Shown here piece after piece: positions 1 through 64,000 of a DNA stretch of 64,000 nucleotides. Both the position numbers and the translations under genes were made by a program. Each line of letters opens with the position of its first letter. Position 1 is the stretch's first letter. Under the pieces are notes generated by a model. It did no database searches. It saw only the letters and a program-made list of their open reading frames with translations, and had not been told where the DNA came from. This stretch comes from Candidatus Saccharimonadota bacterium (lineage in GTDB: Bacteria > Patescibacteriota > Saccharimonadia > Saccharimonadales > UBA4665): NCBI GenBank assembly GCA_013289705.1, contig JABCZM010000003.1:1-64000 (forward strand). The letters are read 5' to 3'.

Positions 1-144
1 ATCCCAAAGCAAACACAGAAAGTTCACCCCAAGAAACAGCTTAGTTGGTTCAAGCAGGCTTGGGAGTATCTGCAGCGGCTCCTGCGTACGCCGCTGCTGC
101 CACCGATTCCGGTGACTCAGTTACAGATTGGAGGGAAAAAGTGA
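1..144 (+). CDS. C-terminal end of an unidentified protein (partial)
   Basis: The frame beginning at base 1 is open from the window edge to TGA at 142-144 and gives a 47-residue tail. The tail is rich in Lys, Arg and Trp early and ends in a hydrophobic Leu/Pro stretch followed by QLQIGGKK. The next gene, lepB, follows on the same strand with its own promoter. I do not recognise the family, and the visible piece carries no motif. The alternative is that the other open frame here (from base 45, continuous with lepB) is coding, but that extension is alanine-rich and low in complexity and looks like an out-of-frame shadow. Confidence 0.45.
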   Translation: MPKQTQKVHPKKQLSWFKQAWEYLQRLLRTPLLPPIPVTQLQIGGKK

Positions 145-181
145 GTGTGGGTCAGGCTCACAGCTCGTCGATAACGCTTTG

Positions 182-190
182 TGCTATAGT
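182..190 (+). promoter_or_regulatory. Extended -10 promoter of lepB
   Basis: TGCTATAGT is an extended -10 element (TGn plus TATAGT) ending 10 nt before the lepB ATG at 201. No good -35 is visible. The predicted RNA start would leave only a few untranslated bases. Confidence 0.5.
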
Positions 191-200
191 AAAAGCCGAC

Positions 201-869
201 ATGAATCCATCCACGCCATCATCAGAACCCGTCTTACCAGAAGACCTTAACCTTCCCGAAGATACGACGACTCCGGAAGGTGGTAAACATCGCGGTGCGG
301 TGCGTGAAGTACTATCAACTATTGGCGTACTGATTACGGCGCTAGCCGTAGCATTTGGCTTTATTGTGTTTGTGTTTCAGTCGTACCAAGTTTCTGGGCC
401 AAGTATGCAACAAACCCTGCACGACCAAGATCGGCTGATTGTCTGGAAATTACCGCGAACATGGGCAAAAATTACCGGTCATCAGTACGTACCTAATCGT
501 GGCGATATCATCATCTTTACCGAGACAAACCTGGCTCAGTTTGGCCAAGAAAACACCAAGCAGCTTATTAAACGAGTGATCGGCTTGCCTGGCGACCGCG
601 TTGTAGTAGCAAATAATACCATAACCGTATTCAACAAAGCACACCCCAAAGGTTTCCAGCCGGACAAAACGCTGCCCTACGGCGTAAACATCACCGAACC
701 CGCACAACAGCCTGGCACATTTACCTTGGCTAAAGACGAGATCTTTGTCTGCGGTGATAATCGTACTAACTCGCTTGATTCGCGATTCTTTGGGCCTATT
801 AATACCAGTCAGATTGTTGGTAAACTGGCTGCTCGCATCTTGCCGCTTGATAAAGCTGAGAAGTTTTAG
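201..869 (+). CDS. lepB: Signal peptidase I
   Basis: Type I signal peptidase, 222 aa, the membrane serine protease that removes signal peptides from exported proteins. After a charged, acidic N-terminus there is one transmembrane helix (about residues 40-60). Then comes the nucleophile motif SGPSM with the catalytic Ser, the general-base Lys in QLIKRVIGLPGDR, and the conserved GDNRTNSLDSR box near the C-terminus. I chose ATG 201 rather than an upstream start at 45 because the family does not have the extra alanine-rich extension and an extended -10 box lies just before 201. The gene converges with parB, whose stop codon is 3 bp away. It would process the exported surface proteins encoded downstream. 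Confidence 0.93.
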   Translation: MNPSTPSSEPVLPEDLNLPEDTTTPEGGKHRGAVREVLSTIGVLITALAVAFGFIVFVFQSYQVSGPSMQQTLHDQDRLIVWKLPRTWAKITGHQYVPNRGDIIIFTETNLAQFGQENTKQLIKRVIGLPGDRVVVANNTITVFNKAHPKGFQPDKTLPYGVNITEPAQQPGTFTLAKDEIFVCGDNRTNSLDSRFFGPINTSQIVGKLAARILPLDKAEKF

Positions 870-872
870 TCT

Positions 873-1742
873 CTAGTTATTTTCGAGCGTGCTGAGCAAT
901 GTTTGCAGGTGGTCATCATCGCGGAAGGTAATCTCTAGGCGGCCGCCATGAGCCATACGCTTGACGTGAACTGGGGTTGCCAGACGTTTGCTAAGCAGTT
1001 TAGTTGCTGGGGTTTCGGTCTGGACGCGCTCGTGGGTGGCATCATGTTCTCCAACACCTTCTTTGTGGCTGGTGACATACCGTTCGGCTTGGCGGACCGA
1101 CCAACCGTTGGCAATAATTAATTTGAGCAGTTCGGCTTGTTTTTCGGGTGAATTTTTTAATGCCAGAATTTGGCGAGCGTGGCCTTCGCTGATCTGTTTT
1201 TCACGCAGCGCTAGCTTAGCGTCATCGGGTAATTGCAGCAAACGGACGATATTCACTACTGTAGAGTGAGCCTTGCCAAGCCGTTTGGCAATTTCATCGT
1301 ACGGCGTACTAAATTGCTGGTGCAGGCGCTCAAGAGAAACTGCTTGTTCTAGCGCCGATAAATCTACGCGCTGGACGTTTTCGATGATCGAAATCTCTAA
1401 TTGCTCTAATTCTTTTGATGTCCGAACAATTGCCGGTACCTGTTTGAGCCCTGCAATCTGGGCCGCACGCCAACGGCGCTCACCAGCGATAATGCGGTAG
1501 CGAGTGCCTTCGGGGCTAACAACCAAGGGCTGCACGATACCGTACTGCTCGATTGATTGAGCCAGTTCCTGTAGTGCGATTTGATCAAAATGTTGGCGTG
1601 GCTGATCGGGGTTGGCGTCGAGTAGTTCGACGGCAAGCTTTTGAATCCGTTCGTTTTCTTCCACCAAGATCGTTGAATCAAACGCGGTTGGCAACAACGA
1701 ATCAAACCCGCGTCCTAATCCTGTCTGTTGCTTCCCTGCCAT
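873..1742 (-). CDS. parB: Chromosome partitioning protein ParB
   Basis: ParB/Spo0J-family centromere-binding CTPase, 289 aa from ATG 1742. The N-terminus GKQQTGLGRGFDSLLP is the typical ParA-interacting peptide. Next come the NPDQPRQ box, the CTP-binding box GERRWRA, the ENVQRVDL motif and a helix-turn-helix (KRLGKAHSTVVNIVRLL). An in-frame GTG at 1778 would add 12 residues, but homologues begin at MAGKQQ, which decides the start. The gene lies 45 bp downstream of parA on the same strand, a classic parAB pair. No perfect parS palindrome was recognised by eye nearby. Confidence 0.95.
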   Translation of the reverse strand: MAGKQQTGLGRGFDSLLPTAFDSTILVEENERIQKLAVELLDANPDQPRQHFDQIALQELAQSIEQYGIVQPLVVSPEGTRYRIIAGERRWRAAQIAGLKQVPAIVRTSKELEQLEISIIENVQRVDLSALEQAVSLERLHQQFSTPYDEIAKRLGKAHSTVVNIVRLLQLPDDAKLALREKQISEGHARQILALKNSPEKQAELLKLIIANGWSVRQAERYVTSHKEGVGEHDATHERVQTETPATKLLSKRLATPVHVKRMAHGGRLEITFRDDDHLQTLLSTLENN

Positions 1743-1787
1743 ATGTTCTTCTATAGTACCATAAGCGCCGCGCACCACAGACTCACT

Positions 1788-2549
1788 CTAGCCAAGCCGC
1801 TGTACGACTTCTTCGGCTAGTTTTTTATACGCCCTTGCACCCTTGCTCCACTTGTCGTGCTCAAAAATTGTTCGCCCAAAGCTTGGGGCTTCCGCCAAAC
1901 GAACATTGCGTGGAATGACTGTTCTAAAAAGTTTCTCACCAAAATGTTTGGCGACTTCGGTCTGGACTTGCTCGCTCAAAACAGTTCGTTTATTGAACAT
2001 GGTGAGTACGACACCCAAAATTTCCAGATGTGGATTCAAACCCTGCCGCACCAGCTGAATCGTATTAAGTAGCTGCCCTAAACCTTCCAGCGCAAAGTAT
2101 TCGGACTGTACCGGAATCAACACTTTATCGGCAGCGACCAAAGCATTAATAGTTAGTAAACCCAGGGCCGGCGGACAATCGATAATCACGACGTCGGCAT
2201 TGGCTAGTTGCAAGGCTTGGCGCAAGCGAGTTTCGCGTTCGGCAACGTTTACCAGATCAACTTCGGCTCCAGCCAAGTTGGCGTTCGACGGCAAGACAAA
2301 CAAATTCTTATTAGTAGCCTGCAGCATGATGTTTGTTAGCTCGGTTCGGCCAAGTACTACGTCGTACAATGTTGCAGACAGCTTATTTTTATCTATGCCC
2401 AGTGAACTTGTCGCGTTGCCTTGCGGATCAAGATCGACCAATAGCACCTTGCGCTTCGCCGTTGCTAGTTGTGTCGCCAGATTCACAGCAGTCGTTGTCT
2501 TGCCAACGCCACCCTTCTGATTTACTACTGCAATGATTGTTTGTGTCAC
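1788..2549 (-). CDS. parA: Chromosome partitioning ATPase ParA
   Basis: ParA/Soj-type Walker ATPase, 253 aa, starting at a GTG codon. It carries the deviant Walker A motif KGGVGKTTT with signature lysine, the DLDPQGN box and the Walker B segment VIIDCPPALGLLT. It is expected to form ATP-dependent gradients on the nucleoid that move ParB-parS complexes. It is the first gene of the parA-parB operon. A TATACT box and a purine-rich GATGAGGG lie upstream, but the -35 is poor. Full family length and no broken motif. Confidence 0.95.
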   Translation of the reverse strand: MTQTIIAVVNQKGGVGKTTTAVNLATQLATAKRKVLLVDLDPQGNATSSLGIDKNKLSATLYDVVLGRTELTNIMLQATNKNLFVLPSNANLAGAEVDLVNVAERETRLRQALQLANADVVIIDCPPALGLLTINALVAADKVLIPVQSEYFALEGLGQLLNTIQLVRQGLNPHLEILGVVLTMFNKRTVLSEQVQTEVAKHFGEKLFRTVIPRNVRLAEAPSFGRTIFEHDKWSKGARAYKKLAEEVVQRLG

Positions 2550-2613
2550 TCTGCGTCTACCCTCATCTTAAGCATAAGTATACCACCAGCGTCGCCTGCT
2601 TTAACAGCGCTTT

Positions 2614-2638
2614 CATGGAGCTTAGAGGCAACTCCATG
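2614..2638 (-). repeat. Hairpin upstream of parA
   Basis: CATGGAG and CTCCATG form a perfect 7-bp stem around an 11-nt loop, between the start of the 2814-3662 gene's 3' neighbour region and parA. The loop shares TTAGAGGCAAC with the loop of the long inverted repeat at 43535-43621, possibly by chance. Apart from this and a candidate parA -10 I see nothing else in 2550-2813. Confidence 0.3.
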
Positions 2639-2813
2639 ACGTCACAGTATGCATAACCGTGCGTGCTTCAAACCAAGAACCGTCCACTTTTCTGGGCAAC
2701 TCATGCTTCCTAATCATTTCCTGCATAGCCTTATACTACTAGCTGTTTAGTGCTAATCTTTCACGAGTACTATTTATACGACACCGCTGGGCACGTCTTC
2801 GTTTAATTACTGG

Positions 2814-3662
2814 TTACTGGAGGCTATTTATGTAAGTTGCCCATTGATCGTTAGTGAGCACAGTCGAGCTTTGGATAAACAGCAGGTAGTCCTTCAGACT
2901 AAACACAATCGTCTGGGAATTATACTTTTGGTTTGTCAGCAGATAGGCACCGCCTTGATTGGTTTTGAGCGGTATTAAGGCGTTTAAGTTTTTGGCAGCT
3001 TGGGTTACAGCCGTCTGGGCGTCGGCGGTAGAATCGACCTTTTGCTGGCTAACGGTAAACTGTTTGCCATCGATGTTATCGATATAGCTGTAGCTTTGTT
3101 TGGTAGCGTCGTAGCGGCTATGCGTGTTATCTGGCGTAGCAAGATTCGACTTACCGGCTGGAACCATTGGTGCAAAGTCGGGTTTTGGCGCACTAATGTC
3201 TGGCGCAGTAGTGCCGCCACTCACGGTAGCTGCTAGGCCTTTGGTGGCAATCGATTTATTATTGGTGGCTACATGCTTGGTTATAACACCGGTAGCCGCC
3301 AAAACTACCAGCACAGCCATGACGCTAGCACCGATAATCAAGCGCTTCTTTGTGAACAGCCCCCGAAGGCCCTGAAGCACAGCTTTTGTTCGTTTGAACT
3401 GGGGCTTTTTGAGCCGAATCTGCGGAAAATTGATCTGTATTGATACCCCCGCAACCGGTGGTACAGCTGGCTTTTGTTCCAGCAAAACAGGCGGCGCAAC
3501 TGCTTGTGCTTGCAGAACCGTAGGCCGATTGGGCAAACTAGGCTGCCCTACAGTGCTTAGCCAAACTTCGCTTGCACGGACTGCAGGCACTACCAGCGGC
3601 CGATTAAACGGCACCGCCTTACGGCGAACAACTTCTTTTTTACCCGGCGACATATCCAACAT
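2814..3662 (-). CDS. Single-pass membrane protein of unknown function
   Basis: A 282-aa protein with a proline-rich, basic cytoplasmic N-terminus of about 110 residues, one strongly hydrophobic helix (about 111-133, RLIIGASVMAVLVVLAATGV) and an extracytoplasmic C-terminal domain of about 150 residues with no cysteines. I do not recognise the outer domain. Its topology resembles the neighbouring kelch protein, which also has a basic cytoplasmic head before one helix. A near-consensus TATAAT lies 8 bp before ATG 3662, so the message may be leaderless. An internal ATG three codons later is an alternative start. It could be a small surface or assembly factor linked to the adjacent giant proteins, but that is inference from position only. 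Confidence 0.7.
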   Translation of the reverse strand: MLDMSPGKKEVVRRKAVPFNRPLVVPAVRASEVWLSTVGQPSLPNRPTVLQAQAVAPPVLLEQKPAVPPVAGVSIQINFPQIRLKKPQFKRTKAVLQGLRGLFTKKRLIIGASVMAVLVVLAATGVITKHVATNNKSIATKGLAATVSGGTTAPDISAPKPDFAPMVPAGKSNLATPDNTHSRYDATKQSYSYIDNIDGKQFTVSQQKVDSTADAQTAVTQAAKNLNALIPLKTNQGGAYLLTNQKYNSQTIVFSLKDYLLFIQSSTVLTNDQWATYINSLQ

Positions 3663-3670
3663 TACTTACC

Positions 3671-3676
3671 ATTATA
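3671..3676 (-). promoter_or_regulatory. -10 box of the 3662 gene
   Basis: Consensus TATAAT (read on the minus strand) placed 8 bp before the start codon, with no clear -35. It leaves essentially no 5' untranslated region. Confidence 0.45.
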
Positions 3677-3708
3677 CCGAATATGTTTAAACAGAGCAGC
3701 ATCCCCGT

Positions 3709-6700
3709 TTATGGGTGCGCGTCGAGAGTTGTTTGCTGTTCATTGACGAATGTCTTTCCATCGCGTAGACGCTTGCCTGGCCCTGGCGAGAAGTAAAAGT
3801 CATACTTGGTGATCTGTGGTGGCGTAGCGGCATCTGGGAAATTAAAGCTTTGAGCTTGATCGATATCAAATGTAATATCCCAATACCGCGCCGCACCTTG
3901 GTCGACTCCGGAAGCATCAAGCGCCTGGAACGTTATGGGTGAACCGTATGCCGGACCAGTCCCCAGACCAGTTAATGTAGTGCCAAACTTCTGCCCCCAG
4001 CCTTGTGTAGAAGCGTTGACGCCAGTAGCGGTTTTAACGCTGATTTTCCAACGATCTATATCTACCCCACTAATCTGGGCATTAGTACCTAGTACGTACA
4101 ATTGGCGAAATGTAGCGTCCGTTCCGAAGTCAACATAACGACTATAGGTAGCATGAATTGCCTCTGATAGTTGGCCGCTCTGCTGCACGACGTTTGTAGT
4201 AATGATGTTGGTACAGTCGTCACCACCACTTAGAAAGAAATAGCCGTTGGAATAGCCAGCTGCCGACCCAAAACTGGCCGTTGCGAGTGTATTGGCGGGC
4301 TGCTGCCAATCGCCTACCGTTCCGTTACCGTTGACGGCAGCAAAATTAACATTGTTCGTGCAACTGGTAGTGGCAACACCGTTGCGGCCTCCAAATGTAT
4401 AGATGTAGCCATTAGCACCTACCGCAGACATACCAGCCTGTTTATACGGCATGCTATTGTCGAAGCTCCAGGCACTAATGTCACCGCTTGATGTGTTTGG
4501 TGTGGCAACCTGCACATCTGCATAGTAGTTTGTGCCATCGTAACCACCGATGACAAATAAGTAGGCACCGGCCGAAACTAAACTCAGTTCACGTCGAGCA
4601 GTTGTAAAGCCGGCTGTTGTCGAGAACCAGGTCTTGGATATGTCACCACCGGTGGCAAGTGCTGGGCTGACAAGCACTGTGCTTTGGTTGGTGCCACTAT
4701 CATTACTCCCGCCAGCAACAAATATGCGGTTAGCATAGACAACTGCACTAAATTGAGTGCGGGCCACTGCCCCACTGCCGCTATCGCCAACTGCACCGGT
4801 AGCCGCCGTCCAAGCAGCGGGTGCCCCTGTTGACGCATTAAGCTGGCTGTAATAAGTATTCGAAACAGCTGTTGTTAGGGCGCTGCCCGTTTGACCTCCC
4901 ATATAGTACAGATAGCCATTCAGCGCCACTAATTGCCCAAAGGCCGTGCCAGTGGTAAGTGTCGGACCAGCAGTCCAACTACCAAGTGTACCGTCAGCTT
5001 TTATCTGCGCATAAGCCGAGGTGTTATCGGTGGCCGTACAACTAAGGCTAGAGACCGTAAAAGTACTACAGCCGCCCGCCACATAGAGATAGCCGTTATA
5101 TACGGTTGATGCCATACCTACTCTATTTGATTGACTGAGATCTCCCGCATAAGTATGCGCCGTGTTCACCCAGCTGTTTACCCCAAGATTATCGGCATTG
5201 TAGACAACAAACGATTCATTGGCAAATGTCGCCGTATCATCCGGCGTTATGTTGGTACAGCCGCCTGGTGGTGGGCCAGCCAAGCAGCCACCCGTCACAT
5301 ACATAAAGCCATCGCCAACCGCAACCGCCGGACTCCAACGAGGAGTAAGCGTCGAAGTCGCAGATTTTGTGAACAAATGGCTTGCATCACCAGCAATATC
5401 GCCCGTTCCACCGGTGGAAAGGTCTAGCTTGCCAATTTGCACATCACCATAGGTTGTACCATTTGCGCCGCCAGGTGGTCCGGTGGTGTCGGCAGCATTA
5501 TGGCCGCCAATGACATAGAGATAGCCGTTTATAACTGCGGCGACCGTTCGGCGTCGCGGTTGTGTCATGGTGGCGGTTGTCGCTTGCCAAGTTGTGCCGC
5601 TTACGGCTACAATATCTCCGCTCGAATTTAGTTTGGCACGAACAACAGTGGCCAGTTGATTATTTGCCGAATCAATACCACCGGCCAAATAGATATAGCC
5701 GCCGTAAAAAGCCAAACCAAAGGCAGCACGACCGTTGGTACCTATTTGCAACTGCGAGCCAGCGCCACTCAGCGCGGTGAACGTTCCAGGTGCCCCCGTG
5801 CTGGCGTCCAATGGCGACTTTTGAACTTGGCCTGAATAGTTGCTGCAAGCTATACCAGTAGAGCCATAACAACCGCCCACAGTGTACAAAAATCCGCTGG
5901 ACGCAAAAGCTCCAAGCTCACTGACTGCTGTGTTAATCTCCGTAGCTGCAGTAGTAGTTTGTACCCACGTAGCGGTGGCGCCAGTACTGGGATTTGGTGC
6001 CATGTAGTACACCGATTTGTTATACGCTGCACCATCATTGCCCCCTACCACGTAAATATAGCCGTTATACGTAGTAGCGGCGGCACCGGCTAAGCCACAC
6101 TGATCTGTTTGGCCACCAGCATCGGTTGCACAGTTGTTATTGCCCCCGTCACCGTCAAAGTGCAGTGAGGTTGCATTTGTGGCGACCGTATTATTAGTCC
6201 AGGTGCTCCCTAGGGATCCGTCAGCATTAATTTTGTCATAATAGGTGATGTAGTTTGCCGCTCGCTCGCCGTTACAAGAATACGTACCACCCGACAAACT
6301 AGTGGTAGTACAACCGCCAATAAGATATAAATAGCCGTTGAGGACAACCGTTGACTGCCCAAATAATGGCTGCGCGCCGTTCGCAACCGAAAGCTCTGTT
6401 GGGTTACGCTTAGCACTAATGTCGCCAACCGTGCTGTTAACTGCCGAATACGTAGTTGTGAGCGTTGTTGTGTTACAGTTCACGCCGGTCGTTGGCATTG
6501 CACTACAACCGCCAATACTATACATATTACCGTTATAGCCGAGCGTCGGCGTACCAACACGAGTTAGTGTACTAGTGCCGCCCTGCTGGAAGTCATTGGG
6601 AAAGAAAGTTCCCAGGCTACCGTCGGCATTAATTTGAGCTAGCTGACTATAACCCAAGGTAGTCGTGCACGCTCCATTGCTATTAACCGCACCGCAACCC

Positions 6701-8709
6701 CCGCTAGCATATATATAGCCGTTATAAATCATGGTAAATTGCTCACCAAGGTTCTCGATGGCTTGCGTTGTTTTGCCATCAATACTAACCAAGCTGCTCC
6801 CCGTTTTCCAAGAACTATCTGCTATAGAACCGTCGCTCGCAATCGACGCATAAAGTGTACCTGACTGCAACGACGCACTCGCCAGCGTACCAGTATTACC
6901 ACCAACAATATACAGATGTGAGTTGTAGGCTTGCATGTCCATACCAAATCGGCCAGCCGGCAACGAAGCTGTCGCTGCGCTAAACGTCCCTAAGTCGCCG
7001 TTTGGAAGAATATTTGCATGGAGTACAGCAGTCTGAGCGGTGCCAGCACTATTTAATCCTCCTGCAAGATACAATGAACTGCTCGACACGGCCGCGCCGT
7101 AATCATAGACCGGAGTCGATGGCTTATTGGTAGTAGTGCTCCAGTTGGCCAGCTGCGCACCATTGGTAAAAGCACTGTACGATTCGGAAGTCACACGAGT
7201 GTAATACACAGCATCGGAGACTGTTCCGCCAGCGGCAGTACTCGTAAACCCGTTAATGCCATCAATGATGTAGATATACCCGTTATACACGAGTACCTGG
7301 AATCGAGAAAGCCCTCCTGACGGTAAACCACCGTAGTTTCCATCGGTAAAACCCGCCAAGGTACCATCAGAGTTTATCTTCGTCTGTTCAATAAAATGCG
7401 AACCACCCCCGTTTGATATGTTGGTTGTAGTACCAGCAGAACCCCCAATCACGTAGAGAGTACCTCCGTAAACCACCGATGCCCCCAAGAAATGCGCTGC
7501 GGCCGTACTAACAGAAGCACTATTCCAAGTGAGTAAATTTCCCCCTGTTAGGGGGCTGCGTTCAAAGTTATTATTGTTTGGATCGACATATACATTGGTT
7601 TCGATATTGGCATCAAACGAAAATAAACCAGAGCCACTCGCAGCCGTAACAGTCGGATCGATGCTCAATGGGTAGCTGGCATCTTTTAGGTGATCGACCA
7701 CAACGTCGAGCTTATCACCACTGAGCACATAGTGGGCGTGCGTATCTGATAGGTGGTTATCGGTTTGTTTGATAACTGGAGGTGGCAGCTGAAAGAGTAG
7801 TTTATCTTTGACCGCTTTCTGCTGGGCTTTTTTGAGCAAGGCCGCATCTTTGGCATTGCCAGTACTAATATTGCCGTTTAAGGGTAGGCTTGAGCCATAG
7901 ACACCGATTGAGCCATCTTTCTCAAGCCGAGCAGCATACTGGTTGCCAAGATCCATTTCGTAGCTGTACTTTAGGTTGTCACCGATGTAATGTTCCAGCG
8001 TCACGTCCTGTTTGACGCCAATTGCCCCAGCCGTGTACACCAGATGCCCACCACCGTTAAAGGCCGGAAATACCACACGGTTTTGCTGCTGCTGGCCCGT
8101 GCCCAGATTAAACAGCGGTTTGATAGTAAAATCGACATTGTTGACAGGATCGGTAACGTCAACACCTTTGGCTGGATCTTGATATATCGCCGCTTTAATA
8201 AGTGAACCGCCAGCGCTAATATCACTGCCCGGATCAGCCGGCTTGTAGCCTTGATTGAACATGTACACTTGCTGGGAAGTATCTAGCTTGAGCTTGTCGG
8301 CCATTGATTGATTCGTTGGCAATAGGACAGCATTTTCGCCTGGATTGAGCGCATATACCTTGTGATCAAACAAGTTCTGCACACTTGGGGCAATGACGCT
8401 CAGCAATATCACAACTATCATCCCGCCAAGTGCCACCCGGCGTCTGGTGGTTCTAAAATAATGCTGAAAAGCTCGACTAAAACGCTGGATTTTTTTGTGC
8501 GCCAAGAATCGTGGCATGCCAAATCTGATGTTGATCGTCTTGACGCGATAGGTCGCCGCCTGCTCTGCCGCAGATTCTGATTCAGATTCGAATTGCGGCT
8601 GCTGCACTACAACAGGCTGATGCTGCTTGATTGGTCGAGCTTGATGGACAGCTTGCAGCGGCCTAGCCCTGTAGGCAGGCGCTTGGCGCGGGCGACGAAA
8701 ATCATCCAT
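3709..8709 (-). CDS. Giant kelch-repeat surface protein
   Basis: A 1,666-aa predicted membrane-anchored surface protein. Residues 1-85 are a basic, Gln-rich cytoplasmic head. One transmembrane helix follows (about 92-112), then an N-terminal ectodomain of about 240 residues ending in SYPLSIDPTV, a motif seen at the start of many large beta-rich wall proteins. Most of the rest is a long array of kelch-like blades recognised by repeated YNGYIYVVGG-type cores, many with paired cysteines inside the blade. About 20 blades suggest several tandem beta-propellers. The last 150 residues form a different, cysteine-free beta domain. Kelch propellers usually bind proteins or glycans, so a role in attachment to a host or neighbour cell is plausible but unproven. 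The leader is 32 nt with an AGGGGAA ribosome site. Confidence 0.85.
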   Translation of the reverse strand: MDDFRRPRQAPAYRARPLQAVHQARPIKQHQPVVVQQPQFESESESAAEQAATYRVKTINIRFGMPRFLAHKKIQRFSRAFQHYFRTTRRRVALGGMIVVILLSVIAPSVQNLFDHKVYALNPGENAVLLPTNQSMADKLKLDTSQQVYMFNQGYKPADPGSDISAGGSLIKAAIYQDPAKGVDVTDPVNNVDFTIKPLFNLGTGQQQQNRVVFPAFNGGGHLVYTAGAIGVKQDVTLEHYIGDNLKYSYEMDLGNQYAARLEKDGSIGVYGSSLPLNGNISTGNAKDAALLKKAQQKAVKDKLLFQLPPPVIKQTDNHLSDTHAHYVLSGDKLDVVVDHLKDASYPLSIDPTVTAASGSGLFSFDANIETNVYVDPNNNNFERSPLTGGNLLTWNSASVSTAAAHFLGASVVYGGTLYVIGGSAGTTTNISNGGGSHFIEQTKINSDGTLAGFTDGNYGGLPSGGLSRFQVLVYNGYIYIIDGINGFTSTAAGGTVSDAVYYTRVTSESYSAFTNGAQLANWSTTTNKPSTPVYDYGAAVSSSSLYLAGGLNSAGTAQTAVLHANILPNGDLGTFSAATASLPAGRFGMDMQAYNSHLYIVGGNTGTLASASLQSGTLYASIASDGSIADSSWKTGSSLVSIDGKTTQAIENLGEQFTMIYNGYIYASGGCGAVNSNGACTTTLGYSQLAQINADGSLGTFFPNDFQQGGTSTLTRVGTPTLGYNGNMYSIGGCSAMPTTGVNCNTTTLTTTYSAVNSTVGDISAKRNPTELSVANGAQPLFGQSTVVLNGYLYLIGGCTTTSLSGGTYSCNGERAANYITYYDKINADGSLGSTWTNNTVATNATSLHFDGDGGNNNCATDAGGQTDQCGLAGAAATTYNGYIYVVGGNDGAAYNKSVYYMAPNPSTGATATWVQTTTAATEINTAVSELGAFASSGFLYTVGGCYGSTGIACSNYSGQVQKSPLDASTGAPGTFTALSGAGSQLQIGTNGRAAFGLAFYGGYIYLAGGIDSANNQLATVVRAKLNSSGDIVAVSGTTWQATTATMTQPRRRTVAAVINGYLYVIGGHNAADTTGPPGGANGTTYGDVQIGKLDLSTGGTGDIAGDASHLFTKSATSTLTPRWSPAVAVGDGFMYVTGGCLAGPPPGGCTNITPDDTATFANESFVVYNADNLGVNSWVNTAHTYAGDLSQSNRVGMASTVYNGYLYVAGGCSTFTVSSLSCTATDNTSAYAQIKADGTLGSWTAGPTLTTGTAFGQLVALNGYLYYMGGQTGSALTTAVSNTYYSQLNASTGAPAAWTAATGAVGDSGSGAVARTQFSAVVYANRIFVAGGSNDSGTNQSTVLVSPALATGGDISKTWFSTTAGFTTARRELSLVSAGAYLFVIGGYDGTNYYADVQVATPNTSSGDISAWSFDNSMPYKQAGMSAVGANGYIYTFGGRNGVATTSCTNNVNFAAVNGNGTVGDWQQPANTLATASFGSAAGYSNGYFFLSGGDDCTNIITTNVVQQSGQLSEAIHATYSRYVDFGTDATFRQLYVLGTNAQISGVDIDRWKISVKTATGVNASTQGWGQKFGTTLTGLGTGPAYGSPITFQALDASGVDQGAARYWDITFDIDQAQSFNFPDAATPPQITKYDFYFSPGPGKRLRDGKTFVNEQQTTLDAHP

Positions 8710-8741
8710 ATATCTAAAAAGCCATTCCCCTATTGCTTACA

Positions 8742-8750
8742 ATTCTAGCA
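8742..8750 (-). promoter_or_regulatory. Extended -10 of the kelch gene
   Basis: TGCTAGAAT read on the minus strand matches an extended -10 element, 32 nt upstream of ATG 8709. No convincing -35. Confidence 0.45.
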
Positions 8751-8810
8751 CATCTGTTAGCACAAGGGTGAGCTAAAACCAAAAAGCCCAGCTTGTTTTA
8801 CGGGCAGATT

Positions 8811-9209
8811 TTAGGGTTTGAGTAGGAGCCGCTTGGAAGTTTTTGGAAGGTATGAGAAATCATTATCGAAGCTGACTAACGTGGCGTCATACTGGGTAGA
8901 TAAGGCTGCAATCCAGAGATCATGATGTGATAGTTGTCTGCCCTGTTTTTTGAGCCATGCGGCCAGTTCGACGTACAAATCGGTAGTTATGCTGTCGGGG
9001 AATAGCACGCGGACTTTTGTATTTGCCAAAAAACGAGCCAGTAGCTTTTCGTTTTCGAGCGTGCGGCTGCCGAGCGCAAAGCCGTAGCGCAATTCAGCAA
9101 TGGTCATCTGGGGCATGAGGATTTCATCGGCCGATACTACCAATTTTGCCATTTCGAGGTGCCCACGGTCGATTTCGCTGTAGGCAGTGGTGTCAAACAC
9201 ATAGTACAT
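8811..9209 (-). CDS. vapC: VapC-type PIN-domain toxin
   Basis: A 132-aa PIN-domain ribonuclease. The acidic residues expected to bind Mg are present: Asp in YVFDTTAYSE near the N-terminus, Glu in IAELRYG, Asp in HHDLWIAAL and Asp in SFDNDF near the end. PIN toxins of this family cleave tRNA or rRNA and are neutralised by the antitoxin encoded just upstream, 4 bp away. Downstream, a GCCC/GGGC hairpin followed by TTTTT (8781-8806) may be a weak terminator. Family length is normal and no catalytic residue is missing. Confidence 0.88.
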   Translation of the reverse strand: MYYVFDTTAYSEIDRGHLEMAKLVVSADEILMPQMTIAELRYGFALGSRTLENEKLLARFLANTKVRVLFPDSITTDLYVELAAWLKKQGRQLSHHDLWIAALSTQYDATLVSFDNDFSYLPKTSKRLLLKP

Positions 9210-9213
9210 GGGG

Positions 9214-9462
9214 CTAGGCTTGCTTCTTTTTATCGACAGCCTTTAGGTCGCGGATTGCTTGTAGCGATGCAGCATCAATAGCGTTAGCACCAATTAGCCA
9301 CGAAAAATCATCTTCCTGCGAGCGCATATCGAGCCGCGCCGCTTGGGCAACGTAGTCGAGCACGACCTGATTAAGGCTACGGTTGCTGATTCGTGCCTGG
9401 CGCCGCAAGAAAGCATCCAACTGTGGCGGCACTGATCGAATGGTGTATTGTGCTGTCTTCAT
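9214..9462 (-). CDS. vapB: VapB-type antitoxin (ribbon-helix-helix)
   Basis: An 82-aa antitoxin. The N-terminus QYTIRSVPPQLDAFLRRQA followed by NRSLNQVVLDYV fits an Arc/FitA-like ribbon-helix-helix DNA-binding domain. The C-terminus (DDFSWLIGANAIDAASLQAI) would wrap the toxin. I start it at ATG 9462 rather than 63 bp upstream because a TTGACT-17 bp-TATAAT promoter lies immediately before this ATG, inside the longer reading frame. Autorepression is likely because a palindrome overlaps the -10 box. Confidence 0.85.
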   Translation of the reverse strand: MKTAQYTIRSVPPQLDAFLRRQARISNRSLNQVVLDYVAQAARLDMRSQEDDFSWLIGANAIDAASLQAIRDLKAVDKKKQA

Positions 9463-9497
9463 GCCTACATTATAGGCACTTTGCATACAATAGTCAA
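9462..9497 (-). promoter_or_regulatory. vapBC promoter with palindromic operator
   Basis: On the minus strand, -35 TTGACT (9492-9497), a 17-bp spacer and -10 TATAAT (9469-9474) sit 6 nt before ATG 9462, so the RNA should start at or beside the AUG. TGCCTA (9462-9467) and TAGGCA (9473-9478) form an inverted repeat with a 5-bp spacer across the -10, a natural operator for VapB. Confidence 0.75.
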
Positions 9498-9514
9498 CAA
9501 AGCAAAGCGACAAC

Positions 9515-9568
9515 TCATACGACAAAAATAGGCATATTTTTAGAAAGTACGCTAAAAATGTCGTATGA
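9515..9568. repeat. 10-bp inverted repeat with AT-rich loop
   Basis: TCATACGACA (9515-9524) and TGTCGTATGA (9559-9568) are perfect complements. The loop contains a smaller AAAAATA/TATTTTT hairpin. It lies between the small basic protein gene and the vapB promoter and may act as a terminator or insulator for the transcript coming from the giant gene. Confidence 0.5.
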
Positions 9569-9577
9569 ATCAGTCAA

Positions 9578-9802
9578 CTACACCACTAAGAAAAGTGGGT
9601 CGCTGGCGATTTGCTCGCGGAAGCGTACCTGCTGGCGACGATCACGCAGTGATAGTCTTTTTAGTAATCGGTCTTCTTGTTTTTTTCGATCTTTTTTCAT
9701 AGTGGTTGTCTCGCTTGTTTGTTGTGTGTTTGTTTGATTTTGCCAGTTCGGAACTGCCTTTGGTGGTGGTTCGCGGGTTGGTTGGTAATGGATGGTTTTC
9801 AT
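9578..9802 (-). CDS. Small basic protein of unknown function
   Basis: A 74-aa, highly charged reading frame beginning 16 bp after the stop codon of the giant gene, with a strong purine-rich ribosome site (AGGAAAAGGAAG) before ATG 9802. Residues 36-65 are dominated by Lys, Arg, Asp and Gln and should form a basic helix. There are no cysteines or membrane segments. Tight spacing and the ribosome site suggest it is co-translated with the giant surface gene. An internal ATG (MKKDRKKQ) is an alternative start. No recognised family. Confidence 0.45.
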   Translation of the reverse strand: MKTIHYQPTREPPPKAVPNWQNQTNTQQTSETTTMKKDRKKQEDRLLKRLSLRDRRQQVRFREQIASDPLFLVV

Positions 9803-9818
9803 TTTTTGCTTCCTTTTC

Positions 9819-12800
9819 CTATTGGTTAGTGTAGTTAAAGTTAAGGTTTTCGATGAAGGCGCTAGCGCTGTTGCTGGCAGTTACATCAATCTTAAAGATG
9901 ACGTAGTTATTGGCAGTGAAGCCGCAGGTCGAAAGATCATTTGGTGAGGTTGGCGAAACGGTTTGCCAGGTATTGGTAGTGCTGGTGACGGCAATGGCCG
10001 ATCCACAGGCAGATACGGCGCCACCAGTACTCTTAAAGATAGAGTAGCCGACACTGGCGTTCGTGGTGTTGTCGACACGACCGGTCAACGAGGTGCTGCC
10101 TAGGACAAACTGCTTGAAGGTTGATGGCAATTTGTAGGTAACGTAGACGCTATAACCTTGGCTGCTTGGCTGGACAGATGTCCACTTGTAGAAGTTACGT
10201 GCGTCGCCAGAGTTACAGATGTTCCCTGTTGCAGGCACTACCAAGACAGAGGCTTGATTGGCGCAGAAGTCGGATGTGAGCGTACCAATGCCCGTACCGT
10301 TTAGTACCGCACCGGCGTATTCGGGTGTCAGGGTGATATTACTGTTTGGTGCGGCACCACAAGCACCCCAGACAGTGCCGTCGTAACATTGCATCTTGCC
10401 CTGGGTGGTATCGAAGTACATAGCGCCAGCAAGCGATGCGTTTGCACCGGTGAACGGTGTGCCAGCAGCCGCGTCGAGCTGGAAGAGCGTTAGTCCTTGG
10501 CTCGCTGCACCGCCAACCTTCACAACACCGGTGTTTTGCGTGGTGGTTCCCTGCGCTACAACACTGAGGTTATCGATGAACAAGCTGCGAGTTGTGCTAT
10601 CTGTTTGAGCAATAATCACGTAAGCGCTGGCGCTCGAAGTAGCAGTGAACTTACAAGTATATTTAACAAATTTGCTGGCGATACTAGCACTGTCGTACGA
10701 ACCAGCCGCACAAGCTGCTGCCGAAGTGGCGCCATCGGTGCTGTAGAAGACCGAAAGAGTTGGACTGCCACTGCTAGATTTAACAGAGAAGCTAACATTG
10801 TATGTTGAGCCGCTAGTGAGCGTTAGGTTGTACCTTGCACCTTGGTTCGTACCAGTTGTTGCTGCTTTAATACCCGCAGTACCGCTGGCATATTCTCCAC
10901 CTGTGGTGTCTTGGGTAACTGTTGCCGAACCAAGGGCCGACCAGCTTGTGGTACCAGTCTCTGCGCCACCGTTGGTTGCGATATTCAAACCACCGGCGGT
11001 GTTGGTGCTATCAATGCTGATCAGGCTGGCACCAGCTGAGTTTTGCACGGTAAAGGCAGTCGAGTTATCGGTGGTCGACTGCACTGCCGTGCCAGCGCTG
11101 GCCTGGATAGTAGTGCTGGTGCTCTGGATCTTGGTGGTGGCGGCATTGTTGCCAAGCAAGATGTTGGTGGCCGTACCGGTAGTACCACCAAGGTTACCCA
11201 AGCCCAAAGTACCAGCTGCGACAGCATCAAAGTTTTGTGCTTGGGCGGTACCGCTGATGGTAGCACTGCCCAGGGCAACCACGTTGCCGGCAGCATCAAC
11301 GGTGAATTTAGCGGTTGGGGTAGAACCAGATTGTAGGCTTAGGAGCTTATCGGTTGACGTATTAGTGGTGTCGGTGCCGACAATTAATGCGGTTGTTGGG
11401 GTGGTGTTTGAGCTAACGTTCAAAGTAGTTGTAGCGTTCGTGTTGGTAATGCCAACGTTGCCGGTGATGGCGGTAGCAATCGTACCGTGACCAATGTTAA
11501 TTTGCGTAGCATTGGTGCCGCCAAGCGTAATTGCTGCGCCAGCGCCAGTATCGAGCTTGAGGGTGGTTGCACCAGAGGTAGTAATGTCGGCAGTCTGGCC
11601 ACCAGCCAGCGTGGTAACACCCAAGGCATTAACGGTAAAGACAGAGCTGGCACTCTTTTGCAAGTTCAATAGTTTGTCGCTGGTGCTGTTGGTGTCGTTC
11701 ACGTTAATGACGGCGTTGCCGGCACCGAGTGCGCCAGACTGGGTCAGATTGATGACCGAACCAGTACCACTGTTGCTGGCGTTCAATACTGCACCGCTGG
11801 CGCTGGCATACTGCTGGTTGAGGTTGATGATGTTGGCACTATCGGTGCAAGTGCCGGCAGTTTGTGCGCAGGTACTCTGCAAGTTGGCCAATGCGCCGGT
11901 AATGGCATAGGTACCGCCAGCACCGTTTTGGGTGTTGCTGCGTGTTAAGTTCAGGAAGTTACCAGAATCGGTCACCGTACCCGAAGTAGCCGTGTTGGTG
12001 CGGGTTGGGTTCACCAGAATCTGGCTACCCGTAAATCCAGTCAAACCACTGCTATTTGAGCCGTTCAGCACAATACCGTTACCGCTGGTAATGGCGCTGG
12101 CGTTGGTAAGGTTAATGCCTTTGCCGCTGCTAAATGAGCTAGAAATGCTAATGCCCGTACCAGTAGTAATACCGGTGGCAATGCTCAGGCCAGTGCCACC
12201 GCCAACTTGAGTGATGCTCTCCAAAGCTGCCGTTGAAGCCGTGTCGGCGTTCGAAAGTTGCAACAAGCCAACCGAGTTATTGTTGGTAGCGTTGTTGGCC
12301 TGGGTAATGTTAAGCGCGTAGGTACTGCGAGCACCGTTCGTCAGATCCGATGTAATGCCCAGCGTACCGGTGTTATTAGGCGTGTAGTTGATGTTACGCG
12401 TGCTGCTATCGACCGTCAAGATTGGGCTACTGCTAGAATCTTGAATCTGGAAAACACCAGTGGTGTCGCTACCGTTTGCCCGGACGATAACCGAACCAGT
12501 TACGCCAGAACCGCCGGTGGCACCAGCCTGCAAGATAAGGTTACCGCCATTGACAGCGCCAGAACCACTCTTGCCAGCTTGAATTGTCAGGTTGTCACCA
12601 GTAGTTGCGGCAGCTTCTTGGTTAATGTTAACTAAGCGGTTGCTACCAGCGCCAAAGAACAAATCAACACTGCCCGTGGTTGGCGCAGTGGCCTTGATAC
12701 CAACACCGGTGTTACCAACGTTGACGCTGTATGCTCCACCCTGCAAGGCCAGGCTGCTCGAGCTATTGGTTGAGCCAATCGTAACTGTCTGAGTAGCAGC

Positions 12801-15800
12801 ACCGGTGGCAAGTTGGACAGTGTGAGCAGTAGCGCCGTTGAACAAATTAACGGTGGCGTTGGCTTCGGCGGTGAAGCTGGCACTAGTGTTGCCGATGGTT
12901 AGAGCGTTGGTATTGGCGTTACCGATGTTTAAGGCTGCTGCACCACCGGTGTCAATACCCAAGGCTAAAGCACCGTTAGTGTTAATGGTAGCCGCTTGCA
13001 AGAAGGTAAAGTTGCTACCGGTAGCATTAAGCGTCAAACGATCCGTGTTGTTGGTACGGAAGTTCAGGGCATTTGCATCGTTAGTGCCTAGTTCGGCCGC
13101 AGCACCAAACAAGTTACCACCTTGGACAAAGGTTGCACCGGTGCCAGTGGTACTACAAGCAGTCAGAAGTCCAGAACCGTCTTTACAAACAGTGGCCGTG
13201 GCGGCTGCACCACTGTCGGCGTAAGTTAGCGTACCAGTTGTAGAAACATTGCCATTGCTGCCATTAACCTGGAATTGACCAGTTGTGCCAGCGGTAGCAC
13301 CGCCCAGGGCAACCACGTTGCCGGCAGCATCAACGGTGAATTTAGCGGTTGGGGTAGAACCAGATTGTAGGCTTAGGAGCTTATCGGTTGACGTATTAGT
13401 GGTGTCGGTGCCCACGATAACTGCTGTCGTTGGGGTGGCCGAAGTAGCAACATTCAAGGTCGTAGTGGCGCTGTTATTGCTAACGCTGATGATACCAGTG
13501 TTGCTGGTGCTGCCCAAGCTCAGTCCACCAGCAGCAGTGACGTTAAAGTCCTTAGAAATGATTGCCAGCGTGTGGCTAGCACTAGTACTGATGGTGCTGT
13601 CGGCGCCGGCAGTCGTGTTGATAGCGCCAGCACTCTGTAAGCCAATTGCCCCTGCGCTGGCGTTGCCGATGGTCGTGGTAGCACTACCACTGTTGTTGAT
13701 GTTTGTTGCACCCGTGATGGTAGTGGCACCAGTTAGTGTGCTGCTGCCCGTAACGCCAACATTACCCGTAAAGCTGCTTGTGCCGGTAACATTTACACCA
13801 CCTGCCTGAACTGTTAAGCCGCCCGCAACAGTCGCGACCCCCGCTGGGCTGACACCAAACTGGATGGCACCAAGGCCAGTGGCAGTGTAGGCGCGCAGAT
13901 CTAGCAAATCATCGGTCTGGCCACTGTAAGCCTGGATATCAACAGAGGTGTGAGCAGCATCAAGTGTAATTTCTGGAGTGCTACCACCAGCGCTGTTGTT
14001 GTAGCCAGTCTGCAAGGTTGAACCAGCGCCATTACAGTTACCACTATCGGTACAGATCGTGTATGAGCCGGCTGCCAAAGTCGGTACGTGCAAGGTAACG
14101 TTCGCAGTTGGGTTTGCAAAGTCGATAGTAGTTGCAAAGGTACCGTTGGAAGCGCCGATGGTTGAGCTTGCATTCCCCTGCAGCGCCAAGGTGCCAGTAG
14201 TGTTGCCAATGCTGGTTGCAGCCGTACCAGACACATTTATTTGTGCAGTTCCGGCGCTGGTAATACTGCCTATGTTGCTCAAATTACCACTGTTATCTAA
14301 GCGGATTGTACCACTGGTACGGAGGTTAGCTGTTGTATTTATATCACCAGTTACATCCAGTGAATAGCCCGGGGCTACATTGTTGATGCCAACCCGGTTG
14401 TTTGTAGTATCAACACTGAAGATATTAGTAGTACCAGCAGCATTCTGAATCTCAATGGCGGCGGTAGAATCAGCTGTGGGGCGGATAGCTGGTGTAGCAA
14501 CTGCAGTCGTACCAGTCAGAACAGTACCACTAATGGTGTTGCCAGTAGCAATTGTGCCAAAGGCCGTAATCGAACCGGCGTTCAAAGCGCCAACCTTTTG
14601 TAGGTTGCTATAGGTAAGTGTCGAATCAATTGCATTATTCTGGAGCAAACCGGCACCAGAGATTATGTTGTTAGCACCAACAGAAAGGATGCTGGCGTAA
14701 TTGTTGCTAGCGCTAAAGTTCAGGCCGACAAAGCTGTTGCCACTATTTACGGTTACATCACTAAAGTTAATGCCGCTATTTGTGTTAGCTCCACTAGTGG
14801 CAGCGCCCGTGAGTGCAATGTTTAGGCCGTTATTGGCAACGGTACCAGAGGTGGCTGCATTGTTTTGTGCAATAGATACGGCACTGGCGTTGGCCACCGA
14901 CGTCTTTGTAAAGTTACCGCCAGTTACAGTTAATGAACCGTTCGCATCGATGCTAGCTACTGGCGTACCACCGCCATTGGCAACAAAGTCCGCAATATCC
15001 CCGCCAGAACCTTGTACCGACAAGCCGACTTTGCTGGCAGCTGCAAGCACGCTCAGCGTACCGTTACTGATCTGCGTAGTGGCGTTTACGCCAGCAAAGG
15101 TGCCATCGTCGTACAAAATACCGTTGCCAATGGTGTTTGAAGCCGTGAAGCGAGCAACATAGTTAGTAGTACCCGTGCCGCTAATGCCGTTGATGGGAGC
15201 ACAGTTGTTAAGAGTCTGAAGACAAACAGTATCAGTAGTGTTGGTGTCGGTAGGAATCGACAGGACTACGGCATTACCCTGTGCAGCAGTTGCCAATGAA
15301 ACCGTGTTTGTATTGGCTGCATTTGCAAAGGTCAGCTGCCCTGTCGTGCCTGTTGGGCCGGCAATACCGAGGGTTAGACCACCACTGCCCTGGATGGTCA
15401 CGGTGCCAGTGAAGTTTGCAGCGCTGCTAATAGCCTGGCCGTTGATATTACCAGAGGTAATAGTGCCCGTCCCAGCATTGACGTTAGCGTTGTTGGTGAC
15501 AATGCCACCGTTGGCATTAAGCTGGCCACCAAGCGTGGTAGCACCAGTGTTGACGGTGAGCGTATTAGTACCAGCGATGCTCACGTTACCGCCAAAGCTG
15601 CTAGCACCGGCAGTTACAGTTAGCCCATTACCAACCGTTGCGCCATTGGTGACATTCAAAGCACCGATGGTACCAGTACCAGAGATGGTGGCGTTGTTGT
15701 TCACCGTCAGTGCAGTACCAGCGCCGCTAAAGATGTTACCAGCTGCGCTGAAGGTATTAGCCTGGTTTAAGTAAGCAACATTGCTCAGTGTGCCAGCAGT

Positions 15801-18800
15801 ATTAATGTTAGCGCCGCCGAGTTCAAGTGCCTCACCAGCACCAGTGGCGTTGACAACGTTACCTTGGACAGTTGCAGTCGTGGTGATGTTGTTACCAGTA
15901 GATATAGTACCGAAGCCAGAAGTGATAGAACCAGCAGCCAAGGCGCCAGTACCGGTGATGTTGCCAAAGGTACCTGCCTGCAAATTCGTGTTGGTAATGA
16001 AGCCATCAACAAAGGCCGAGCCATTGTACTGCAAAACAGAGCCAGTAGAAGGCGTCGTAGAGATGGTTAGTGTCTTGCCCTGGAGCTTAGCGATGGTTGG
16101 AGCTGGGTAGCTACCAGTTAAGTCACCGCCAGGAGTGCCAACTGCCAAACAGTTATTGAGCGTTGCGAGACAAAGGGTGTCGGTGGAGTTAGCATCGGCT
16201 GGAATGGTTAAGGTTACGTTGTTGCTCTGAACAGCAGAGGTAATACTAGTAACAAAGCCATCCGTAGTGCCGTCGCCAAAGCCAATACTACCAGCAACCG
16301 AGCTGCCGGTTACGGCGCCAATAGTACCGAGCACTAGTTGACCGTTTGCGGTGTGTTTAGCCAAGACGTCACCGCTGGAGTTTTGAAGCTGGAAGAGGTC
16401 AGCGGTTTGGCCAGACTGGCCTCTTATGATTTGGCCTATACCCCCTGCCGCACTTGGTGCGACGTATAGTTGGGTACCTGCAGCATTCTGGGCACCAACC
16501 GATAAGTGTCCCCAGACGGTGAGAGTACTCGAACCCGTTCGACTGATCTGCACATCCGAGCTACCTGATCCGCTGCCAAAGTTAAGCTGGCCGTTGGCAC
16601 TAATGCTAAGCCGAGGAGCCGTATCACCAGCTACTTGGGTCTGTAGCGCAATGCCTGATCCCGCCGAACTCGTAAGACTCTCTAGCGCAGACGTCTGCCC
16701 TGCCCAGCCTTGAATAGTTATGCCTGTCCCCGTTGGTGCTGTTGGCGGCAAGCCAGCAGTAGCAGCTGAGCCGGTATCCGTATAAGTGACCGTCGTGCCA
16801 TTAGTAATGGTAGCCAAAAGCAATAAGCCAGAGCCAAAGGTACTAGTTGTGTTCCGGTAAATCTTATAGCCCGTCGCACCAGGTACCTGTGTCCAGTTAA
16901 TAATGCTGGTGTTAGTGTTGAGGGCCAGCACGTTGCTGGCGATAGTCTCACCTGCGGCATTGGTTGCCGTTACAATGTAATAGAAGTTAGTACCCGTTGT
17001 GCTTGGGCTGGTGATAACAGGGGTGGCGAGGTTACCAAAAGTATTTGAGACACCGCTCGTATAGAGGCCACCGTTATTGGTGATGCCCGACAACACCGCA
17101 CCGTTGGCGTCCTTGTTCTGTAACAAATCAGCACTTTGGGTAGAGGCACCCTGCAGATATGCCGCCACCACAGTAGGCGCATTGTTCGTTACTTTAAGCA
17201 AGCTCTGGGTGTTGCCAACGGAGTTCAGTAAGCTAATGGATTTGGAACCCAAGAAACCATTGGAATCTACATATGTTACGTTGCCACCGACCCCCGCAAC
17301 AGATAGTAGCAGCTGGCTTGGGTTAGAGTTGGCGCTACCATTTCCACCTATCGCCAGCAACGGTGTCGCGACAGTGCCAGCTGGTAAGGCACCACTGCCG
17401 GCCGCACTGGTTTGGTCGTTGTAGACGTAGTTGCCGGTGCTGCCAGTGCTGGTAACTGAACCAATTTTTAGTTCACTACCGCTGACGGTACTGCGGTAAA
17501 TATTGTAGCTGGCAGCACCAGGCACACTACTGAACGTAACGGTGTCGTAGTTGGTGCCGCTGAGCGTTGCATTACCGGTTGCGATGCTGACTTCTGTGCC
17601 AGCTTTCGTTTCGCCTGCGGCATTAACCGAGCTGACGCGGTAATAATAGGTGGTCGAGCCAGCTGTACCGACGGTGCCGAGCGTTACAGTTGCGGGGAAT
17701 ATTAAGCCGTTTATGGTGTTGGTAGTGCCATTGGTATAGAGGGCACCGCTGGCGTTGAAGCCAGAGAGAAGGTTAACGTTATTGTCCTGGTTTTGATACA
17801 AATCCGCAGTACCCCCACCCGTATTGCGCACGACGATGCCACCACCGGCCGTACCGCTTCCATTCGACAGAACTTCTAGTCTGGCAGTAGAGCCGATGCT
17901 GGAGATGTTACTACCGTTACCACCGTTGCCAACCGAAATTCTTGCAACGTTGAATTGACCGCCAGTAAAAACGGCGTTGTTAAAACCGGCGGCGTTTCGG
18001 ATATCCAATACATCCACACTACTACCGGTTGCCGCTTGAATAACAGCCGCCACCGTTGTGCTGCTCGCACTGACAATATTAAAATTAGCCGTCTGGTTAC
18101 CGGCGCTCTGGTTCTGAATATAATTAGCCGAGCCACTGGCAGCAGCAAAGCCACAGTTAACGCTGGTTTGCAGACAAATCGTACCAGATTCATTTGGTAA
18201 TGATATAGTCTGGTTAGCGGTGAGCGTAGTGGTGCTGATGGTGGCAGCAAAACCATCGGCCGCGCCATCAGCAAAGTTGATGCTACCTTGAGTGGTACCC
18301 GAGACGGTATTGTTGCCAAGGGTGAGCTGGCCAGAAGCGCTGAAGCTGGAGAGGACGTTGCTCGAAGAGTTCTGCAATTCTAGGAGGTCACCAGTTTGGC
18401 CTGCAATACCCTGGATGATCTCACCAACCGTTGCCGAGCCGGCCGTACTGACATTAAAACGAGCGCTGAGGTTAGCACTTGTTCCAACAGAGACAAAACC
18501 CCTCACGTACGAGCCGTTACCCACCGTTAATATCCGAGCACCGCTCTGAGCGTTGGCCGATAAAATATCACCCGTTTGGCCCGACCAGCTTTGCAGGGTT
18601 AACCCTGTCCCTGTCACGCTGGTTGGTGGCAAGCCAGCGCTCGTAATAGCACCCGTATCAGTAAAGGAAACTGTGCTACCACTGGTCAAGGTAGTGCGAA
18701 GCAGTGAACCGCTCGTAAAGCTGTTGCTTGTATTGCGGTAGATCTTATAGCCCGTGGCACCAGGTACTTGGTTCCAAGTTAGCGCACTCGTGTTGTTGGC

Positions 18801-21800
18801 CATGCCAAGAGAAGTACTACCAACTGTTTCACCGGCAGCATTGGTAGCCGTGATCTCGTAGTAGTAGCTGGTACCAGTGGACGTAGTGGTGAAGGCTGGA
18901 ACGGCCAGGGCGTTGAAAGAGGATGAGACACCGTTGGTGTAGAAGCCACCATTGCTGGTAACGCCAGAGAGGACGGCACCGTGTGCATCTGTGTACTGCA
19001 AGAGGTCGGCCGATTGGCTGGCAGCACCCTGAATATAGGCCGCAACGGTGGTTCCCAGCTGATTCTGTAATTGCAACGCAGAGAAGGCTGTGTTATTAGC
19101 GTTCTTAAGAACAAGGCCACCGCCAATGGTTGTCTGATTACCTAGTCCGACACTAAAGAGGGTGTTGCCACCACCGCTCTGAACGTTAAAGACAGTGGCC
19201 GAGGCACCGTTTGACCCTCCAACCGTAAGCGTTGCGCCAAAGACCGATCCCGTAGGAAGCGCGCCACTCGGAGTAATAGTACCGGTGTCGTTAAAGGTGT
19301 AGTTGCCGGCACGGCCATCACCGGTAAGAGTGGCCATAAAGAGCTCACCGCTAGCAGTACGCCCATACACCTTGTAGCTTGTGGCACCAGCTACGGGCGA
19401 CCATGTCACGGTCACAAAGTTACTACCGCTCAAAGTAGCGTTACCGGTGGCAATAGAAACTTCTGTAGCAGGAATGGTCTCTCCCTGGCTGTTGAGTGCC
19501 GACACGCGGTAAGCGTATGTTGTAGAACCGGCGGTACCTGAGGTACTCAAGCTAACCGTGGCTGGCGAACTTAGCCCAAAGAGAGTGTTAGCCGCACCGT
19601 TGGCGTAGATGCCACCATTGGCATTGAAGCCAGAAAGCACATTACCATTGGCATCTTGGTTCTGGATAAGATCACCAGTTTGACCGGCTATGCCACGAAC
19701 ACCAACTATAACCGCACTGCCTGAGCCGCCAGTATTACCCGATAGCAATGCGCCATAGCCTGAACCCGAACCAGCAACAGAGGTGCCAACGTTCAGGCCA
19801 TTGCTAAAGAAGGCGCGGCCAGCCGATGAAACGTTCACCGACTTCGTGCCACTTAAGTTATAAATCTGCAACACATCAGCCGAGCCGCCAGCAGCTCCTT
19901 GAATAACCGCAGCCACTGATGTGCCACTGGCGCTTTGGATATTAAGGTTAGCCGTTTGAGCACTGGCACTCTGGTTCTGGATGAAATCAGTGCCATTCGT
20001 AGCCTCAAAGCCACAAGAACTAGAAGCCTGAAGACAAACGGTACCAGAAGCATTTGGTAAGGCAATAGTTTGATTGGCAGTGAGGGTAGTGGTGTTTAAG
20101 GTTGTGGTAAAGCCAGAGTTACCATAGTAGAGATTGCCGGCAGCGTTAAAGCCACCTAGGATGTTAGCTGAGCCATCTTTGAATTGGAGCAGATTGCCGG
20201 TTTGGCCGCTCCACCCCTGGATCTTTAGGCCACTTCCAGCAGTATTAGTCGGCGGCGTACCACTAGCCGTAAAGAACCCACCAGACGCATCAACCCCCCA
20301 GTTACAGGTCGTTGCGCCCGCCGGGCACGGTATGCTCACCGCAAGCGTCGAGGTATAGACATTTTCGGCACCGGCTGCAGTACCACGATAGACTTGGTAG
20401 CTCGTTGCACCCGGTGAGACAGGCCAACTAATGACCCCCGAAGTACCATTGGTGCTCACTTCATTGGAGGCAATCGTCTGACCGGCGGCGTTGACAGCCG
20501 TAATCTCGTAGTAGTACGCCGTACCACCACCACTGGCGAGCGAAAGCGTTGGTACGGCCAACGCGTTAAAGCTGCTGCTGACACCGTTAGTGTAGAGACC
20601 ACCATTGGCGTTAACGCCAGAAAGTACAACGCCAACACTGTTGGAGTTCTTATATTGCAGTAAATCAGCGGTCTGACTGGAGGCACCCTGGATATAAGCA
20701 GCAACCGTGCTGGCACCGGAGTTCACAAGCTGAAGAGCGGGGCTACCGGTATTATAAGTGTTTGCCAAGCTCAGACTGCCCTTGATGTAGGTTGTACTGC
20801 CACCGTTAATACCTACCTGAACTAGCGGGTTACCACTGGCGTTATTGACTACAAGCGTACCTGCAGATGGAGCACCACTGCCACCGTTAATAGTGAGCAC
20901 CGAGTTTACGGAACCCGTCGGCAACGCTCCGCTTCCAGCAGCACTCGTCTGGTCGTTGTATGTATATGTTGCGGCATTCGTTGAAGTAACCGAGCCAATT
21001 TTGAGCTCGTTCCCACTAACGGTGCTGCGATAAATATTGTAACTACTGGCGCCGGAAGCACTATTAAAGGTCACCGTATTGTAGTTGGTACCGCTTAACG
21101 TGGTGTTGCCGGTAGCAATACTCGTTTCAGTCGAGGCGATCGTCTCACCCTGAGCACCCACCGACGAAACACGGTAGTAATAAGTAGTCGAGCCAGCCGT
21201 ACCCACCGTTGCAAGCGTCACGCCCGACGGATAGACTAACCCGTTTAATACGTTGGCCGTGCCGTTTGTGAACAAGGCACCGCCTGCATTAATACCCGAA
21301 AGAATGTTGCCATTGCTATCTTGTAGTTGCAACAAGTTGGCAGTTTGGCCAGCCGCACCTTGGATAGTAGCGGCAACGCCGCTGGCGCTGGCGCTCTGAA
21401 TGTTAAAGTTGGCCGTCTGGGTGGTAGTACCGTTCTGAATGTAACCAGTGCCGCCGGTGGTAGCGGCAAAGCCACAAGCTGCGCTGGATTGGAGACAGAT
21501 AGTACCCGAAGCATTAGGCAATGAGATGGTCTGGTTGGCGGTTAGCGTGCTGGTGTTGAGGGTGGCAGCGAAACCATCAGTAGTGCCGTCACCGAAGCCA
21601 ACGCTACCCTGAATGGCAGCCCCAGCAACAGCACCAATAGTGCCTAGTACCAGTTGACCAGTGGCAGTAAATTTGGATAAAACATCACCAGACGCGTTTT
21701 GGATTTCAGCAATGTTAGAGATCTGGCTGGCGTTGGCTGCCAGTACCAAGTCACGACCACCAGTTGTTGACCTCACGCCAATCTCACCACCCACGAGGGC

Positions 21801-24800
21801 TGTACTGCTCAATACCCCAACTTGCAAGAAACCATTGCTATTGAAGTTCGTATAAGTGGCGGCGGTCGGACTATAGAACGATTGCAGAGCACCGGTCTGC
21901 CCACTCCACCCCTGGATTGTCAAACCAGTTCCGGTCACAGCGGTAGGTGGCAAGCCAGCTATCGTGGCCGAACCAGTGTCCGTGTAGGTTACCGTGGTGC
22001 CATTGGTAATCGTCTTAAGGAGTAGGCTGCCACTCGTAAAGCCGTTTGTGGTATTACGATAGATCTTATACCCGGTAGCACCAGGTACCTGGGTCCAGTT
22101 AATAACACTCGTATTAGCGTTCATAGCCAAGGTGTTGCTGGCGATCGTTTCACCGGCCGCGTTAGTAGCGGTAGCGACGTAGTAGAAATTGGTACCAGTG
22201 GTACTCGGACTGGTGATAACCGGCCGGGCTAGGCCGTTAAAGGTGTTAGAGACACCGTTGGTGTAGGGATCTCCGTTGGCGTCGACACCAGAAAGGAAGG
22301 CACCGTTGACGTCTTGCAGCTGAAGAAGATCCGCCGATTGGCTGGCAGCGCCGCGAATGATAGTAGCGACAGACCCAGAGTTACCGGCAGTGACACACAA
22401 CGCCTGGACACCACCGCTACAGACAGCAGCTCCACCGCTTACCCTTAGACTATTCGCCGCTGTAGCCAAGCCAAACCGGTCAACAGTAAAGCTCGCGGCG
22501 TTGGTGGTACTGCGAACGATTAAGCCACTCCCTACTGTGCTAGAAGTCTGGGGCGTACCAGTAGCAGCCGTCAAGCCTGTATCGCTAAAGCTGGCTGCAC
22601 CGGTGGTAGTACCAATTAATAATGTGCTGCCCGAGAAGGCCGTACTGGTATCGCGGAAAATCTTGTAACTGGTAGCGCCCGGCGAAGCCGTCCACGTTAA
22701 GTTAACTGTCTGGTTACCAGAAGTTGGTGTAACCGAGACAGCACTGTTAGCGGTGGTTTCGCCGCCACTGTTAACCGCCGATACTTCGTAATAGTAAGTA
22801 GTGCCCACGGCTAGGCTACCGCCACTAGCCAAGACAGCACTGACGCCCGTAGGAACAAGCAACGCACCAAGAGTAACCGTAGTACCCTGGGTGTTCAGGT
22901 TACCGTTGGCATCAACTTTTACGAGCGTGTTAGCGTTACTATCTTGCAATTGCAACAGGTTAGCCGTCTGGGCCGTGAAACCTTGAATTACAACACCTGT
23001 CGTGGTAGCCGCCCCTGGTGCTACAGCTAGCTTAGCGTTGATGGCAGCCGCTAAGTCGGTGCTCGCCACGCTCAACCGTTGAGTGGCGTAGACGTCACCG
23101 GCAGCATTAACATCGAGCACCGTCAACGGCGTTGAGTTCCTAACCTGAAGAAGATCAGCCGTCTGGCTGGCCGCACCCTGGATAACAGCAGCAACACTGC
23201 TAGCGCTGGCACTTTGGACGTTGAAGTTAGCTGTTTGGGTGGTAGTGCTATTCTGAATATAGTTAGCCGAGCCACTGGCAGCTGCAAAGCCACAATTGAC
23301 ACTGGTTTGAATACAAATTGTACCCGATTCGTTAGGTAGTGAAATAGTCTGGTTGGCGGTCAGCGTGGTAGTATTCAGGGTAGCGCCAAAGCCGTCAGTG
23401 GTACCATCCGCAAAGGTCAGACTTCCCTGGTAAACAGTGCCACTTGTCGCAGGGACACCAAGCGTCAGTTGACCGGAAGAATTGAACTTGCTTTGGACGA
23501 TACCGTTGCTATCTTGCAGCTGGAAGAGGTCAGCAGTCTGGCCGGAGACGCCACGGATAGCTACGCCGACAGTACCAGTACCTTGGGTACCAACACTTAA
23601 ACGTCCACCGTAAGAACTAGTCGTACTAATAAACACCAGCCCGTTGCCCGAAGCGTTGACACCAAAGATAGGATTACCCGTAGAGCTGAGGGCAGTCAGC
23701 ACATTAGTACTCTGGCCGCTCCACCCCTGTAATGTTAGCCCCGTTCCTGTCACACTTGTTGGAGGCAATCCAGCTATAGTAGCCGAACCACTGTCAGTGT
23801 AGGTAACAGTGGTACCGTTGGTAATAGTGACCAGGAGTAAGCTACCACCCGTAAAGCTGTTGGTGGTATTACGGTAGATGTTGTAGCCCGTGGCACCAGG
23901 CACTTGGGTCCAGTTTATGACGCTGGTGTTGGCATTCATGGCCAGTACATTGCTGGGGATGGTTTCACCGGCGGCATTGGTGGCCGTTACGACGTAGTAG
24001 AAGTTAGTACCGGTGGTGCTGGGGCTGGTGATGACGGGGGTGGCAAGGCCAGCGAAGGTGCTATTGGTGCCATTCGTGTAGAAGCCACCGTTGGCGTTGA
24101 TGCCAGAGAGAACAGCACCATTGGTATTGCGGTACTGCAATAAGTCGGCCGTTTGGCCGCTAGCGCCTTGGATGTTGGCGGCAACGGTAGAAGTTAAGCT
24201 GTTCGTAACCGATAAGGCCGAGATACCAGCCCCAGCGCCGCTGTTGGCAGCGTTAATACCGGCGTTGCCGAATAATTGGCCAGCATTGGCAATTGATAAG
24301 CCCGTAGCACCGGTGGTCTGAAGTACCTTGAATAATATGTTACCAGATGGTGCCTGATTAGCATTTAAGGTCAGGATTGAACCAAGAGCCGCCCCCGTTG
24401 GCAGCGCCCCGCCCCCCACAGCACTAGTCTGATCGTTATAAACGTAGGTTGTGGCACTGCCGCCGGTAACACTGCCAATTTTGAGCTCGCTGCCACTAAC
24501 AGTACTTCGGTAGATGTTGTAGCTCGTTGCGCCAGGTGCGCCGTTAAAGGTAACTGTGTTGTAGTTTGTACTATTCAGCGTAGCGTTACCAGTTTCGGTT
24601 TGCTCTGCCGAAGCTATGGTCTCACCCTGAGTGTTCACGCTGCTTACTCGGTAGTAGTAATTAGTGGCACCACCCGTACCAACATTGCCGAGCACAATAC
24701 CTGTTGGGAACGTAAGCCCCGAAAGTGTGTTAGCCTGACCGTTGGTGTAAATACCACCCGTACCATTAAACCCAGACAAAACAAGACCATTACTACCCTG

Positions 24801-27620
24801 TAGCTGAACCAAATCAGCAGTCTGGCCAGTCTGTCCACGAACGATATTACCAATTGTTGTGGTCGCATCGGCTATAATCGATAATTCGGCTGTTGTTGCA
24901 GCCGCATTCAGTCCCAAGTGCCCAGCAGCCGTAAAGCCCGCCAAGCGAGCACCGCTGCTGTTTTGGAACTGCAATAATTCACCGGTTTGGCTGGTAGATT
25001 GCTCAATCACTGCCGTATTTGTGGTTGTTGTGCCGCTGTTCTGAACGTAAAAATTACCTGCCTGAGCGCTCGCACTCTGGTTTTTGATAAAGTCAGTACC
25101 GTTTGTAGCCTCAAAGGTGTTGTTACAACCAGCCAACTGATTGCTGGCATTCAAACAAACAGCCACATTGTTGCTGGCCGCGACGGGGTTACTGAGCACA
25201 ATCGTGCCCGCCAAGCTCGTCGTAATAGCACTTCGGCCAATGGTAACGGCGCTAGCGTTTGTAGTGCCAATTGTTATCGTGCCAGCCGTACCACCAGTAG
25301 CTACACCGCTGTCGATAATCACATTACCAGTGTTACCATTGGCAGCCGTACCGCTTGACACGGTAACGTTGCCCGAGTTAGCAGCACCAGTAGCATTACC
25401 AGAACGCACCGTAACGGTGGCACTGCTAAAGCCACTGTTGAGATCACCACTTTGGAACGTAGCGGCATTGCCATAGCTCTGGAAACTACCATTTTGGGAA
25501 CGGATGTAGCCGTTAGCGACAACGTTCCCGCTGCCAAATACCTGGAATTCTTGGATACCAGTGGTACTGAGCGCGTTGATGAAGAAACTGCTGCTACTTC
25601 CCTGAAGGATTAAGCCGTTTTGGGTGGCGGCCGAAGTAATTCGCTCCGTTGACTGAAAGTGCGTAAAGCTAGCACCAGAGAGCGATGGGCTAAAAACATT
25701 ACTGGTAGTAAGGCTCGTGTCGCTGGCAATGGCCACAACCGTTAACGTCTGGCCACTGGCGGTGATAGTGTCGCCCACATTCAGCTCGGTGGTAAAGTGT
25801 GTGCCCGTACCAGTTACGGTGGTAGTACCACTCGTGGTAAGGGTGCCCGTACCAGTCTTCGATGCGCTGCCACTGACATCAAGCGCCGCACCAGGCGTTG
25901 CCGTACCAACACCTACATCACCACCCTGTAAGATAGCCGCGATGCCAGTTGTCCCCGTAGCCGTAACGCTCAAAGCCGTGCCATTACTGGCTCCAGTTAG
26001 GGTGGTAGCGCCACTGGTTACCGTCAAGGTCTTGCCGCTAGCAACAGTGGTATTTTGGTTTAGGTTGACGCCACCCGTAGCATTGGTAGTGCCAACATTT
26101 AGCACTGTCGTACCAGATGGCGTATCAAGTAACGGCGTTAGCAAACTGGTGCCCGCGGTGCCGCTCCCGTCGATGTTAAAGTTGGCAGCAACCTGTTGGG
26201 TAAGCTGGTTTTTGATGAAGGTACTACCTCCAGCAGTTGCAAATCCACAAGCCGTGTCACCCTGGTAACAAACAACCGCCGCTGTGCCAGTGGTAGGTTT
26301 TGGCAGTGTCACCGTTAGATTGCCAGCGGCCCCTGTGAGCACATCACTTTCTAGCGTCAGGCTGATATTGTCGATAGTACCATCACCCAGCACAACCTTG
26401 CCTAAACTTGCACCACTGCCGGCAGTCACTTTACCCAAGCTCAACTGGTTACCCGTGCTATTAAACGCGCCGTTGATATTACCGCTGTTATCAACCAACT
26501 GGAACAGGTTACCCGTCTGGCTGGCAGCTTGATTGATCACTACTGTTGGCACCGTCGCACTGGCAGCCGCCTGCACAAAGATGCTGCTTTGGCTGGTGCT
26601 TGCACCTTGCACGCTCAGCAAACCACTGTTGGTTGTCGAGTTATTAATGCCCACAAAGCTGCCATTGTCAAAAATACTACTGCTGCCAATGCTGTTGCCA
26701 GCACCAGTGTCAAACTTCGCCACAAAGTTCTGGACGCCAGAACCCAAAATGCTACCACCAGTACCCGTACAGTTGGCTCTGCTCCTCAAACAAACCTGAT
26801 CGGTGGCATTGGTAGGATCGTCAGGAATCGTAATCGTTTGATCTTGAGACGTTGCACCCTGGAACACCAGCGTACTCTTGAAGCCGGTAGCCTGGTTCAC
26901 AAACGAAAGATTGCCGGCCGAAAAGGCATACGGCACCGCTGTTAATTTCAGCCGTGGCGTCATCTCCCCGTCAGCTGGCGTACAGCTGCCAAACGCACAG
27001 TTGGCCGTACCACGAACCGTCATGCCCACGTACAGATTTTGGTCCCAGTTGATGCTTGGAAACGGTGTAATGCTGCCAAGATTGACTGTCAAATAGCCGT
27101 TAACAACCCGCACCGCCTGGCTGTTACTGTTCAGGTAATCTTCAGTCCAGAGGCTGCTACCGCCAGTGCTCGTGTTGTACAGGTTAAATTCGACGTTGTA
27201 GTTACCATCAGGGGCAATAGCACCAGCCGCTGTCATCAGCTTAGCCTGGAAGTTGACCGTATCAGCAGTAGCCGCCTCAGTCTTCCGCGGCACAGCCACA
27301 ACCCCAACCACCAAGACGGCCAACGCAACCACCATCACCCCTCGAAAAACAAACTGCCCCCTCGCGCGCACGCGCGTACGCGCAAAAAGCCCACCAAAAA
27401 CAGATTGAAGGCCACCAGACTGTGGTGCAGTGTGGTCCGAATGTGAGCATCGGAACGCAGCGTACGCAAAGAGTACGTGAGCATCATCGGAGCGCAGCAG
27501 TCGGGCCGCAATGCGCCATAATCTGGTGGCCGCCCCCAGTATAACCACAAACACCCCTAAGAGTAACCTCTTAGGGGTGCGTGCAAACAGTTTCTGCTTT
27601 TCAGGTGTTTGTGTGGGCAT
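9819..27620 (-). CDS. Giant repetitive surface protein (about 5,930 aa)
   Basis: An uninterrupted frame encoding about 5,933 residues from ATG 27620 (a TTG at 27677 would add 19). A hydrophobic helix GVMVVALAVLVVGVVAV followed by TEAATAD looks like the export signal. Next is a domain of about 125 residues (NFQAKLMTAAGAIAPDG to TPRLKLTAVPYAF) of the kind that heads many long collar- or fibre-like bacterial surface proteins. The bulk is Ala/Gly/Thr/Ser-rich repeats, including units like IQGASSQTADLLQ, interleaved with about ten fibronectin-III-like modules (YYYRVSSVN...PGATSYNIYRST). Near the end lie a carbohydrate-binding-like jelly-roll domain (NGGAETGTTSW to LFIDNLSVV) and a cysteine-containing C-terminal domain. 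The true start is uncertain: bases 27410-27579 contain a hairpin element and a terminator-like hairpin inside the frame, so translation could begin nearer 27345. Likely an adhesin or fibre. Confidence 0.88.
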   Translation of the reverse strand: MPTQTPEKQKLFARTPKRLLLGVFVVILGAATRLWRIAARLLRSDDAHVLFAYAAFRCSHSDHTAPQSGGLQSVFGGLFARTRVRARGQFVFRGVMVVALAVLVVGVVAVPRKTEAATADTVNFQAKLMTAAGAIAPDGNYNVEFNLYNTSTGGSSLWTEDYLNSNSQAVRVVNGYLTVNLGSITPFPSINWDQNLYVGMTVRGTANCAFGSCTPADGEMTPRLKLTAVPYAFSAGNLSFVNQATGFKSTLVFQGATSQDQTITIPDDPTNATDQVCLRSRANCTGTGGSILGSGVQNFVAKFDTGAGNSIGSSSIFDNGSFVGINNSTTNSGLLSVQGASTSQSSIFVQAAASATVPTVVINQAASQTGNLFQLVDNSGNINGAFNSTGNQLSLGKVTAGSGASLGKVVLGDGTIDNISLTLESDVLTGAAGNLTVTLPKPTTGTAAVVCYQGDTACGFATAGGSTFIKNQLTQQVAANFNIDGSGTAGTSLLTPLLDTPSGTTVLNVGTTNATGGVNLNQNTTVASGKTLTVTSGATTLTGASNGTALSVTATGTTGIAAILQGGDVGVGTATPGAALDVSGSASKTGTGTLTTSGTTTVTGTGTHFTTELNVGDTITASGQTLTVVAIASDTSLTTSNVFSPSLSGASFTHFQSTERITSAATQNGLILQGSSSSFFINALSTTGIQEFQVFGSGNVVANGYIRSQNGSFQSYGNAATFQSGDLNSGFSSATVTVRSGNATGAANSGNVTVSSGTAANGNTGNVIIDSGVATGGTAGTITIGTTNASAVTIGRSAITTSLAGTIVLSNPVAASNNVAVCLNASNQLAGCNNTFEATNGTDFIKNQSASAQAGNFYVQNSGTTTTNTAVIEQSTSQTGELLQFQNSSGARLAGFTAAGHLGLNAAATTAELSIIADATTTIGNIVRGQTGQTADLVQLQGSNGLVLSGFNGTGGIYTNGQANTLSGLTFPTGIVLGNVGTGGATNYYYRVSSVNTQGETIASAEQTETGNATLNSTNYNTVTFNGAPGATSYNIYRSTVSGSELKIGSVTGGSATTYVYNDQTSAVGGGALPTGAALGSILTLNANQAPSGNILFKVLQTTGATGLSIANAGQLFGNAGINAANSGAGAGISALSVTNSLTSTVAANIQGASGQTADLLQYRNTNGAVLSGINANGGFYTNGTNSTFAGLATPVITSPSTTGTNFYYVVTATNAAGETIPSNVLAMNANTSVINWTQVPGATGYNIYRNTTNSFTGGSLLLVTITNGTTVTYTDSGSATIAGLPPTSVTGTGLTLQGWSGQSTNVLTALSSTGNPIFGVNASGNGLVFISTTSSYGGRLSVGTQGTGTVGVAIRGVSGQTADLFQLQDSNGIVQSKFNSSGQLTLGVPATSGTVYQGSLTFADGTTDGFGATLNTTTLTANQTISLPNESGTICIQTSVNCGFAAASGSANYIQNSTTTQTANFNVQSASASSVAAVIQGAASQTADLLQVRNSTPLTVLDVNAAGDVYATQRLSVASTDLAAAINAKLAVAPGAATTTGVVIQGFTAQTANLLQLQDSNANTLVKVDANGNLNTQGTTVTLGALLVPTGVSAVLASGGSLAVGTTYYYEVSAVNSGGETTANSAVSVTPTSGNQTVNLTWTASPGATSYKIFRDTSTAFSGSTLLIGTTTGAASFSDTGLTAATGTPQTSSTVGSGLIVRSTTNAASFTVDRFGLATAANSLRVSGGAAVCSGGVQALCVTAGNSGSVATIIRGAASQSADLLQLQDVNGAFLSGVDANGDPYTNGVSNTFNGLARPVITSPSTTGTNFYYVATATNAAGETIASNTLAMNANTSVINWTQVPGATGYKIYRNTTNGFTSGSLLLKTITNGTTVTYTDTGSATIAGLPPTAVTGTGLTIQGWSGQTGALQSFYSPTAATYTNFNSNGFLQVGVLSSTALVGGEIGVRSTTGGRDLVLAANASQISNIAEIQNASGDVLSKFTATGQLVLGTIGAVAGAAIQGSVGFGDGTTDGFAATLNTSTLTANQTISLPNASGTICLQSSAACGFAATTGGTGYIQNGTTTQTANFNIQSASASGVAATIQGAAGQTANLLQLQDSNGNILSGINAGGALFTNGTANVLNGLVYPSGVTLATVGTAGSTTYYYRVSSVGAQGETIASTETSIATGNTTLSGTNYNTVTFNSASGASSYNIYRSTVSGNELKIGSVTSTNAATYTYNDQTSAAGSGALPTGSVNSVLTINGGSGAPSAGTLVVNNASGNPLVQVGINGGSTTYIKGSLSLANTYNTGSPALQLVNSGASTVAAYIQGASSQTADLLQYKNSNSVGVVLSGVNANGGLYTNGVSSSFNALAVPTLSLASGGGTAYYYEITAVNAAGQTIASNEVSTNGTSGVISWPVSPGATSYQVYRGTAAGAENVYTSTLAVSIPCPAGATTCNWGVDASGGFFTASGTPPTNTAGSGLKIQGWSGQTGNLLQFKDGSANILGGFNAAGNLYYGNSGFTTTLNTTTLTANQTIALPNASGTVCLQASSSCGFEATNGTDFIQNQSASAQTANLNIQSASGTSVAAVIQGAAGGSADVLQIYNLSGTKSVNVSSAGRAFFSNGLNVGTSVAGSGSGYGALLSGNTGGSGSAVIVGVRGIAGQTGDLIQNQDANGNVLSGFNANGGIYANGAANTLFGLSSPATVSLSTSGTAGSTTYAYRVSALNSQGETIPATEVSIATGNATLSGSNFVTVTWSPVAGATSYKVYGRTASGELFMATLTGDGRAGNYTFNDTGTITPSGALPTGSVFGATLTVGGSNGASATVFNVQSGGGNTLFSVGLGNQTTIGGGLVLKNANNTAFSALQLQNQLGTTVAAYIQGAASQSADLLQYTDAHGAVLSGVTSNGGFYTNGVSSSFNALAVPAFTTTSTGTSYYYEITATNAAGETVGSTSLGMANNTSALTWNQVPGATGYKIYRNTSNSFTSGSLLRTTLTSGSTVSFTDTGAITSAGLPPTSVTGTGLTLQSWSGQTGDILSANAQSGARILTVGNGSYVRGFVSVGTSANLSARFNVSTAGSATVGEIIQGIAGQTGDLLELQNSSSNVLSSFSASGQLTLGNNTVSGTTQGSINFADGAADGFAATISTTTLTANQTISLPNESGTICLQTSVNCGFAAASGSANYIQNQSAGNQTANFNIVSASSTTVAAVIQAATGSSVDVLDIRNAAGFNNAVFTGGQFNVARISVGNGGNGSNISSIGSTARLEVLSNGSGTAGGGIVVRNTGGGTADLYQNQDNNVNLLSGFNASGALYTNGTTNTINGLIFPATVTLGTVGTAGSTTYYYRVSSVNAAGETKAGTEVSIATGNATLSGTNYDTVTFSSVPGAASYNIYRSTVSGSELKIGSVTSTGSTGNYVYNDQTSAAGSGALPAGTVATPLLAIGGNGSANSNPSQLLLSVAGVGGNVTYVDSNGFLGSKSISLLNSVGNTQSLLKVTNNAPTVVAAYLQGASTQSADLLQNKDANGAVLSGITNNGGLYTSGVSNTFGNLATPVITSPSTTGTNFYYIVTATNAAGETIASNVLALNTNTSIINWTQVPGATGYKIYRNTTSTFGSGLLLLATITNGTTVTYTDTGSAATAGLPPTAPTGTGITIQGWAGQTSALESLTSSAGSGIALQTQVAGDTAPRLSISANGQLNFGSGSGSSDVQISRTGSSTLTVWGHLSVGAQNAAGTQLYVAPSAAGGIGQIIRGQSGQTADLFQLQNSSGDVLAKHTANGQLVLGTIGAVTGSSVAGSIGFGDGTTDGFVTSITSAVQSNNVTLTIPADANSTDTLCLATLNNCLAVGTPGGDLTGSYPAPTIAKLQGKTLTISTTPSTGSVLQYNGSAFVDGFITNTNLQAGTFGNITGTGALAAGSITSGFGTISTGNNITTTATVQGNVVNATGAGEALELGGANINTAGTLSNVAYLNQANTFSAAGNIFSGAGTALTVNNNATISGTGTIGALNVTNGATVGNGLTVTAGASSFGGNVSIAGTNTLTVNTGATTLGGQLNANGGIVTNNANVNAGTGTITSGNINGQAISSAANFTGTVTIQGSGGLTLGIAGPTGTTGQLTFANAANTNTVSLATAAQGNAVVLSIPTDTNTTDTVCLQTLNNCAPINGISGTGTTNYVARFTASNTIGNGILYDDGTFAGVNATTQISNGTLSVLAAASKVGLSVQGSGGDIADFVANGGGTPVASIDANGSLTVTGGNFTKTSVANASAVSIAQNNAATSGTVANNGLNIALTGAATSGANTNSGINFSDVTVNSGNSFVGLNFSASNNYASILSVGANNIISGAGLLQNNAIDSTLTYSNLQKVGALNAGSITAFGTIATGNTISGTVLTGTTAVATPAIRPTADSTAAIEIQNAAGTTNIFSVDTTNNRVGINNVAPGYSLDVTGDINTTANLRTSGTIRLDNSGNLSNIGSITSAGTAQINVSGTAATSIGNTTGTLALQGNASSTIGASNGTFATTIDFANPTANVTLHVPTLAAGSYTICTDSGNCNGAGSTLQTGYNNSAGGSTPEITLDAAHTSVDIQAYSGQTDDLLDLRAYTATGLGAIQFGVSPAGVATVAGGLTVQAGGVNVTGTSSFTGNVGVTGSSTLTGATTITGATNINNSGSATTTIGNASAGAIGLQSAGAINTTAGADSTISTSASHTLAIISKDFNVTAAGGLSLGSTSNTGIISVSNNSATTTLNVATSATPTTAVIVGTDTTNTSTDKLLSLQSGSTPTAKFTVDAAGNVVALGGATAGTTGQFQVNGSNGNVSTTGTLTYADSGAAATATVCKDGSGLLTACSTTGTGATFVQGGNLFGAAAELGTNDANALNFRTNNTDRLTLNATGSNFTFLQAATINTNGALALGIDTGGAAALNIGNANTNALTIGNTSASFTAEANATVNLFNGATAHTVQLATGAATQTVTIGSTNSSSSLALQGGAYSVNVGNTGVGIKATAPTTGSVDLFFGAGSNRLVNINQEAAATTGDNLTIQAGKSGSGAVNGGNLILQAGATGGSGVTGSVIVRANGSDTTGVFQIQDSSSSPILTVDSSTRNINYTPNNTGTLGITSDLTNGARSTYALNITQANNATNNNSVGLLQLSNADTASTAALESITQVGGGTGLSIATGITTGTGISISSSFSSGKGINLTNASAITSGNGIVLNGSNSSGLTGFTGSQILVNPTRTNTATSGTVTDSGNFLNLTRSNTQNGAGGTYAITGALANLQSTCAQTAGTCTDSANIINLNQQYASASGAVLNASNSGTGSVINLTQSGALGAGNAVINVNDTNSTSDKLLNLQKSASSVFTVNALGVTTLAGGQTADITTSGATTLKLDTGAGAAITLGGTNATQINIGHGTIATAITGNVGITNTNATTTLNVSSNTTPTTALIVGTDTTNTSTDKLLSLQSGSTPTAKFTVDAAGNVVALGSATISGTAQAQNFDAVAAGTLGLGNLGGTTGTATNILLGNNAATTKIQSTSTTIQASAGTAVQSTTDNSTAFTVQNSAGASLISIDSTNTAGGLNIATNGGAETGTTSWSALGSATVTQDTTGGEYASGTAGIKAATTGTNQGARYNLTLTSGSTYNVSFSVKSSSGSPTLSVFYSTDGATSAAACAAGSYDSASIASKFVKYTCKFTATSSASAYVIIAQTDSTTRSLFIDNLSVVAQGTTTQNTGVVKVGGAASQGLTLFQLDAAAGTPFTGANASLAGAMYFDTTQGKMQCYDGTVWGACGAAPNSNITLTPEYAGAVLNGTGIGTLTSDFCANQASVLVVPATGNICNSGDARNFYKWTSVQPSSQGYSVYVTYKLPSTFKQFVLGSTSLTGRVDNTTNASVGYSIFKSTGGAVSACGSAIAVTSTTNTWQTVSPTSPNDLSTCGFTANNYVIFKIDVTASNSASAFIENLNFNYTNQ
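16740..24750 (-). repeat. Tandem fibronectin-III/QTADLLQ repeat array inside the giant gene
   Basis: Ten related modules are visible in the translation, each with a tyrosine-rich strand (YYYRVSS, FYYVVTA or YYYEITA), a GET motif and PGATxYxIYR, separated by blocks containing IQGASxQTADLLQ and NGGxYTNG. Two alternating subtypes occur: one with SGSELKIGSV, the other with NTTNSFTxGSLL. Unit size is several hundred to over a thousand bases, so recombination and copy-number change are likely. Confidence 0.8.
27410..27531. repeat. Dispersed hairpin element, copy A
   Basis: A 122-bp element closed by a perfect 10-bp stem (GGCCACCAGA/TCTGGTGGCC). Directly inside it, a second helix of about 17 bp pairs GGTGCAGTGTGGTCCGA with TCGGGCCGCAATGCGCC using several wobble pairs. 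The centre holds two copies of a GTGAGCATCxxxGGAnCGCAG motif around a CGTAC/GTACG hairpin. It lies inside the 5' reading frame of the giant surface gene. Copies B and C share the interior but not the outer stem sequence. Confidence 0.75.
27552..27579 (-). terminator. Perfect 12-bp hairpin inside the giant gene's 5' frame
   Basis: CACCCCTAAGAG and CTCTTAGGGGTG pair perfectly around a 4-nt loop. On the minus strand it is followed by TTTGTGGTTAT, a weak U-rich tail. It lies 40 bp after ATG 27620. It may be an attenuator or the end of a short leader RNA rather than ordinary coding sequence. Confidence 0.45.
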
Positions 27621-27677
27621 TAAGCTTTTGATTTTAAATTTTATTAAGGCAGATACGTTTGTGGCATCTGTCTGCAA

Positions 27678-28471
27678 TGATTATCGCTTATGCCAACAGA
27701 GGCCGACAAGAGGTTTTCGAACAAAAAATATACTCGCCCTTATGCCTTTCTAACAGCACCTTTTCCTATAAAAATCGTAGTTATATTAGCAACATTAGAA
27801 GCATAAACGCTGTACACACCTGTTTCTTCTTATCCAAAAGAGATACATCCCATGCAAAATAGTTGTAAAATTCTTAACACTAGACAAAAAAGCTCAAAAC
27901 TTATCCACAAGCGGTTTTACATTTTTCCAAATTTCCCGAAATATAGAGCTCTTTTTAGCAGTTTTACAGTACCAAAACCAGTGCCAGCACACCCGCCATT
28001 GGCCATGTTAGCACCACCTAGATCAAGCCTATAGATTCAACGATATAAAGACCGCTTGCAAGCGTCATAATCAAACAAGCCAAGCCACCATTTGCCATAT
28101 CCAGCCCAAACTTCCAAACAATTACCGTCAGTACACCCATAAACCACCAAAACCAGTGCCATTAGCTCATTATCATTGTAAATATTGCATCGTATTGAAC
28201 CAACCTACCTGCTGTATCCGCCGCTACCACAAACCAGTGTTGTGACAGTAACACCCCTGTTAAATACCCGAAACAGACCCTCACTCCTCACATTATCACA
28301 AAGATCGTTGTAAATAATAATCCAATCTACGCAAGGCAACCCCCCAAAAGAGCCCACGCACAGCTAACGGCACTCTATTGTTAACGACATGTACCCGCAC
28401 ATCAGTAGCCTGGCCAAATCCAAAGAAAAGCAACAACTCATCAGAGCTAATTATAAAACACGCGAAGCCCA
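27678..28471. other. Non-coding or degenerate stretch between the giant gene and element B
   Basis: About 790 bp with no convincing gene. It contains one perfect DnaA-box sequence (TTATCCACA, 27901-27909) and a weaker TTATCCAAA nearby, but not the cluster expected of an origin. A 15-bp direct repeat (ACCAAAACCAGTGCC) occurs at 27971 and 28146, with a partial third copy at 28226. On the minus strand two tiny frames (28162-28284 and 28037-28162) touch through TAATG and encode hydrophobic peptides of about 40 aa. They could be real small genes or decayed coding sequence. Confidence 0.4.
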
Positions 28472-28592
28472 GGGCTTTCACAGAATGGTGCAGTTTGGTT
28501 GAAACCTGGTTACCGAAGCGGACGCGTACAAAACGCACGGTGAGCATCGGAACGGAAAGTTTCGGCCGAAATGTGCCGTCCTGTGAAAGCCC
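28472..28592. repeat. Dispersed hairpin element, copy B
   Basis: A 121-bp element with a perfect 12-bp outer stem (GGGCTTTCACAG/CTGTGAAAGCCC). Inside, GGTGCA pairs with TGTGCC, and TTTGGTTGAAAC pairs with GTTTCGGCCGAAA (wobbles and one bulge). The centre holds a GCGT/ACGC hairpin flanked by ACCGAAGCGGAC and GAGCATCGGAACGG. It sits 9 bp downstream of the rplU stop codon, where rpmA is found in many bacteria, and could serve as the 3' end of that transcript. Confidence 0.75.
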
Positions 28593-28601
28593 CCTACAAC
28601 T

Positions 28602-28910
28602 CTAAGCGATTGAGGTAATTTTGAGTTTAGTGTGATGCTGACGATGACCACGCACCGTATGCACACGCTTCTTAGCCTTATAACGAATAGACATGACCTT
28701 GTCAGCCTGAATATCTTCAGCAACAACATCCGCATTAACCTTCACCTTAGCAACTGTTGGCGCACCAACGTCAGCCTTGTCGCCGTCAATCACAAGCAGC
28801 GCGTCAAAAGAGATCTTACCCTTTTCGGACTCAACCAGCTCAACATCAAAAGTTTCGCCTTCGCTTACCAAATACTGCTTACCACCGGTTTGAATTACTG
28901 CTTTTTTCAT
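28602..28910 (-). CDS. rplU: 50S ribosomal protein L21 (bL21)
   Basis: Full-length 102-aa bL21. It has the typical N-terminus MKKAVIQTGGKQYLVSEG, the central ADVGAPTV segment and the C-terminal KKRVHTVRGHRQHHTKLKI rRNA-binding tail. It binds 23S rRNA domain I in the large subunit. In most bacteria rplU is followed by rpmA (bL27). Here no bL27 frame follows and hairpin element B begins just after the stop. The upstream neighbour is a toxin-antitoxin module on the same strand. Confidence 0.95.
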   Translation of the reverse strand: MKKAVIQTGGKQYLVSEGETFDVELVESEKGKISFDALLVIDGDKADVGAPTVAKVKVNADVVAEDIQADKVMSIRYKAKKRVHTVRGHRQHHTKLKITSIA

Positions 28911-28991
28911 TATCTTTACCTGTTCTTATCGTTAGAATTACTAGCTAATTACATAGAAGTTTAACAGATATAACCGTCCCTGTAAAGTCCA

Positions 28992-29297
28992 TCAACCTTG
29001 CAGTATTCTCTTGTAATCTGAATGTGTATACAGAATGCGCACGATTTCTACATGAGAGGGTAGCACAACATAAGCTATAAGATAATTGCTGGCCAAAAGG
29101 TAGCGAATACTTTGGCCGCGCGAGCCCAAAGAGGCCAGACTTGGCCCAAGTTCAGAGAAATCTTTTAACTGGGCTGCTACACGGAGTATGCCGTCCGTAA
29201 TGTCTTGTGCAGCAATGGGGTTCGCCAAAGTTTCGTGAATGTACGCAAAAATATCGCCCAAATCCTCCTGCGCGAGTTCAGAAAACTTAAGGATCAT
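28992..29297 (-). CDS. ParE/RelE-family toxin
   Basis: A 101-aa toxin of the ParE/RelE superfamily. It has the N-terminal FSELAQEDLGDIFAYI helix pair, the central strand GQSIRYLLASNYLIAYVV and the C-terminal VEIVRILYTHSDYKRIL strand-plus-tail typical of plasmid-stabilisation toxins. ParE members poison gyrase and RelE members cleave mRNA on ribosomes; the sequence fits ParE better, but the target cannot be decided by eye. The start codon lies 2 bp after the antitoxin stop. Confidence 0.85.
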   Translation of the reverse strand: MILKFSELAQEDLGDIFAYIHETLANPIAAQDITDGILRVAAQLKDFSELGPSLASLGSRGQSIRYLLASNYLIAYVVLPSHVEIVRILYTHSDYKRILQG

Positions 29298-29299
29298 AA

Positions 29300-29545
29300 T
29301 TACACGTTGTACTTCTTTGCAACCTCTTCAAGCGTGGCAGATTTTCCGTGCTTCATAGATTCTACGCCGCGCTCTAGAGCGCGCAGCAAATCTTCCTTAA
29401 TGGTCTCTGGATCAAAATCATCTAGCTTGTTAATGATGTACGTGCCGCGACCGTTTCTTGTCAGGTACACAGGGCTACCTGCCGAGACTTTTTTGAGTAC
29501 CTCATTGTAATTACGTAAGTCCGAAATGGGCAAGATGGTTGGCAT
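29300..29545 (-). CDS. Phd/YefM-family antitoxin
   Basis: An 81-aa antitoxin. ILPISDLRNYNEVLKKVSAGSPVYLTRNG is the characteristic Phd/YefM N-terminal DNA-binding fold, followed by GTYIINKLDDF and an acidic helical C-terminus that would cover the toxin. A good ribosome site (AAAGGAG) precedes ATG 29545. The module is an operon with the ParE-like gene and has its own promoter. Confidence 0.87.
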   Translation of the reverse strand: MPTILPISDLRNYNEVLKKVSAGSPVYLTRNGRGTYIINKLDDFDPETIKEDLLRALERGVESMKHGKSATLEEVAKKYNV

Positions 29546-29568
29546 ATTATTTTTCTCCTTTCACCCCA

Positions 29569-29597
29569 ATTGTAGTGCAAATAACACGCGAATACAA
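29569..29597 (-). promoter_or_regulatory. Promoter of the Phd/ParE module
   Basis: Minus-strand -35 TTGTAT (29592-29597), 17-bp spacer and -10 TACAAT (29569-29574), about 23 bp before the antitoxin ATG. Confidence 0.6.
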
Positions 29598-29650
29598 CAG
29601 CAGACGGTCAATGTTGACAGCTCGAGAGAGTATCAAAAGTCATGAAATTT

Positions 29651-32638
29651 TTATGAAACTTTGCGGAGGCTGACCGTCAGCGCCGTGCCCTCAACTTTCA
29701 CGATTGTACTAAACCGTTCCGGAACCTCGGCAGGCAGTTTGCCAGCAAGCTCAGTAGCCAGTGTCTCGTCAAGAATAGTCGTCTTATGTTCGGCAATAGC
29801 CTTCATAACCTCATCATCATCCGTTTGCAAGCTCAAAGCAATCCGATCATCCACATTAAGTCCGGCCGCCTTGCGAGCCTGCTGTACGTTCCGAACCACT
29901 TCGCGCATCAAGCCTTCACGCTTGAGTGCTGATGTCAGTTCGATATCAAGCTTGATACTTGGCTCTTTGCCTTCTTTACCCATCACTTTTTTAACATTTA
30001 ACTCCTCTGCCAAGATGTTCTGCAGCTCTATTTTGTCGGCATCCAGAATATCAAACGGCAGCACAACCGTAGCGCTTGCCAGTGGCTGGCGAACTTTGAT
30101 GCCAGCCTCAGCACGCGCCGATAAACCTTCGTTAATCAGTTGACGAACTGCCGCCATTTCACCCAATAGTAGTTCATTAACGTGCCCAGCCTTTGGCCAA
30201 TTAAGCAGATGCACGGACTCGCCAAGCTCACCACCAGTTAGTTTCAAAAACAGTTCTTCGGCCAGAAACGGTGTAAACGGCGCCAAGATCATGCTCAGCT
30301 GCAGCAAGACGTAGTGCAACGTTTTGTATGCAGCATTTTTGTCGGTATCATCCCCAGCGCCTGCGGCGATATTTGATGATTTCCAGAATCGGCGGCGAGA
30401 TCGGCGGACATACCAGTTGCTGGCATCGTCCAAAAACGGCAAGACCTCAGCCAAAGCGTTAGGGATGTCGTACCCGTCCATGTGTTCAGCAACATGCTGA
30501 CTTAATTGATGTAATCGTGACACCACCCATTGATCTAGTGGATTATGTAACTCCTCCGATGGGTCATTGATTGTACCGTTCCATCCCCACTTATCAACGT
30601 CAGCATATGTTGTAAAGAAGTCATACATATTCCAAATCATTGCCAATTTTCTCTGCACGTCTTGGACTTCTTTGTCCTTCAAGGCGAAGTCTTCGCCGTT
30701 CAAAAGCGGACTTTGCAGTAGCAAGAAGCGTAGTGCATCTGCACTATATTCGTCCATCAGTAAATTCGGATCAGTAAAGTTTCCGAGCGATTTGCTCATT
30801 TTACGGCCATCATTGCCGGCAACATTGCCGGTTACAATAACATTTTTGAAGGCATTGTGGCCAAAGAGTCCAGTATTCACGGCATGGACATAATAGAACC
30901 AAGCCCGCACCTGGCCCACGTACTCAACGATGAAATCACCAGGGAAATTGGCCTCGAACTTCTCTTTGTTTTCGAACGGATAATGGAACTGAGCAAATGG
31001 CATGCTACCACTCTCGAACCAGCAGTCTAATACCTTATCAATTCGGTGATAATCAACACCACCAATCGTGAAGGTAATATCATCAACCCACGGCCGGTGA
31101 TAATCCTCTAATTCAACACCACTTAATTCCTTAAGCTCCGCATAACTGCCAATGACTTTAATGTGTTCTTTGCCGTCTTTGTCGGTGCCTTTCCAGACAG
31201 GCATTGCCGTCGCCCAGAAGCGGTCGCGGCTAAGATTCCAATCTGGCGCGGTCTGCACCGTTTTTTCGAAACGGCCGTGCTTAATGTGCTCCGGAAACCA
31301 GTTGATGTGCTCGGTGTTTTCTTCGAGCATCTGGGTCCGCTGACCAGCAACATCCATAAACCAACTAGGGTGAGCCCGATACATCAGGCGATTACCCGTG
31401 CGTGGGTTGTGCGGGTATTCGTGACGAATATAGTCAATCTTCCAAACCACACCCCGAGCTAGTAACTCCTTGGCAATGGTCTTATTAATCTCCCAGACGT
31501 CTTTGCCCTGCCAGTCACCTTCGCTATACCTACCATACTCATCCAGCACATGAACAACGGGAATACCCTTTTCTTTGGCCAAATCGAAGTCCTCTTCACC
31601 ATATGCAGGCGCCAAATGCACAATACCCGAACCATGCGGATCTTCAATATCGGTACGCACGTAGTCGGCATGCCATACCTTCTGAGCGTTTTTGCCCCGA
31701 TCTTCAAATAATGATTCGTACGACAGTCCCACCAGCTCTTCGCCGCGGATCATCCGGGTTACCGTGTAGTCAAGCGGATTGTGCTTCTCATCTGTTAAAA
31801 CCGCGCCAACCCGATCGCTGGCCATGATTAACAGCTCACCATTTACCTCAACCTCACTGTACGAGGAGCCCTTGTTCACGGCGATGGCGGTGTTTCCGGG
31901 CAGTGTCCAGGGTGTTGTTGTCCAGGCCAATAGGTAGATTGGTTTTTTAGGATCTGCTTTTTCGTCGCCAACCGCCTTGACTGCATCAAGCAGCTTAAAT
32001 TTCACATACACACTAGGGTCAGTGACTTCAATGTAGGCGCCGGCATCCATCGTTACCTCGGCCTTGCTGAGCGGCGTGGCCCACTTGGTGTCATACATCA
32101 GCACACGTTCACCCTCGTAAATCTTGCCTGATTCGTACAATTCCTTAAAAGCCCACCAAACGCTCTCCATATAGTCCCTGTCCATGGTGCGGTAAGCATC
32201 CTTCATATCAACCCAACGGCCAACGCGATCAACCGTATCTTCCCAAAGCCCGCTGGTTTGCACCATACTTTCGCGAGCAGTGGTGATGTAATCGGCTAAG
32301 CTAATCTTCGTACCAATTTCATGGCGATCAGTGATACCGAGCTTTTTCTCGACAAAATTTTCGGCCGGTAAACCGTGACAATCCCAACCCCAGACCCGCT
32401 CCACACGCTTGCCCTTCATGGTCCAGTAACGCGGTACGGCATCTTTAATAACACTGGAAAGCAATGTTCCAACGTGTGGCACCCCTGTTATAAACGGTGG
32501 CCCATCGTAAAACACATAGGCGTCATCTTTTGGCCGATTTTCTACCGACTTTTCAAACGTCTTGTACTCTTTCCAATACTGCACCAAATCCTTCTCGTAT
32601 TCGATCGCCTTGCGACGCTGTCCTGCCTTGTATTTCAT
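29651..32638 (-). CDS. ileS: Isoleucyl-tRNA synthetase
   Basis: A 995-aa class I synthetase that charges tRNA-Ile. The HIGH box reads PHVGT, so its last histidine is Thr, as in some archaeal-type IleRS. The KMSKS box is canonical (GRKMSKSLGN), and the editing domain (TTTPWTLPGN) and anticodon-binding region are present. The long insertion and GRWVD segment suit the eukaryote-like IleRS2 type often linked to low mupirocin sensitivity; that is a family inference. Its ATG overlaps the stop of a 26-codon ORF by ATGA, and the whole unit lies behind a T-box-like leader. Confidence 0.96.
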   Translation of the reverse strand: MKYKAGQRRKAIEYEKDLVQYWKEYKTFEKSVENRPKDDAYVFYDGPPFITGVPHVGTLLSSVIKDAVPRYWTMKGKRVERVWGWDCHGLPAENFVEKKLGITDRHEIGTKISLADYITTARESMVQTSGLWEDTVDRVGRWVDMKDAYRTMDRDYMESVWWAFKELYESGKIYEGERVLMYDTKWATPLSKAEVTMDAGAYIEVTDPSVYVKFKLLDAVKAVGDEKADPKKPIYLLAWTTTPWTLPGNTAIAVNKGSSYSEVEVNGELLIMASDRVGAVLTDEKHNPLDYTVTRMIRGEELVGLSYESLFEDRGKNAQKVWHADYVRTDIEDPHGSGIVHLAPAYGEEDFDLAKEKGIPVVHVLDEYGRYSEGDWQGKDVWEINKTIAKELLARGVVWKIDYIRHEYPHNPRTGNRLMYRAHPSWFMDVAGQRTQMLEENTEHINWFPEHIKHGRFEKTVQTAPDWNLSRDRFWATAMPVWKGTDKDGKEHIKVIGSYAELKELSGVELEDYHRPWVDDITFTIGGVDYHRIDKVLDCWFESGSMPFAQFHYPFENKEKFEANFPGDFIVEYVGQVRAWFYYVHAVNTGLFGHNAFKNVIVTGNVAGNDGRKMSKSLGNFTDPNLLMDEYSADALRFLLLQSPLLNGEDFALKDKEVQDVQRKLAMIWNMYDFFTTYADVDKWGWNGTINDPSEELHNPLDQWVVSRLHQLSQHVAEHMDGYDIPNALAEVLPFLDDASNWYVRRSRRRFWKSSNIAAGAGDDTDKNAAYKTLHYVLLQLSMILAPFTPFLAEELFLKLTGGELGESVHLLNWPKAGHVNELLLGEMAAVRQLINEGLSARAEAGIKVRQPLASATVVLPFDILDADKIELQNILAEELNVKKVMGKEGKEPSIKLDIELTSALKREGLMREVVRNVQQARKAAGLNVDDRIALSLQTDDDEVMKAIAEHKTTILDETLATELAGKLPAEVPERFSTIVKVEGTALTVSLRKVS

Positions 32639-32715
32639 GCTGCCTCCTCAAGATATCCATATTTACTCTCATTTGGGTACTCGCCACGAATCGAAATTTC
32701 TGCCCATTTTTTCAT
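32635..32715 (-). CDS. 26-aa ORF wedged between the GNAT gene and ileS
   Basis: A 27-codon frame (MKKWAEISIRG to YLEEAA) fills the gap between the GNAT gene and ileS exactly. Its ATG overlaps the GNAT TGA by 4 nt (ATGA) and its own TGA overlaps the ileS ATG in the same way. An AGGAGG ribosome site for ileS is embedded in its last codons. This arrangement suggests termination-reinitiation coupling. The peptide has no recognised family and could itself be functional or act only as a translational bridge. Confidence 0.5.
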   Translation of the reverse strand: MKKWAEISIRGEYPNESKYGYLEEAA

Positions 32716-33245
32716 TTATTTGTCTCCCTTACCATTCGTATAGATGGCATCGTGTCGGCGTGCCGATATTCCGACCCCTCTATCTTCTTAAATCCTTGTT
32801 TCTCATAAAATCGTTTTGCGCGGCTGTTATAATCCACAACCGCCAACTCAACTGGCTGATGCGGATCCCAAAAGGCATCAGCAAGGCCGAACAATTGCTG
32901 AGCCAACCCAGTCCCCTGATAGTCCTTATCGATATAAAGCGCACGGAGCTCTTGCTTTCCAGTGTGTCGTGAGGCGTGTAACAGTGCAACGACTCGCTTG
33001 TCGACACTGGCAATTCGGTACAACTGTTCCGGATCGGCCAAAAATGACCGCACATAGTTACGGCTTTCTTCCAACCTCTCTGACGAGTCCCAATCCCGCC
33101 ATTGCTCACGAACCCAAGCCTTGCTTACGCCGGCCTCATCGTTTGGATAAGTATTTAGCCAAGATGCGGCGTGAAAAGCACGAATAGCTGGCACATCGTC
33201 GAGTGTTGCCTGGCGTATAACTGGTTGCTTATTGACTAACTTCAT
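32712..33245 (-). CDS. GNAT-family N-acetyltransferase
   Basis: A 177-aa GCN5-related acetyltransferase. Strand-helix elements run from IRQATLDDVPAIRAFHAASW through LRALYIDKDYQGTGLAQQLF, whose QGTGLA matches the acetyl-CoA pyrophosphate loop, to NSRAKRFYEKQGFKKIEG near the C-terminus. The substrate cannot be deduced. It is the first gene after the T-box leader and is coupled to ileS through the 26-aa ORF, so it is probably induced when charged tRNA-Ile is scarce. Whether it acetylates a translation component is unknown. Confidence 0.9.
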   Translation of the reverse strand: MKLVNKQPVIRQATLDDVPAIRAFHAASWLNTYPNDEAGVSKAWVREQWRDWDSSERLEESRNYVRSFLADPEQLYRIASVDKRVVALLHASRHTGKQELRALYIDKDYQGTGLAQQLFGLADAFWDPHQPVELAVVDYNSRAKRFYEKQGFKKIEGSEYRHADTMPSIRMVRETNK

Positions 33246-33457
33246 GGCAAATAAAAAATCCCTTTTGTCTGTCAGAACCCGTAATCTTGTACGATTTGGG
33301 GCGGTACCATCTGACTTCCAAAAGAGATTATCCTCTTGTTTGGCGCTTCGTTGTGGCTATTACGGGCTGTCCGTCGAGATCTACTTGGCCAAGGCCGTTC
33401 TGCTCGCTGCTTCGTGGTTGATAGCCACTCATCTCTGTCATCAGAGAACGCATTTCG
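33246..33457 (-). promoter_or_regulatory. T-box-like leader of the ileS operon
   Basis: The leader RNA (about 212 nt) has an 8-bp basal helix (GTGGCTAT/ATAGCCAC) enclosing a long arm. It then carries the T-box core TGGTACCGCC (33300-33309), whose bulge would pair with a tRNA ending in ACCA. The core lies inside a terminator: ATCTCTTTTG (33319-33328) pairs with CAAAAGGGAT (33258-33267), GTCAGA pairs with TCTGAC within it, and a run of six T follows. I cannot assign the specifier codon with confidence. Confidence 0.75.
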
Positions 33458-33463
33458 CTTCTT

Positions 33464-33492
33464 AATATAGCGTAAAAGTACAAAACTTACAA
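33464..33492 (-). promoter_or_regulatory. Promoter of the ileS T-box transcript
   Basis: Minus-strand -35 TTGTAA (33487-33492), 17-bp spacer and -10 TATATT (33464-33469), immediately upstream of the structured leader. Confidence 0.65.
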
Positions 33493-33519
33493 CAGACCAC
33501 AGGCTAGAGCACCTTAAAA

Positions 33520-33786
33520 TTAAGAGTAGACGTACGAGACAACTTCGTCGAGCAGCGGCAAATTATCGCCTTCCCACATCTTGAGCACCGAGCCATCATC
33601 ACGCAGCGCCAAAATTGCTGGCTGCCGCATAATATCGTACAAACTAGCAGTTGAACTACCGTCACGGCTATCGTAATTTAACACTTCCATCCTGCTACCA
33701 TCATGCCGCGCCTGATAATCACGAATAAACTCCTCAACAGCGCGAGAAAATTCAGAATCCGGCCGATAAAGCACCACCACTTTCAT
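33520..33786 (-). CDS. Thioredoxin-fold protein lacking the CxxC motif
   Basis: An 88-aa protein resembling a minimal thioredoxin or glutaredoxin fold. MKVVVLYRPDSEFSRAVEEFI is the first strand and helix, and LYDIMRQPAILALRDDGSVL gives the cis-proline loop and C-terminal strands. The position where CxxC normally lies reads PDSE, and the protein has no cysteine, so a redox role is unlikely. It follows the TauE/SafE gene by 41 bp on the same strand and may be co-transcribed with it. Function unknown. Confidence 0.6.
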   Translation of the reverse strand: MKVVVLYRPDSEFSRAVEEFIRDYQARHDGSRMEVLNYDSRDGSSTASLYDIMRQPAILALRDDGSVLKMWEGDNLPLLDEVVSYVYS

Positions 33787-33827
33787 AAATCTAAGTGTAA
33801 CACACAGCGGCCAGCGCTAGCTATCTC

Positions 33828-34577
33828 CTAGCGCCACAAAAGCTGCAACGCCAAGATGAAACTCGTTATCGCAAAAATGTTAATCACAAACTTATTGCCC
33901 TTTTTGACAGCAATATGAGCGCCAATAAAGCTTCCGAGTATCGCCGTTGGCAACGCCACCAAGCCAAACTGCCAGCTTGGAATACCAGCAAACAGCAATA
34001 TAGTCAGGCTGGTAACGGCGACAATCAGCTGCATTGCTCGGCGCGTTGCACTAGCAGTCAACGCCGTCATTCCAAAGCAAGCCATCATAACAATACTTTG
34101 CAATGACCCCATACCCGAACTCAAGGCAGCTTGCAGGGCAACCAGCAAAAACACCAATACATAACCCAAGGCATGCACCGGAGTCGAGCGTTTTTTCTGC
34201 TCAATACCAATATTACGAATGTAGAGCATCGGTATACCAACCACCAAAATCGCACAGCCAGTAATATGCTGCAGCACATCCTGATGTTTCACACCCACAC
34301 GCACTAAAAAGGTACTGCCAACCGCGCCACCTACGGCACCAAGCAGCGCAAATACAATCACCGTTTGACGATTGGTTAGTTTTTCACGATAGAAGCGCGC
34401 ACTACTGCCTGTTGCCAAGCCGAGACCACTGAACTTACTGGTCGCAATAGCGGTGGCCGGTGGCAATCCAAGCAATATCATCAATGGCACACCAACCAAT
34501 GACGCACCACCGCCAGAAGCACCACTCAGGATAGAAGCCACCAAGTTTATGGTCGCAAAAATAAGTAAGTGTTCCAT
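33828..34577 (-). CDS. TauE/SafE-family membrane transporter (TSUP)
   Basis: A 249-aa polytopic protein with about seven to eight hydrophobic helices and the glycine-rich first repeat LSGASGGGASLVGVPLMILLGLP, typical of the TauE/SafE (TSUP) family. A second half-repeat contains LSSGMGSLQSIVMMACFGM. Family members export sulfur-containing anions such as sulfite or sulfoacetate or move sulfide-like species; the substrate here cannot be told. A 7-bp inverted repeat (GCGCTAG/CTAGCGC) spans its stop codon. Confidence 0.88.
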   Translation of the reverse strand: MEHLLIFATINLVASILSGASGGGASLVGVPLMILLGLPPATAIATSKFSGLGLATGSSARFYREKLTNRQTVIVFALLGAVGGAVGSTFLVRVGVKHQDVLQHITGCAILVVGIPMLYIRNIGIEQKKRSTPVHALGYVLVFLLVALQAALSSGMGSLQSIVMMACFGMTALTASATRRAMQLIVAVTSLTILLFAGIPSWQFGLVALPTAILGSFIGAHIAVKKGNKFVINIFAITSFILALQLLWR

Positions 34578-34622
34578 GCCACCCTCCCAAAAAAATGGAT
34601 TATTTAAATTATTTTTTTGCCA

Positions 34623-34647
34623 AGAAAAAAGGGCCTTTCGGCCCTTT
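34623..34647 (-). terminator. Rho-independent terminator of nrdJ
   Basis: AAAGGGCC/GGCCCTTT form an 8-bp stem with a 4-nt loop, followed on the minus strand by a TTTTTTCTT run. It ends the nrdR-nrdJ transcript about 100 bp after the nrdJ stop. Confidence 0.85.
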
Positions 34648-34746
34648 ATCTAGGAGTGATCCTTGCGCAAGTTGTGTACCATGCTTTTCACTGAACGCCA
34701 GTGTAGCACACGTCCCAAGATCACCACAACCACAATAGCTGTTTTT

Positions 34747-37557
34747 CTACGAACAGCCCGTGGTTGAACCGCAGGAAGTACAGACATAGCAGCTACCTGC
34801 CCGTTGCGTCTGGTTACCACAGTTGTAACAGAGTGGTGCAGTCGAATCTTTGACCTTTACCTTGTCTGCAGTGGCGGCAACTGGCTGACTCACCGTTGGC
34901 GGCAGATCAACCTTTTGATCATTCACAACTTCTTTGATTGGCTCTGAAACCAAAACTTGTGGAGCCGAAACTTCAAGTAAGCTAGTTTGGGCTTCTGGCA
35001 TATCGTCTAAATCGGCCAAACCAAGTTCAAGACGATCATCAAAGCTCAAGTAATCGAGTGCCAAGCGGCGCATGATGTAATCTGTTAGCGAGCTAGCAGT
35101 CCGAATATCTGGGTCGTCAGTAATGCCCGATGGCGCAAAACTGGTACCACGAAGCGTTTTAACATAGCTCTTGAGTGGCACACCATACTGCAAACCATGG
35201 CTAATACTAATGGCAAACGAATCCATCAGTCCAGAAAGCGTTGAACCCTGCTTGCTCACACTAATGAACATTTCACCTGGAGTACCATCATCGTACTGGC
35301 CAACCGTAAAGTAACCCTTTAGATCAGCTAGTTCAAAATGGTAGGTACGACTATTGCGAACCCGTGGTAATTTGCGGCGGGCAGGACCCTTAACCACAAA
35401 CTTTTCGACCACCTGCGGCTCAACAGCAGCCACTGCCGAGGCAGCATCTTTGACTTCGCCATCCTTTTTGCTATCTTTCTTCGTTAGGTTCAGTGGCTGG
35501 CCAACTTTAGAATTGTCGCGATAGACGGCAACAGCCTTGAGACCCATTTTCCAGGCATCAACGTGCAATTGTTCGATGTCTTCGACTGTAGCTTCTGCTG
35601 GCATGTTGACAGTTTTGCTGATTGCACCAGAGATAAATGGCTGCACGGCCGCCATCATCTTCACGTGTCCTAGGTAGTGAATAGGGTTTTCACCCATGGC
35701 GCACGAAAAGACCGCTTTGTGTTCTTGCTTTAGGTGCGGTGCACCATCAATCTTCTTTTCGGTGTCGATGAAAGCCACAATGTCATCGATTTGCTTCTTC
35801 TGATAGCCAAGTGCCTTCAGGGCACGTGGAACAGTTTGGTTGACAATAACCATCGTGCCACCGCCAACCATTTTCTTGAACTTCACGAGTCCAAGGTCTG
35901 GCTCAATACCTGTAGTGTCACAATCCATCATCAAACCAATCGTACCAGTTGGAGCCAACACGCTGGCCTGCGAGTTGCGCACGCCATACTGCTCACCAAA
36001 TTCTACAGCATCATCCCAAGCGGAGGTTGCGGCGCTCAAAAGTTCTTCACTCACCAAACTTGCATCGATAGCCGAGACCGCTTCGCGGTGCTTGCGCAGT
36101 ACCCGCAGCATGCCCGCACGATCTTTATGGAAGCCAGCAAATGGTCCAACTCGGCGAGCAAGCTTAGCGCTCGTAGCGTAGGCCTGACCGGTCAATAACG
36201 CCGTGATTGTTGCAGCCAAGGCACGGCCTTCGTCACTGTCGTAGGGCAAGCCAAGCGCCATTAGTAGGGCGCCAAGGTTCGCATAGCCAATACCAAGTTC
36301 ACGGTAGGCTTTTGCGTTCTTGGTAATGTTCTCGGTTGGATATTCGCTATAACCAACCAAGATTTCCTGAGCCGTAAAGATCAGTTCAGTAGTGTGGACA
36401 AAGGCCTTAATATCAAACGTGCCATCGTCGTTCAAGAACTTCAACAGATTGAGTGATGCTAAATTACAAGCCGAGTTATCCAGGTGCATATACTCACTAC
36501 AAGGATTGGAACCGTTAATGCGACCGGCGTTTGGCGTGGTATGCCAATCATTAATAACCGTGTCGAACTGCATACCAGGATCAGCACATTCCCACGCAGC
36601 TTCGGCAAATTGGCGGAATAGCTTGCGAGCTTTGACAGTTTTCACTGTTTCACCAGTGGTAACGGCCTTCAAATCCCAATTATCATCATTTTGGACGGCT
36701 TTCATGAAGTCATCAGTGACACGCACCGAGTTGTTAGCATTCTGATACTGGACACTAAAGATGTCTTTGCCGTCCAAGCTCATATCAAAGCCGTTTTCTT
36801 TCAGCACGCGGGCTTTGCGCTCTTCGATTGCCTTAGACCAGATAAATTCTTCGACATCAGGGTGATCGACATTCAAAATAACCATTTTGGCAGCACGACG
36901 TGTCTTGCCACCGCTCTTAATTGCGCCGGCCGACGAATCCGCGCCACGCATAAAGCTCAGTGGACCAGAGGCTGTGCCGGCACTTTTGCCCAAGCGTTCA
37001 GCGGAAGAACGGATCGAACTAAGGTTGAGCCCTGCACCCGAACCACCTTTAAAGATCATGCCTTCTTCTTTGTACCAGTTCAGAATAGAAGCCATCGTGT
37101 CTTCAACGGCCAAAATAAAGCAGGCGCTCGCCTGTTGCGCACGCTCGGCCGCACCGATGTTAAACCACACCGGCGAGTTAAATGCCGCTCGTTGGGTTGC
37201 CAAAATATACTTTAGTTCCTCGCGGAAGTCTTCGGCTTCGGTGTTGCCGCCTTCAAAATAGCCTTCTTGCAGACCTTGACGAGTCACCGTATCAACAACA
37301 CGGTCGATCAAGTGACGAAGTGAGGATTCGCGCTGATCGGTACCAGGGGTACCCGTAAAATACTTTTGGGCCACAATATTAATAGCGTTCAGCGACCAGC
37401 CTTGTGGAAACTCAACGTCTTTCTGCTCAAACACCGCTTTGTTGGTAGCCGGATTGGTGATAATTGAATCGCGCTTGGCCCATTTGAGTTGGTCATACGC
37501 CTTCTTACCAGGTGTTACGAATAGTCGCTCGACCCCCAAACTTGTTGTTTGTCCCAT
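34747..37557 (-). CDS. nrdJ: Adenosylcobalamin-dependent ribonucleotide reductase (class II)
   Basis: A 936-aa class II reductase that makes deoxyribonucleotides using a B12 radical. Visible landmarks are AFNSPVWFN, GSGAGLNLSSIR, the active-site segment NPCSEYMHLDNSACNLASLN, the phosphate-loop-like LAPTGTIGLMMDCDT and a C-terminal cysteine cluster (CYNCGNQ...CYVCTSCGSTTGCS) that shuttles reducing equivalents. No cobalamin-synthesis gene is in the window, so the cofactor must come from elsewhere in the genome or from outside. The gene follows nrdR on the same strand after a 216-bp structured leader and ends at a strong terminator. Confidence 0.95.
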   Translation of the reverse strand: MGQTTSLGVERLFVTPGKKAYDQLKWAKRDSIITNPATNKAVFEQKDVEFPQGWSLNAINIVAQKYFTGTPGTDQRESSLRHLIDRVVDTVTRQGLQEGYFEGGNTEAEDFREELKYILATQRAAFNSPVWFNIGAAERAQQASACFILAVEDTMASILNWYKEEGMIFKGGSGAGLNLSSIRSSAERLGKSAGTASGPLSFMRGADSSAGAIKSGGKTRRAAKMVILNVDHPDVEEFIWSKAIEERKARVLKENGFDMSLDGKDIFSVQYQNANNSVRVTDDFMKAVQNDDNWDLKAVTTGETVKTVKARKLFRQFAEAAWECADPGMQFDTVINDWHTTPNAGRINGSNPCSEYMHLDNSACNLASLNLLKFLNDDGTFDIKAFVHTTELIFTAQEILVGYSEYPTENITKNAKAYRELGIGYANLGALLMALGLPYDSDEGRALAATITALLTGQAYATSAKLARRVGPFAGFHKDRAGMLRVLRKHREAVSAIDASLVSEELLSAATSAWDDAVEFGEQYGVRNSQASVLAPTGTIGLMMDCDTTGIEPDLGLVKFKKMVGGGTMVIVNQTVPRALKALGYQKKQIDDIVAFIDTEKKIDGAPHLKQEHKAVFSCAMGENPIHYLGHVKMMAAVQPFISGAISKTVNMPAEATVEDIEQLHVDAWKMGLKAVAVYRDNSKVGQPLNLTKKDSKKDGEVKDAASAVAAVEPQVVEKFVVKGPARRKLPRVRNSRTYHFELADLKGYFTVGQYDDGTPGEMFISVSKQGSTLSGLMDSFAISISHGLQYGVPLKSYVKTLRGTSFAPSGITDDPDIRTASSLTDYIMRRLALDYLSFDDRLELGLADLDDMPEAQTSLLEVSAPQVLVSEPIKEVVNDQKVDLPPTVSQPVAATADKVKVKDSTAPLCYNCGNQTQRAGSCYVCTSCGSTTGCS

Positions 37558-37773
37558 AGTATTTTACCCTCACTTCTTATGGGCGACTGGTGGTGCCAGC
37601 CTGCCCGTTTTTATTAATTTTTTGATAGTTTTTGTTGGAGTTCGCCGTTGGCGTCTTGTCTCTCAGGCAAGACGCTTGGACTGAGCTCGCTGCGAACTTT
37701 AATTTCCTTCCACTTCAGAGGGGTTTAAAATTCGGAGAGAGCTGTCAAAGGCATTTACCTTTGACGACTTCAT
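37558..37773 (-). promoter_or_regulatory. Structured leader between nrdR and nrdJ
   Basis: Two perfect hairpins stand here: GTCAAAGG/CCTTTGAC just after the nrdR stop (37744-37765), and GCGTCTTG/CAAGACGC (37651-37675). The second is itself enclosed by a GTTCGC/GCGAAC helix (37640-37697), giving a three-way-like fold. It does not match a cobalamin riboswitch that I can recognise. It might tune nrdJ relative to nrdR. Confidence 0.45.
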
Positions 37774-38256
37774 CTACTGCACCACTCTTGGCACTTTGGC
37801 CGTTTTGCCGTGTTTGATGTGTGACAGCTCGCGTTCGAAGCCAGCGATGTCTTTGAAGCGTCGATAGACACTTGCAAAGCGCACATAGGCTACCTCGTTG
37901 AGCTGACTCAGCCGTGCCATCACGAGTTCACCAAGCTTAGCTGAAGCCACTTCATTGTCACCGCACGCGTATAGTTCCTGCTCAATATCGTTCACCAAGG
38001 TTTCTAGCTGCAAGCTCGTAACCGGTGTCTTCTCACAGGCTCTATATAGGCCCGCCAGCAGCTTAGAACGATTAAACAGCTCACGTACACCATTATTCTT
38101 AATGACAATCAGCTGCGGGCGCTCCAGACGCTCATAGGTCGTAAAGCGATACTCACAGTTGGTGCAGCAGCGGCGGCGGCGAATGGCTTGGCCATCGGCA
38201 ACATCACGCGATTCGATAACTTTAGTGTCGTCGAACTGGCATTGATTGCATTTCAT
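37774..38256 (-). CDS. nrdR: Transcriptional repressor NrdR
   Basis: A 160-aa NrdR: an N-terminal zinc ribbon with cysteine pairs CNQC and CTNC, the RRRRC basic segment and TTYER motif, then an ATP-cone domain (about residues 48-140, IKNNGVRELFNRSKLLAGLYRAC). NrdR senses ATP/dATP and represses ribonucleotide reductase genes through tandem boxes. It is followed by nrdJ, and two box-like repeats stand upstream of it, so it probably controls its own operon. A TAGATTTC/GAAATCTA hairpin (38274-38292) precedes its GGAGG ribosome site. Confidence 0.96.
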   Translation of the reverse strand: MKCNQCQFDDTKVIESRDVADGQAIRRRRCCTNCEYRFTTYERLERPQLIVIKNNGVRELFNRSKLLAGLYRACEKTPVTSLQLETLVNDIEQELYACGDNEVASAKLGELVMARLSQLNEVAYVRFASVYRRFKDIAGFERELSHIKHGKTAKVPRVVQ

Positions 38257-38329
38257 TAGTGCCTCCGTTCATGTAGATTTCGAAGAAATCTAGTGTTCAT
38301 TTGAAAGTGCTGGCGACATATACTTTTGT

Positions 38330-38379
38330 CTATATATAGCGCTTTGTGTTTCTATACTAGCCCTAGCTATAGCGCTTTG
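38330..38379 (-). promoter_or_regulatory. Tandem NrdR-box-like repeats upstream of nrdR
   Basis: Two 17-bp direct repeats on the plus strand, CTATATATAGCGCTTTG (38330-38346) and CTAGCTATAGCGCTTTG (38363-38379), lie 33 bp apart, about three helical turns. The first contains CTATATATAG, identical to the core of the published NrdR-box consensus. Confidence 0.65.
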
Positions 38380-38559
38380 CAAGTAATTTTTGTTGTATTA
38401 ATCCGCACGATTCTGATCTGTTCTGTCGAAAAATTACAGAGGTGAAACAAGATTATTCTCACGCGCATTTATAACAACGAGTCACGATTACGGTCAACCA
38501 TCCCAAGTTTTTCGGTTTGCAGGAGAGTTTTCACTGCGTAAGTTAAGCTTTAGAGAAAA

Positions 38560-39894
38560 TCAGAACCGCTTGTGCTCTGAATCGACTTTTGCCTCTTTGT
38601 CATCAGCTTCTTTTTTGTTGCGCTTGGCAAGGCGACGCAAGAACGAAGGCTTTTCGAGCTCTTCTTCGACATTGCCAGAAACAATCGGTTCGTGCTCGGT
38701 GTGACTTGGCGTGATAGTATCGTCTTCATCCACATCGTCGTCACTATCGCTAATCGACCAGATGTTTGGCATCGGCGAATCAGACTTGAAGTCACTCACC
38801 GCAGGATCATCAAGGCTCATATCAATATCCGACATAACTTTTTCATCGGTCTTTGGTTCGGCCTGATCGGTGGCAACTGCCGGTGCAGTAATTGGGCTAT
38901 CACCCTCAGCAATTGTCGCTTGACGCTGCGAGAAGTAGGATGCGTCGAAGCCAGTAGCAACAACCGTAATAATAACTTCGTCCTCAAGATCTGGACTGAT
39001 GGTTGCCCCAAAGATAATGTTAGCATCGGGGTCAGCAGCAGCCGTAATCGTTTCGGCAGCACTGTTAATTTCGTGCATCGACAAGTCATTGCCACCGATA
39101 ACGTTAAACAGAATACCGCGAGCACCATCGATAGACACCTCAAGTAATGGCGATTCAATTGCCTGCTGAGCGGCTTCAAGCGCGCGGTTTTCACCACTGG
39201 CGCGGCCAATACCCATCAATGCCGAACCGGCATTACTCATCACTGTCTTCACATCGGCAAAGTCGAGGTTGATCAACCCATGAACCGTAATCAGATCAGA
39301 AATACCCTGCACGCCTTGACGCAGCACGTCGTCAGCAACCTTGAAGGCTTCCATGAGTGGTGTCTGACGGTCGATTGTCTGCAATAGGCGGTCGTTAGGA
39401 ATAACAATTAACGTATCGACCGCTTCGCGCAGATGGCCAATTGCCAAGTCTGCGTTGCGACGACGCTTTTCGCCCTCAAAGGCAAAGGGTTTGGTTGCAA
39501 AGCCAACCACCAAGATACCCTCTTCTTTGGCGACTTCGGCCACAACCGGGCCAGCACCGCTACCAGTGCCACCACCAGCACCGATGGTCACAAACACCAT
39601 ATCGGCACCCTTTACAGCAGCGCGGATTTCTTCGCGGGATTCATCGGCCGCACTGTGGCCAACAGATGGGTCGGCACCAGCGCCAAGCCCACGAGTCGTG
39701 TCTTTGCCAATATGAATTTTCTTCTGAGCTTTAGAGTGATGTAACGCCTGCGCATCGGTGTTAAGTGCAATAAACTCGACGTTTTCGATGCCAGCTTCAA
39801 CCATGCGATTGATAGCCGCACCCCCGGCACCACCAACACCAATCACTTTAATTCGGGCAAATGTTTCGATAGCTGGTTCAACGACTTGTGGCAT
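38560..39894 (-). CDS. ftsZ: Cell division protein FtsZ
   Basis: A 444-aa tubulin homologue that polymerises into the Z ring. The GTP-binding signature [12 protein letters not shown], the N-terminal [16 protein letters not shown], the NTDAQAL segment and the catalytic [11 protein letters not shown] (T7) loop are intact. After the core (about residue 320) comes a long acidic linker and a basic end ([11 protein letters not shown]...HKRF) where FtsA should bind. The strong upstream promoter gives it its own transcript in addition to read-through from ftsA. Confidence 0.97.
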
Positions 39895-39925
39895 AGTTAC
39901 TCTCCGGCTCTAATTAATGTTTTCT

Positions 39926-39954
39926 ATTATAGACTGCTGCGGAGAGAAGTTCAA
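39926..39954 (-). promoter_or_regulatory. ftsZ promoter
   Basis: Minus-strand -35 TTGAAC (39949-39954), 17-bp spacer and consensus -10 TATAAT (39926-39931). A GGAGAG ribosome site precedes the ftsZ ATG. Confidence 0.75.
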
Positions 39955-40076
39955 CAAATGTATCCTGTCCATTTATGTTGTATTCTACACAACTATTGAA
40001 TGTACTCAACCAGAAATGACATCTCTCTGAAATAATAATTTTTTTATCCATCTTACGAGTAAAAGAGAGCAAGAAA

Positions 40077-41312
40077 TTACTTCTTAAAACGCTTCAGAAA
40101 TCCTTGAGCCATACCCAGAGCATTGCCAGCAGCTTTTTGAGCCCCAGAGCTGTGGCCACCACCAGCAGGAGAATCCGGCAAAAGCAGCATATCCAGCAAC
40201 ATCAAGCCAACCACGGTGGCAAACGAACTATCCTCAACCGTGTCTACCAAGCCGCCAACCTCTTGAATTTTGCCAACTCGGGCTGGCAACTGCAAAGTTT
40301 CTTTGGCGAACTCAGCCAAACCAGGCAATTTTGCAGTACCACCAGTGATAATCACCCCACCAGGTAGCTTGCGAGCTCGACGAATTTTTTGCAGTTCTTT
40401 ATTGGCGTACTCTAACAACTCTTCGACTCTAGCCTCAACAATCATCTGTACCTCATCCATATCAAAGCTAGTTACTAGCTTTCCAACCGTGATATTTGCG
40501 GTTGTTTTGCTCACTTTTGCCAAACTAGCATGCTGGACTTTAACCTGTTCGGCCAAATCAAGGTCGGTCTTCAGACCGATAGCCAAGTCGTTGGTGATAT
40601 GCTGACCACCGATGGGCAATACTGCAACGTGCTGGACCTCACCGTCTTCAACAACGATCAGATTTGTCGTTCCGGCGCCGATATCAAGCAAAACCGTACC
40701 AGCCTCTTTCTGCTGACGAGTCATGACGGCTTCAGCTGCCGCCAAACTAGAGACAGTATGGTGCGTTGGACGCAATTCTGCCTTCTCTAGCGCAGCGTCC
40801 AAGTTTCGCAGATTTGGCGTTGAAGCCGTCACAATATGTGCATCTACCTCAAGCCGAACACCGTGCATACCAACTGGATCTTTGATGTTTTGCTGACCAT
40901 CAACACTGTAATTCTTGGCAAAAAATTGGATAATTTCGCGATTTGGTGGTAACTGGACCACTGTTGCAGCCTCTTCGACTCGATAGCGATCTTCTGGCAA
41001 AATCTCGCGGTTGGCGGTGCTAATTGCAATCACACCCTTAGAATTTATGCCAGCCACATGTGAGCCGTTCACGTTCACTGTTGCCTGCGAAATATGGTAG
41101 CCACTGATGCGTTCTGCCTCTGTTATTGCCTGCACTACCGCTTCGGCAACATCATTGATATGCACCACAACACCTTTGCGCATACCCAAGTTTGGTGCCG
41201 AACCGTGCCCAATAATCGACGGCTTATTGCCACCGTTGGGGTCCATCGTTCCCACAACACAGCGCACACTGGCAGTGCCGATATCAAGACCTACAAAGTG
41301 ATTAGGTTTCAT
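40077..41312 (-). CDS. ftsA: Cell division protein FtsA
   Basis: A 411-aa actin-family protein that tethers FtsZ to the membrane. It has the phosphate-1 motif GLDIGTASVRCVVG, the 1C-domain segment, phosphate-2 LLDIGAGTTNLIV, the adenosine motif GVIITGGTAKLPGL, and a C-terminal amphipathic helix (ALGMAQGFLKRFKK) that should insert in the membrane. It lies directly upstream of ftsZ, separated by 182 bp that contain the ftsZ promoter. Confidence 0.96.
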   Translation of the reverse strand: MKPNHFVGLDIGTASVRCVVGTMDPNGGNKPSIIGHGSAPNLGMRKGVVVHINDVAEAVVQAITEAERISGYHISQATVNVNGSHVAGINSKGVIAISTANREILPEDRYRVEEAATVVQLPPNREIIQFFAKNYSVDGQQNIKDPVGMHGVRLEVDAHIVTASTPNLRNLDAALEKAELRPTHHTVSSLAAAEAVMTRQQKEAGTVLLDIGAGTTNLIVVEDGEVQHVAVLPIGGQHITNDLAIGLKTDLDLAEQVKVQHASLAKVSKTTANITVGKLVTSFDMDEVQMIVEARVEELLEYANKELQKIRRARKLPGGVIITGGTAKLPGLAEFAKETLQLPARVGKIQEVGGLVDTVEDSSFATVVGLMLLDMLLLPDSPAGGGHSSGAQKAAGNALGMAQGFLKRFKK

Positions 41313-41321
41313 GTTGAAGCT

Positions 41322-41351
41322 AGTATAACGCTATAGCTTCCCTTATGGCAA
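41322..41351 (-). promoter_or_regulatory. ftsA promoter
   Basis: Minus-strand -35 TTGCCA (41346-41351), 18-bp spacer, -10 TATACT (41322-41327), 9 nt before ATG 41312: a very short or absent leader. A separate AGGCAAAG/CTTTGCCT hairpin at 41360-41383 overlaps the map stop codon. Confidence 0.65.
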
Positions 41352-41381
41352 ATTTGATCAGGCAAAGTAATAACTCTTTGC

Positions 41382-42137
41382 CTAGACTCCGGTTAAAATC
41401 TCAGCCCCATCTTCGGTAATAAGCACCGTATGTTCAAAGTGCGCCGCCCAAGATTGGTCCTGTGTCAAAATCGTCCATTCATCATCGGCCAAATACACCC
41501 GATGCGTGCCCAAAGTAGCCATCGGCTCAATCGCAATCGTCATGCCAGCTTGCAGCCATGGACCAGTGTTAGCTCGGCCATAATTAGGGATGTTGGGATC
41601 TTCATGGAATTCGTGGCCAACACCGTGGCCAACCAAATCGCGCACAATGCCATAACCCTGCTTTTTGAGCACCACCTCAACAGCCGCACCAATATCGCCA
41701 GTTCGCACTTGATCATGCACTGCAGCAATGCCAGATAGAAGGGATTGCTCGGTGTATTTCACCAGGTCAGCGTGTTTTTGGTTCAGCGTACCATTAGCAA
41801 TAACGCTCAATGCGCCATCGGTGATCATACCCCTATATGTCACACCAAAATCCAGGCTGACAATATCACCAGTTTTAATAAATTTGTCAGCTCGTGGAAT
41901 ACCATGAACTACTTCTTCGTTCACCGAGATACAGATAACCTCTGGAAAACCGTGATAACCCAAACAGGTTGGCGTACCACCAAGCACCTTTAGCTCACGT
42001 GCAGCAATGTCGGCCAACTGTTTGGTGGTAATACCACCCGCAACTTGACTCTTGACCACCTGCAGCACTGTCGCCAACATGCGACCACTTTCGCGCATTG
42101 CTTTAATTTCACTCGCCGTTTTTACTCGTGTTTGCAT
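41382..42137 (-). CDS. map: Type I methionine aminopeptidase
   Basis: A 251-aa metalloprotease that removes N-terminal methionine from new proteins. The metal ligands are visible: the two Asp in SLDFGVTYRGMITDGA, His in GHGVGHEFHEDP and the Glu residues near IAIEPM and at the C-terminus. The substrate-binding His lies in YHGFPEVICISVNEEVVHGIP. There is no N-terminal zinc-finger extension. It follows adk by 7 bp on the same strand, with GGGAG as ribosome site, recalling the common adk-map order but without secY. Confidence 0.96.
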   Translation of the reverse strand: MQTRVKTASEIKAMRESGRMLATVLQVVKSQVAGGITTKQLADIAARELKVLGGTPTCLGYHGFPEVICISVNEEVVHGIPRADKFIKTGDIVSLDFGVTYRGMITDGALSVIANGTLNQKHADLVKYTEQSLLSGIAAVHDQVRTGDIGAAVEVVLKKQGYGIVRDLVGHGVGHEFHEDPNIPNYGRANTGPWLQAGMTIAIEPMATLGTHRVYLADDEWTILTQDQSWAAHFEHTVLITEDGAEILTGV

Positions 42138-42144
42138 GTGCTCC

Positions 42145-42693
42145 CTAAGAAGTCAGCTGCTTTTCTTCAGCAGCGGCTTGCACCCTATCATGAACTTCAT
42201 CAACACTGCCCAAGCCATCAATCACGACCATCGGTACACCTTTAGTTTTATAAAAATCGATGAGTGGACGTGTCTGTTCTTCGTAAATCTGCAGACGACG
42301 CTTGATAACCTCTTCATTATCGTCCGCGCGGCCACGACCAAGCTGACGCTTAATAAGCTCTTCTTGAGGAGTTTCGAACAACACAATAGCCGTAACTTCA
42401 CGGCCATGCTTAGGCAAATGTTCAATCAGCCACTCGGCTTGATCAATGTTACGAGGATAGCCGTCGAGCACAATGTGCGCAGGGTCTTTCATGTCGCGCA
42501 AGGCATTATCGAGCACCCTGGCCGTCATTTCATTATCAATAAGTTCGCCAGTTGCCATACGAGCCTTAACTTCAGGATCGGTCGATTCGCGGAATAATTG
42601 GCCAGTCGATAGCCATTTCCAGCCATTACGCTCAACTAACAACTGCCCCTGCACACTTTTACCCGAACCCGGAGGACCAAAAAACAAGATCAT
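42145..42693 (-). CDS. adk: Adenylate kinase
   Basis: A 182-aa adenylate kinase that equilibrates AMP, ADP and ATP. It has the P-loop FFGPPGSGKSVQG, the AMP-binding STGQLFRE segment, LDGYPRNIDQAEWL and the LID arginine region RGRADDNEEVIKRR. The LID is short and lacks the zinc-binding cysteines of the long forms. It begins 3 bp after yqeY and is followed closely by map, so yqeY, adk and map appear to be one operon. Confidence 0.95.
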   Translation of the reverse strand: MILFFGPPGSGKSVQGQLLVERNGWKWLSTGQLFRESTDPEVKARMATGELIDNEMTARVLDNALRDMKDPAHIVLDGYPRNIDQAEWLIEHLPKHGREVTAIVLFETPQEELIKRQLGRGRADDNEEVIKRRLQIYEEQTRPLIDFYKTKGVPMVVIDGLGSVDEVHDRVQAAAEEKQLTS

Positions 42694-42696
42694 AGC

Positions 42697-43149
42697 TTAC
42701 GCTCCTAACTTTTGTTTTACTAACTTAGCGATCGTACCACCGTCAGCAGTGGCACCAACTTTTGCTTTTACCTGGCCCATAACCATCCCCATATCCTGGG
42801 CACTGTTGGCACCAGTGGCAGTAACAACTTCATCAACAATTTTTCCAAGTTCTTCGGCAGACAATTGAGCTGGCAGATACGCTTCGATCAATTTCTTTTC
42901 AACTAGTTCCGCTTCGGCGCGATCAGGACTACCACCCCGAATATACAGATCAGCACTCTCTTGGCGCTTCTTGGCTTCCTTAGAAAATAGCGCAATAACT
43001 CCGTCATCAGCCATCAGCTCATCGCGCTTGCCACTGGCCACCTTGGCATATAACAGCACACTCTTCAGGGTGCGCAAAGATGTGGCCTGCTGCTTATCAC
43101 CAGCTAGTAACGCCGTCTTAATATCTTGCTCAAGTTTCTGCTCTAACAT
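42697..43149 (-). CDS. yqeY: GatB/YqeY domain protein
   Basis: A 150-aa YqeY-family protein resembling the C-terminal tRNA-binding domain of GatB. It has the N-terminal helix LEQKLEQDIKTALLAGDKQQ, the central LIEAYLPAQLSAEEL motif and the C-terminal GMVMGQVKAKVGATADGGTIAKLV. I use ATG 43149 rather than the GTG 18 bp upstream because family members start with this helix. It lies next to rpsU, a pairing common in bacteria. The molecular role is not firmly known; tRNA-dependent amidotransferase-like function is suggested by the domain. Confidence 0.9.
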   Translation of the reverse strand: MLEQKLEQDIKTALLAGDKQQATSLRTLKSVLLYAKVASGKRDELMADDGVIALFSKEAKKRQESADLYIRGGSPDRAEAELVEKKLIEAYLPAQLSAEELGKIVDEVVTATGANSAQDMGMVMGQVKAKVGATADGGTIAKLVKQKLGA

Positions 43150-43241
43150 ACGAATATATCCTACCACAGGAGTTGCATTTTAGTAATCTAGATCCACAAA
43201 ACCTCAAGCCACGGACCGATTTAGAGGACTATAGTTTGACT

Positions 43242-43457
43242 CTAGCGCTGGCCTAGTTTTAGCTTTTTGACTTTGATCACTTTGCGTTCTTGGCGAATAA
43301 TCGCTTTGGAGCGGCGATCACGCTTACTCATTGGCTTCTCGAAATACTGACCAGTCTTTACGATGGCGAGTACGCCAGATTGCTGCACTTTGCGGTTAAA
43401 GCGACGTAACAAGTTCTCGGTTGATTCTTTGGCGTCTTTTTTACTTACTTGTATCAT
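43242..43457 (-). CDS. rpsU: 30S ribosomal protein S21 (bS21)
   Basis: A 71-aa, strongly basic bS21. The N-terminal STENLLRRFNRKVQQSGVL matches the family core, and the C-terminus KVIKVKKLKLGQR is a basic tail. bS21 sits near the anti-Shine-Dalgarno region of 16S rRNA and affects initiation, which is notable in a genome with many apparently leaderless messages. A very long inverted repeat lies upstream, between it and the HTH gene. Confidence 0.9.
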   Translation of the reverse strand: MIQVSKKDAKESTENLLRRFNRKVQQSGVLAIVKTGQYFEKPMSKRDRRSKAIIRQERKVIKVKKLKLGQR

Positions 43458-43534
43458 AGGTGTTAATTCTACCGGAACAGATAAGGATTTGCAACCACTT
43501 TCTTACATAAACAATGCATGGCACAGGCCTGTAA

Positions 43535-43621
43535 ACCAAACTGAACTTTTCGAATTTTCTATCCAACCTCTTTAGAGGCAACCAGAGGGAGTCATAAAAA
43601 ATTCGAAAAGTTCAGTTTGGT
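43535..43621. repeat. 24-bp perfect inverted repeat upstream of rpsU
   Basis: Arms 43535-43558 and 43598-43621 (beginning ACCAAACTGAAC and ending CAGTTTGGT) are exact complements around a 39-nt loop. The loop contains CCTCT/AGAGG and GGCAACCAGAGGGAG. It lies between the HTH regulator and rpsU, both on the minus strand. It may be an rpsU leader structure, a terminator without a U run, or a small mobile repeat. Confidence 0.7.
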
Positions 43622-43635
43622 CACCCTAAATAGGG

Positions 43636-43929
43636 CTAACTCGTAATGGTAGTTTTTTTCTGGGTAGTTCGTTGTGATTTTAGAACAATGCTCTGCAGCT
43701 CCTTGAAGATCGGGAACTGTTTGTTAGTGTAGTACACCTTCGTGTTTCCCTGTTTTTCAGAGAACAAGAAGCCAACTTTTTCCAAGCGCTTTAGTTCACG
43801 CTGAATGTTACCCGCGTCTTCTTTAATAAGCTTGGCAAGACCACGGACATGGGTCTTAAAATCTGGATACTTTGCATAGATCACAATGATCTTGCGACGA
43901 ACTCTTGATGTGATAAAAATATCCAACAT
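43636..43929 (-). CDS. Small winged-helix regulator (ArsR/MarR-like)
   Basis: A 97-aa protein starting at ATG 43929, with AGAGGG as ribosome site; a GTG at 43953 would add eight residues. The fold looks like a winged helix: TSRVRRKIIVIYAKYPDF, then HVRGLAKLIKEDAGNIQRELKRLEKVGFLF as helix-turn-helix, then EKQGNTKVYYTNK as the wing. The C-terminus is Ser/Thr/Lys-rich. No ligand cysteines are visible. The gene is preceded by a good promoter and followed by the 24-bp inverted repeat. Target genes unknown. Confidence 0.75.
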   Translation of the reverse strand: MLDIFITSRVRRKIIVIYAKYPDFKTHVRGLAKLIKEDAGNIQRELKRLEKVGFLFSEKQGNTKVYYTNKQFPIFKELQSIVLKSQRTTQKKTTITS

Positions 43930-44014
43930 TGTACTTTTCCCTCTGCCCAACACCTTAGTAGTTGTAGAAGCACTAGCCTCTTATTGCCCTTATATTGTTA
44001 TTGCGACAACGTCT

Positions 44015-44043
44015 AGTATAAACGCGTAACGATGCATTTACAA
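44015..44043 (-). promoter_or_regulatory. Promoter of the winged-helix gene
   Basis: Minus-strand -35 TTGTAA (44038-44043), 17-bp spacer, -10 TATACT (44015-44020), giving a leader of about 80 nt. Confidence 0.55.
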
Positions 44044-44115
44044 TACTATTTGCATCACAATTTTTAATTATTCGATAACAAATAGCATACCTCGTTTTTC
44101 TCCGTAAGAACGGCC

Positions 44116-44242
44116 AGGGGACTTCTGCAAAATAGTGCAGTCTGGTTGAAACCTGAGCACCAGAGCGCAGGTGTACTACAGGCATGACGAGGACCGAAGC
44201 GGAAGGTTTCGGCCGAAATGTGCCGTTTTTCAGGAGTCCCCT
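44116..44242. repeat. Dispersed hairpin element, copy C
   Basis: A 127-bp element whose outer 12-bp stem (AGGGGACTTCTG with CAGGAGTCCCCT, one G-U) differs completely from the stems of copies A and B but pairs as well. Inside, GTGCAGTCTGGTTGAAACC and GGTTTCGGCCGAAATGTGC form a near-continuous helix. The centre holds GAGCACCAGAGCGCAG and GACCGAAGCGGAAG. It ends 2 bp before the priA -10 box, so it occupies the place of the -35 region. Confidence 0.75.
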
Positions 44243-44243
44243 C

Positions 44244-44249
44244 TATAAT
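44244..44249 (+). promoter_or_regulatory. -10 box of priA
   Basis: Consensus TATAAT exactly 6 nt before ATG 44256. The -35 position falls inside hairpin element C and is not a good match. Predicted leaderless message. Confidence 0.55.
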
Positions 44250-44255
44250 AGAGAT

Positions 44256-46199
44256 ATGGGATTCTACACTGTCTGGGTACGGAGCTTAAGCTATCGTGGC
44301 CGCGAGCCACTCACCTATAGCTGTGCCAAAAAACTAGCCACTGGCACAATTGTTTGTGTACCACTCCAGAAAGAATTTGTCCTAGGTTTTGTCGAAAAAG
44401 AAGTTTCTGCACCGAAGTTCGCAACCAAACCAGTCGAAAAAGTATATAATCTGCCGCAGCTGCCAGCCCAAACCATTAAGCTAGCAAGCTGGTTACGAGA
44501 TTTTTACGCCACAAACCTTGGTACCGCAACCAATCAACTGCTACCACCAGACCTTTCAGACAAAACAATCGAAACAGTTTTAGGCCCAGAAACCGTTGTA
44601 AACAAAGCACAAGCAATACAACTACCACCTTTAACAGTCGAACAGCAAGCTGTTGTAAAAAAGATTTCAAAACCTGATACCTACCTCCTTCATGGCAAAA
44701 CAGGCAGTGGTAAAACTAGGGTCTACATCGAACTAGCACTCCAAGCCGTTGCGGCTAGCAAGTCAGCTATCGTATTAACCCCAGAAATCAGCCTCACCTC
44801 CCAACTGGCAAAAAGTTTTCAAGGCACTTTTGGCGAGCAAGTCGTCGTGCTTCATTCACAATTAACACCGGTACAACGGCAAAAAATCTGGCTCAAAATC
44901 TTAACCACCCAACCGCTTATCGTCATTGGTCCAAGATCAGCCCTATTCAGCCCTGTTTCAAACCTCGGTTTAATCGTAATCGACGAAGCCCACGAATCAT
45001 CTTACAAACAAGAACAAGCCCCCTACTATCACGCCCGCGCCGTAGCTTCGCAACTCGCACAATTACATCAGGCAAGTTTGATTATTGGCTCGGCAACACC
45101 GTCGGTGAGCGATTATTTTTTGGCAGAGCAACGCGGCAAACAGATTTTACGGATGGAAAAACTCGCCCAACAAGCAAACGATGAAGCAACTCACTTCCAG
45201 GTAGTTGATTTGCGTGACCGATCACAGTTTAGCCGCAGCGGGCACTTGTCGAAGCCGCTCCTTGACGCTGTCCGAACAGCACTCGGCAAAGGCGAGCAAA
45301 GCCTCGTATACCTCAACCGCCGTGGCACCGCCCGCGTGGTTTTATGCGAAAACTGCGGCTGGCAAGCACTGTGCCCACACTGTGATTTACCTCTGGTATA
45401 TCATGCAGACAGCGGCCGATTTCGCTGCCACACCTGTGGCTTTAACCAATCCATCGTCACCAGCTGCCCCACCTGTGGGCATCCATCAGTTACCTTTAGA
45501 TCATTTGGTACCAAAGCCATCACTGAGGAAGTCCAAAAATTGTTTCCAGAGGCCAGAGTCCAGCGTTTTGACACCGACAATAGCAAAGCAGAGCGTTTTG
45601 AACAACACTACGAAGCCATCAAGGCTGGTGACGTCGACATTTTAGTAGGCACACAGCTACTTGCAAAGGGGTTAGATTTGCCAAAACTGAGCACCATCGG
45701 CATCGTACTGGCCGACAGTAGCCTGTATCTACCCGATTTCTCTTCTCAGGAACGTACCTATCAGCTACTCACTCAAGCTTTGGGTCGAGTTGGCCGTGGC
45801 CACCGTAAGGGCTACGCCATTATCCAAACTTATCAGCCAGATAGCCCGGTGCTACAATCAGCCATATCTGGTGAATGGGATGAATTTTACAAAAACGAAT
45901 TAGCTGAACGCCAAAAATTCCACTTTCCGCCCTACTATCACCTCTTAAAACTCAGCTGCAAACGCGCTACCTACGAATCAGCCGAATCAGCCGCCCAAAA
46001 GCTCAAAACAGAAATTTTACAACAGATACCAGGCATTCAGCTAGACGGCCCCGCCCCGTCATTCCACGAAAAACTCCAAGGAAAATTTCAGTGTCAATTG
46101 GTGCTCCGGAGCACGCACCGTCAGAAACTGTTGGCCGCCATCAAACTCTTGCCAGCTAGTGGGTGGACTTACGATATTGATCCTATAAATCTCCTGTAG
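44256..46199 (+). CDS. priA: Primosomal replication helicase PriA
   Basis: A 647-aa superfamily 2 helicase that restarts stalled forks. Visible parts are the N-terminal 3'-DNA-binding domain, Walker A GKTGSGKT, the DEAH box in IVIDEAHESS, GSATPS, and the zinc-binding insert with four CxxC pairs (CENC, CPHC, CHTC, CPTC). Motifs V-VI (LVGTQLLAKGLD, QALGRVGRG) and the C-terminal domain follow. ATG 44256 is chosen over a start 72 bp upstream, because the longer version would translate hairpin element C and miss the promoter. Slightly shorter than the E. coli protein. Confidence 0.95.
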   Translation: MGFYTVWVRSLSYRGREPLTYSCAKKLATGTIVCVPLQKEFVLGFVEKEVSAPKFATKPVEKVYNLPQLPAQTIKLASWLRDFYATNLGTATNQLLPPDLSDKTIETVLGPETVVNKAQAIQLPPLTVEQQAVVKKISKPDTYLLHGKTGSGKTRVYIELALQAVAASKSAIVLTPEISLTSQLAKSFQGTFGEQVVVLHSQLTPVQRQKIWLKILTTQPLIVIGPRSALFSPVSNLGLIVIDEAHESSYKQEQAPYYHARAVASQLAQLHQASLIIGSATPSVSDYFLAEQRGKQILRMEKLAQQANDEATHFQVVDLRDRSQFSRSGHLSKPLLDAVRTALGKGEQSLVYLNRRGTARVVLCENCGWQALCPHCDLPLVYHADSGRFRCHTCGFNQSIVTSCPTCGHPSVTFRSFGTKAITEEVQKLFPEARVQRFDTDNSKAERFEQHYEAIKAGDVDILVGTQLLAKGLDLPKLSTIGIVLADSSLYLPDFSSQERTYQLLTQALGRVGRGHRKGYAIIQTYQPDSPVLQSAISGEWDEFYKNELAERQKFHFPPYYHLLKLSCKRATYESAESAAQKLKTEILQQIPGIQLDGPAPSFHEKLQGKFQCQLVLRSTHRQKLLAAIKLLPASGWTYDIDPINLL

Positions 46200-46253
46200 T
46201 AGTCTAAATATTTTTCCGGTCGCCGTACGGCTCAGCCTGTCGATAGATTTGCT

Positions 46254-46362
46254 GAGGCTACTAGTTGTTCATTTCAGGAGAGTTTTCGCTAAGTGCAACC
46301 GGAGCGAGCTTTGCTCGCCCCTTCGCGCAAGCGCTCTCCTGAAATGAACAACTAGTAGCCTC
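46254..46362. repeat. 29-bp perfect inverted repeat between priA and def
   Basis: Arms 46254-46282 and 46334-46362 (beginning GAGGCTACTAGTTG) are exact complements. The 51-nt loop contains GCGAGC/GCTCGC and GTGCAACCGGAGCGAG. The structure would be a 109-nt hairpin. It may terminate priA transcription, but no U-run follows on either strand. Confidence 0.75.
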
Positions 46363-46377
46363 CCCGCCACCGCTATC

Positions 46378-46386
46378 TGTTATACT
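46378..46386 (+). promoter_or_regulatory. Extended -10 promoter of def-fmt
   Basis: TGTTATACT, an extended -10 box, gives a leader of about 50 nt. Within the leader AACTTTCA (46396-46403) and TGAAAGTT (46419-46426) form an 8-bp inverted repeat. Confidence 0.55.
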
Positions 46387-46440
46387 AGTGCCAAGAACTT
46401 TCAGACTGGACTACAATTTGAAAGTTATAACCCCAAACAT

Positions 46441-47013
46441 ATGACAAAAGATCACATTATTACTTTGCCAAATCCGCACTTGCGCGAAAAGTCCAAAAAA
46501 GTTGGTATCATCACCGATGCTATTAAAAAAGTTGTCCAGAATATGCAGGCCGCAACTATTGATTGGGAAGAAAGCCGCAATCATGAAGTTGGCGTGGCTT
46601 TGGCAGCTGTTCAGATAGATTCACTTCTTAAAATCGTCGTGGTTCGTAATAATTATGACAACAAAGATGATCATACCTTCGCGATATTTATTAACCCAGA
46701 AATTACCAAACTCTATGGCGAAATCGTCGAAGACTACGAAGGCTGCCTGAGTGTCAAGGACGTCTATGGTAAAGTCCCCCGCTACACAAAAGTCAAAGTC
46801 AAAGCGCTCGACATTCATGGTAAAGAGTTCCGCGTCACCGCTGAAGGCTTCCTGGCCCGCATTTTCCAGCACGAAATCGACCATTGCAACGGCGTAGTGT
46901 TCATCGACCACATTCACGACAAACCGAACGCATTCTTTCAACTAAAAGAAAATGGCGACCTGGAGCCGCTCGACTATGACAAACATGTCAAAAACAATCG
47001 TATTCTTTGGTAG
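46441..47013 (+). CDS. def: Peptide deformylase
   Basis: A 190-aa iron/zinc enzyme that removes the formyl group from new proteins. The three family motifs are present: VGVALAAVQI (motif 1, with Val for the usual first Gly position), EGCLS (motif 2, metal Cys) and HEIDHCNG (motif 3, two metal His and catalytic Glu). The coding region overlaps the start of fmt by 29 bp, so the two enzymes that put on and take off the formyl group are translated together. Confidence 0.94.
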   Translation: MTKDHIITLPNPHLREKSKKVGIITDAIKKVVQNMQAATIDWEESRNHEVGVALAAVQIDSLLKIVVVRNNYDNKDDHTFAIFINPEITKLYGEIVEDYEGCLSVKDVYGKVPRYTKVKVKALDIHGKEFRVTAEGFLARIFQHEIDHCNGVVFIDHIHDKPNAFFQLKENGDLEPLDYDKHVKNNRILW

Positions 47014-47893
47014 TGGCCCCGTTGCCGCTGCATCGCTAGAACTTCTAGCCAAACATACCCCTATTGAAGCGGTCATTACCAAGCCACAGCCGGCACATCA
47101 CAAACAAATATTCCCTGTCCTAGCCACCGCCGAAAAACTTGGGCTCAAAGTATTGACGCCAGATGGCAAAAAGGAATTGTCGGAACTATTTGCAACCAAA
47201 CCAGCCGTTAGCAAACTGGGCATCGTAATTGATTACGGATTCATTATCAACCAAGATGTGATTGATTATTTCCCGCTTGGGATTTTAAACAGCCACTTTT
47301 CACTGCTACCAGAATGGCGCGGTGCCGATCCAATTAGTTTCTCAATCTTGAGCGGCCAGCAAGAAACTGGCGTCAGCCTAATGCGCATTGTCGAAAAAAT
47401 GGACGAAGGCCCGATACTGGCCCACGAAACATATCAAATACCAGCTGGAGCAACTACACCCACGCTAACCGAAGCGCTAATTAAAGTCAGCGACAAGCAA
47501 CTACAACAAGTGCTCCAGCTTTATTACGATGGCGTCGCAAAAGTAGCTCTCCAAGAACAAGTCGCGTTGCCTGGCCACGAAGTAGTCAGTTACTCACGAA
47601 AACTTTTGAAAGCAGACGGCGTTCTCGATTGGACAAAACCTGCATTACAACTGGAGCGCGAGGTTCGGGCGTTCATCGAATGGCCAAAAAGCCACACAAC
47701 CATTGCAGATAAAGAAGTTGTAGTAACCAAAGCCCACATTATTCCTGGCAAAGGAAAGATAGGAGAAATTTGGAGAGACGGCAAAAGCTTCGGTGTTTGT
47801 ACTACAAAAGATATATTTGTCATTGACTGCCTCAAGCCAGCCGGCAAGCAAGAAATGCCAGCTAGCGCCTTTTTGGCAGGATATAAAATATAG
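46985..47893 (+). CDS. fmt: Methionyl-tRNA formyltransferase
   Basis: A 302-aa enzyme that formylates initiator Met-tRNA using 10-formyl-tetrahydrofolate. The N-terminus is a Rossmann-like FFGSGPVAAASLELL. The formyl-binding motif appears as LGILNSHFSLLPEWRGADPI with the catalytic Asn and His, and the Asp lies in GVSLMRIVEKMDEGPIL. The C-terminal OB domain begins near GKGKIGEIW. ATG 46985 (MSKTIVFF) is the homologue-like start, inside the end of def; two upstream in-frame ATGs are less likely. Confidence 0.93.
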   Translation: MSKTIVFFGSGPVAAASLELLAKHTPIEAVITKPQPAHHKQIFPVLATAEKLGLKVLTPDGKKELSELFATKPAVSKLGIVIDYGFIINQDVIDYFPLGILNSHFSLLPEWRGADPISFSILSGQQETGVSLMRIVEKMDEGPILAHETYQIPAGATTPTLTEALIKVSDKQLQQVLQLYYDGVAKVALQEQVALPGHEVVSYSRKLLKADGVLDWTKPALQLEREVRAFIEWPKSHTTIADKEVVVTKAHIIPGKGKIGEIWRDGKSFGVCTTKDIFVIDCLKPAGKQEMPASAFLAGYKI

Positions 47894-47920
47894 CTATATC
47901 GATCAGAGGATTTAATCGAC

Positions 47921-48571
47921 ATGAATGAATTGTTACAAAAAAGTGGTAAAAATTGGCGCAAATTTACGTTGCAAAGTGACGCCGTGGTATACGAATCGTG
48001 CATACACGGAAACACCAGCTCAAAAAGGCTTCCATTCGACCAAGTAGGCTCTATCGGTACAGATTATGAATACCTAACCCAGCAAGAATACCGGTATCCG
48101 CTAGCTATGCGGCGGGTAATCTTTGGATTATCCTTTGTAGTAGCTGCTACATGTTTTGGCCTAAGCGGTGCTCTCGAACAGCCCGCCGGCCACATGACAA
48201 TTCCTTCAGTTATCTTGGTTATAGCCGGCTGGACGGCATTACTGGCAGCCGTTAGCGCCATCTTATTGCAATCAAGAAAGGTGCGCCTAAAGAGAATATT
48301 CTTTGCTAGCGGCGGATACATGACCTTCTATGCACGTGACAATCAAGATGCAGATCAAATCGAATCATTCTCGGCAGCATTCGCTAAAAGTGAATTAGCG
48401 CACCTTAAAGAAAACTTTTTACGGGAAATCGAAACGAACCCAGCTGGTTTGGAGCGACTACTCAACCATCTTAGTGAAAAGTCACAATTTACGAGTAAAG
48501 AATACCGGACATACCTACAGATGATTCAGAAAGCAGAGAAGAAAACTTCCTCAAAAACTAAGAAGAAGTAG
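47921..48571 (+). CDS. Two-helix membrane protein of unknown function
   Basis: A 216-aa protein with a cytoplasmic N-terminal domain of about 65 residues, two closely spaced transmembrane helices (about 70-90 and 97-120) joined by a short outer loop, and a helical, lysine-rich C-terminal domain of about 95 residues. The first domain (VVYESCIHGNTSSKRLPFDQVGSI) resembles a membrane-proximal PH-like beta domain, which is only a suggestion. It lies 27 bp after fmt with an AGAGGA ribosome site and is probably the last gene of the def-fmt operon. Confidence 0.65.
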   Translation: MNELLQKSGKNWRKFTLQSDAVVYESCIHGNTSSKRLPFDQVGSIGTDYEYLTQQEYRYPLAMRRVIFGLSFVVAATCFGLSGALEQPAGHMTIPSVILVIAGWTALLAAVSAILLQSRKVRLKRIFFASGGYMTFYARDNQDADQIESFSAAFAKSELAHLKENFLREIETNPAGLERLLNHLSEKSQFTSKEYRTYLQMIQKAEKKTSSKTKKK

Positions 48572-48591
48572 GCACACAATTCCAGCAAAGG

Positions 48592-49098
48592 CTATTGTTG
48601 GGTTGGCGGTTGCTGTGGCGGCTGTAGCCACTGCTGATCTTGTTGCGGCTGGACAGGTGGAGTTGGTGGGTAATACTGTGGTTGTGGAGCTGGTTGCTGC
48701 GGGTATTGGGGCTGGGCAGCAGGCGGTTGCTGTAAAGGAGCCTGTGGCTGTAGTTGGCCCGGATTTACCTGAGGGTTTACAGCGTTTTGCTGGGCAGCAG
48801 CCAAGATTTGTGGTGCAGATTGAGCAATCTCTGTTTTTAGCTTCTCGAATTCTTCATTTACAATCTCTTTATAGTTTGGAAAATTAGTCTCTAGCCATTT
48901 GAACGCACCAGCGTCGTCTTTGGCTTCGAAGTACATTTCGAACTCGTCAAGCTGCTCGTTAGTCATCTGATCGGCCAAGCGCATGCCAACTCGCATTTCT
49001 AGCGTCTCGTAGATATGGCTCAACAAACCACGCTTATCATCGGCAGGCAGTGTGCCGAGACCAAGTGTTTGCAGTAGATTGTCGTCTATTTTCAGCAT
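48592..49098 (-). CDS. Small acidic protein with Pro/Gln-rich tail
   Basis: A 168-aa protein. Residues 1-95 are helical and acidic (LLQTLGLGTLPADDKRGLLSHIYETLEMRVGMRLADQMT) and resemble a small domain of unknown function common in Patescibacteria, possibly DUF5663 (from memory, unverified). Residues 100-168 are almost entirely Pro, Gln, Tyr and Ala and are presumably disordered. It is on the same strand as infB and rpsA, 43 bp after infB. Function unknown. Confidence 0.7.
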   Translation of the reverse strand: MLKIDDNLLQTLGLGTLPADDKRGLLSHIYETLEMRVGMRLADQMTNEQLDEFEMYFEAKDDAGAFKWLETNFPNYKEIVNEEFEKLKTEIAQSAPQILAAAQQNAVNPQVNPGQLQPQAPLQQPPAAQPQYPQQPAPQPQYYPPTPPVQPQQDQQWLQPPQQPPTQQ

Positions 49099-49141
49099 TT
49101 TATTCGTTCCTTATATTCTCATTTTAGCGCACTTTTGGTTT

Positions 49142-50902
49142 TTATAAATGGCGCTCTTTGGTTTCTCTTGTGAATAGCTCAATCCGGTCGCCTTCTTGGA
49201 GCTCGACTTTCGAGGTTGAGCGGAAACTTAGGCCGCACATTTCGCCTTCGAAGACTTCTTTGGTTTCTTGCGGCCCACGTTTGAGGTTGGTAATTTCAAC
49301 ATCAGCGATTTTTTCATTGTCGCGGGTAATGCGTGCCAGCGCAGGCACAACTAACTTGCCTTTGGTGACCTCACCGCCACATATGACCTCTGTTTTGGTC
49401 GTCTTGAAGACGGCTTTGACAACCAGCCGTCCTACTTCGGTTTCAATGACTTCTGGAGCTAGTAAGGCGCTGAGCTCTTCGCGGGCGTCATCGATCAATT
49501 CATAAATAACTTTGTACATGCGGATGATAACTTTGTCACGATTGGCAATCTGTTTGATGCCGTTTGGCAGTGGCACGTTGAAGCCGTAAATGATAGCTTT
49601 ACTGGAGTGTGCCATGTGCAAGTCAGTTTCAGTAATCGGGCCAACGCCCGTACCAACCAAGCGGATAGCGACCTCTTCGGTATCAAGTGCCTTGAGGCTG
49701 TCGATAACTGAGGTTAAGGAGCCCTGTACATCGGCTTTAATGATGATGTTTAGTTCGTTCACTTCGTTGTTGCGGTTAATCATACGGATCAGTTCTGTGC
49801 CTGTGATGTCGAGCTTGTTACCGCCAGCACTCTTGGCGGTGGCGCTTTGTTCGGTGAGGCTGCGGGCAACTTTTTCGTCTTTGACCACTGTAAATTCGTC
49901 ACCAAACTCTGGCAAAATCTTGAAACCAGTAATGACCACTGGTGTCGAAGGTGGTGCTTCGCTAAGCGGCTTTCCCATAGTTGATTCCAGGTTACGGATT
50001 TTGGCATAGGCTGAACCAGCAACAACAAAGTCGCCGCGCTTCAGCTTGCCAGCCTCGACTAAGGCGTGAGCTACTGGGCCACGGCCGTTTTCGACATGAG
50101 CTTCGATAATCAACCCGCGGGCTGGTACGTCAACGTCGGCCTTGAGTTCTTCGACATCCGTTACAAGCAACAGCATGTCGAGTAGTTCGGGGATACCGGC
50201 CTTAGTTTTGGCAGATACTGGCAGCACAATGGTGTCACCACCCCATTCTTCGGTTAATAAGTTGTGCTCGGATAATTGCTGCTTCAGGCGGTCAATGTTT
50301 GCGCCTTCTTTGTCCATTTTGTTGGCGGCAACGATAATTTTTACGCCTGCTTTGCGGGCAAATCGGATGGCTTCGATGGTCTGTGGCTTGATGCCGTCAT
50401 CGGCAGCCACCACAATCACCACAATATCTGTTAATAATGCGCCATGTTCACGGATAGCCGCAAAGGCTTCGTGGCCTGGCGTGTCCAAAAACGTGATTGG
50501 CCGACCGTTATGTTCAATCTGGTAGGCCGAAATGTGCTGGGTAATGCCACCAGCTTCGCCCTTGGCAACTTCGGCACCACGAATAGCATCAAGCAACGAT
50601 GTCTTACCGTGGTCAACATGACCCATAACCGCCACAACAGGTGCACGGGCGATAGCTTTATCGCTCATGGCCTGCTTTTCGCGGACCGGAATTGTTTCGT
50701 CGACAACTTGGCGTTTGAGCTCAAAATCGAGGTCTAATTCTTCAACGATGATCTGAGCGGTATCAAAATCGATCCGCTCATTCACCGTTGCCAAAATGCC
50801 ATTCTTCATCAACTCACCAATCAGGCGAGTGACGGGAATACTAAGGCGTTCAGCCAGAGTGCCAACGGTGATCATATCTTCAACTTCAATTGTTGTTGCC
50901 AT
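49142..50902 (-). CDS. infB: Translation initiation factor IF-2
   Basis: A 586-aa GTPase that brings fMet-tRNA to the ribosome. It has a compact N-terminal IF2N domain ([24 protein letters not shown]) without the long linker of E. coli IF-2. The G domain shows G1 [10 protein letters not shown]3 DTPGHEAF and G4 NKMD, and the C-terminal beta-barrel and fMet-binding domains are complete. Length is near the minimal bacterial form. It follows rpsA by about 90 bp on the same strand. Confidence 0.97.
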
Positions 50903-50992
50903 CTGTTAGCACTCCTTTCGGCCTTACGACCCTTAATTTCTAAAACTTACAAAACTTCGCGAATCGGTACAGGGTTTCCGAATGCCAGCCTC

Positions 50993-52054
50993 TTACTTCT
51001 TCGCTTTTAAGCTTAAAGCAATTTTGCGGTTTTCGGTGTCTATATCGAGAACTTTAAACTCTTTTTTCTCATTGAGCTGGAAGATTTTTTCTGGGTCGAT
51101 GGCTTCATCGTCACCCATTTCCGATACGTGGACCAAAGCTTCAACGCTCGGGCTAATCTGTACAAATGCGCCAAATGGCGTAATACGAGTAATTTTGCCT
51201 TCAACAACGTCGCCCTTTGAAAAGGCTTTGACTTCGCCGAGCCATGGATCTTCAAGCATTTGCTTCAAGCTTAAGCTCAAACGGTCTTTGTCGATAGCGA
51301 TGATCTTTGCTTTGACGGTGTCGCCAACTTTAACGTAGTTGCGTGGGTTGTCAACGCGTTCCCAGCTGATTTCACTGATGTGAATCAGGCCTTCGATACC
51401 ATCAACGTTCACGAATGCACCAAAGTCGATTACGCCAGTTACGACGCCTTCAACTTCATCACCAACTTTGAGTTCGCTGAAGCGAGCTTGCATGTCGTCT
51501 TTGACAGCTTCTTTTTCGCTAAAAATCAGCTTGTTATCTTTGCGGCTAACATCAAGAATGCGTGCCCGCAAAGTTTGGCCAACTAAGGTGTTCAACTTCT
51601 GTAAGATTTCGTCTTTATCGGCACCAGATACCCGTGGGTAGTGACCAGCAGCCAGCTGCGAAACTGGGAGGAACCCGCGGATGCCTTCTAATTCTACAAG
51701 CAAACCACCTCTGTTAGCGTCATAAGGAACAATATCGACAATCTCGTTGGCGTCGAATGCGCGTTGCAATTCGTCCCAACCGCGGTCTTTAACGGCACGC
51801 TTCATGCTGAGCAAGGCGTAGCCTTCGTCCATTTCTGGATCAATCACGCTGACGGTAATGGTCTGGCCGACTTCGAGAACCTGGCCGTGGCCAATCTCGC
51901 GGCGCATAACAATACCCGTTCCGCGCGGGCCCAAATCGACCCACATTTCGTGTTTTTTAATAGAGGAAACAACTCCCTCGACCACGTCTCCGGTGGCTAG
52001 TTCTTTGACGTCGCTGCCTGCTAGCAGTTCGTCCATCGTGATAGTACTTGGCAT
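50993..52054 (-). CDS. rpsA: 30S ribosomal protein S1 (bS1), four S1 domains
   Basis: A 353-aa bS1 with four tandem S1 RNA-binding domains. The first two are diverged (GDVVEGVVSSIKKHEMWVDLG; the second starts near residue 105). The last two are canonical (VGDEVEGVVTGVIDFGAFVNVDG and KGDVVEGKITRITPFGAFVQIS). The six-domain proteobacterial form is longer; four domains are usual for Gram-positive-like S1. It has a strong AAAGGAGG ribosome site and a leader of about 115 nt. It heads the rpsA-infB transcript. Confidence 0.93.
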   Translation of the reverse strand: MPSTITMDELLAGSDVKELATGDVVEGVVSSIKKHEMWVDLGPRGTGIVMRREIGHGQVLEVGQTITVSVIDPEMDEGYALLSMKRAVKDRGWDELQRAFDANEIVDIVPYDANRGGLLVELEGIRGFLPVSQLAAGHYPRVSGADKDEILQKLNTLVGQTLRARILDVSRKDNKLIFSEKEAVKDDMQARFSELKVGDEVEGVVTGVIDFGAFVNVDGIEGLIHISEISWERVDNPRNYVKVGDTVKAKIIAIDKDRLSLSLKQMLEDPWLGEVKAFSKGDVVEGKITRITPFGAFVQISPSVEALVHVSEMGDDEAIDPEKIFQLNEKKEFKVLDIDTENRKIALSLKAKK

Positions 52055-52176
52055 AATGTATGCCTCCTTTATCTAGTCTTGGTTCTTCAGGCCAAGATGG
52101 TGTATTTCTTCAGATGGTAGTGGTGCTAAAACTTCTTTCGGAGCCCAGCCAATTACGTTTCTGTAAGATTACCTAT

Positions 52177-52205
52177 ATTGTACCCCATTTTTCTCTGTAG
52201 GTAAA
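52177..52205 (-). promoter_or_regulatory. Promoter of rpsA-infB
   Basis: Minus-strand -35 TTTACC (52200-52205), 17-bp spacer, -10 TACAAT (52177-52182). Confidence 0.6.
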
Positions 52206-52290
52206 GTCAGTGCTCTTGCATTATCCTTAATAAGTGGTATTTTAGAGTATTAAGCGTACTGTAACACTTGTAAGTTCGGAGTTTTTAACG

Positions 52291-53835
52291 ATGGCTACAG
52301 ATCATAGCCCAGTAGTTGGACCGTTGGTCGCCACAGAACAGCTACCACCCGTGTACCTGATTTCGGGTGAACTTCCTGGTACCGGCGCAACAACACTTGC
52401 CAAAAATATTTGTGCCGTCCTGGCTAGCGGTGGCGTTGAACCTTTTACCTACAGCTTCGGTGAAGCCGTCAAGCAAGAACTTGGCTCAGCCAATGAAGCC
52501 GACCTTGCAAAAATTGGCGAAAAAGTGCCAGACCCAAAAGAGCGCGACCGCCAAATCTACCAAAACCTGCCGACCGACCGACCAGCTGTCGTTGAAGGCA
52601 AATACGCCACAGCCATGGGGCCAGGACACATCGATTCCGGGCGTCCAGTTGTTAGTATCAATCTCAGCTCGGCCGATTTATTTAGTGCCAAACGAATTCT
52701 GGAGCGTGAAGGAACAAGGCTAGAGCAATTACTTGTCGAAGGAGATCCAGACGGCAGGTTACTCGGCCACCTTACGCATATCCGTCAGCGGAAAGCTCGG
52801 GAGGATGCTATGCGCGCCACCCTACCCGATCGGAGTACAACATACCCAAACGTAACTTCTCACTCGTTTGATACCAGTCAATTTCTCGGGCAAGAAATCT
52901 CGGCGAAGATATTGCTCGGTGAAGACTTTAAGGGATTTGTGCCCAACTGGGAACTTAGTAGGCTCAAAGACGTGCATGGCAAGCTTGCCATGATCAGAGC
53001 GCAGCTGAATGGCAATATTCATCCAAGTGATGCCGCTCATTTTAGCCACCAGTTTGAATCGATCGGCTATCATATTGGCGTGCTGGGGAACATTTACCAT
53101 GCCGGCGGCATTAACAAGGTACGGGACGAGCTGCGAAAGTCTATTACTGACTGTTGGTTTGGCCTAACCATAAAGCGAATTCCCCGCTTCTTTACAACCG
53201 AAGGCCCAGTACCAGGCGAAAAAAGCCTAACTCTAGATACAGAATCCCAAGGCTGGACACCAGAATATTACAAAATTGCCGAGGCCTGGCCGATCCTTAG
53301 TTCTATACTCAACAAAAAGGTCGTACTCGACCCATTTGCGGGCGCCGGCACGTTCCTCAACCTTTTGGTAGCACGCGGTATTGTTAAGGGAGCAATCTAT
53401 AGTGATATCGCCTATGCTGGCGGCCAGCCAATTAACGGAAAAGGCCAGCTCTACGAACCACGCCTTAACATGCAAGCCGCGCAGCTACTTTTTGACGATC
53501 TGCCGTCGTGGTACAAGCCAAACTTTAGTATCGTAAAAGGCCTAGAATCGGCCGATGCCCATAAGCTACCCCTTAAAGATAACTCCGTTGATTACGTTTG
53601 TACTGATCCGCCATACGACAAGAATTGCCCTGGTGGACTCGGGGTAACATTTGGAACTCTTGACGAGTCTTTGCGGGTAGCAAAGCGTGGAGCAGTTATG
53701 ATGGTCCCACTTGACTGGGTAAAGCAGCTCAAAGCTCACGGGGGCTACGAAATTAAGACACTGACTGGTGATATTTCACGCGGCAATTCAGGTTTCCCGA
53801 TTTGCTATGTTAAGATCACCAAACGTAAACAATAA
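52291..53835 (+). CDS. P-loop kinase-like / DPPY methyltransferase fusion
   Basis: A 514-aa two-part protein. Residues 20-205 look like a small-molecule-kinase P-loop domain: VYLISGELPGTGATTLAKNI resembles the cytidylate/adenylate kinase loop but has Ala where the Walker lysine belongs. Residues 340-510 are a Rossmann methyltransferase: motif I VVLDPFAGAGTFLNLL binds AdoMet, and motif IV DYVCTDPPYD is the catalytic DPPY of amino-methyltransferases acting on adenine, cytosine or guanine N2 in DNA or RNA. No target-recognition domain of restriction type is obvious. It has its own CGGAG ribosome site and converges with the mazG gene, whose stop codon is 3 bp away. Substrate unknown. Confidence 0.75.
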   Translation: MATDHSPVVGPLVATEQLPPVYLISGELPGTGATTLAKNICAVLASGGVEPFTYSFGEAVKQELGSANEADLAKIGEKVPDPKERDRQIYQNLPTDRPAVVEGKYATAMGPGHIDSGRPVVSINLSSADLFSAKRILEREGTRLEQLLVEGDPDGRLLGHLTHIRQRKAREDAMRATLPDRSTTYPNVTSHSFDTSQFLGQEISAKILLGEDFKGFVPNWELSRLKDVHGKLAMIRAQLNGNIHPSDAAHFSHQFESIGYHIGVLGNIYHAGGINKVRDELRKSITDCWFGLTIKRIPRFFTTEGPVPGEKSLTLDTESQGWTPEYYKIAEAWPILSSILNKKVVLDPFAGAGTFLNLLVARGIVKGAIYSDIAYAGGQPINGKGQLYEPRLNMQAAQLLFDDLPSWYKPNFSIVKGLESADAHKLPLKDNSVDYVCTDPPYDKNCPGGLGVTFGTLDESLRVAKRGAVMMVPLDWVKQLKAHGGYEIKTLTGDISRGNSGFPICYVKITKRKQ

Positions 53836-53838
53836 ACA

Positions 53839-54165
53839 CTATTCCCAGCTACGGGTTTCGTTAATTAGGTTCTTTTTCCGATAGACGCTTTCAAGGTCGA
53901 CACCGAAGCGGTTTGCGAGCTCAAGCAGGTAGTTTAGTACATCGGCGAATTCTTCTTCGAGATTGTCCTTGTCTAGTGATTTAGTTTCACCCTTAAAACC
54001 CGTGTACTTACGAATAGCCTTGGCAAGCTCACCAATTTCTTCATTCAAAAGTAGGAATACTTCCGGCACCGAATTCTTGTCCCAGCCGTTTGCCCTGCAT
54101 ACAACATCTAGGTGTGTTTGTATCTGCGGTAGCGTTGGCTCTGGGGAAAGTGGCGGTGTTTTCAT
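53839..54165 (-). CDS. MazG-like nucleotide pyrophosphohydrolase
   Basis: A 108-aa all-helical MazG-family protein that hydrolyses (d)NTPs to monophosphates. The metal-binding pattern is visible as EEIGELAKAIRK followed by EEEFADVLNYLLELANRFG. It is short, a single MazG domain as in many house-cleaning enzymes. An extended -10 box TGCTACAGT ends 6 nt before ATG 54165, giving a leaderless message. It is divergent from the 54231 gene. Confidence 0.88.
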   Translation of the reverse strand: MKTPPLSPEPTLPQIQTHLDVVCRANGWDKNSVPEVFLLLNEEIGELAKAIRKYTGFKGETKSLDKDNLEEEFADVLNYLLELANRFGVDLESVYRKKNLINETRSWE

Positions 54166-54171
54166 CCTAAG

Positions 54172-54180
54172 ACTGTAGCA
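54172..54180 (-). promoter_or_regulatory. Extended -10 of the mazG gene
   Basis: Minus-strand TGCTACAGT, with the -10 hexamer at 54172-54177 and 6 nt to the start codon. Confidence 0.5.
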
Positions 54181-54185
54181 TAACT

Positions 54186-54214
54186 TTGACGAAATTCATT
54201 ATAGTGGTTAAAAT
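54186..54214 (+). promoter_or_regulatory. Promoter of the 54231 gene
   Basis: -35 TTGACG (54186-54191), 17-bp spacer, -10 TAAAAT (54209-54214), 16 nt before ATG 54231. It decides the start of that gene because it lies inside the longer open frame. Confidence 0.65.
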
Positions 54215-54230
54215 AACATATAACCCGCTC

Positions 54231-54653
54231 ATGAACCCTGAAGAAGCCAACGGTTTTAGATCTTTTGATGTAGCCGGCGACATGCACGTCGCTGCTCTTG
54301 CGGACGTGGATTTTGATAATCTAAGTGAAGCGGAACTTGTGCTACTCGACAGAATGACCGCACCAGCCGAGCAAGCCGAACAGCCAACTAACCCAAACGA
54401 ACTGCTGATTGCAGATATCGGAAAACTTGCTACTGCGGAGACGGCAAAGGCGGTGCAAAAGGCTGCCATTCGCCGCGACGGCCGTAAGCCAAAGGCCGCG
54501 CTAGAGGCAAAAGTCGAAAATCCGACACCCAAGGGCGGTCGGGGTAATTTCCATAAACACCTGCGCACCCAGCTCACCCGATCTGGCAAAATAAATGCCA
54601 AAGAAGCCCTGCCAACCGAACAAAAACGCCTGCGAAAACGCAAACGTAAATAA
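54231..54653 (+). CDS. Hypothetical protein with basic C-terminus
   Basis: A 140-aa protein. The first 80 residues are acidic and partly helical (MNPEEANGFRSFDVAGDMHVAALADVDFDNLSEAELVLLDRMT has no recognised motif as a whole). The last 60 become strongly basic (KGGRGNFHKHLRTQLTRSGK and ending KRLRKRKRK), suggesting nucleic-acid binding. Family unknown. ATG 54231 is preferred because a good promoter overlaps the extra upstream codons. Copy a of the 40-bp intergenic motif follows it. Confidence 0.6.
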   Translation: MNPEEANGFRSFDVAGDMHVAALADVDFDNLSEAELVLLDRMTAPAEQAEQPTNPNELLIADIGKLATAETAKAVQKAAIRRDGRKPKAALEAKVENPTPKGGRGNFHKHLRTQLTRSGKINAKEALPTEQKRLRKRKRK

Positions 54654-54685
54654 TAACGAAACACGAAGGCGTCGCTGGAGAACCT

Positions 54686-54720
54686 AAGGTCTCACCTTTA
54701 CATCTGTTAATTTATGTCAT
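54686..54720 (-). repeat. Intergenic motif with mini-hairpin, copy a
   Basis: Read on the minus strand: ATGACATAAATTAACAGATGT followed by AAAGGT-GAG-ACCTT, a 5-bp stem with a 3-nt loop. The AACAGATGT core is shared with copies b, c and d. Confidence 0.6.
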
Positions 54721-54754
54721 TCAGGTTTCTGGATGATTTGGATAGATGAGGTGG

Positions 54755-54760
54755 TAGAAT
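54755..54760 (+). promoter_or_regulatory. -10 box of the ROK kinase gene
   Basis: TGGTAGAAT (extended -10, hexamer 54755-54760) ends 7 nt before ATG 54768; no -35 seen. Confidence 0.45.
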
Positions 54761-54767
54761 AAATGAT

Positions 54768-55589
54768 ATGTACGCAGGAGTTGATATTGGAGGAACGAAG
54801 ACGCTGGTAGCAGTGCTGGATGATGATGGTGTCATCCAAGAGTCACGCAAGTTCCCCACACCACATAATTATCAGCATTTTATCCTGGAACTGCAGCACG
54901 CTGTTGCGTTTCTAGCTACAAAAGATTTTAAAGCTGCCGGCGTGGCAATCCCTGGCAGGCTGGACCGCAAACATGGCAGAGCACTCAAACTTGGTAATTT
55001 ACCGTGGTCAAACGTGCCCGTGCAGGCCGATTGCGAAAAGATATTTCACTGCCCTGTCGTGATAGAAAACGACGCAAATCTGGCAGCGCTCTCCGAAGCC
55101 ATGGTCCACAAAAAATACCACAACGTGTTGTACGTAACCATTAGCACGGGAATCGGCACGGGCTTTATATCCGATAAAACCATTGTCCCGTCACTGGTCG
55201 ATGGCGAAGGCGGCCATATGATACTGCCCCACAACGGCAAGCTAGAGGAATGGGAAAGCTTTGCGTCTGGGCGAGCAATTTTTGAGCATTATGGCAAAAA
55301 AGCGGCCAATATTACCGATCAAGGGGATTGGAAAACCATTGCTCGCAACTTGGCGTTGGGGTTATTTGAGCATATCGCACTACTGCAGCCAGATGTCATT
55401 ATCATTGGCGGCAGCGTGGGAACCTATTTTGAAAAATACGGCAAATATCTGAAGGACGAACTCGACAAATATGCCGTGCCGGTAGTGCCAATCCCCCCTG
55501 TTGTAGCAGCCAAAAGACCGGAGGTGGCTGTTATTTATGGCTGTTACGATCTAGCAAGACAGAAATTCAATCATGGACAAGCTGCTTAG
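54768..55589 (+). CDS. ROK-family sugar kinase
   Basis: A 273-aa ROK kinase, probably phosphorylating glucose or another hexose. It has phosphate-1 GVDIGGTKTLVAVL, the sugar-binding VIENDANLAALSEA with the catalytic Asp, and phosphate-2 VTISTGIGTGFI. The EGGHMIL histidine segment is followed by LEEWESFASGRA, where family members normally have the CxCGxxGCxE zinc motif; here all the zinc cysteines are absent. The adenosine motif VIIIGGSVG is present. The stop overlaps the next gene by 17 bp. Substrate specificity is inferred from family only. Confidence 0.9.
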   Translation: MYAGVDIGGTKTLVAVLDDDGVIQESRKFPTPHNYQHFILELQHAVAFLATKDFKAAGVAIPGRLDRKHGRALKLGNLPWSNVPVQADCEKIFHCPVVIENDANLAALSEAMVHKKYHNVLYVTISTGIGTGFISDKTIVPSLVDGEGGHMILPHNGKLEEWESFASGRAIFEHYGKKAANITDQGDWKTIARNLALGLFEHIALLQPDVIIIGGSVGTYFEKYGKYLKDELDKYAVPVVPIPPVVAAKRPEVAVIYGCYDLARQKFNHGQAA

Positions 55590-56076
55590 ATCACTCAAAA
55601 CTAGCTTCCCCGACCTGGATTTTACTGCAGGGGAAACATTTTGTTGGTCACCCGAAACACATGAGGTTTTTTATAAAGAACAAACTGGCAACGATGCGCG
55701 GCCTGAATGGTCTTTGCTACACGAAACTGGGCACGCCTTGCTTGGCCACACATCGTACAAGGCGGATATTGAACTGTTGAAGATCGAAATGGCTGCTTGG
55801 CAAAAGGCACTGGAGCTTGGGACGAAGTTTGGCATCAGTATTGACGAAGATCATATTCAGAATTGTCTGGATACCTACCGCGATTGGCTGTACCGACGCA
55901 GCATTTGCCCCACCTGCACTAACAAGAGCCTGCAACAGAGTGATATGCGACATTACCGTTGTTTTAATTGCCACACTATCTGGCGAGTCACACCCTCGCG
56001 CTTTTGCCGTTCATACCGCTCGGTACGAAATGTTAAAAAATCAGCCTTGGTGTTTCACGCCAGCGAAGAACTGTAA
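55573..56076 (+). CDS. HExxH metallopeptidase-like protein with zinc ribbon
   Basis: A 167-aa protein. Residues 47-60 (WSLLHETGHALLGH) form an HExxH zinc site of the ImmA/IrrE or gluzincin type (HExGHxLGH), with a helical segment after it. The C-terminal part has CPTC and CFNC knuckles spaced about 18 residues apart, a zinc ribbon (RHYRCFNCHTIWRV). Its start lies within the ROK gene (17-bp overlap), so the two are translationally linked. ImmA-like proteases often cleave repressors, but no HTH partner is adjacent, so the target is unknown. Confidence 0.72.
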   Translation: MDKLLRSLKTSFPDLDFTAGETFCWSPETHEVFYKEQTGNDARPEWSLLHETGHALLGHTSYKADIELLKIEMAAWQKALELGTKFGISIDEDHIQNCLDTYRDWLYRRSICPTCTNKSLQQSDMRHYRCFNCHTIWRVTPSRFCRSYRSVRNVKKSALVFHASEEL

Positions 56077-56087
56077 ATTTTAGGCAC

Positions 56088-56110
56088 AAAAAAACTCCGC
56101 CGAAGCGGAG
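56088..56110 (-). terminator. Rho-independent terminator of the KGG gene
   Basis: CTCCGC/GCGGAG stem with CGAA-type loop, followed on the minus strand by seven T. Confidence 0.85.
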
Positions 56111-56157
56111 CTTGATTGATAGCGCAGAGCGCGCTTACTGCAACCAAAGAAAGAAGA

Positions 56158-56355
56158 CTAGTCTTCTTTCTTAGTTCGGCGTGAGATTCTACCACCACGT
56201 GCACCAGCGATGCGGGCAAGTTCGCGGTTGGCAAAGAAGCCACCAGTGTGACCTTTTTTACCACCGTTAGCACCGATTTTTGCATAAAAATCAGCACCAT
56301 ACTTTGCTTTGTTTGTTGCAGCAGCAGCTTTGCCGCCAGCTTTAGTTCCAGCCAT
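56158..56355 (-). CDS. KGG-repeat (YciG/stress-induced-like) small protein
   Basis: A 65-aa, very basic protein rich in Gly, Ala and Lys, with GANGGKKGHTGGFF and ARIAGARGGRISRRTKKED. The KGG-type motifs are those of the YciG/GsiB stress-protein family, which are small, hydrophilic and partly disordered; the role is probably protection of macromolecules or nucleic acids. ATG 56355 is preferred to ATG 56361 because AGAGGAG then has an 8-nt spacing. A strong promoter and a terminator hairpin in its leader suggest conditional read-through. Confidence 0.75.
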   Translation of the reverse strand: MAGTKAGGKAAAATNKAKYGADFYAKIGANGGKKGHTGGFFANRELARIAGARGGRISRRTKKED

Positions 56356-56400
56356 AATCATGACTCCTCTGTTTAATTAGTTGCCTCACCTCTCGAGCGG

Positions 56401-56453
56401 AAAAACAAAAGGGTCCTGCCTGCACATGCTAGATGCACAAACCAGAACCCTCT
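56401..56453 (-). terminator. Terminator-like hairpin in the KGG leader
   Basis: On the minus strand AGGGT...ACCCT closes a long imperfect stem (with CTG/CAG and TGTGCAT/ATGTGCA helices), followed by TTTTGTTTTT. It lies between the promoter and the KGG start codon, so it marks either an attenuator or the 3' end of a small RNA of about 75 nt. Confidence 0.6.
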
Positions 56454-56476
56454 AATCTCTCTTCGAAATTACGCTT

Positions 56477-56505
56477 ATGATATCACGTCATTGCGCTCAT
56501 GTCAA
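56477..56505 (-). promoter_or_regulatory. Strong promoter upstream of the KGG gene
   Basis: Consensus -35 TTGACA (56500-56505), 17-bp spacer, -10 TATCAT (56477-56482), read on the minus strand. It starts a leader of about 115 nt before the KGG gene. Confidence 0.8.
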
Positions 56506-56546
56506 TAAACTTTTAACAAACTACGCTGGCAGAGGTGCTATTGCTA

Positions 56547-56575
56547 TTTCACCTCTGTTAATGTAAAGTTATAGG
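56547..56575 (+). promoter_or_regulatory. Promoter of the 56585 gene
   Basis: -35 TTTCAC, 17-bp spacer, -10 TATAGG (56570-56575), ending 9 nt before ATG 56585. Confidence 0.5.
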
Positions 56576-56584
56576 ACTATGCCG

Positions 56585-57184
56585 ATGAGTACAGAAACAC
56601 AAACCTTTAAGGACGTAACGAGCGCTATAGAGCTTGGCCTCGATGCAGGAATACGACAACCGGGGACAGAGGCCGATGAATCCCACTACAGAGTTGCCCA
56701 AAAGACCGCGGTAGCAGCACGTGGGCTTAATGGTCCCACTGAGCTCCATATAGAGGCTATAGCCACTGGCAGCTTAGGTGATATGGCAACAATTGCGTTT
56801 AGCGCTTACGCTGCAGGAAGATCTACGGGTAGTCCGGCCCAGGTTGCCTTAAACAGCTTGGATTTACTAAAGCTTGGCAAGCTATCAAACCCAAGATCGG
56901 CTCGGCTTTTGGGTAACCACACAAACGTTCTCTTTGAAGAAAAGCCCTACGGATGGGACCTGCGTCACATGTTTAAGCGAGGTGCCCTCATGGTAGACCA
57001 CGAAACATTACAAGCCCGCTACCGTACAGATATCAACACACGTATAGACGAGGAAGTCGCTGCAAAAAAAGGTTGCCCTGCGTTTGGCATGATTATGGAA
57101 AGGTTTTACCAGCGTTACGTAAGCGTAGTGTTCGGGCCAGAACTTGCGAGCGAACAGCAAAGGGTACTAAACTTATCTGCCTAG
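56585..57184 (+). CDS. Hypothetical soluble protein
   Basis: A 199-aa protein without signal peptide or membrane segment. It is mixed helical, with HYRVAQKTAVAARGLNG, a segment around IATGSLGDMATIAFSAYAAG and a C-terminal region ERFYQRYVSVVFGPELASEQQ. There is a single Cys. I do not recognise it. ATG 56585 is used because the -10 box leaves only 3 nt before the other ATG at 56579. It stands alone on the plus strand, converging with gpsA, and copy b of the intergenic motif follows its stop. Confidence 0.6.
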   Translation: MSTETQTFKDVTSAIELGLDAGIRQPGTEADESHYRVAQKTAVAARGLNGPTELHIEAIATGSLGDMATIAFSAYAAGRSTGSPAQVALNSLDLLKLGKLSNPRSARLLGNHTNVLFEEKPYGWDLRHMFKRGALMVDHETLQARYRTDINTRIDEEVAAKKGCPAFGMIMERFYQRYVSVVFGPELASEQQRVLNLSA

Positions 57185-57189
57185 CCTAA

Positions 57190-57225
57190 ATGACACAAAT
57201 TAACAGATGTAAAGATGAGACCTTT
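57190..57225 (+). repeat. Intergenic motif with mini-hairpin, copy b
   Basis: ATGACACAAATTAACAGATGT followed by AAAGATGAGACCTTT (A-rich weak stem). It lies 5 bp after a stop codon, between convergent genes. Confidence 0.6.
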
Positions 57226-57233
57226 GTGCTTCT

Positions 57234-58112
57234 TCAGCAGGAGGCTAGAAAGCTTCGGAAGGCTTCCGGACCATCAATCTTACCGGTAATGATCTGACTC
57301 GTTAGCTCGGCCAGCGGCAACTTTGCACCATGATTTTTGGCAATCGTGTTAATGGAGTGGCTGGTGTAGTAGCCCTCGACCGTTTTTTGACCAGGATCGT
57401 TATTATTGCCGTTGCCTGATGCAAGTGATAATCCGTACTGGAAATTACGACTCTGTTCGGATGAACACGTGAGCACTAAATCGCCAACGACGCCTGGTGC
57501 CAACAGATCATAATCGGCAAAATGCATAGCCTTTGCCAGTGTATGAAATTCATCGAGCGCCATATTAATCAATCGGGCACGCGTATTGGGCCCAAAGCCC
57601 AAACCCTGGGCATAGCCACAAGTAATAGCGTAGAGATTTTTGAGCGCGCTCGACAGCTCTAATGACCGATAGCCACGGCTTGGCTGAACCTTAAGATACG
57701 GTGTTTGAAGCATAGCCTGAATCGTAGCAACATGTGCCTCATTCTTATATCCCAACGATACAACTGTTGGCTCACGATCAACGATTCCTTCGGCGAATGA
57801 TGGACCGATCAAACTGTAGTAGTTCGGGTATCGCCCCAAGCTACGCACAATCTGATGCACCATCAGATGTGAGCCTTCTTCAATTCCCTTGCTACAATTT
57901 ACGATAATAGTATCGTCGTCTATATATTGCTTATTGTCCGTGATAGCCTGGCGCATAAATTGTGTTGGAACCGTCAAAAAGATGATGTCTGCTGACTGGC
58001 TCAAAAGCCGTGATTCTGCCACTTCCGCATAGTCGTATGTGAGCCCATTTTCTTCTACCAAAGAAGCAATCGCCTGCCCAAACTTCCCTAAACCAATGAA
58101 TGCAATGTTCAT
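57234..58112 (-). CDS. gpsA: NAD(P)-dependent glycerol-3-phosphate dehydrogenase
   Basis: A 292-aa enzyme making sn-glycerol-3-phosphate for phospholipids. It has an N-terminal Rossmann AFIGLGKFGQAIA, FLTVPTQFMRQAI, the GPSFAEGI motif, the catalytic lysine in ELSSALKNLYAITCGYAQGLGFG, and the C-terminal GDLVLTCSSEQSRNFQYG. ATG 58112 is used because it matches the family start; the frame extends seven codons further without an obvious ribosome site. It is isolated between two copies of the intergenic motif. Confidence 0.93.
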   Translation of the reverse strand: MNIAFIGLGKFGQAIASLVEENGLTYDYAEVAESRLLSQSADIIFLTVPTQFMRQAITDNKQYIDDDTIIVNCSKGIEEGSHLMVHQIVRSLGRYPNYYSLIGPSFAEGIVDREPTVVSLGYKNEAHVATIQAMLQTPYLKVQPSRGYRSLELSSALKNLYAITCGYAQGLGFGPNTRARLINMALDEFHTLAKAMHFADYDLLAPGVVGDLVLTCSSEQSRNFQYGLSLASGNGNNNDPGQKTVEGYYTSHSINTIAKNHGAKLPLAELTSQIITGKIDGPEAFRSFLASC

Positions 58113-58160
58113 AAGCTTCTTATTATAAAGCAAACCAGCCGTAACAGCCCCTTTTCAAAA

Positions 58161-58193
58161 TATGAAATAACAGATGTAAGGGTTCGACCCTAG
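58161..58193 (+). repeat. Intergenic motif with mini-hairpin, copy c
   Basis: TATGAAATAACAGATGTA followed by AGGGT-TCG-ACCCT, a clean 5-bp stem; the 5' flank is less conserved. Between gpsA and the PIN gene. Confidence 0.6.
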
Positions 58194-58198
58194 GATTT

Positions 58199-58576
58199 CT
58201 ATGAGGTCTGTGCTAATCTTTTTTGGAGTTCTTTGTCGAAGGTCGCAACCTTGTAGCCTTTTACTTTATGCCAGGCGGCTAGGACGCAATCTTCAAAATC
58301 CAAGTTTGTGTCCCGAAAGACTTCTATGGCCAGTTGGTCGGTTTCATCAATACTTGCTAGCGATGGGTAGCTATAAAGCGCATCGAAAACCTGAGCAACT
58401 TGCTGGCGATTATAGCCTTGAACACGAAGGATATAGGTGACTTCGGCCAGATTAACGCGGTCCACAACCAGGCTATTTGGCTTGCTAATGGCAAGCAACT
58501 TAGCAACAATATTTGCCTGCTCAACTACGTCATTTAAAAACCAGCGAAGGATATAATTGGCGTCCAGCAACGTCAC
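58199..58576 (-). CDS. PIN-domain toxin (VapC-like)
   Basis: A 125-aa PIN ribonuclease. Acidic catalytic residues are visible: Asp5 in TLLDANYILRWF, Glu in NLAEVTYIL, Asp in FEDCVLAAWH and Asp in ATFDKEL. It is read from a GTG that overlaps the antitoxin stop (GTGA), giving tight coupling. A second, independent VapC module stands at 8.8-9.5 kb with a ribbon-helix-helix antitoxin, so the two should not cross-neutralise. Confidence 0.88.
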   Translation of the reverse strand: MTLLDANYILRWFLNDVVEQANIVAKLLAISKPNSLVVDRVNLAEVTYILRVQGYNRQQVAQVFDALYSYPSLASIDETDQLAIEVFRDTNLDFEDCVLAAWHKVKGYKVATFDKELQKRLAQTS

Positions 58577-58812
58577 AAAAGGCCTCGGGCAATGGCATTT
58601 TGGCGCTCACCAGGAGTCAAAGGTTCGTCGTTCTTTGGTGGCCCAACCAACATACGTAGCTCCTCGGCCGATATCGGCGCTTTGATAGCCAACGTATGCG
58701 CATCCAGCTGAACGATCTTGGCACTGCCGCCAGCCTTCAACCCAACGGCATCACGCAATTTCTTTGGCAGTGTTACCTGACCCTTCGATGTAATAGTATA
58801 TATTTGATTCAT
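58573..58812 (-). CDS. AbrB/MazE-type antitoxin
   Basis: A 79-aa antitoxin with an N-terminal SpoVT-AbrB swapped-hairpin domain (YTITSKGQVTLPKKLRDAVGLKAGG) and a C-terminal segment (PLTPGERQNAIARGLL) that should bind the PIN toxin encoded next. The -10 box lies 7 nt before its ATG. Confidence 0.88.
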   Translation of the reverse strand: MNQIYTITSKGQVTLPKKLRDAVGLKAGGSAKIVQLDAHTLAIKAPISAEELRMLVGPPKNDEPLTPGERQNAIARGLL

Positions 58813-58819
58813 GCTTACT

Positions 58820-58849
58820 ATAATATCAAATTCATACTATTCCTGTAAA
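58820..58849 (-). promoter_or_regulatory. Promoter of the AbrB/PIN module
   Basis: Minus-strand -35 TTTACA (58844-58849), 18-bp spacer, -10 TATTAT (58820-58825), 7 nt to ATG 58812. Confidence 0.6.
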
Positions 58850-58880
58850 GTATTACTTTTTTAACACAAGCAGCACGTAC

Positions 58881-58915
58881 ACGACACAAACTAACAGATG
58901 TAGGGGTGAGACCCG
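58881..58915 (+). repeat. Intergenic motif with mini-hairpin, copy d
   Basis: ACGACACAAACTAACAGATGTA followed by GGGGT-GAG-ACCC. The GACACAAA flank matches copy b closely. Confidence 0.6.
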
Positions 58916-58972
58916 GGAAGCCATAAGTTTTCAAACTCTACGACCATACCATCACAGCCAACCCAGATCATG

Positions 58973-59000
58973 AAAAGAGCTTTTTTCGAGGGGCTCTTTT
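58973..59000 (-). terminator. Terminator downstream of the 59478 gene
   Basis: AAAAGAGC/GCTCTTTT pair over 8 bp around an 11-12-nt loop; read on the minus strand it follows the stop codon at 59017 and ends in TTTT. Confidence 0.6.
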
Positions 59001-59016
59001 ATAATTTGATACTCGG

Positions 59017-59478
59017 CTAGTAACGATAAATATCCACATCGTGTCCATCAAGTTTAGATAAACGCCGTAGTATCCTTTGTGCACCCCATCGGCTTAAATT
59101 TGTTTCTGTCCCAGGTAACCACCAATCTCGATTACGATCCGTAACACGTCCTTTTACGGCCTCCAGGCCTCCCTCGTATGGCCCAACATTTCTACAAGTA
59201 GCAGAATAGACAGGTACACCAGCACCGGTGCTCCAATCATACCTTCTGTATATGTCGACTTGCCGAACACTAGCTTTCTGTGCGAGGGGCAGTTGGGTTG
59301 CCGCCGTGATAGTCCAGCTTGGAGGAGTATACTCATTTGTGCCGCCGGCCGCCATAACCAGAAGCTGACTCGCGAATAATGTCTGGGATTCGTGGCTGGC
59401 AAATTGATTAATATGCCACTTCAGCCGATCAATTTCATGTACAAGTTGACTAGCCTGCAGTTGCGTGGCTTCACTCAT
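59017..59478 (-). CDS. Hypothetical protein
   Basis: A 153-aa soluble protein starting at ATG 59478, with AAGGAG 6 bp upstream; the longer frame would run into the 5S terminator. The N-terminal 40 residues are helical (QASQLVHEIDRLKWHINQFAS). The rest is beta-rich with many Trp and Tyr (DIYRRYDWSTGAGVPVY, DRNRDWWLPGTETNLSRWG). No known family seen. It is bounded by terminators on both sides, so it is expressed on its own. Confidence 0.6.
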   Translation of the reverse strand: MSEATQLQASQLVHEIDRLKWHINQFASHESQTLFASQLLVMAAGGTNEYTPPSWTITAATQLPLAQKASVRQVDIYRRYDWSTGAGVPVYSATCRNVGPYEGGLEAVKGRVTDRNRDWWLPGTETNLSRWGAQRILRRLSKLDGHDVDIYRY

Positions 59479-59536
59479 GAATAACTCCTTTTGTGTTACC
59501 ATAATCCTATTAAGAAGAGAAATATGCAAGCATAAG

Positions 59537-59566
59537 AAAAAAGCCCTCCTTTCGGAGAGCTTTTTT
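59537..59566. terminator. Bidirectional terminator after 5S rRNA
   Basis: AAAAAAGC-CTCC/GGAG-GCTTTTTT hairpin with TTTC loop and one mismatch. On the minus strand it ends the rRNA operon. Confidence 0.85.
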
Positions 59567-59572
59567 ATAATT

Positions 59573-59684
59573 TGGCACCGTGCTATTTTCCCAGGGGTGG
59601 ACCCCAAGTATTGTAACCGCTACGAGGCTTGACTGCTGTGTTCGGGATGGGAACAGGTATTTCCCTCGCGCCATGGGCACCAAA
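59573..59684 (-). rRNA. rrf: 5S ribosomal RNA
   Basis: The minus strand reads TTTGGTGCCC at the 5' end, contains the conserved CCGAACACAGCAGTCAAGC segment and GGGTCCACCCCTGGGA, and ends GGTGCCAAA, which pairs with the 5' end (two G-U pairs). Ends are approximate. Confidence 0.9.
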
Positions 59685-59977
59685 GCACATGAGACACCCG
59701 CTTTCGCGGGTTTCTCATCGCACCTTACCGAGTGAATCGGCATTTCGCTTGCAGCGAAACCGGTGCTACTCTTCCCAGCCAGTAGTAAACTGAAGCTGAG
59801 CCGAGGTTATTGGTGTCCATGAGTTTTGTTACAAATTCACGGATGAAATTTTGAAAATACAATTTATTCTTTGAAACAAACGAATATTTAATGGTGATAA
59901 ACACCAATAACTAGTCAATTGCTACCTTATATCTTATCTCCAACTAGTAAACCAGCCGGAGAGGCAGATAAAAGGTC
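59685..59977 (-). other. 23S-5S spacer
   Basis: No tRNA found. It contains a GAGA-ACCCGC/GCGGGT-TCTC hairpin (about 59691-59717) and the 3' arm of the 23S processing stem (59903-59922). Confidence 0.7.
59903..59922 (-). promoter_or_regulatory. 3' arm of 23S processing stem
   Basis: ACCAATAACTAGTCAATTGC is perfectly complementary to 63951-63970 across the 23S gene; the 20-bp duplex is the expected RNase III-type substrate. Confidence 0.75.
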
Positions 59978-60257
59978 ATAAAAAGTCGATGGGACTATTA
60001 GTACGCTTCGGCTACATATGTTGCCATACTTCCACCTTGCGCCTATCAAACTGATCGTCTTTCAGTGTCCTCATAGGGAAATCTAATCTTGAGACTAGTT
60101 TCGCGCTTAATATGCTTTCAGCGCTTATCTATTCCGCACATAGCTACCCAACAATGCCCTTGGTAGAACAATTGGTACACCAGCGGTGCGTTCATTCCGG
60201 TCCTCTCGTACTAGGAACAAACTCTCTCAAATTTCCTGACGTCCACAGCGGATATAA

Positions 60258-60291
<34 letters not shown>

Positions 60292-60409
60292 ACGTACCTC
60301 TTTAACCGGCGAACAGCCGGACCCTTGGAAGGTGCTCCCCCTCCAGGATGAGATGAGCCGACATCGAGGTGCCAAACAGCGCCGTCTATGTGAACTATTG
60401 GGCGCTATA

Positions 60410-60440
<31 letters not shown>

Positions 60441-60848
60441 AAAGCGCTGCCGATACCACATTCTTGTACAAATGTACTGACAGCGGAAAACTTACTCCGA
60501 CTTTCGTCCCTGCTTGAGTTGTAGCTCTCACAGTCAAGCTGGCTTTTGCGTATATACTATCGATTCGATTTCCATCCGAACCTAGCCAACCTTTGAACGC
60601 CTCCGATACTCTTTAGGAGGCAACCGCCCCAGTTAAACTACCCATCAGACACGGTCCCGGAACCAGAAGATAGTAACGAGGGGCTCAAAACCTTTAGGTT
60701 TTGTCTCATTACCATTTTGTGGTCCCGGTAAGAATAAGATCGTATTAAGGGAGGTATTTCACTGGCGACTCCACTTTCGCTAGCGCAAAAGCTTCAAAGT
60801 CTCCCTCCTATGCTACACATAATACGACCCGATCCAATGTCAAACTGT

Positions 60849-60880
<32 letters not shown>

Positions 60881-60976
60881 GCGGACAGACGGCATCTTTA
60901 CCGTCAATGCACTTTCACCGAGCTCTTCGCTGAGACAGTACCCATATCATTACGCCATTCGTGCGGGTCAGAACTT

Positions 60977-61681
60977 CAATTTAGTTAGCTATTCGTTTCC
61001 GAATAGATCAGACTATCTTTTCATCTCGCCAGAATTCTTAGGAGTTCCTCTTTGGTATTGCGTCGAAGACCAGATACATTCATAAGATAACTCTCATTAA
61101 TGATTTCCGTAAGATGCTCAACATTTAAGTGTTTTGACTGATTAATCAGTAAGCACGTCCGTGTGAATATCTCAAAATCCTGCGCTTTAGTTGTTCGTAG
61201 TGGATATTCTTGAAAGTGCGGGATGATTCGTGTAATTAGATCACCGATCGAACGTACTTCATATTTGTACATCTGATCGTGTTTACTAAAACGAATTGCA
61301 CCACACCCGAAATAGGCATGAATGTCTTTCAGTACCTGAAGGCTGCGTTTATTCTGTGCGACACTGAAACTTGGTCTTACTTCTATGCCTGTTTTCAGTT
61401 TTGCACGTCGGTTAAAACTAACCGAAAAACAACCTTCTCCATCTACAAATCCTGTTATATACCAAGAAAAATCCGTAAATTCCTTTTTTTGACGAGAGCC
61501 AACGTATTGTACATCTTGTTTCATATGTACCTCTCCTTTCGGATCAGTCGTTACGGCTTCCATTCATTTACATGAATGATTGCCACGGGATTGTCATTGT
61601 GCCAAATATGACACTTTAGATTTCCCCGTTATTAGTTGGTTTACTCTAAGCAGATCACTCTGCTTTTCAGGCAAATTCATT
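60977..61681 (-). other. Group I intron in 23S rRNA
   Basis: 705 bp interrupting the conserved TTGTCAGGT^AAGTTCTGACC near E. coli position 1950. The 5' exon ends in U and the intron ends in G, the group I hallmarks. P1 forms between exon TCAGGT and intron GCCTGA with a U-G pair at the splice site, and P10 between intron GAATTT and 3' exon AAGTTC. A GCAGA/TCTGC P2 hairpin follows. It encodes a homing endonuclease on the same strand. Confidence 0.9.
61021..61524 (-). CDS. LAGLIDADG homing endonuclease of the 23S intron
   Basis: A 167-aa single-motif LAGLIDADG endonuclease (WYITGFVDGEGCFSVSF), expected to work as a homodimer that cuts intronless 23S genes. After the motif come RPSFSVAQNKRSLQVLKDIHAYFG and DLITRIIPHFQEYPL, typical of intron-encoded members of the family. 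ATG 61524 has an AAGGAGAGG ribosome site 6 nt upstream; the frame continues 13 codons upstream into intron structure. The acidic catalytic residue of the motif is intact, so it is probably active. Confidence 0.92.
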   Translation of the reverse strand: MKQDVQYVGSRQKKEFTDFSWYITGFVDGEGCFSVSFNRRAKLKTGIEVRPSFSVAQNKRSLQVLKDIHAYFGCGAIRFSKHDQMYKYEVRSIGDLITRIIPHFQEYPLRTTKAQDFEIFTRTCLLINQSKHLNVEHLTEIINESYLMNVSGLRRNTKEELLRILAR

Positions 61682-61873
61682 ACCTGACAAGGAATTTCGC
61701 TACCTTAGGACGGTTATAGTTACCGCCGCCGTTCACTGGGGCTTCAGTTCGCACCGTGAAGCACTCCCCTTAACCTTCCAGCACCGGGCAGGCGTCAGCC
61801 CGTATACATCCACTTTCGTGTTAGCACAGACCTATGTTTTTGGTAAACAGTTGCATGGGTTCTTTAGCTGCGG

Positions 61874-62060
61874 CCCCCTCACTCTATCAACCACGATAAA
61901 GTCAGTAATTGGGGTCAGCTTTCTAATTGATATGTCTCAAAAGCTTGGTAGACATACATACGTAAGAAGTTAAAAACTTACGTAGTAATCATTGATTGTT
62001 TTCAAAAAGAAAACTGGCTACAATTGTTTGCTTCCTACTCTGATTAACAGAGTGAGGGGG
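61874..62060 (-). other. Expansion of 23S helix 63
   Basis: CCCCCTCACTCT (61874-61885) and AGAGTGAGGGGG (62049-62060) pair and enclose about 160 nt, where common bacteria have about 40 in all. The insert is AT-rich and contains TACGTAAG/CTTACGTA. Confidence 0.75.
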
Positions 62061-63243
62061 CAGGCCTTATTCCGAAGTTACGGCCGCTTGTTTGCCGAGT
62101 TCCTTAGCGAAGAATCACTCGTACACCTTGGTCTTCTCGACCTGAGCACCTGTGTCGGTTTGCGGTACGGATGATGTTGTACACACGATAGATTGCTTTT
62201 CTAGTCAGTACTTTCATTGGAATTCAACCAAAAGGTCGTTTCATTCGTGCCCATTTCTGACACTTAGACGGATATAACCATGAACCCGCTCCAACTAATA
62301 TCCCGCGCACATCTAACAAATACAACACCAGTACGGGAATATTAACCCGTTGTCCATCGCCTACGCTACGCGCCTCGGCTTAGGACCGACTAACCCTGGG
62401 ACGATTACCGTGGCCCAGGAAACCTTGCTCTTTCGGTGGGCAGGATTCTCACCTGCCTTATGGTTACTCATTCCAGCATTCTCACTTGATACCGCTCCAC
62501 CGAACCTCACAGTTCGACTTCTATGCAATATCAACGCTCCTCTACCACGCCACAATAAATTGTGACATCCATATCTTCGGTACTATGCTTAGCCCCGTTA
62601 CATTTTCCGCGCGAGATCTCTTGACTAGTGAGCTGTTACGCACTCTTTAAATGAATGGCTGCTTCTAAGCCAACATCCTAGTTGTTTAAGAAATCTCACC
62701 TCGTTTCCCACTTAGCATAGATTTGGGGACCTTAGATGATGGTCTGGGCTGTTTCCCTTTTGAGCGACGAGCTTAGCCCCGCCGTTCTAACTGCAACGAT
62801 ACCACAGATAGTATTCGTAGTTTGTCAAGGGTGGGTAATCGTAAGACCCCCAGTCCGAAACAGAGCTCTACCCCTATCTGCTACCACGTCACGCTAGCCC
62901 TAAAGCTATTTCGAGGAGAACCAGCTATCTCCGAGTTCGATTAGCATTTCACCACTAACCACAGGTCATCCGGGCGTTTTGCAACACACTACGGTTCGGC
63001 CCTCCACGCACTTTTACATGCGCTTCAGCCTGCCCATGGTTAGGTCACTCGGTTTCGGGTCTATTTATTATTACTTATCGGCCTATTCAGCCTCGCTTTC
63101 ACTGTGCCTCCGTCATATGACTTAGGCTTGCAATAACAAATAACTCGCTGGATCGTTCTACAAAAAGCACGCTGTCACAGAATAAATCTGCTCCAACTCC
63201 TTGTACGCACACAATTTCAGGTTCTATTTCACTCCCCTTCCGG

Positions 63244-63284
<41 letters not shown>

Positions 63285-63950
63285 ATCATACAATATATTT
63301 AGCCTTGGAGGGTGGACCCTCCAGCTTCAGTCAGGATTTCACGTGCCCCGACCTACTCGACACATAAATGATAAAGTTTGCGGCACTTTGCATACCCGGC
63401 TTTCACGGTCTCTGGCCAGTCTTTCCAAACTGTTCTGCTCGCATCGCAATTTTCTAAAACTTTATGCAGGTTGGTGTTAGCGCCTGCTTCCAATCCCGAC
63501 ATCTCCACGAGTGGAGATTTCAGGACTGGTTATTTATATGTCACAACCCTCTTATAACATTCGTCTAACAACTTATTTACCCTTTCATCTATCCTCGAGA
63601 GGATAAATTGCCAGGCAAAAGTCATAAAAGTTTGGGCTCTTCCGCGTTCGCTCGCCACTACTTACGGAATCGTTGTTTACTTTCTATTCCTCGGGGTACT
63701 AAGATGTTTCAGTTCCCCCGGTTACCACATCATCGCCCTATATATTCAGGCAAGTGTCATATGACATTACTCATATGGGGTTTCCCCATTCGGATATCTC
63801 CGGTTCAAAGTTTGATTAGCAACTCCCCGGAGCTTTTCGCAGCTCTCTACGTCCTTCTTCGGTATTGTATGTCAAGGCATCCTTTGTGTGCGCTTGAGTA
63901 ACTTTTTACTAATGTAATGAGGCAAACCCGAAGGTTCATCTCAAAACAGT

Positions 63951-63970
63951 GCAATTGACTAGTTATTGGT
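63951..63970 (-). promoter_or_regulatory. 5' arm of 23S processing stem
   Basis: GCAATTGACTAGTTATTGGT (plus strand), perfect complement of 59903-59922. The remaining bases 63908-64000 are the 3' part of the 16S-23S spacer, with a GAGGCAAACC/GGTTCATCTC hairpin and no tRNA before the window ends. Confidence 0.75.
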
Positions 63971-64000
63971 ATCCACTACTCGAAAGTAATGTCGCTCCAA

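Follow-up and report, generated by a model that had tools for sequence, protein, structure and literature searches.

A T-box-type leader with a nested terminator ahead of ileS in a Saccharibacterium

Background

Does the leader preceding the isoleucine-tRNA ligase gene (ileS) of a tiny host-dependent bacterium, a Saccharibacterium (Patescibacteria), act as an RNA switch sensing uncharged isoleucine tRNA and, if so, which of its helices is switched? The first question was raised by an earlier note, based on sequence alone, in which a good promoter, an 8-bp basal helix, a T-box core and an overlapping terminator were interpreted as tRNA-Ile-sensing attenuation of a GNAT acetyltransferase gene and ileS. 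The window analysed here is a 64,000-nt stretch of contig JABCZM010000003.1 (assembly GCA_013289705.1). Published surveys place T-boxes in Firmicutes, Actinobacteria, Chloroflexi, Deinococcus-Thermus and a few Proteobacteria (PMC2494555, PMC3766115), and it is debated whether they arose in Firmicutes or earlier.

Results and discussion

The leader and its surroundings

All proposed elements were present on the minus strand (Table 1). The promoter-like site displayed 9 of 12 consensus matches, yet two such sites were found in 800 bases against 0.9 expected by chance, making it weak evidence on its own. Besides the T-box core AGATGGTACCGCC there is a terminator made of an 11-bp helix stacked around a 6-bp helix and then six T. 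The leader folded better than 199 of 200 shuffled sequences (z -3.07). The 8-bp basal helix of the earlier note (GTGGCTAT with ATAGCCAC) exists and belongs to the minimum-energy fold, where it competes with Stem I, but it is not conserved: the longest pairing run at that place averaged 4.62 in 87 leaders against 4.81 after shuffling. The conserved element there is instead a 4-bp hairpin whose 7-nt loop carries AUC. Further along the window, the 23S rRNA spans 3932 nt against a model of 2925, with inserts visible in the alignment.

Table 1. Features of the ileS leader and neighbouring genes; positions are those of the window.
Feature	Position	Strand	Remarks
Promoter-like site	33464-33492	-	TTGTAA-17-TATATT; chance not excluded
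RF00230 alignment	33270-33441	-	End to end, 19.9 bits
Stem I (ultrashort)	33414-33428	-	4-bp hairpin GUGG/CCAC, 7-nt loop CUAUCAA; 100% of cells paired, double changes at 3 of 4 pairs
Specifier codon	33420-33422	-	AUC (Ile); A12 T13 C14 invariant in 55 leaders
Stem II	33374-33407	-	S-turn strands AGAAC and AGUAGA; double changes at 5 of 5 pairs
Stem IIA/B region	33351-33373	-	Helix IIA CGG/CCG; pseudoknot partner only weakly tested
Purine string RRRxG	33344-33348	-	AAGCG, before Stem III; motif as described in PMC7583486
Purine string to AA linker	33316-33348	-	AAGCG...AA
Stem III (ON state)	33318-33343	-	
Helix A1, 5' strand	33310-33315	-	GUCAGA
T-box bulge	33303-33309	-	UGGUACC; UGGU complements ACCA of tRNA-Ile
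Helix A2 hairpin and A1 3' strand	33271-33302	-	A1 3' strand UCUGAC (33271-33276)
Nested terminator, 5' arm	33319-33329	-	AAUCUCUUUUG; overlaps Stem III 3' arm
Nested terminator, 3' arm	33257-33267	-	CAAAAGGGAUU
U tract	33253-33258	-	Six T
GNAT acetyltransferase gene	32712-33245	-	177 aa
26-codon frame	32635-32715	-	MKKWAEISIRGEYPNESKYGYLEEAA; overlaps GNAT stop and ileS start
ileS	29651-32638	-	Isoleucine-tRNA ligase, 995 aa; tRNA-synt_1, Anticodon_1
23S rRNA	59977-63908	-	

Evidence for a T-box

A search of the whole window at the Rfam gathering cut-off revealed no T-box. With a low threshold, model RF00230 aligned end to end with the leader but scored only 19.9 bits (E 0.018 in a short search) against a cut-off of 93. 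A second low-scoring match (28 bits) occurred in the same genome upstream of thrS. Among 197 genomes of the order, RF00230 matched 44 at E 0.1, none of them above the cut-off. Comparative evidence was much stronger. The closest relatives of the IleRS in the genome collection were mostly labelled Saccharibacteria or Saccharimonadia, the others being unnamed bacteria or Patescibacteria, with two labelled Pacebacteria/Paceibacterota. Eighty loci were kept (designated L followed by a number), of which L097, L099 and L105 have no upstream DNA. In an alignment of 55 saccharibacterial leaders, RNAalifold gave 23 pairs, 18 of them with compensatory changes; counted on that structure, 97.3% of cells pair and 322 cells have changes on both sides, against 98.5 in shuffles and 18-46 when the structure was slid.

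The model built from this alignment (R1) scored the window at 109.4 bits. It found one match in 76 of the 77 named ileS loci with upstream DNA (all but L098), always upstream of ileS and in its direction, and nothing else in 804,070 bases at E 1, although many of these loci also fed the model. L104 and L110, the two loci labelled Pacebacteria/Paceibacterota, matched weakly (30.6 and 38.2 bits). At E 0.01, R1 matched 144 of 197 genomes of the order and 141 of 379 of the phylum, whereas RF00230 matched 131 of the 379, 13 of them above its cut-off. Some patescibacterial T-boxes are thus visible to Rfam as curated, but none is in the 197 genomes of this order. R1 did not see the thrS leader, so its counts are lower bounds and lean to Ile-type leaders.

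Other T-box hallmarks were also recorded. Stem II with its S-turn, helix A1 and helix A2 are conserved, and the purine string is followed, beyond Stem III, by an AA linker, which was found in 51 of 67 nested and 15 of 19 classic leaders (see below for these classes). A test of the IIA/B pseudoknot gave a small effect only, from crude detection. Two ileS T-boxes (L042 3807-3914 and L092 2586-2704) seem to have lost Stem II while keeping Stem I, IIA/B, Stem III and A1.

Specifier codons and discriminators

Under a strict rule (hairpin of 4 bp or more, 7-nt loop, Ile codon at loop positions 3-5, ahead of TGGNACC), 65 of 77 loci displayed the hairpin; when the rest were read by eye, all 76 leaders found by R1 carried AUC in the hairpin. 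Outside the order, 60 R1 matches were examined. The first gene is an aminoacyl-tRNA ligase in 53 of them (29 ileS, 16 valS, 7 aspS-type and 1 tyrS) and another frame in seven (L167, L177, L183, L184, L186, L189, L191). One of the latter, L186 (61-200), has a T-box-like leader with AUC in its hairpin upstream of a 168-aa protein matching the RelA/SpoT family, a possible link between tRNA charging and alarmone-type enzymes.

A hairpin scan called a cognate codon in 51 of the 53 leaders (AUC 27, GUC 16, AAC 4, GAC 3, UAC 1), missing by its rule L182 (AUC followed by C) and L187 (3-bp stem). The same scan inside the downstream genes called 3-9 of 53, and permuted gene labels gave 26.3 on average and 37 at most in 2000 trials. 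It should be noted that the cognate call was the top-scoring hairpin in 35 of 53 and that 3.06 amino acids were called per locus on average. Reading codons by the register of R1 gave 37 of 53, failing on larger loops. AAC was counted as cognate for aspS-type genes because non-discriminating ligases also charge tRNA-Asn; of the four AAC cases, L156 and L195 match that family best, but L169 and L171 match ordinary AspRS best, which is against it.

In the genome of the window, tRNA-Ile(GAU) has discriminator A, matching UGGU. The three tRNA-Thr have discriminator U, matching UGGA in the second T-box, upstream of thrS (L001 1501-1654, own genome C3:95341-95494, minus strand); this leader displays a hairpin GCGG[AATTCACCAA]CCGC with ACC, the bulge UGGAACC and a long terminator. 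Likewise, tRNA-Asp and tRNA-Asn of this genome have G, and five of seven aspS-type leaders elsewhere have UGGC, the other two (L169 and L195) having UGGU. One misfit is the leader of L026, with UGGG.

Organization of the terminator

After removal of 2 of 90 leaders identical to others, 88 distinct AUC leaders were compared. In 67 of them, including the one studied here, the 5' arm of the terminator lies upstream of the T-box, so that the terminator encloses A1/A2 (nested class). Nineteen have a classic terminator with its 5' arm downstream of the bulge, one has neither and one has no U tract. In the nested class, the 5' arm overlaps the 3' arm of Stem III by at least 4 nt in 59 of 67. Swapping 3' arms between species weakened pairing from -14.97 to -7.93 kcal/mol and none of 10,000 permutations reached the own value, although relatedness was not corrected for. 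In 25 leaders aligned in one register (an alignment of 59 nested leaders mixed two registers and was set aside), 11 of 14 terminator pairs showed changes on both sides; over all 22 pairs counted, A1 included, there were 65 such cells against 17.0 in shuffles. Stem III was less well supported on the same alignment, with 5 of 9 pairs showing double changes, 78.7% of cells paired and further pair types no better than shuffles (397 of 500).

In the fold through the terminator, A1 persisted in 66 of 67 nested leaders but in only 3 of 19 classic ones. For the window, the ON and OFF folds have -22.5 and -29.1 kcal/mol, respectively; OFF is thus more stable by 6.6 kcal/mol here, and by 11.1 on average, as a default-off switch needs. 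The same nested layout occurs in the complete saccharibacterial genome TM7i (L113). Outside the order, terminator classes were less clean (of 60, 21 nested, 25 classic, 11 none and 3 without U tract), and several nested calls there pair with the IIA/B region and are doubtful. In L144, L145, L163, L172, L174, L175 and L183 there is no clear Stem III, and the purine string itself (AAGCACC, AAGTCCAC) is the 5' arm of a terminator enclosing A1/A2. In L158, L160, L164, L167, L176, L184, L194 and L196 the terminator hairpin directly abuts A1 with at most 1-2 nt overlap, which leaves unexplained how tRNA binding would prevent it.

Genes placed under the leader

The GNAT gene lies between leader and ileS, which starts 73 nt further. 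Of 62 other named loci, 20 have more than 150 nt between the antiterminator and ileS. Frames found there include homologues of the GNAT in 4 (L057, L080, L089 and L100; blastp E 2e-44 to 7e-24), three mutually similar frames in L041, L043 and L062, and others, so that genes are repeatedly placed under this leader. In the window, the GNAT stop, a 26-codon frame and the ileS start overlap successively by a few bases, which suggests one transcript. The 26-codon frame resembles pieces of a 117-aa frame found between T-box and ileS in L051 and may be a remnant of that gene. NCBIfam also has an ileS family with a GNAT domain.

Interpretation

The reading of the earlier note was supported: RF00230 does hit the leader, though far below its cut-off, and an isoleucine codon lies at the specifier position. 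Two corrections are needed, since the 8-bp helix is not the conserved Stem I and since terminator and antiterminator do not exclude each other in the usual way. On computational evidence only, we consider it probable that the leader is a T-box-type riboswitch acting on transcription. In the inferred mechanism, tRNA-Ile(GAU) pairs with AUC in the ultrashort Stem I, held by the Stem II S-turn. If uncharged, its ACCA end would pair with UGGU in the bulge between A1 and A2 and the purines flanking Stem III would lock on; this would hold Stem III, RNA polymerase would pass and GNAT-ileS would be made. If the tRNA is charged or absent, the strand following A1 (CAAAAGGGAUU) would displace the 5' arm of Stem III and pair with its 3' arm, building the 11-bp helix underneath the intact A1/A2 hairpin. 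We therefore infer that Stem III, not the antiterminator, is the switched helix and that A1/A2 belongs to both states. The invading strand would first meet the base of Stem III next to the purine string that contacts the tRNA end, a natural place for control. Yet, transcriptional T-boxes are described as generally needing a long Stem I (PMC7583486), which this leader lacks.

The best surviving alternative, which we nevertheless find unlikely, is a T-box following the classic scheme, where tRNA decides whether A1/A2 forms and Stem III melts only as a consequence, the nested layout being a detail. The 19 classic leaders show that the tRNA-binding part works with that scheme in this clade, and tRNA-assisted annealing of the A1/A2 3' strands has been described (PMC7583486). 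However, in nested leaders A1 pairs equally in the terminated fold and the downstream strand pairs with Stem III, not with A1 or A2. A translational T-box as in actinobacterial ileS, with a hairpin hiding the ribosome-binding site and an incidental U run, appears very doubtful. Ultrashort Stem I is described mainly in translational T-boxes (PMC7583486), and one relative (L037 882-1036) has no U tract and a hairpin GTATC-GAAAGGA-GATAC holding its Shine-Dalgarno, perhaps a translational version. Yet, 86 of 88 leaders have a helix of score 14 or more directly followed by 4 or more T, and here the GNAT start codon lies outside the hairpin and no Shine-Dalgarno is covered. A decayed or tRNA-independent attenuator, or a leader-peptide attenuator, is hardly tenable despite the low Rfam score, given the compensatory changes in every core helix, the cognate codons and the discriminator match, and since no conserved reading frame rich in Ile codons was seen by eye in the leaders inspected.

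A broader reading, which seems to us more likely than not, is that Patescibacteria carry their own broad lineage of transcriptional T-boxes with an ultrashort Stem I, largely invisible to the Rfam cut-off, and that Saccharibacteria evolved a switch in which Stem III is the contested helix, the "antiterminator" hairpin being a permanent part of the terminator and serving only as the tRNA-end sensor. In some other Patescibacteria, Stem III would be gone and the purine string itself would form the terminator arm. Such a lineage bears directly on the debated origin of T-boxes and would be one of few concrete gene-regulation mechanisms in these host-dependent bacteria. The nested design predicts that the aminoacylation sensor can work without the antiterminator being the switched helix, and that a T-box can act in time on transcription without the long Stem I. 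No report of T-boxes in Patescibacteria was found in literature searches that did not cover most subscription journals or any bioRxiv preprints, so that the lineage is new only as far as could be searched. What the switch appears to sense and the gene it governs are ordinary.

Comparison with known T-boxes

Canonical transcriptional (class I) T-boxes (RF00230) share with this leader the specifier codon, the Stem II S-turn, the Stem III purine string, A1/A2 with a UGGN bulge, an intrinsic terminator and aminoacyl-tRNA ligase genes downstream. They differ in that Stem I is here only about 15 nt, without the distal part binding the tRNA elbow, and in that the terminator encloses A1/A2 instead of replacing it, contrary to the described scheme in which A1/A2 3' strands become the terminator 5' strand (PMC7583486).

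Translational (class II) ileS T-boxes of Actinobacteria with ultrashort Stem I (Sherwood 2015, as cited in PMC7583486 and PMC10651847) likewise display a short Stem I, Stem II with S-turn, IIA/B and an ileS target, but the leaders described here end in intrinsic terminators and not in a ribosome-site sequestrator. TBDB applied its translational model to Actinobacteria and to class I hits with truncated Stem I (PMC7778990).

Finally, T-boxes with a classic terminator in some Saccharibacteria (for example L103, L107-L109, L111 and L112) have the same leader core, the same gene and the same codon, but their A1 3' strand is the terminator 5' arm, as in the textbook.

Follow-up and report, generated by a model that had tools for sequence, protein, structure and literature searches.

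The described proteins that come closest to the one reported here are the archaeal-type (type 2) (d)CMP kinases gathered under the profile TIGR02173, the Mad2 protein of MADS and the type II DNA amino-methyltransferases, and the RNA N2-guanine methyltransferases RsmD and Trm-G10 (TIGR01177). The gene beside it resembles the MazG-like pyrophosphohydrolases, such as DCTPP1. Several archaea have type 2 CMP kinases in which a threonine stands at the place of the Walker lysine. MazG-like enzymes yield nucleoside monophosphates (NMPs). The human MazG-like enzyme DCTPP1 prefers 5-methyl-dCTP over dCTP (PMC4491611), and a link between methylation and a MazG-like enzyme is therefore a reasonable one.

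Here we describe a gene that joins a CMP-kinase-like domain to an amino-methyltransferase in a single protein. It lies in a window of 64,000 nucleotides, the whole stretch of DNA analysed, from the Candidatus Saccharimonadota genome G000 (1.24 Mb, 13 contigs). A search of the open-access literature found no account of a fusion of this kind, in agreement with the preliminary description, which knew of no standard enzyme with such a pairing. The pairing is real, conserved and rare, and as far as the literature search reached it appears to be undescribed.

The fusion protein and its two halves

The fusion gene (52291-53835, + strand; 514 amino acids) is intact, with a single uninterrupted frame, an ATG start and a GGAG about 11 nt upstream. 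Read from the letters alone, it had been taken for a nucleotide-kinase-like domain without its lysine joined to a DPPY amino-methyltransferase; the reading frame and the relatives bear this out, and the motifs GELPGTGATT (alanine for lysine), DPFAGAGT and DPPYD are all in place. The protein begins with the CMP-kinase-like domain (residues 17-215; 52339-52935), continues through a helical linker (residues 216-300; 52936-53190) for which the full-protein AF2 model predicts three long helices, at low confidence in the linker, and ends with the class I amino-methyltransferase domain (residues 285-514; 53143-53835), whose beginning overlaps with the last of these helices. Two full-length relatives, P0002 (L002/L015; 36% identity) and P0005 (L005/L012; 34% identity), retain both halves and their motifs.

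The N-terminal half is, as judged by profile comparison and a predicted structure, a diverged archaeal-type (type 2) (d)CMP-kinase-like domain. Pfam assigns only the C-terminal half of the fusion protein, the N-terminal half of P0002 matches AAA_17 and AAA_18 below their cut-offs, and a PDB sequence search with the kinase half gave no direct match. Among the NCBIfam profiles, TIGR02173 (cyt_kin_arch) is the sole match listed for the isolated domain even at E 10, and it covers residues 7-129 of 199 at 13.1 bits (E 0.073), far short of the curated cut-off of 102.1 bits. Because this match is weak though broad, we collected the archaeal-type CMP kinases of Patescibacteria and compared profiles. 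Hhalign related the fusion domain to 33 of these sequences at 98.0% and E 2e-13, and to smaller sets at 95.5% and E 5e-9 (three sequences) and at 97.4% and E 1e-11 (27 sequences), each E-value belonging to one pairwise profile comparison and not to a database search.

Structure prediction points the same way. The AF2 model of the isolated domain, built from an alignment of two sequences, reached a pLDDT of 75.7 and a pTM of 0.75; in the full-length model, also built from two sequences, the kinase half is usable and the methyltransferase half too poor to use. Foldseek matched the domain model to archaeal adenylate kinase 1kht (E 1.6e-6), to shikimate kinases and to O-phosphoseryl-tRNA kinase (PSTK), all with a probability of 1.00 and with moderate TM-scores of 0.5-0.6, so that the fold class is secure, while for the exact subfamily we rely on the comparison of profiles. 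Together, hhalign, AF2 and Foldseek give an NMP-kinase fold with profile homology to the type 2 (d)CMP kinases. The domain shares with these kinases its topology, its length, the GExx[KR] and AKR motifs and the DT after the last strand; it differs in that it scores far under the family cut-off and is joined to a methyltransferase.

The C-terminal half is, from its motifs and profile matches, a class I amino-methyltransferase, in which motifs I and IV are intact and the methyltransferase core is recognised. The SAM-binding motif I, DPFAGAG (53329-53349; DPFAGAGT, residues 347-354), precedes the catalytic motif IV, DPPY (53605-53616; DPPYD, residues 439-443); motif I is kept in all five members, reading DTFAGSG in one, and DPP[YF] occurs in five of five. 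PF01170 scores 22.8 bits on this half against a cut-off of 22.3, with weaker matches to other amino-methyltransferases, and the PDB match is the RsmD-type 2ift (E 7e-6). PADLOC reports mad2 and MTase_II, Mad2 being the best PADLOC match in the four members scanned (1.2e-10 for P0006), and the other top profiles are TIGR01177, RsmD and DNA methyltransferase PHROGs. Motif order and best profiles point to an exocyclic-amino methyltransferase, while the profiles match DNA and RNA enzymes about equally.

Each of these likenesses has its limits. With Mad2 and the type II DNA amino-methyltransferases the protein shares the core from motif I to motif IV, with DPFAGSG and DPPY, but its N-terminal half is a different one, and no MADS gene cluster accompanies it: the open reading frames of the locus were read, and none of the neighbours infB, rpsA, the MazG-like gene and the ROK gene is another MADS gene. 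With RsmD and Trm-G10 it shares the motif order, an LPl.d.s.D.v.tDPPY segment and a PF01170 match just over the cut-off, whereas its TIGR01177 score (25.1 bits against 316.55) and its TIGR00095 score fall far under theirs, and the CMP-kinase-like domain stands where Trm-G10 has an RNA-binding N-terminal domain.

The P-loop and the nucleotide-binding residues

The P-loop, GELPGTGATT (residues 26-35; 52366-52395, + strand), has Ala33 at the place of the Walker lysine. The loops of the three fusions read SGELPGTGATT, SAEMPGCGSTS and SAQGAGSGSTT, all without lysine. The proposal to survey homologues for this residue, made at the outset, has thus been answered by both full-length relatives, and with the lysine missing in three fusions of three a sequencing error at the loop is ruled out. 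The preliminary description had also seen one extra residue in the loop. The alignment shows it (SGELPGTGATT against SGR-PGSGKST), in all three fusions, and yet there is an equally good reading, in which the strand would be shifted by one residue and the first glycine of Walker A replaced by Glu or Gln. Either way the loop departs from that of the TIGR02173 kinases.

The absence of lysine, on the other hand, proved to be no peculiarity of the fusion protein. We read the P-loops of the 33 archaeal-type CMP kinases of Patescibacteria (L071-L100 among the loci) and found the lysine in 12 of them; in the remaining 21 its place is taken by Ser (11), Arg (4), Thr (3), Ala (2) or Ile (1). Since its absence is ordinary in these enzymes, a loss of phosphoryl transfer cannot be deduced from it, and the missing lysine is, on this sequence tally, no proof of a dead kinase. 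Proteins of about 240 amino acids with the P-loop FAGLTAAGKTTH and a CMP-kinase-like core also occur in several relatives (L043, L045, L068).

More can be learned from the rest of the site. The NMP-side residues of type 2 (d)CMP kinases, GExx[KR], [VI][ED]G[KR] and AKR, are present in the fusion. VVEGKYAT (52588-52611, + strand) corresponds to the v[ie][de][GS][RK] motif of CMP kinases (v[ie][de]GR in TIGR02173), and the pattern [VI]-[ED]-G-K-x-A-T recurs in three fusions of three. The glycine after strand 2 and the arginine of AKR, each found in 33 of 33 CMP kinases, are kept, and GExx[KR] still has its basic residue. The LID is another matter: the family's RY..YG.D is missing and the motif R...[KR]Y..Y is degraded in all three fusions, the first arginine being kept and the tyrosine gone, and the second basic residue, which all 33 kinases have, lies off its column, with a basic residue about one place later in three of three. 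The CMP side is thus better preserved than the ATP and LID side, a pattern which, in three sequences, favours retained nucleotide binding and makes phosphoryl transfer doubtful. The suggestion that the first domain binds substrate rather than transferring a phosphoryl group therefore stands in part: binding is plausible, given that the CMP side of the site has been preserved better than the LID, and the loss of transfer does not follow from the missing lysine.

Distribution and genomic setting

Searches across the phylum Patescibacteria found the fusion in 3 of about 870 distinct genomes, and none of 59 other genomes of near relatives has the gene. An origin in a phage or plasmid was considered and rejected, as collections of phages, plasmids and viral contigs gave no match. 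Stand-alone copies of the kinase-like domain were absent from the 287 genomes of the phylum that were searched. The methyltransferase does occur by itself, in P0006 (L006/L014) and P0007 (L008/L013), so that members of the family can do without the CMP-kinase-like domain. P0005 and P0007 belong to the same genus and share the same flanks (aspS and a hydrolase gene), no remnant of a kinase-like half was seen upstream of P0007, and it appears that the half was either lost in the P0007 lineage or gained in the P0005 lineage.

In the window, the fusion and a MazG-like gene occupy an accessory insert (52055-54767) between rpsA (50993-52054, - strand) and a ROK gene (54768-55589, + strand). In 23 of 25 relatives, 136-317 bp separate the starts of rpsA and the ROK gene, against 2714 bp in the window; longer spacings, with different open reading frames inside, are found in a genome of the same genus (747 bp) and in another (1836 bp). 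This pattern indicates that the junction takes accessory genes and that the fusion and its MazG-like neighbour are such an insert. Other open reading frames occupy it in G001 and G002 (L131, L132), so that accessory genes have a hot spot here. The GC content of the fusion, 0.50 against 0.49, is not foreign, and base composition does not mark a recent insertion. That no restriction gene is near, as first noted, holds: the neighbours are infB, rpsA, the MazG-like gene, the ROK gene and a metalloprotease-like gene.

The MazG-like NTP pyrophosphohydrolase gene (53839-54165, - strand) lies tail to tail with the fusion across a gap of 3 bp. It carries a MazG domain (PF03819, 5.2e-8; 33.5 bits against a cut-off of 22) with the EExxE...ExxD residues of the MazG-like and DCTPP1 enzymes, from which it differs in that, in two lineages, it neighbours the fusion. 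At L002/L015 the fusion and an orthologous MazG-like gene behind it share a strand and overlap by 4 bp, while the L012 fusion has none adjoining, so that the two genes adjoin in two of three cases, in differing orientations. Between the two fusion-linked MazG-like proteins identity is 61%, and neither exceeds 47% when compared with the MazG-like proteins of other relatives. About a quarter of relatives have a MazG-like gene at all, and no kinase-like domain was found beside the MazG genes of the other relatives. Adjacency in two orientations, together with this excess similarity, suggests that the fusion and the MazG-like gene travelled as a pair. A 16-nt direct repeat (53820-53835 and 54641-54656; 15/16 identical) flanks the MazG-like gene; one copy lies at the 3' end of the fusion and the other at that of the open reading frame 54186-54653, both encode KRK, and the resemblance may be due to chance.

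Elsewhere in the window, the open reading frame 9819-27677 (- strand) encodes 5952 amino acids of highly repetitive, Gly/Thr/Ser-rich sequence and would be a giant surface-type protein. The 23S rRNA gene (59977-63908, - strand) spans 3932 bp against a model of 2925 positions and contains an open reading frame (61021-61563) with the look of a LAGLIDADG endonuclease; with these two features, the gene reads like one that carries an intron or intervening sequence.

Proposed function and its alternatives

From the architecture, the homologies and the linkage we infer, at about even confidence, that the protein would be a solitary accessory base-modification enzyme. Its C-terminal domain would methylate, with SAM as the donor, the exocyclic amino group of a nucleic-acid base, DNA being a somewhat more likely substrate than RNA. 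The CMP-kinase-like domain would bind a pyrimidine nucleotide or nucleotide end and thereby position or gate the methyltransferase. The MazG-like partner would probably hydrolyse NTPs, modified ones among them, to NMPs, so that methylated nucleotides arising from turnover would be kept out of the triphosphate pool.

The main rival, possible though we hold it to be unlikely, is a bifunctional protein whose N-terminal domain is an active, lysine-independent CMP/dCMP kinase, as the lysine-less archaeal-type CMP kinases presumably are. Those 21 of 33 kinases keep the rest of the site, and no CMP kinase scores over the Pfam or NCBIfam cut-off elsewhere in G000; an archaeal-type CMP kinase over the cut-off is likewise missing, however, in nearly all of its fusion-less relatives. 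Very few genomes carry the fusion, which most relatives can do without, the LID is degraded with its basic residue one place off in all three fusions, and the domain scores 13 on TIGR02173, whose cut-off is 102. That the protein is a solitary DNA methyltransferase of defence or anti-restriction, its N-terminal domain sensing the nucleotide metabolism of phages, seems rather improbable: the PADLOC matches and the accessory insert fit it, but the likeness to Mad2 is confined to the common methyltransferase core and no other recognised defence gene adjoins the fusion.

We give a similarly low probability to methylation of free nucleotides, such as CMP or dCMP bound in the kinase-like domain, which would yield a modified nucleotide in place of a modified polymer. 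The fold is one that binds mononucleotides and MazG-like enzymes supply NMPs, yet methyltransferase-only relatives exist and DPPY amino-methyltransferases are known for nucleic-acid targets. The related nucleotide-pool route, in which the MazG-like enzyme would make an NMP, the CMP-kinase-like domain would hold it, and the methyltransferase would methylate it or sense it before modifying DNA or RNA, is speculative and also unlikely. That the open reading frame arose by chimeric assembly, or from two genes joined through a frameshift, would fit its absence from all near relatives; this idea is already refuted by the same architecture in two other genomes (L002/L015 and L005) at 34-36% identity, and its probability is negligible.

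The lysine-less P-loops that are widespread among the archaeal-type CMP kinases of Patescibacteria are a caution against equating the lack of a Walker lysine with a dead kinase. Were the nucleotide-pool route true, a domain of nucleotide metabolism would have been turned into the substrate module of a methyltransferase. Under our preferred reading of a base-modification enzyme, if the CMP-kinase-like half does recognise a nucleotide for the methyltransferase, this would be a new way for a base-modifying enzyme to choose its target.
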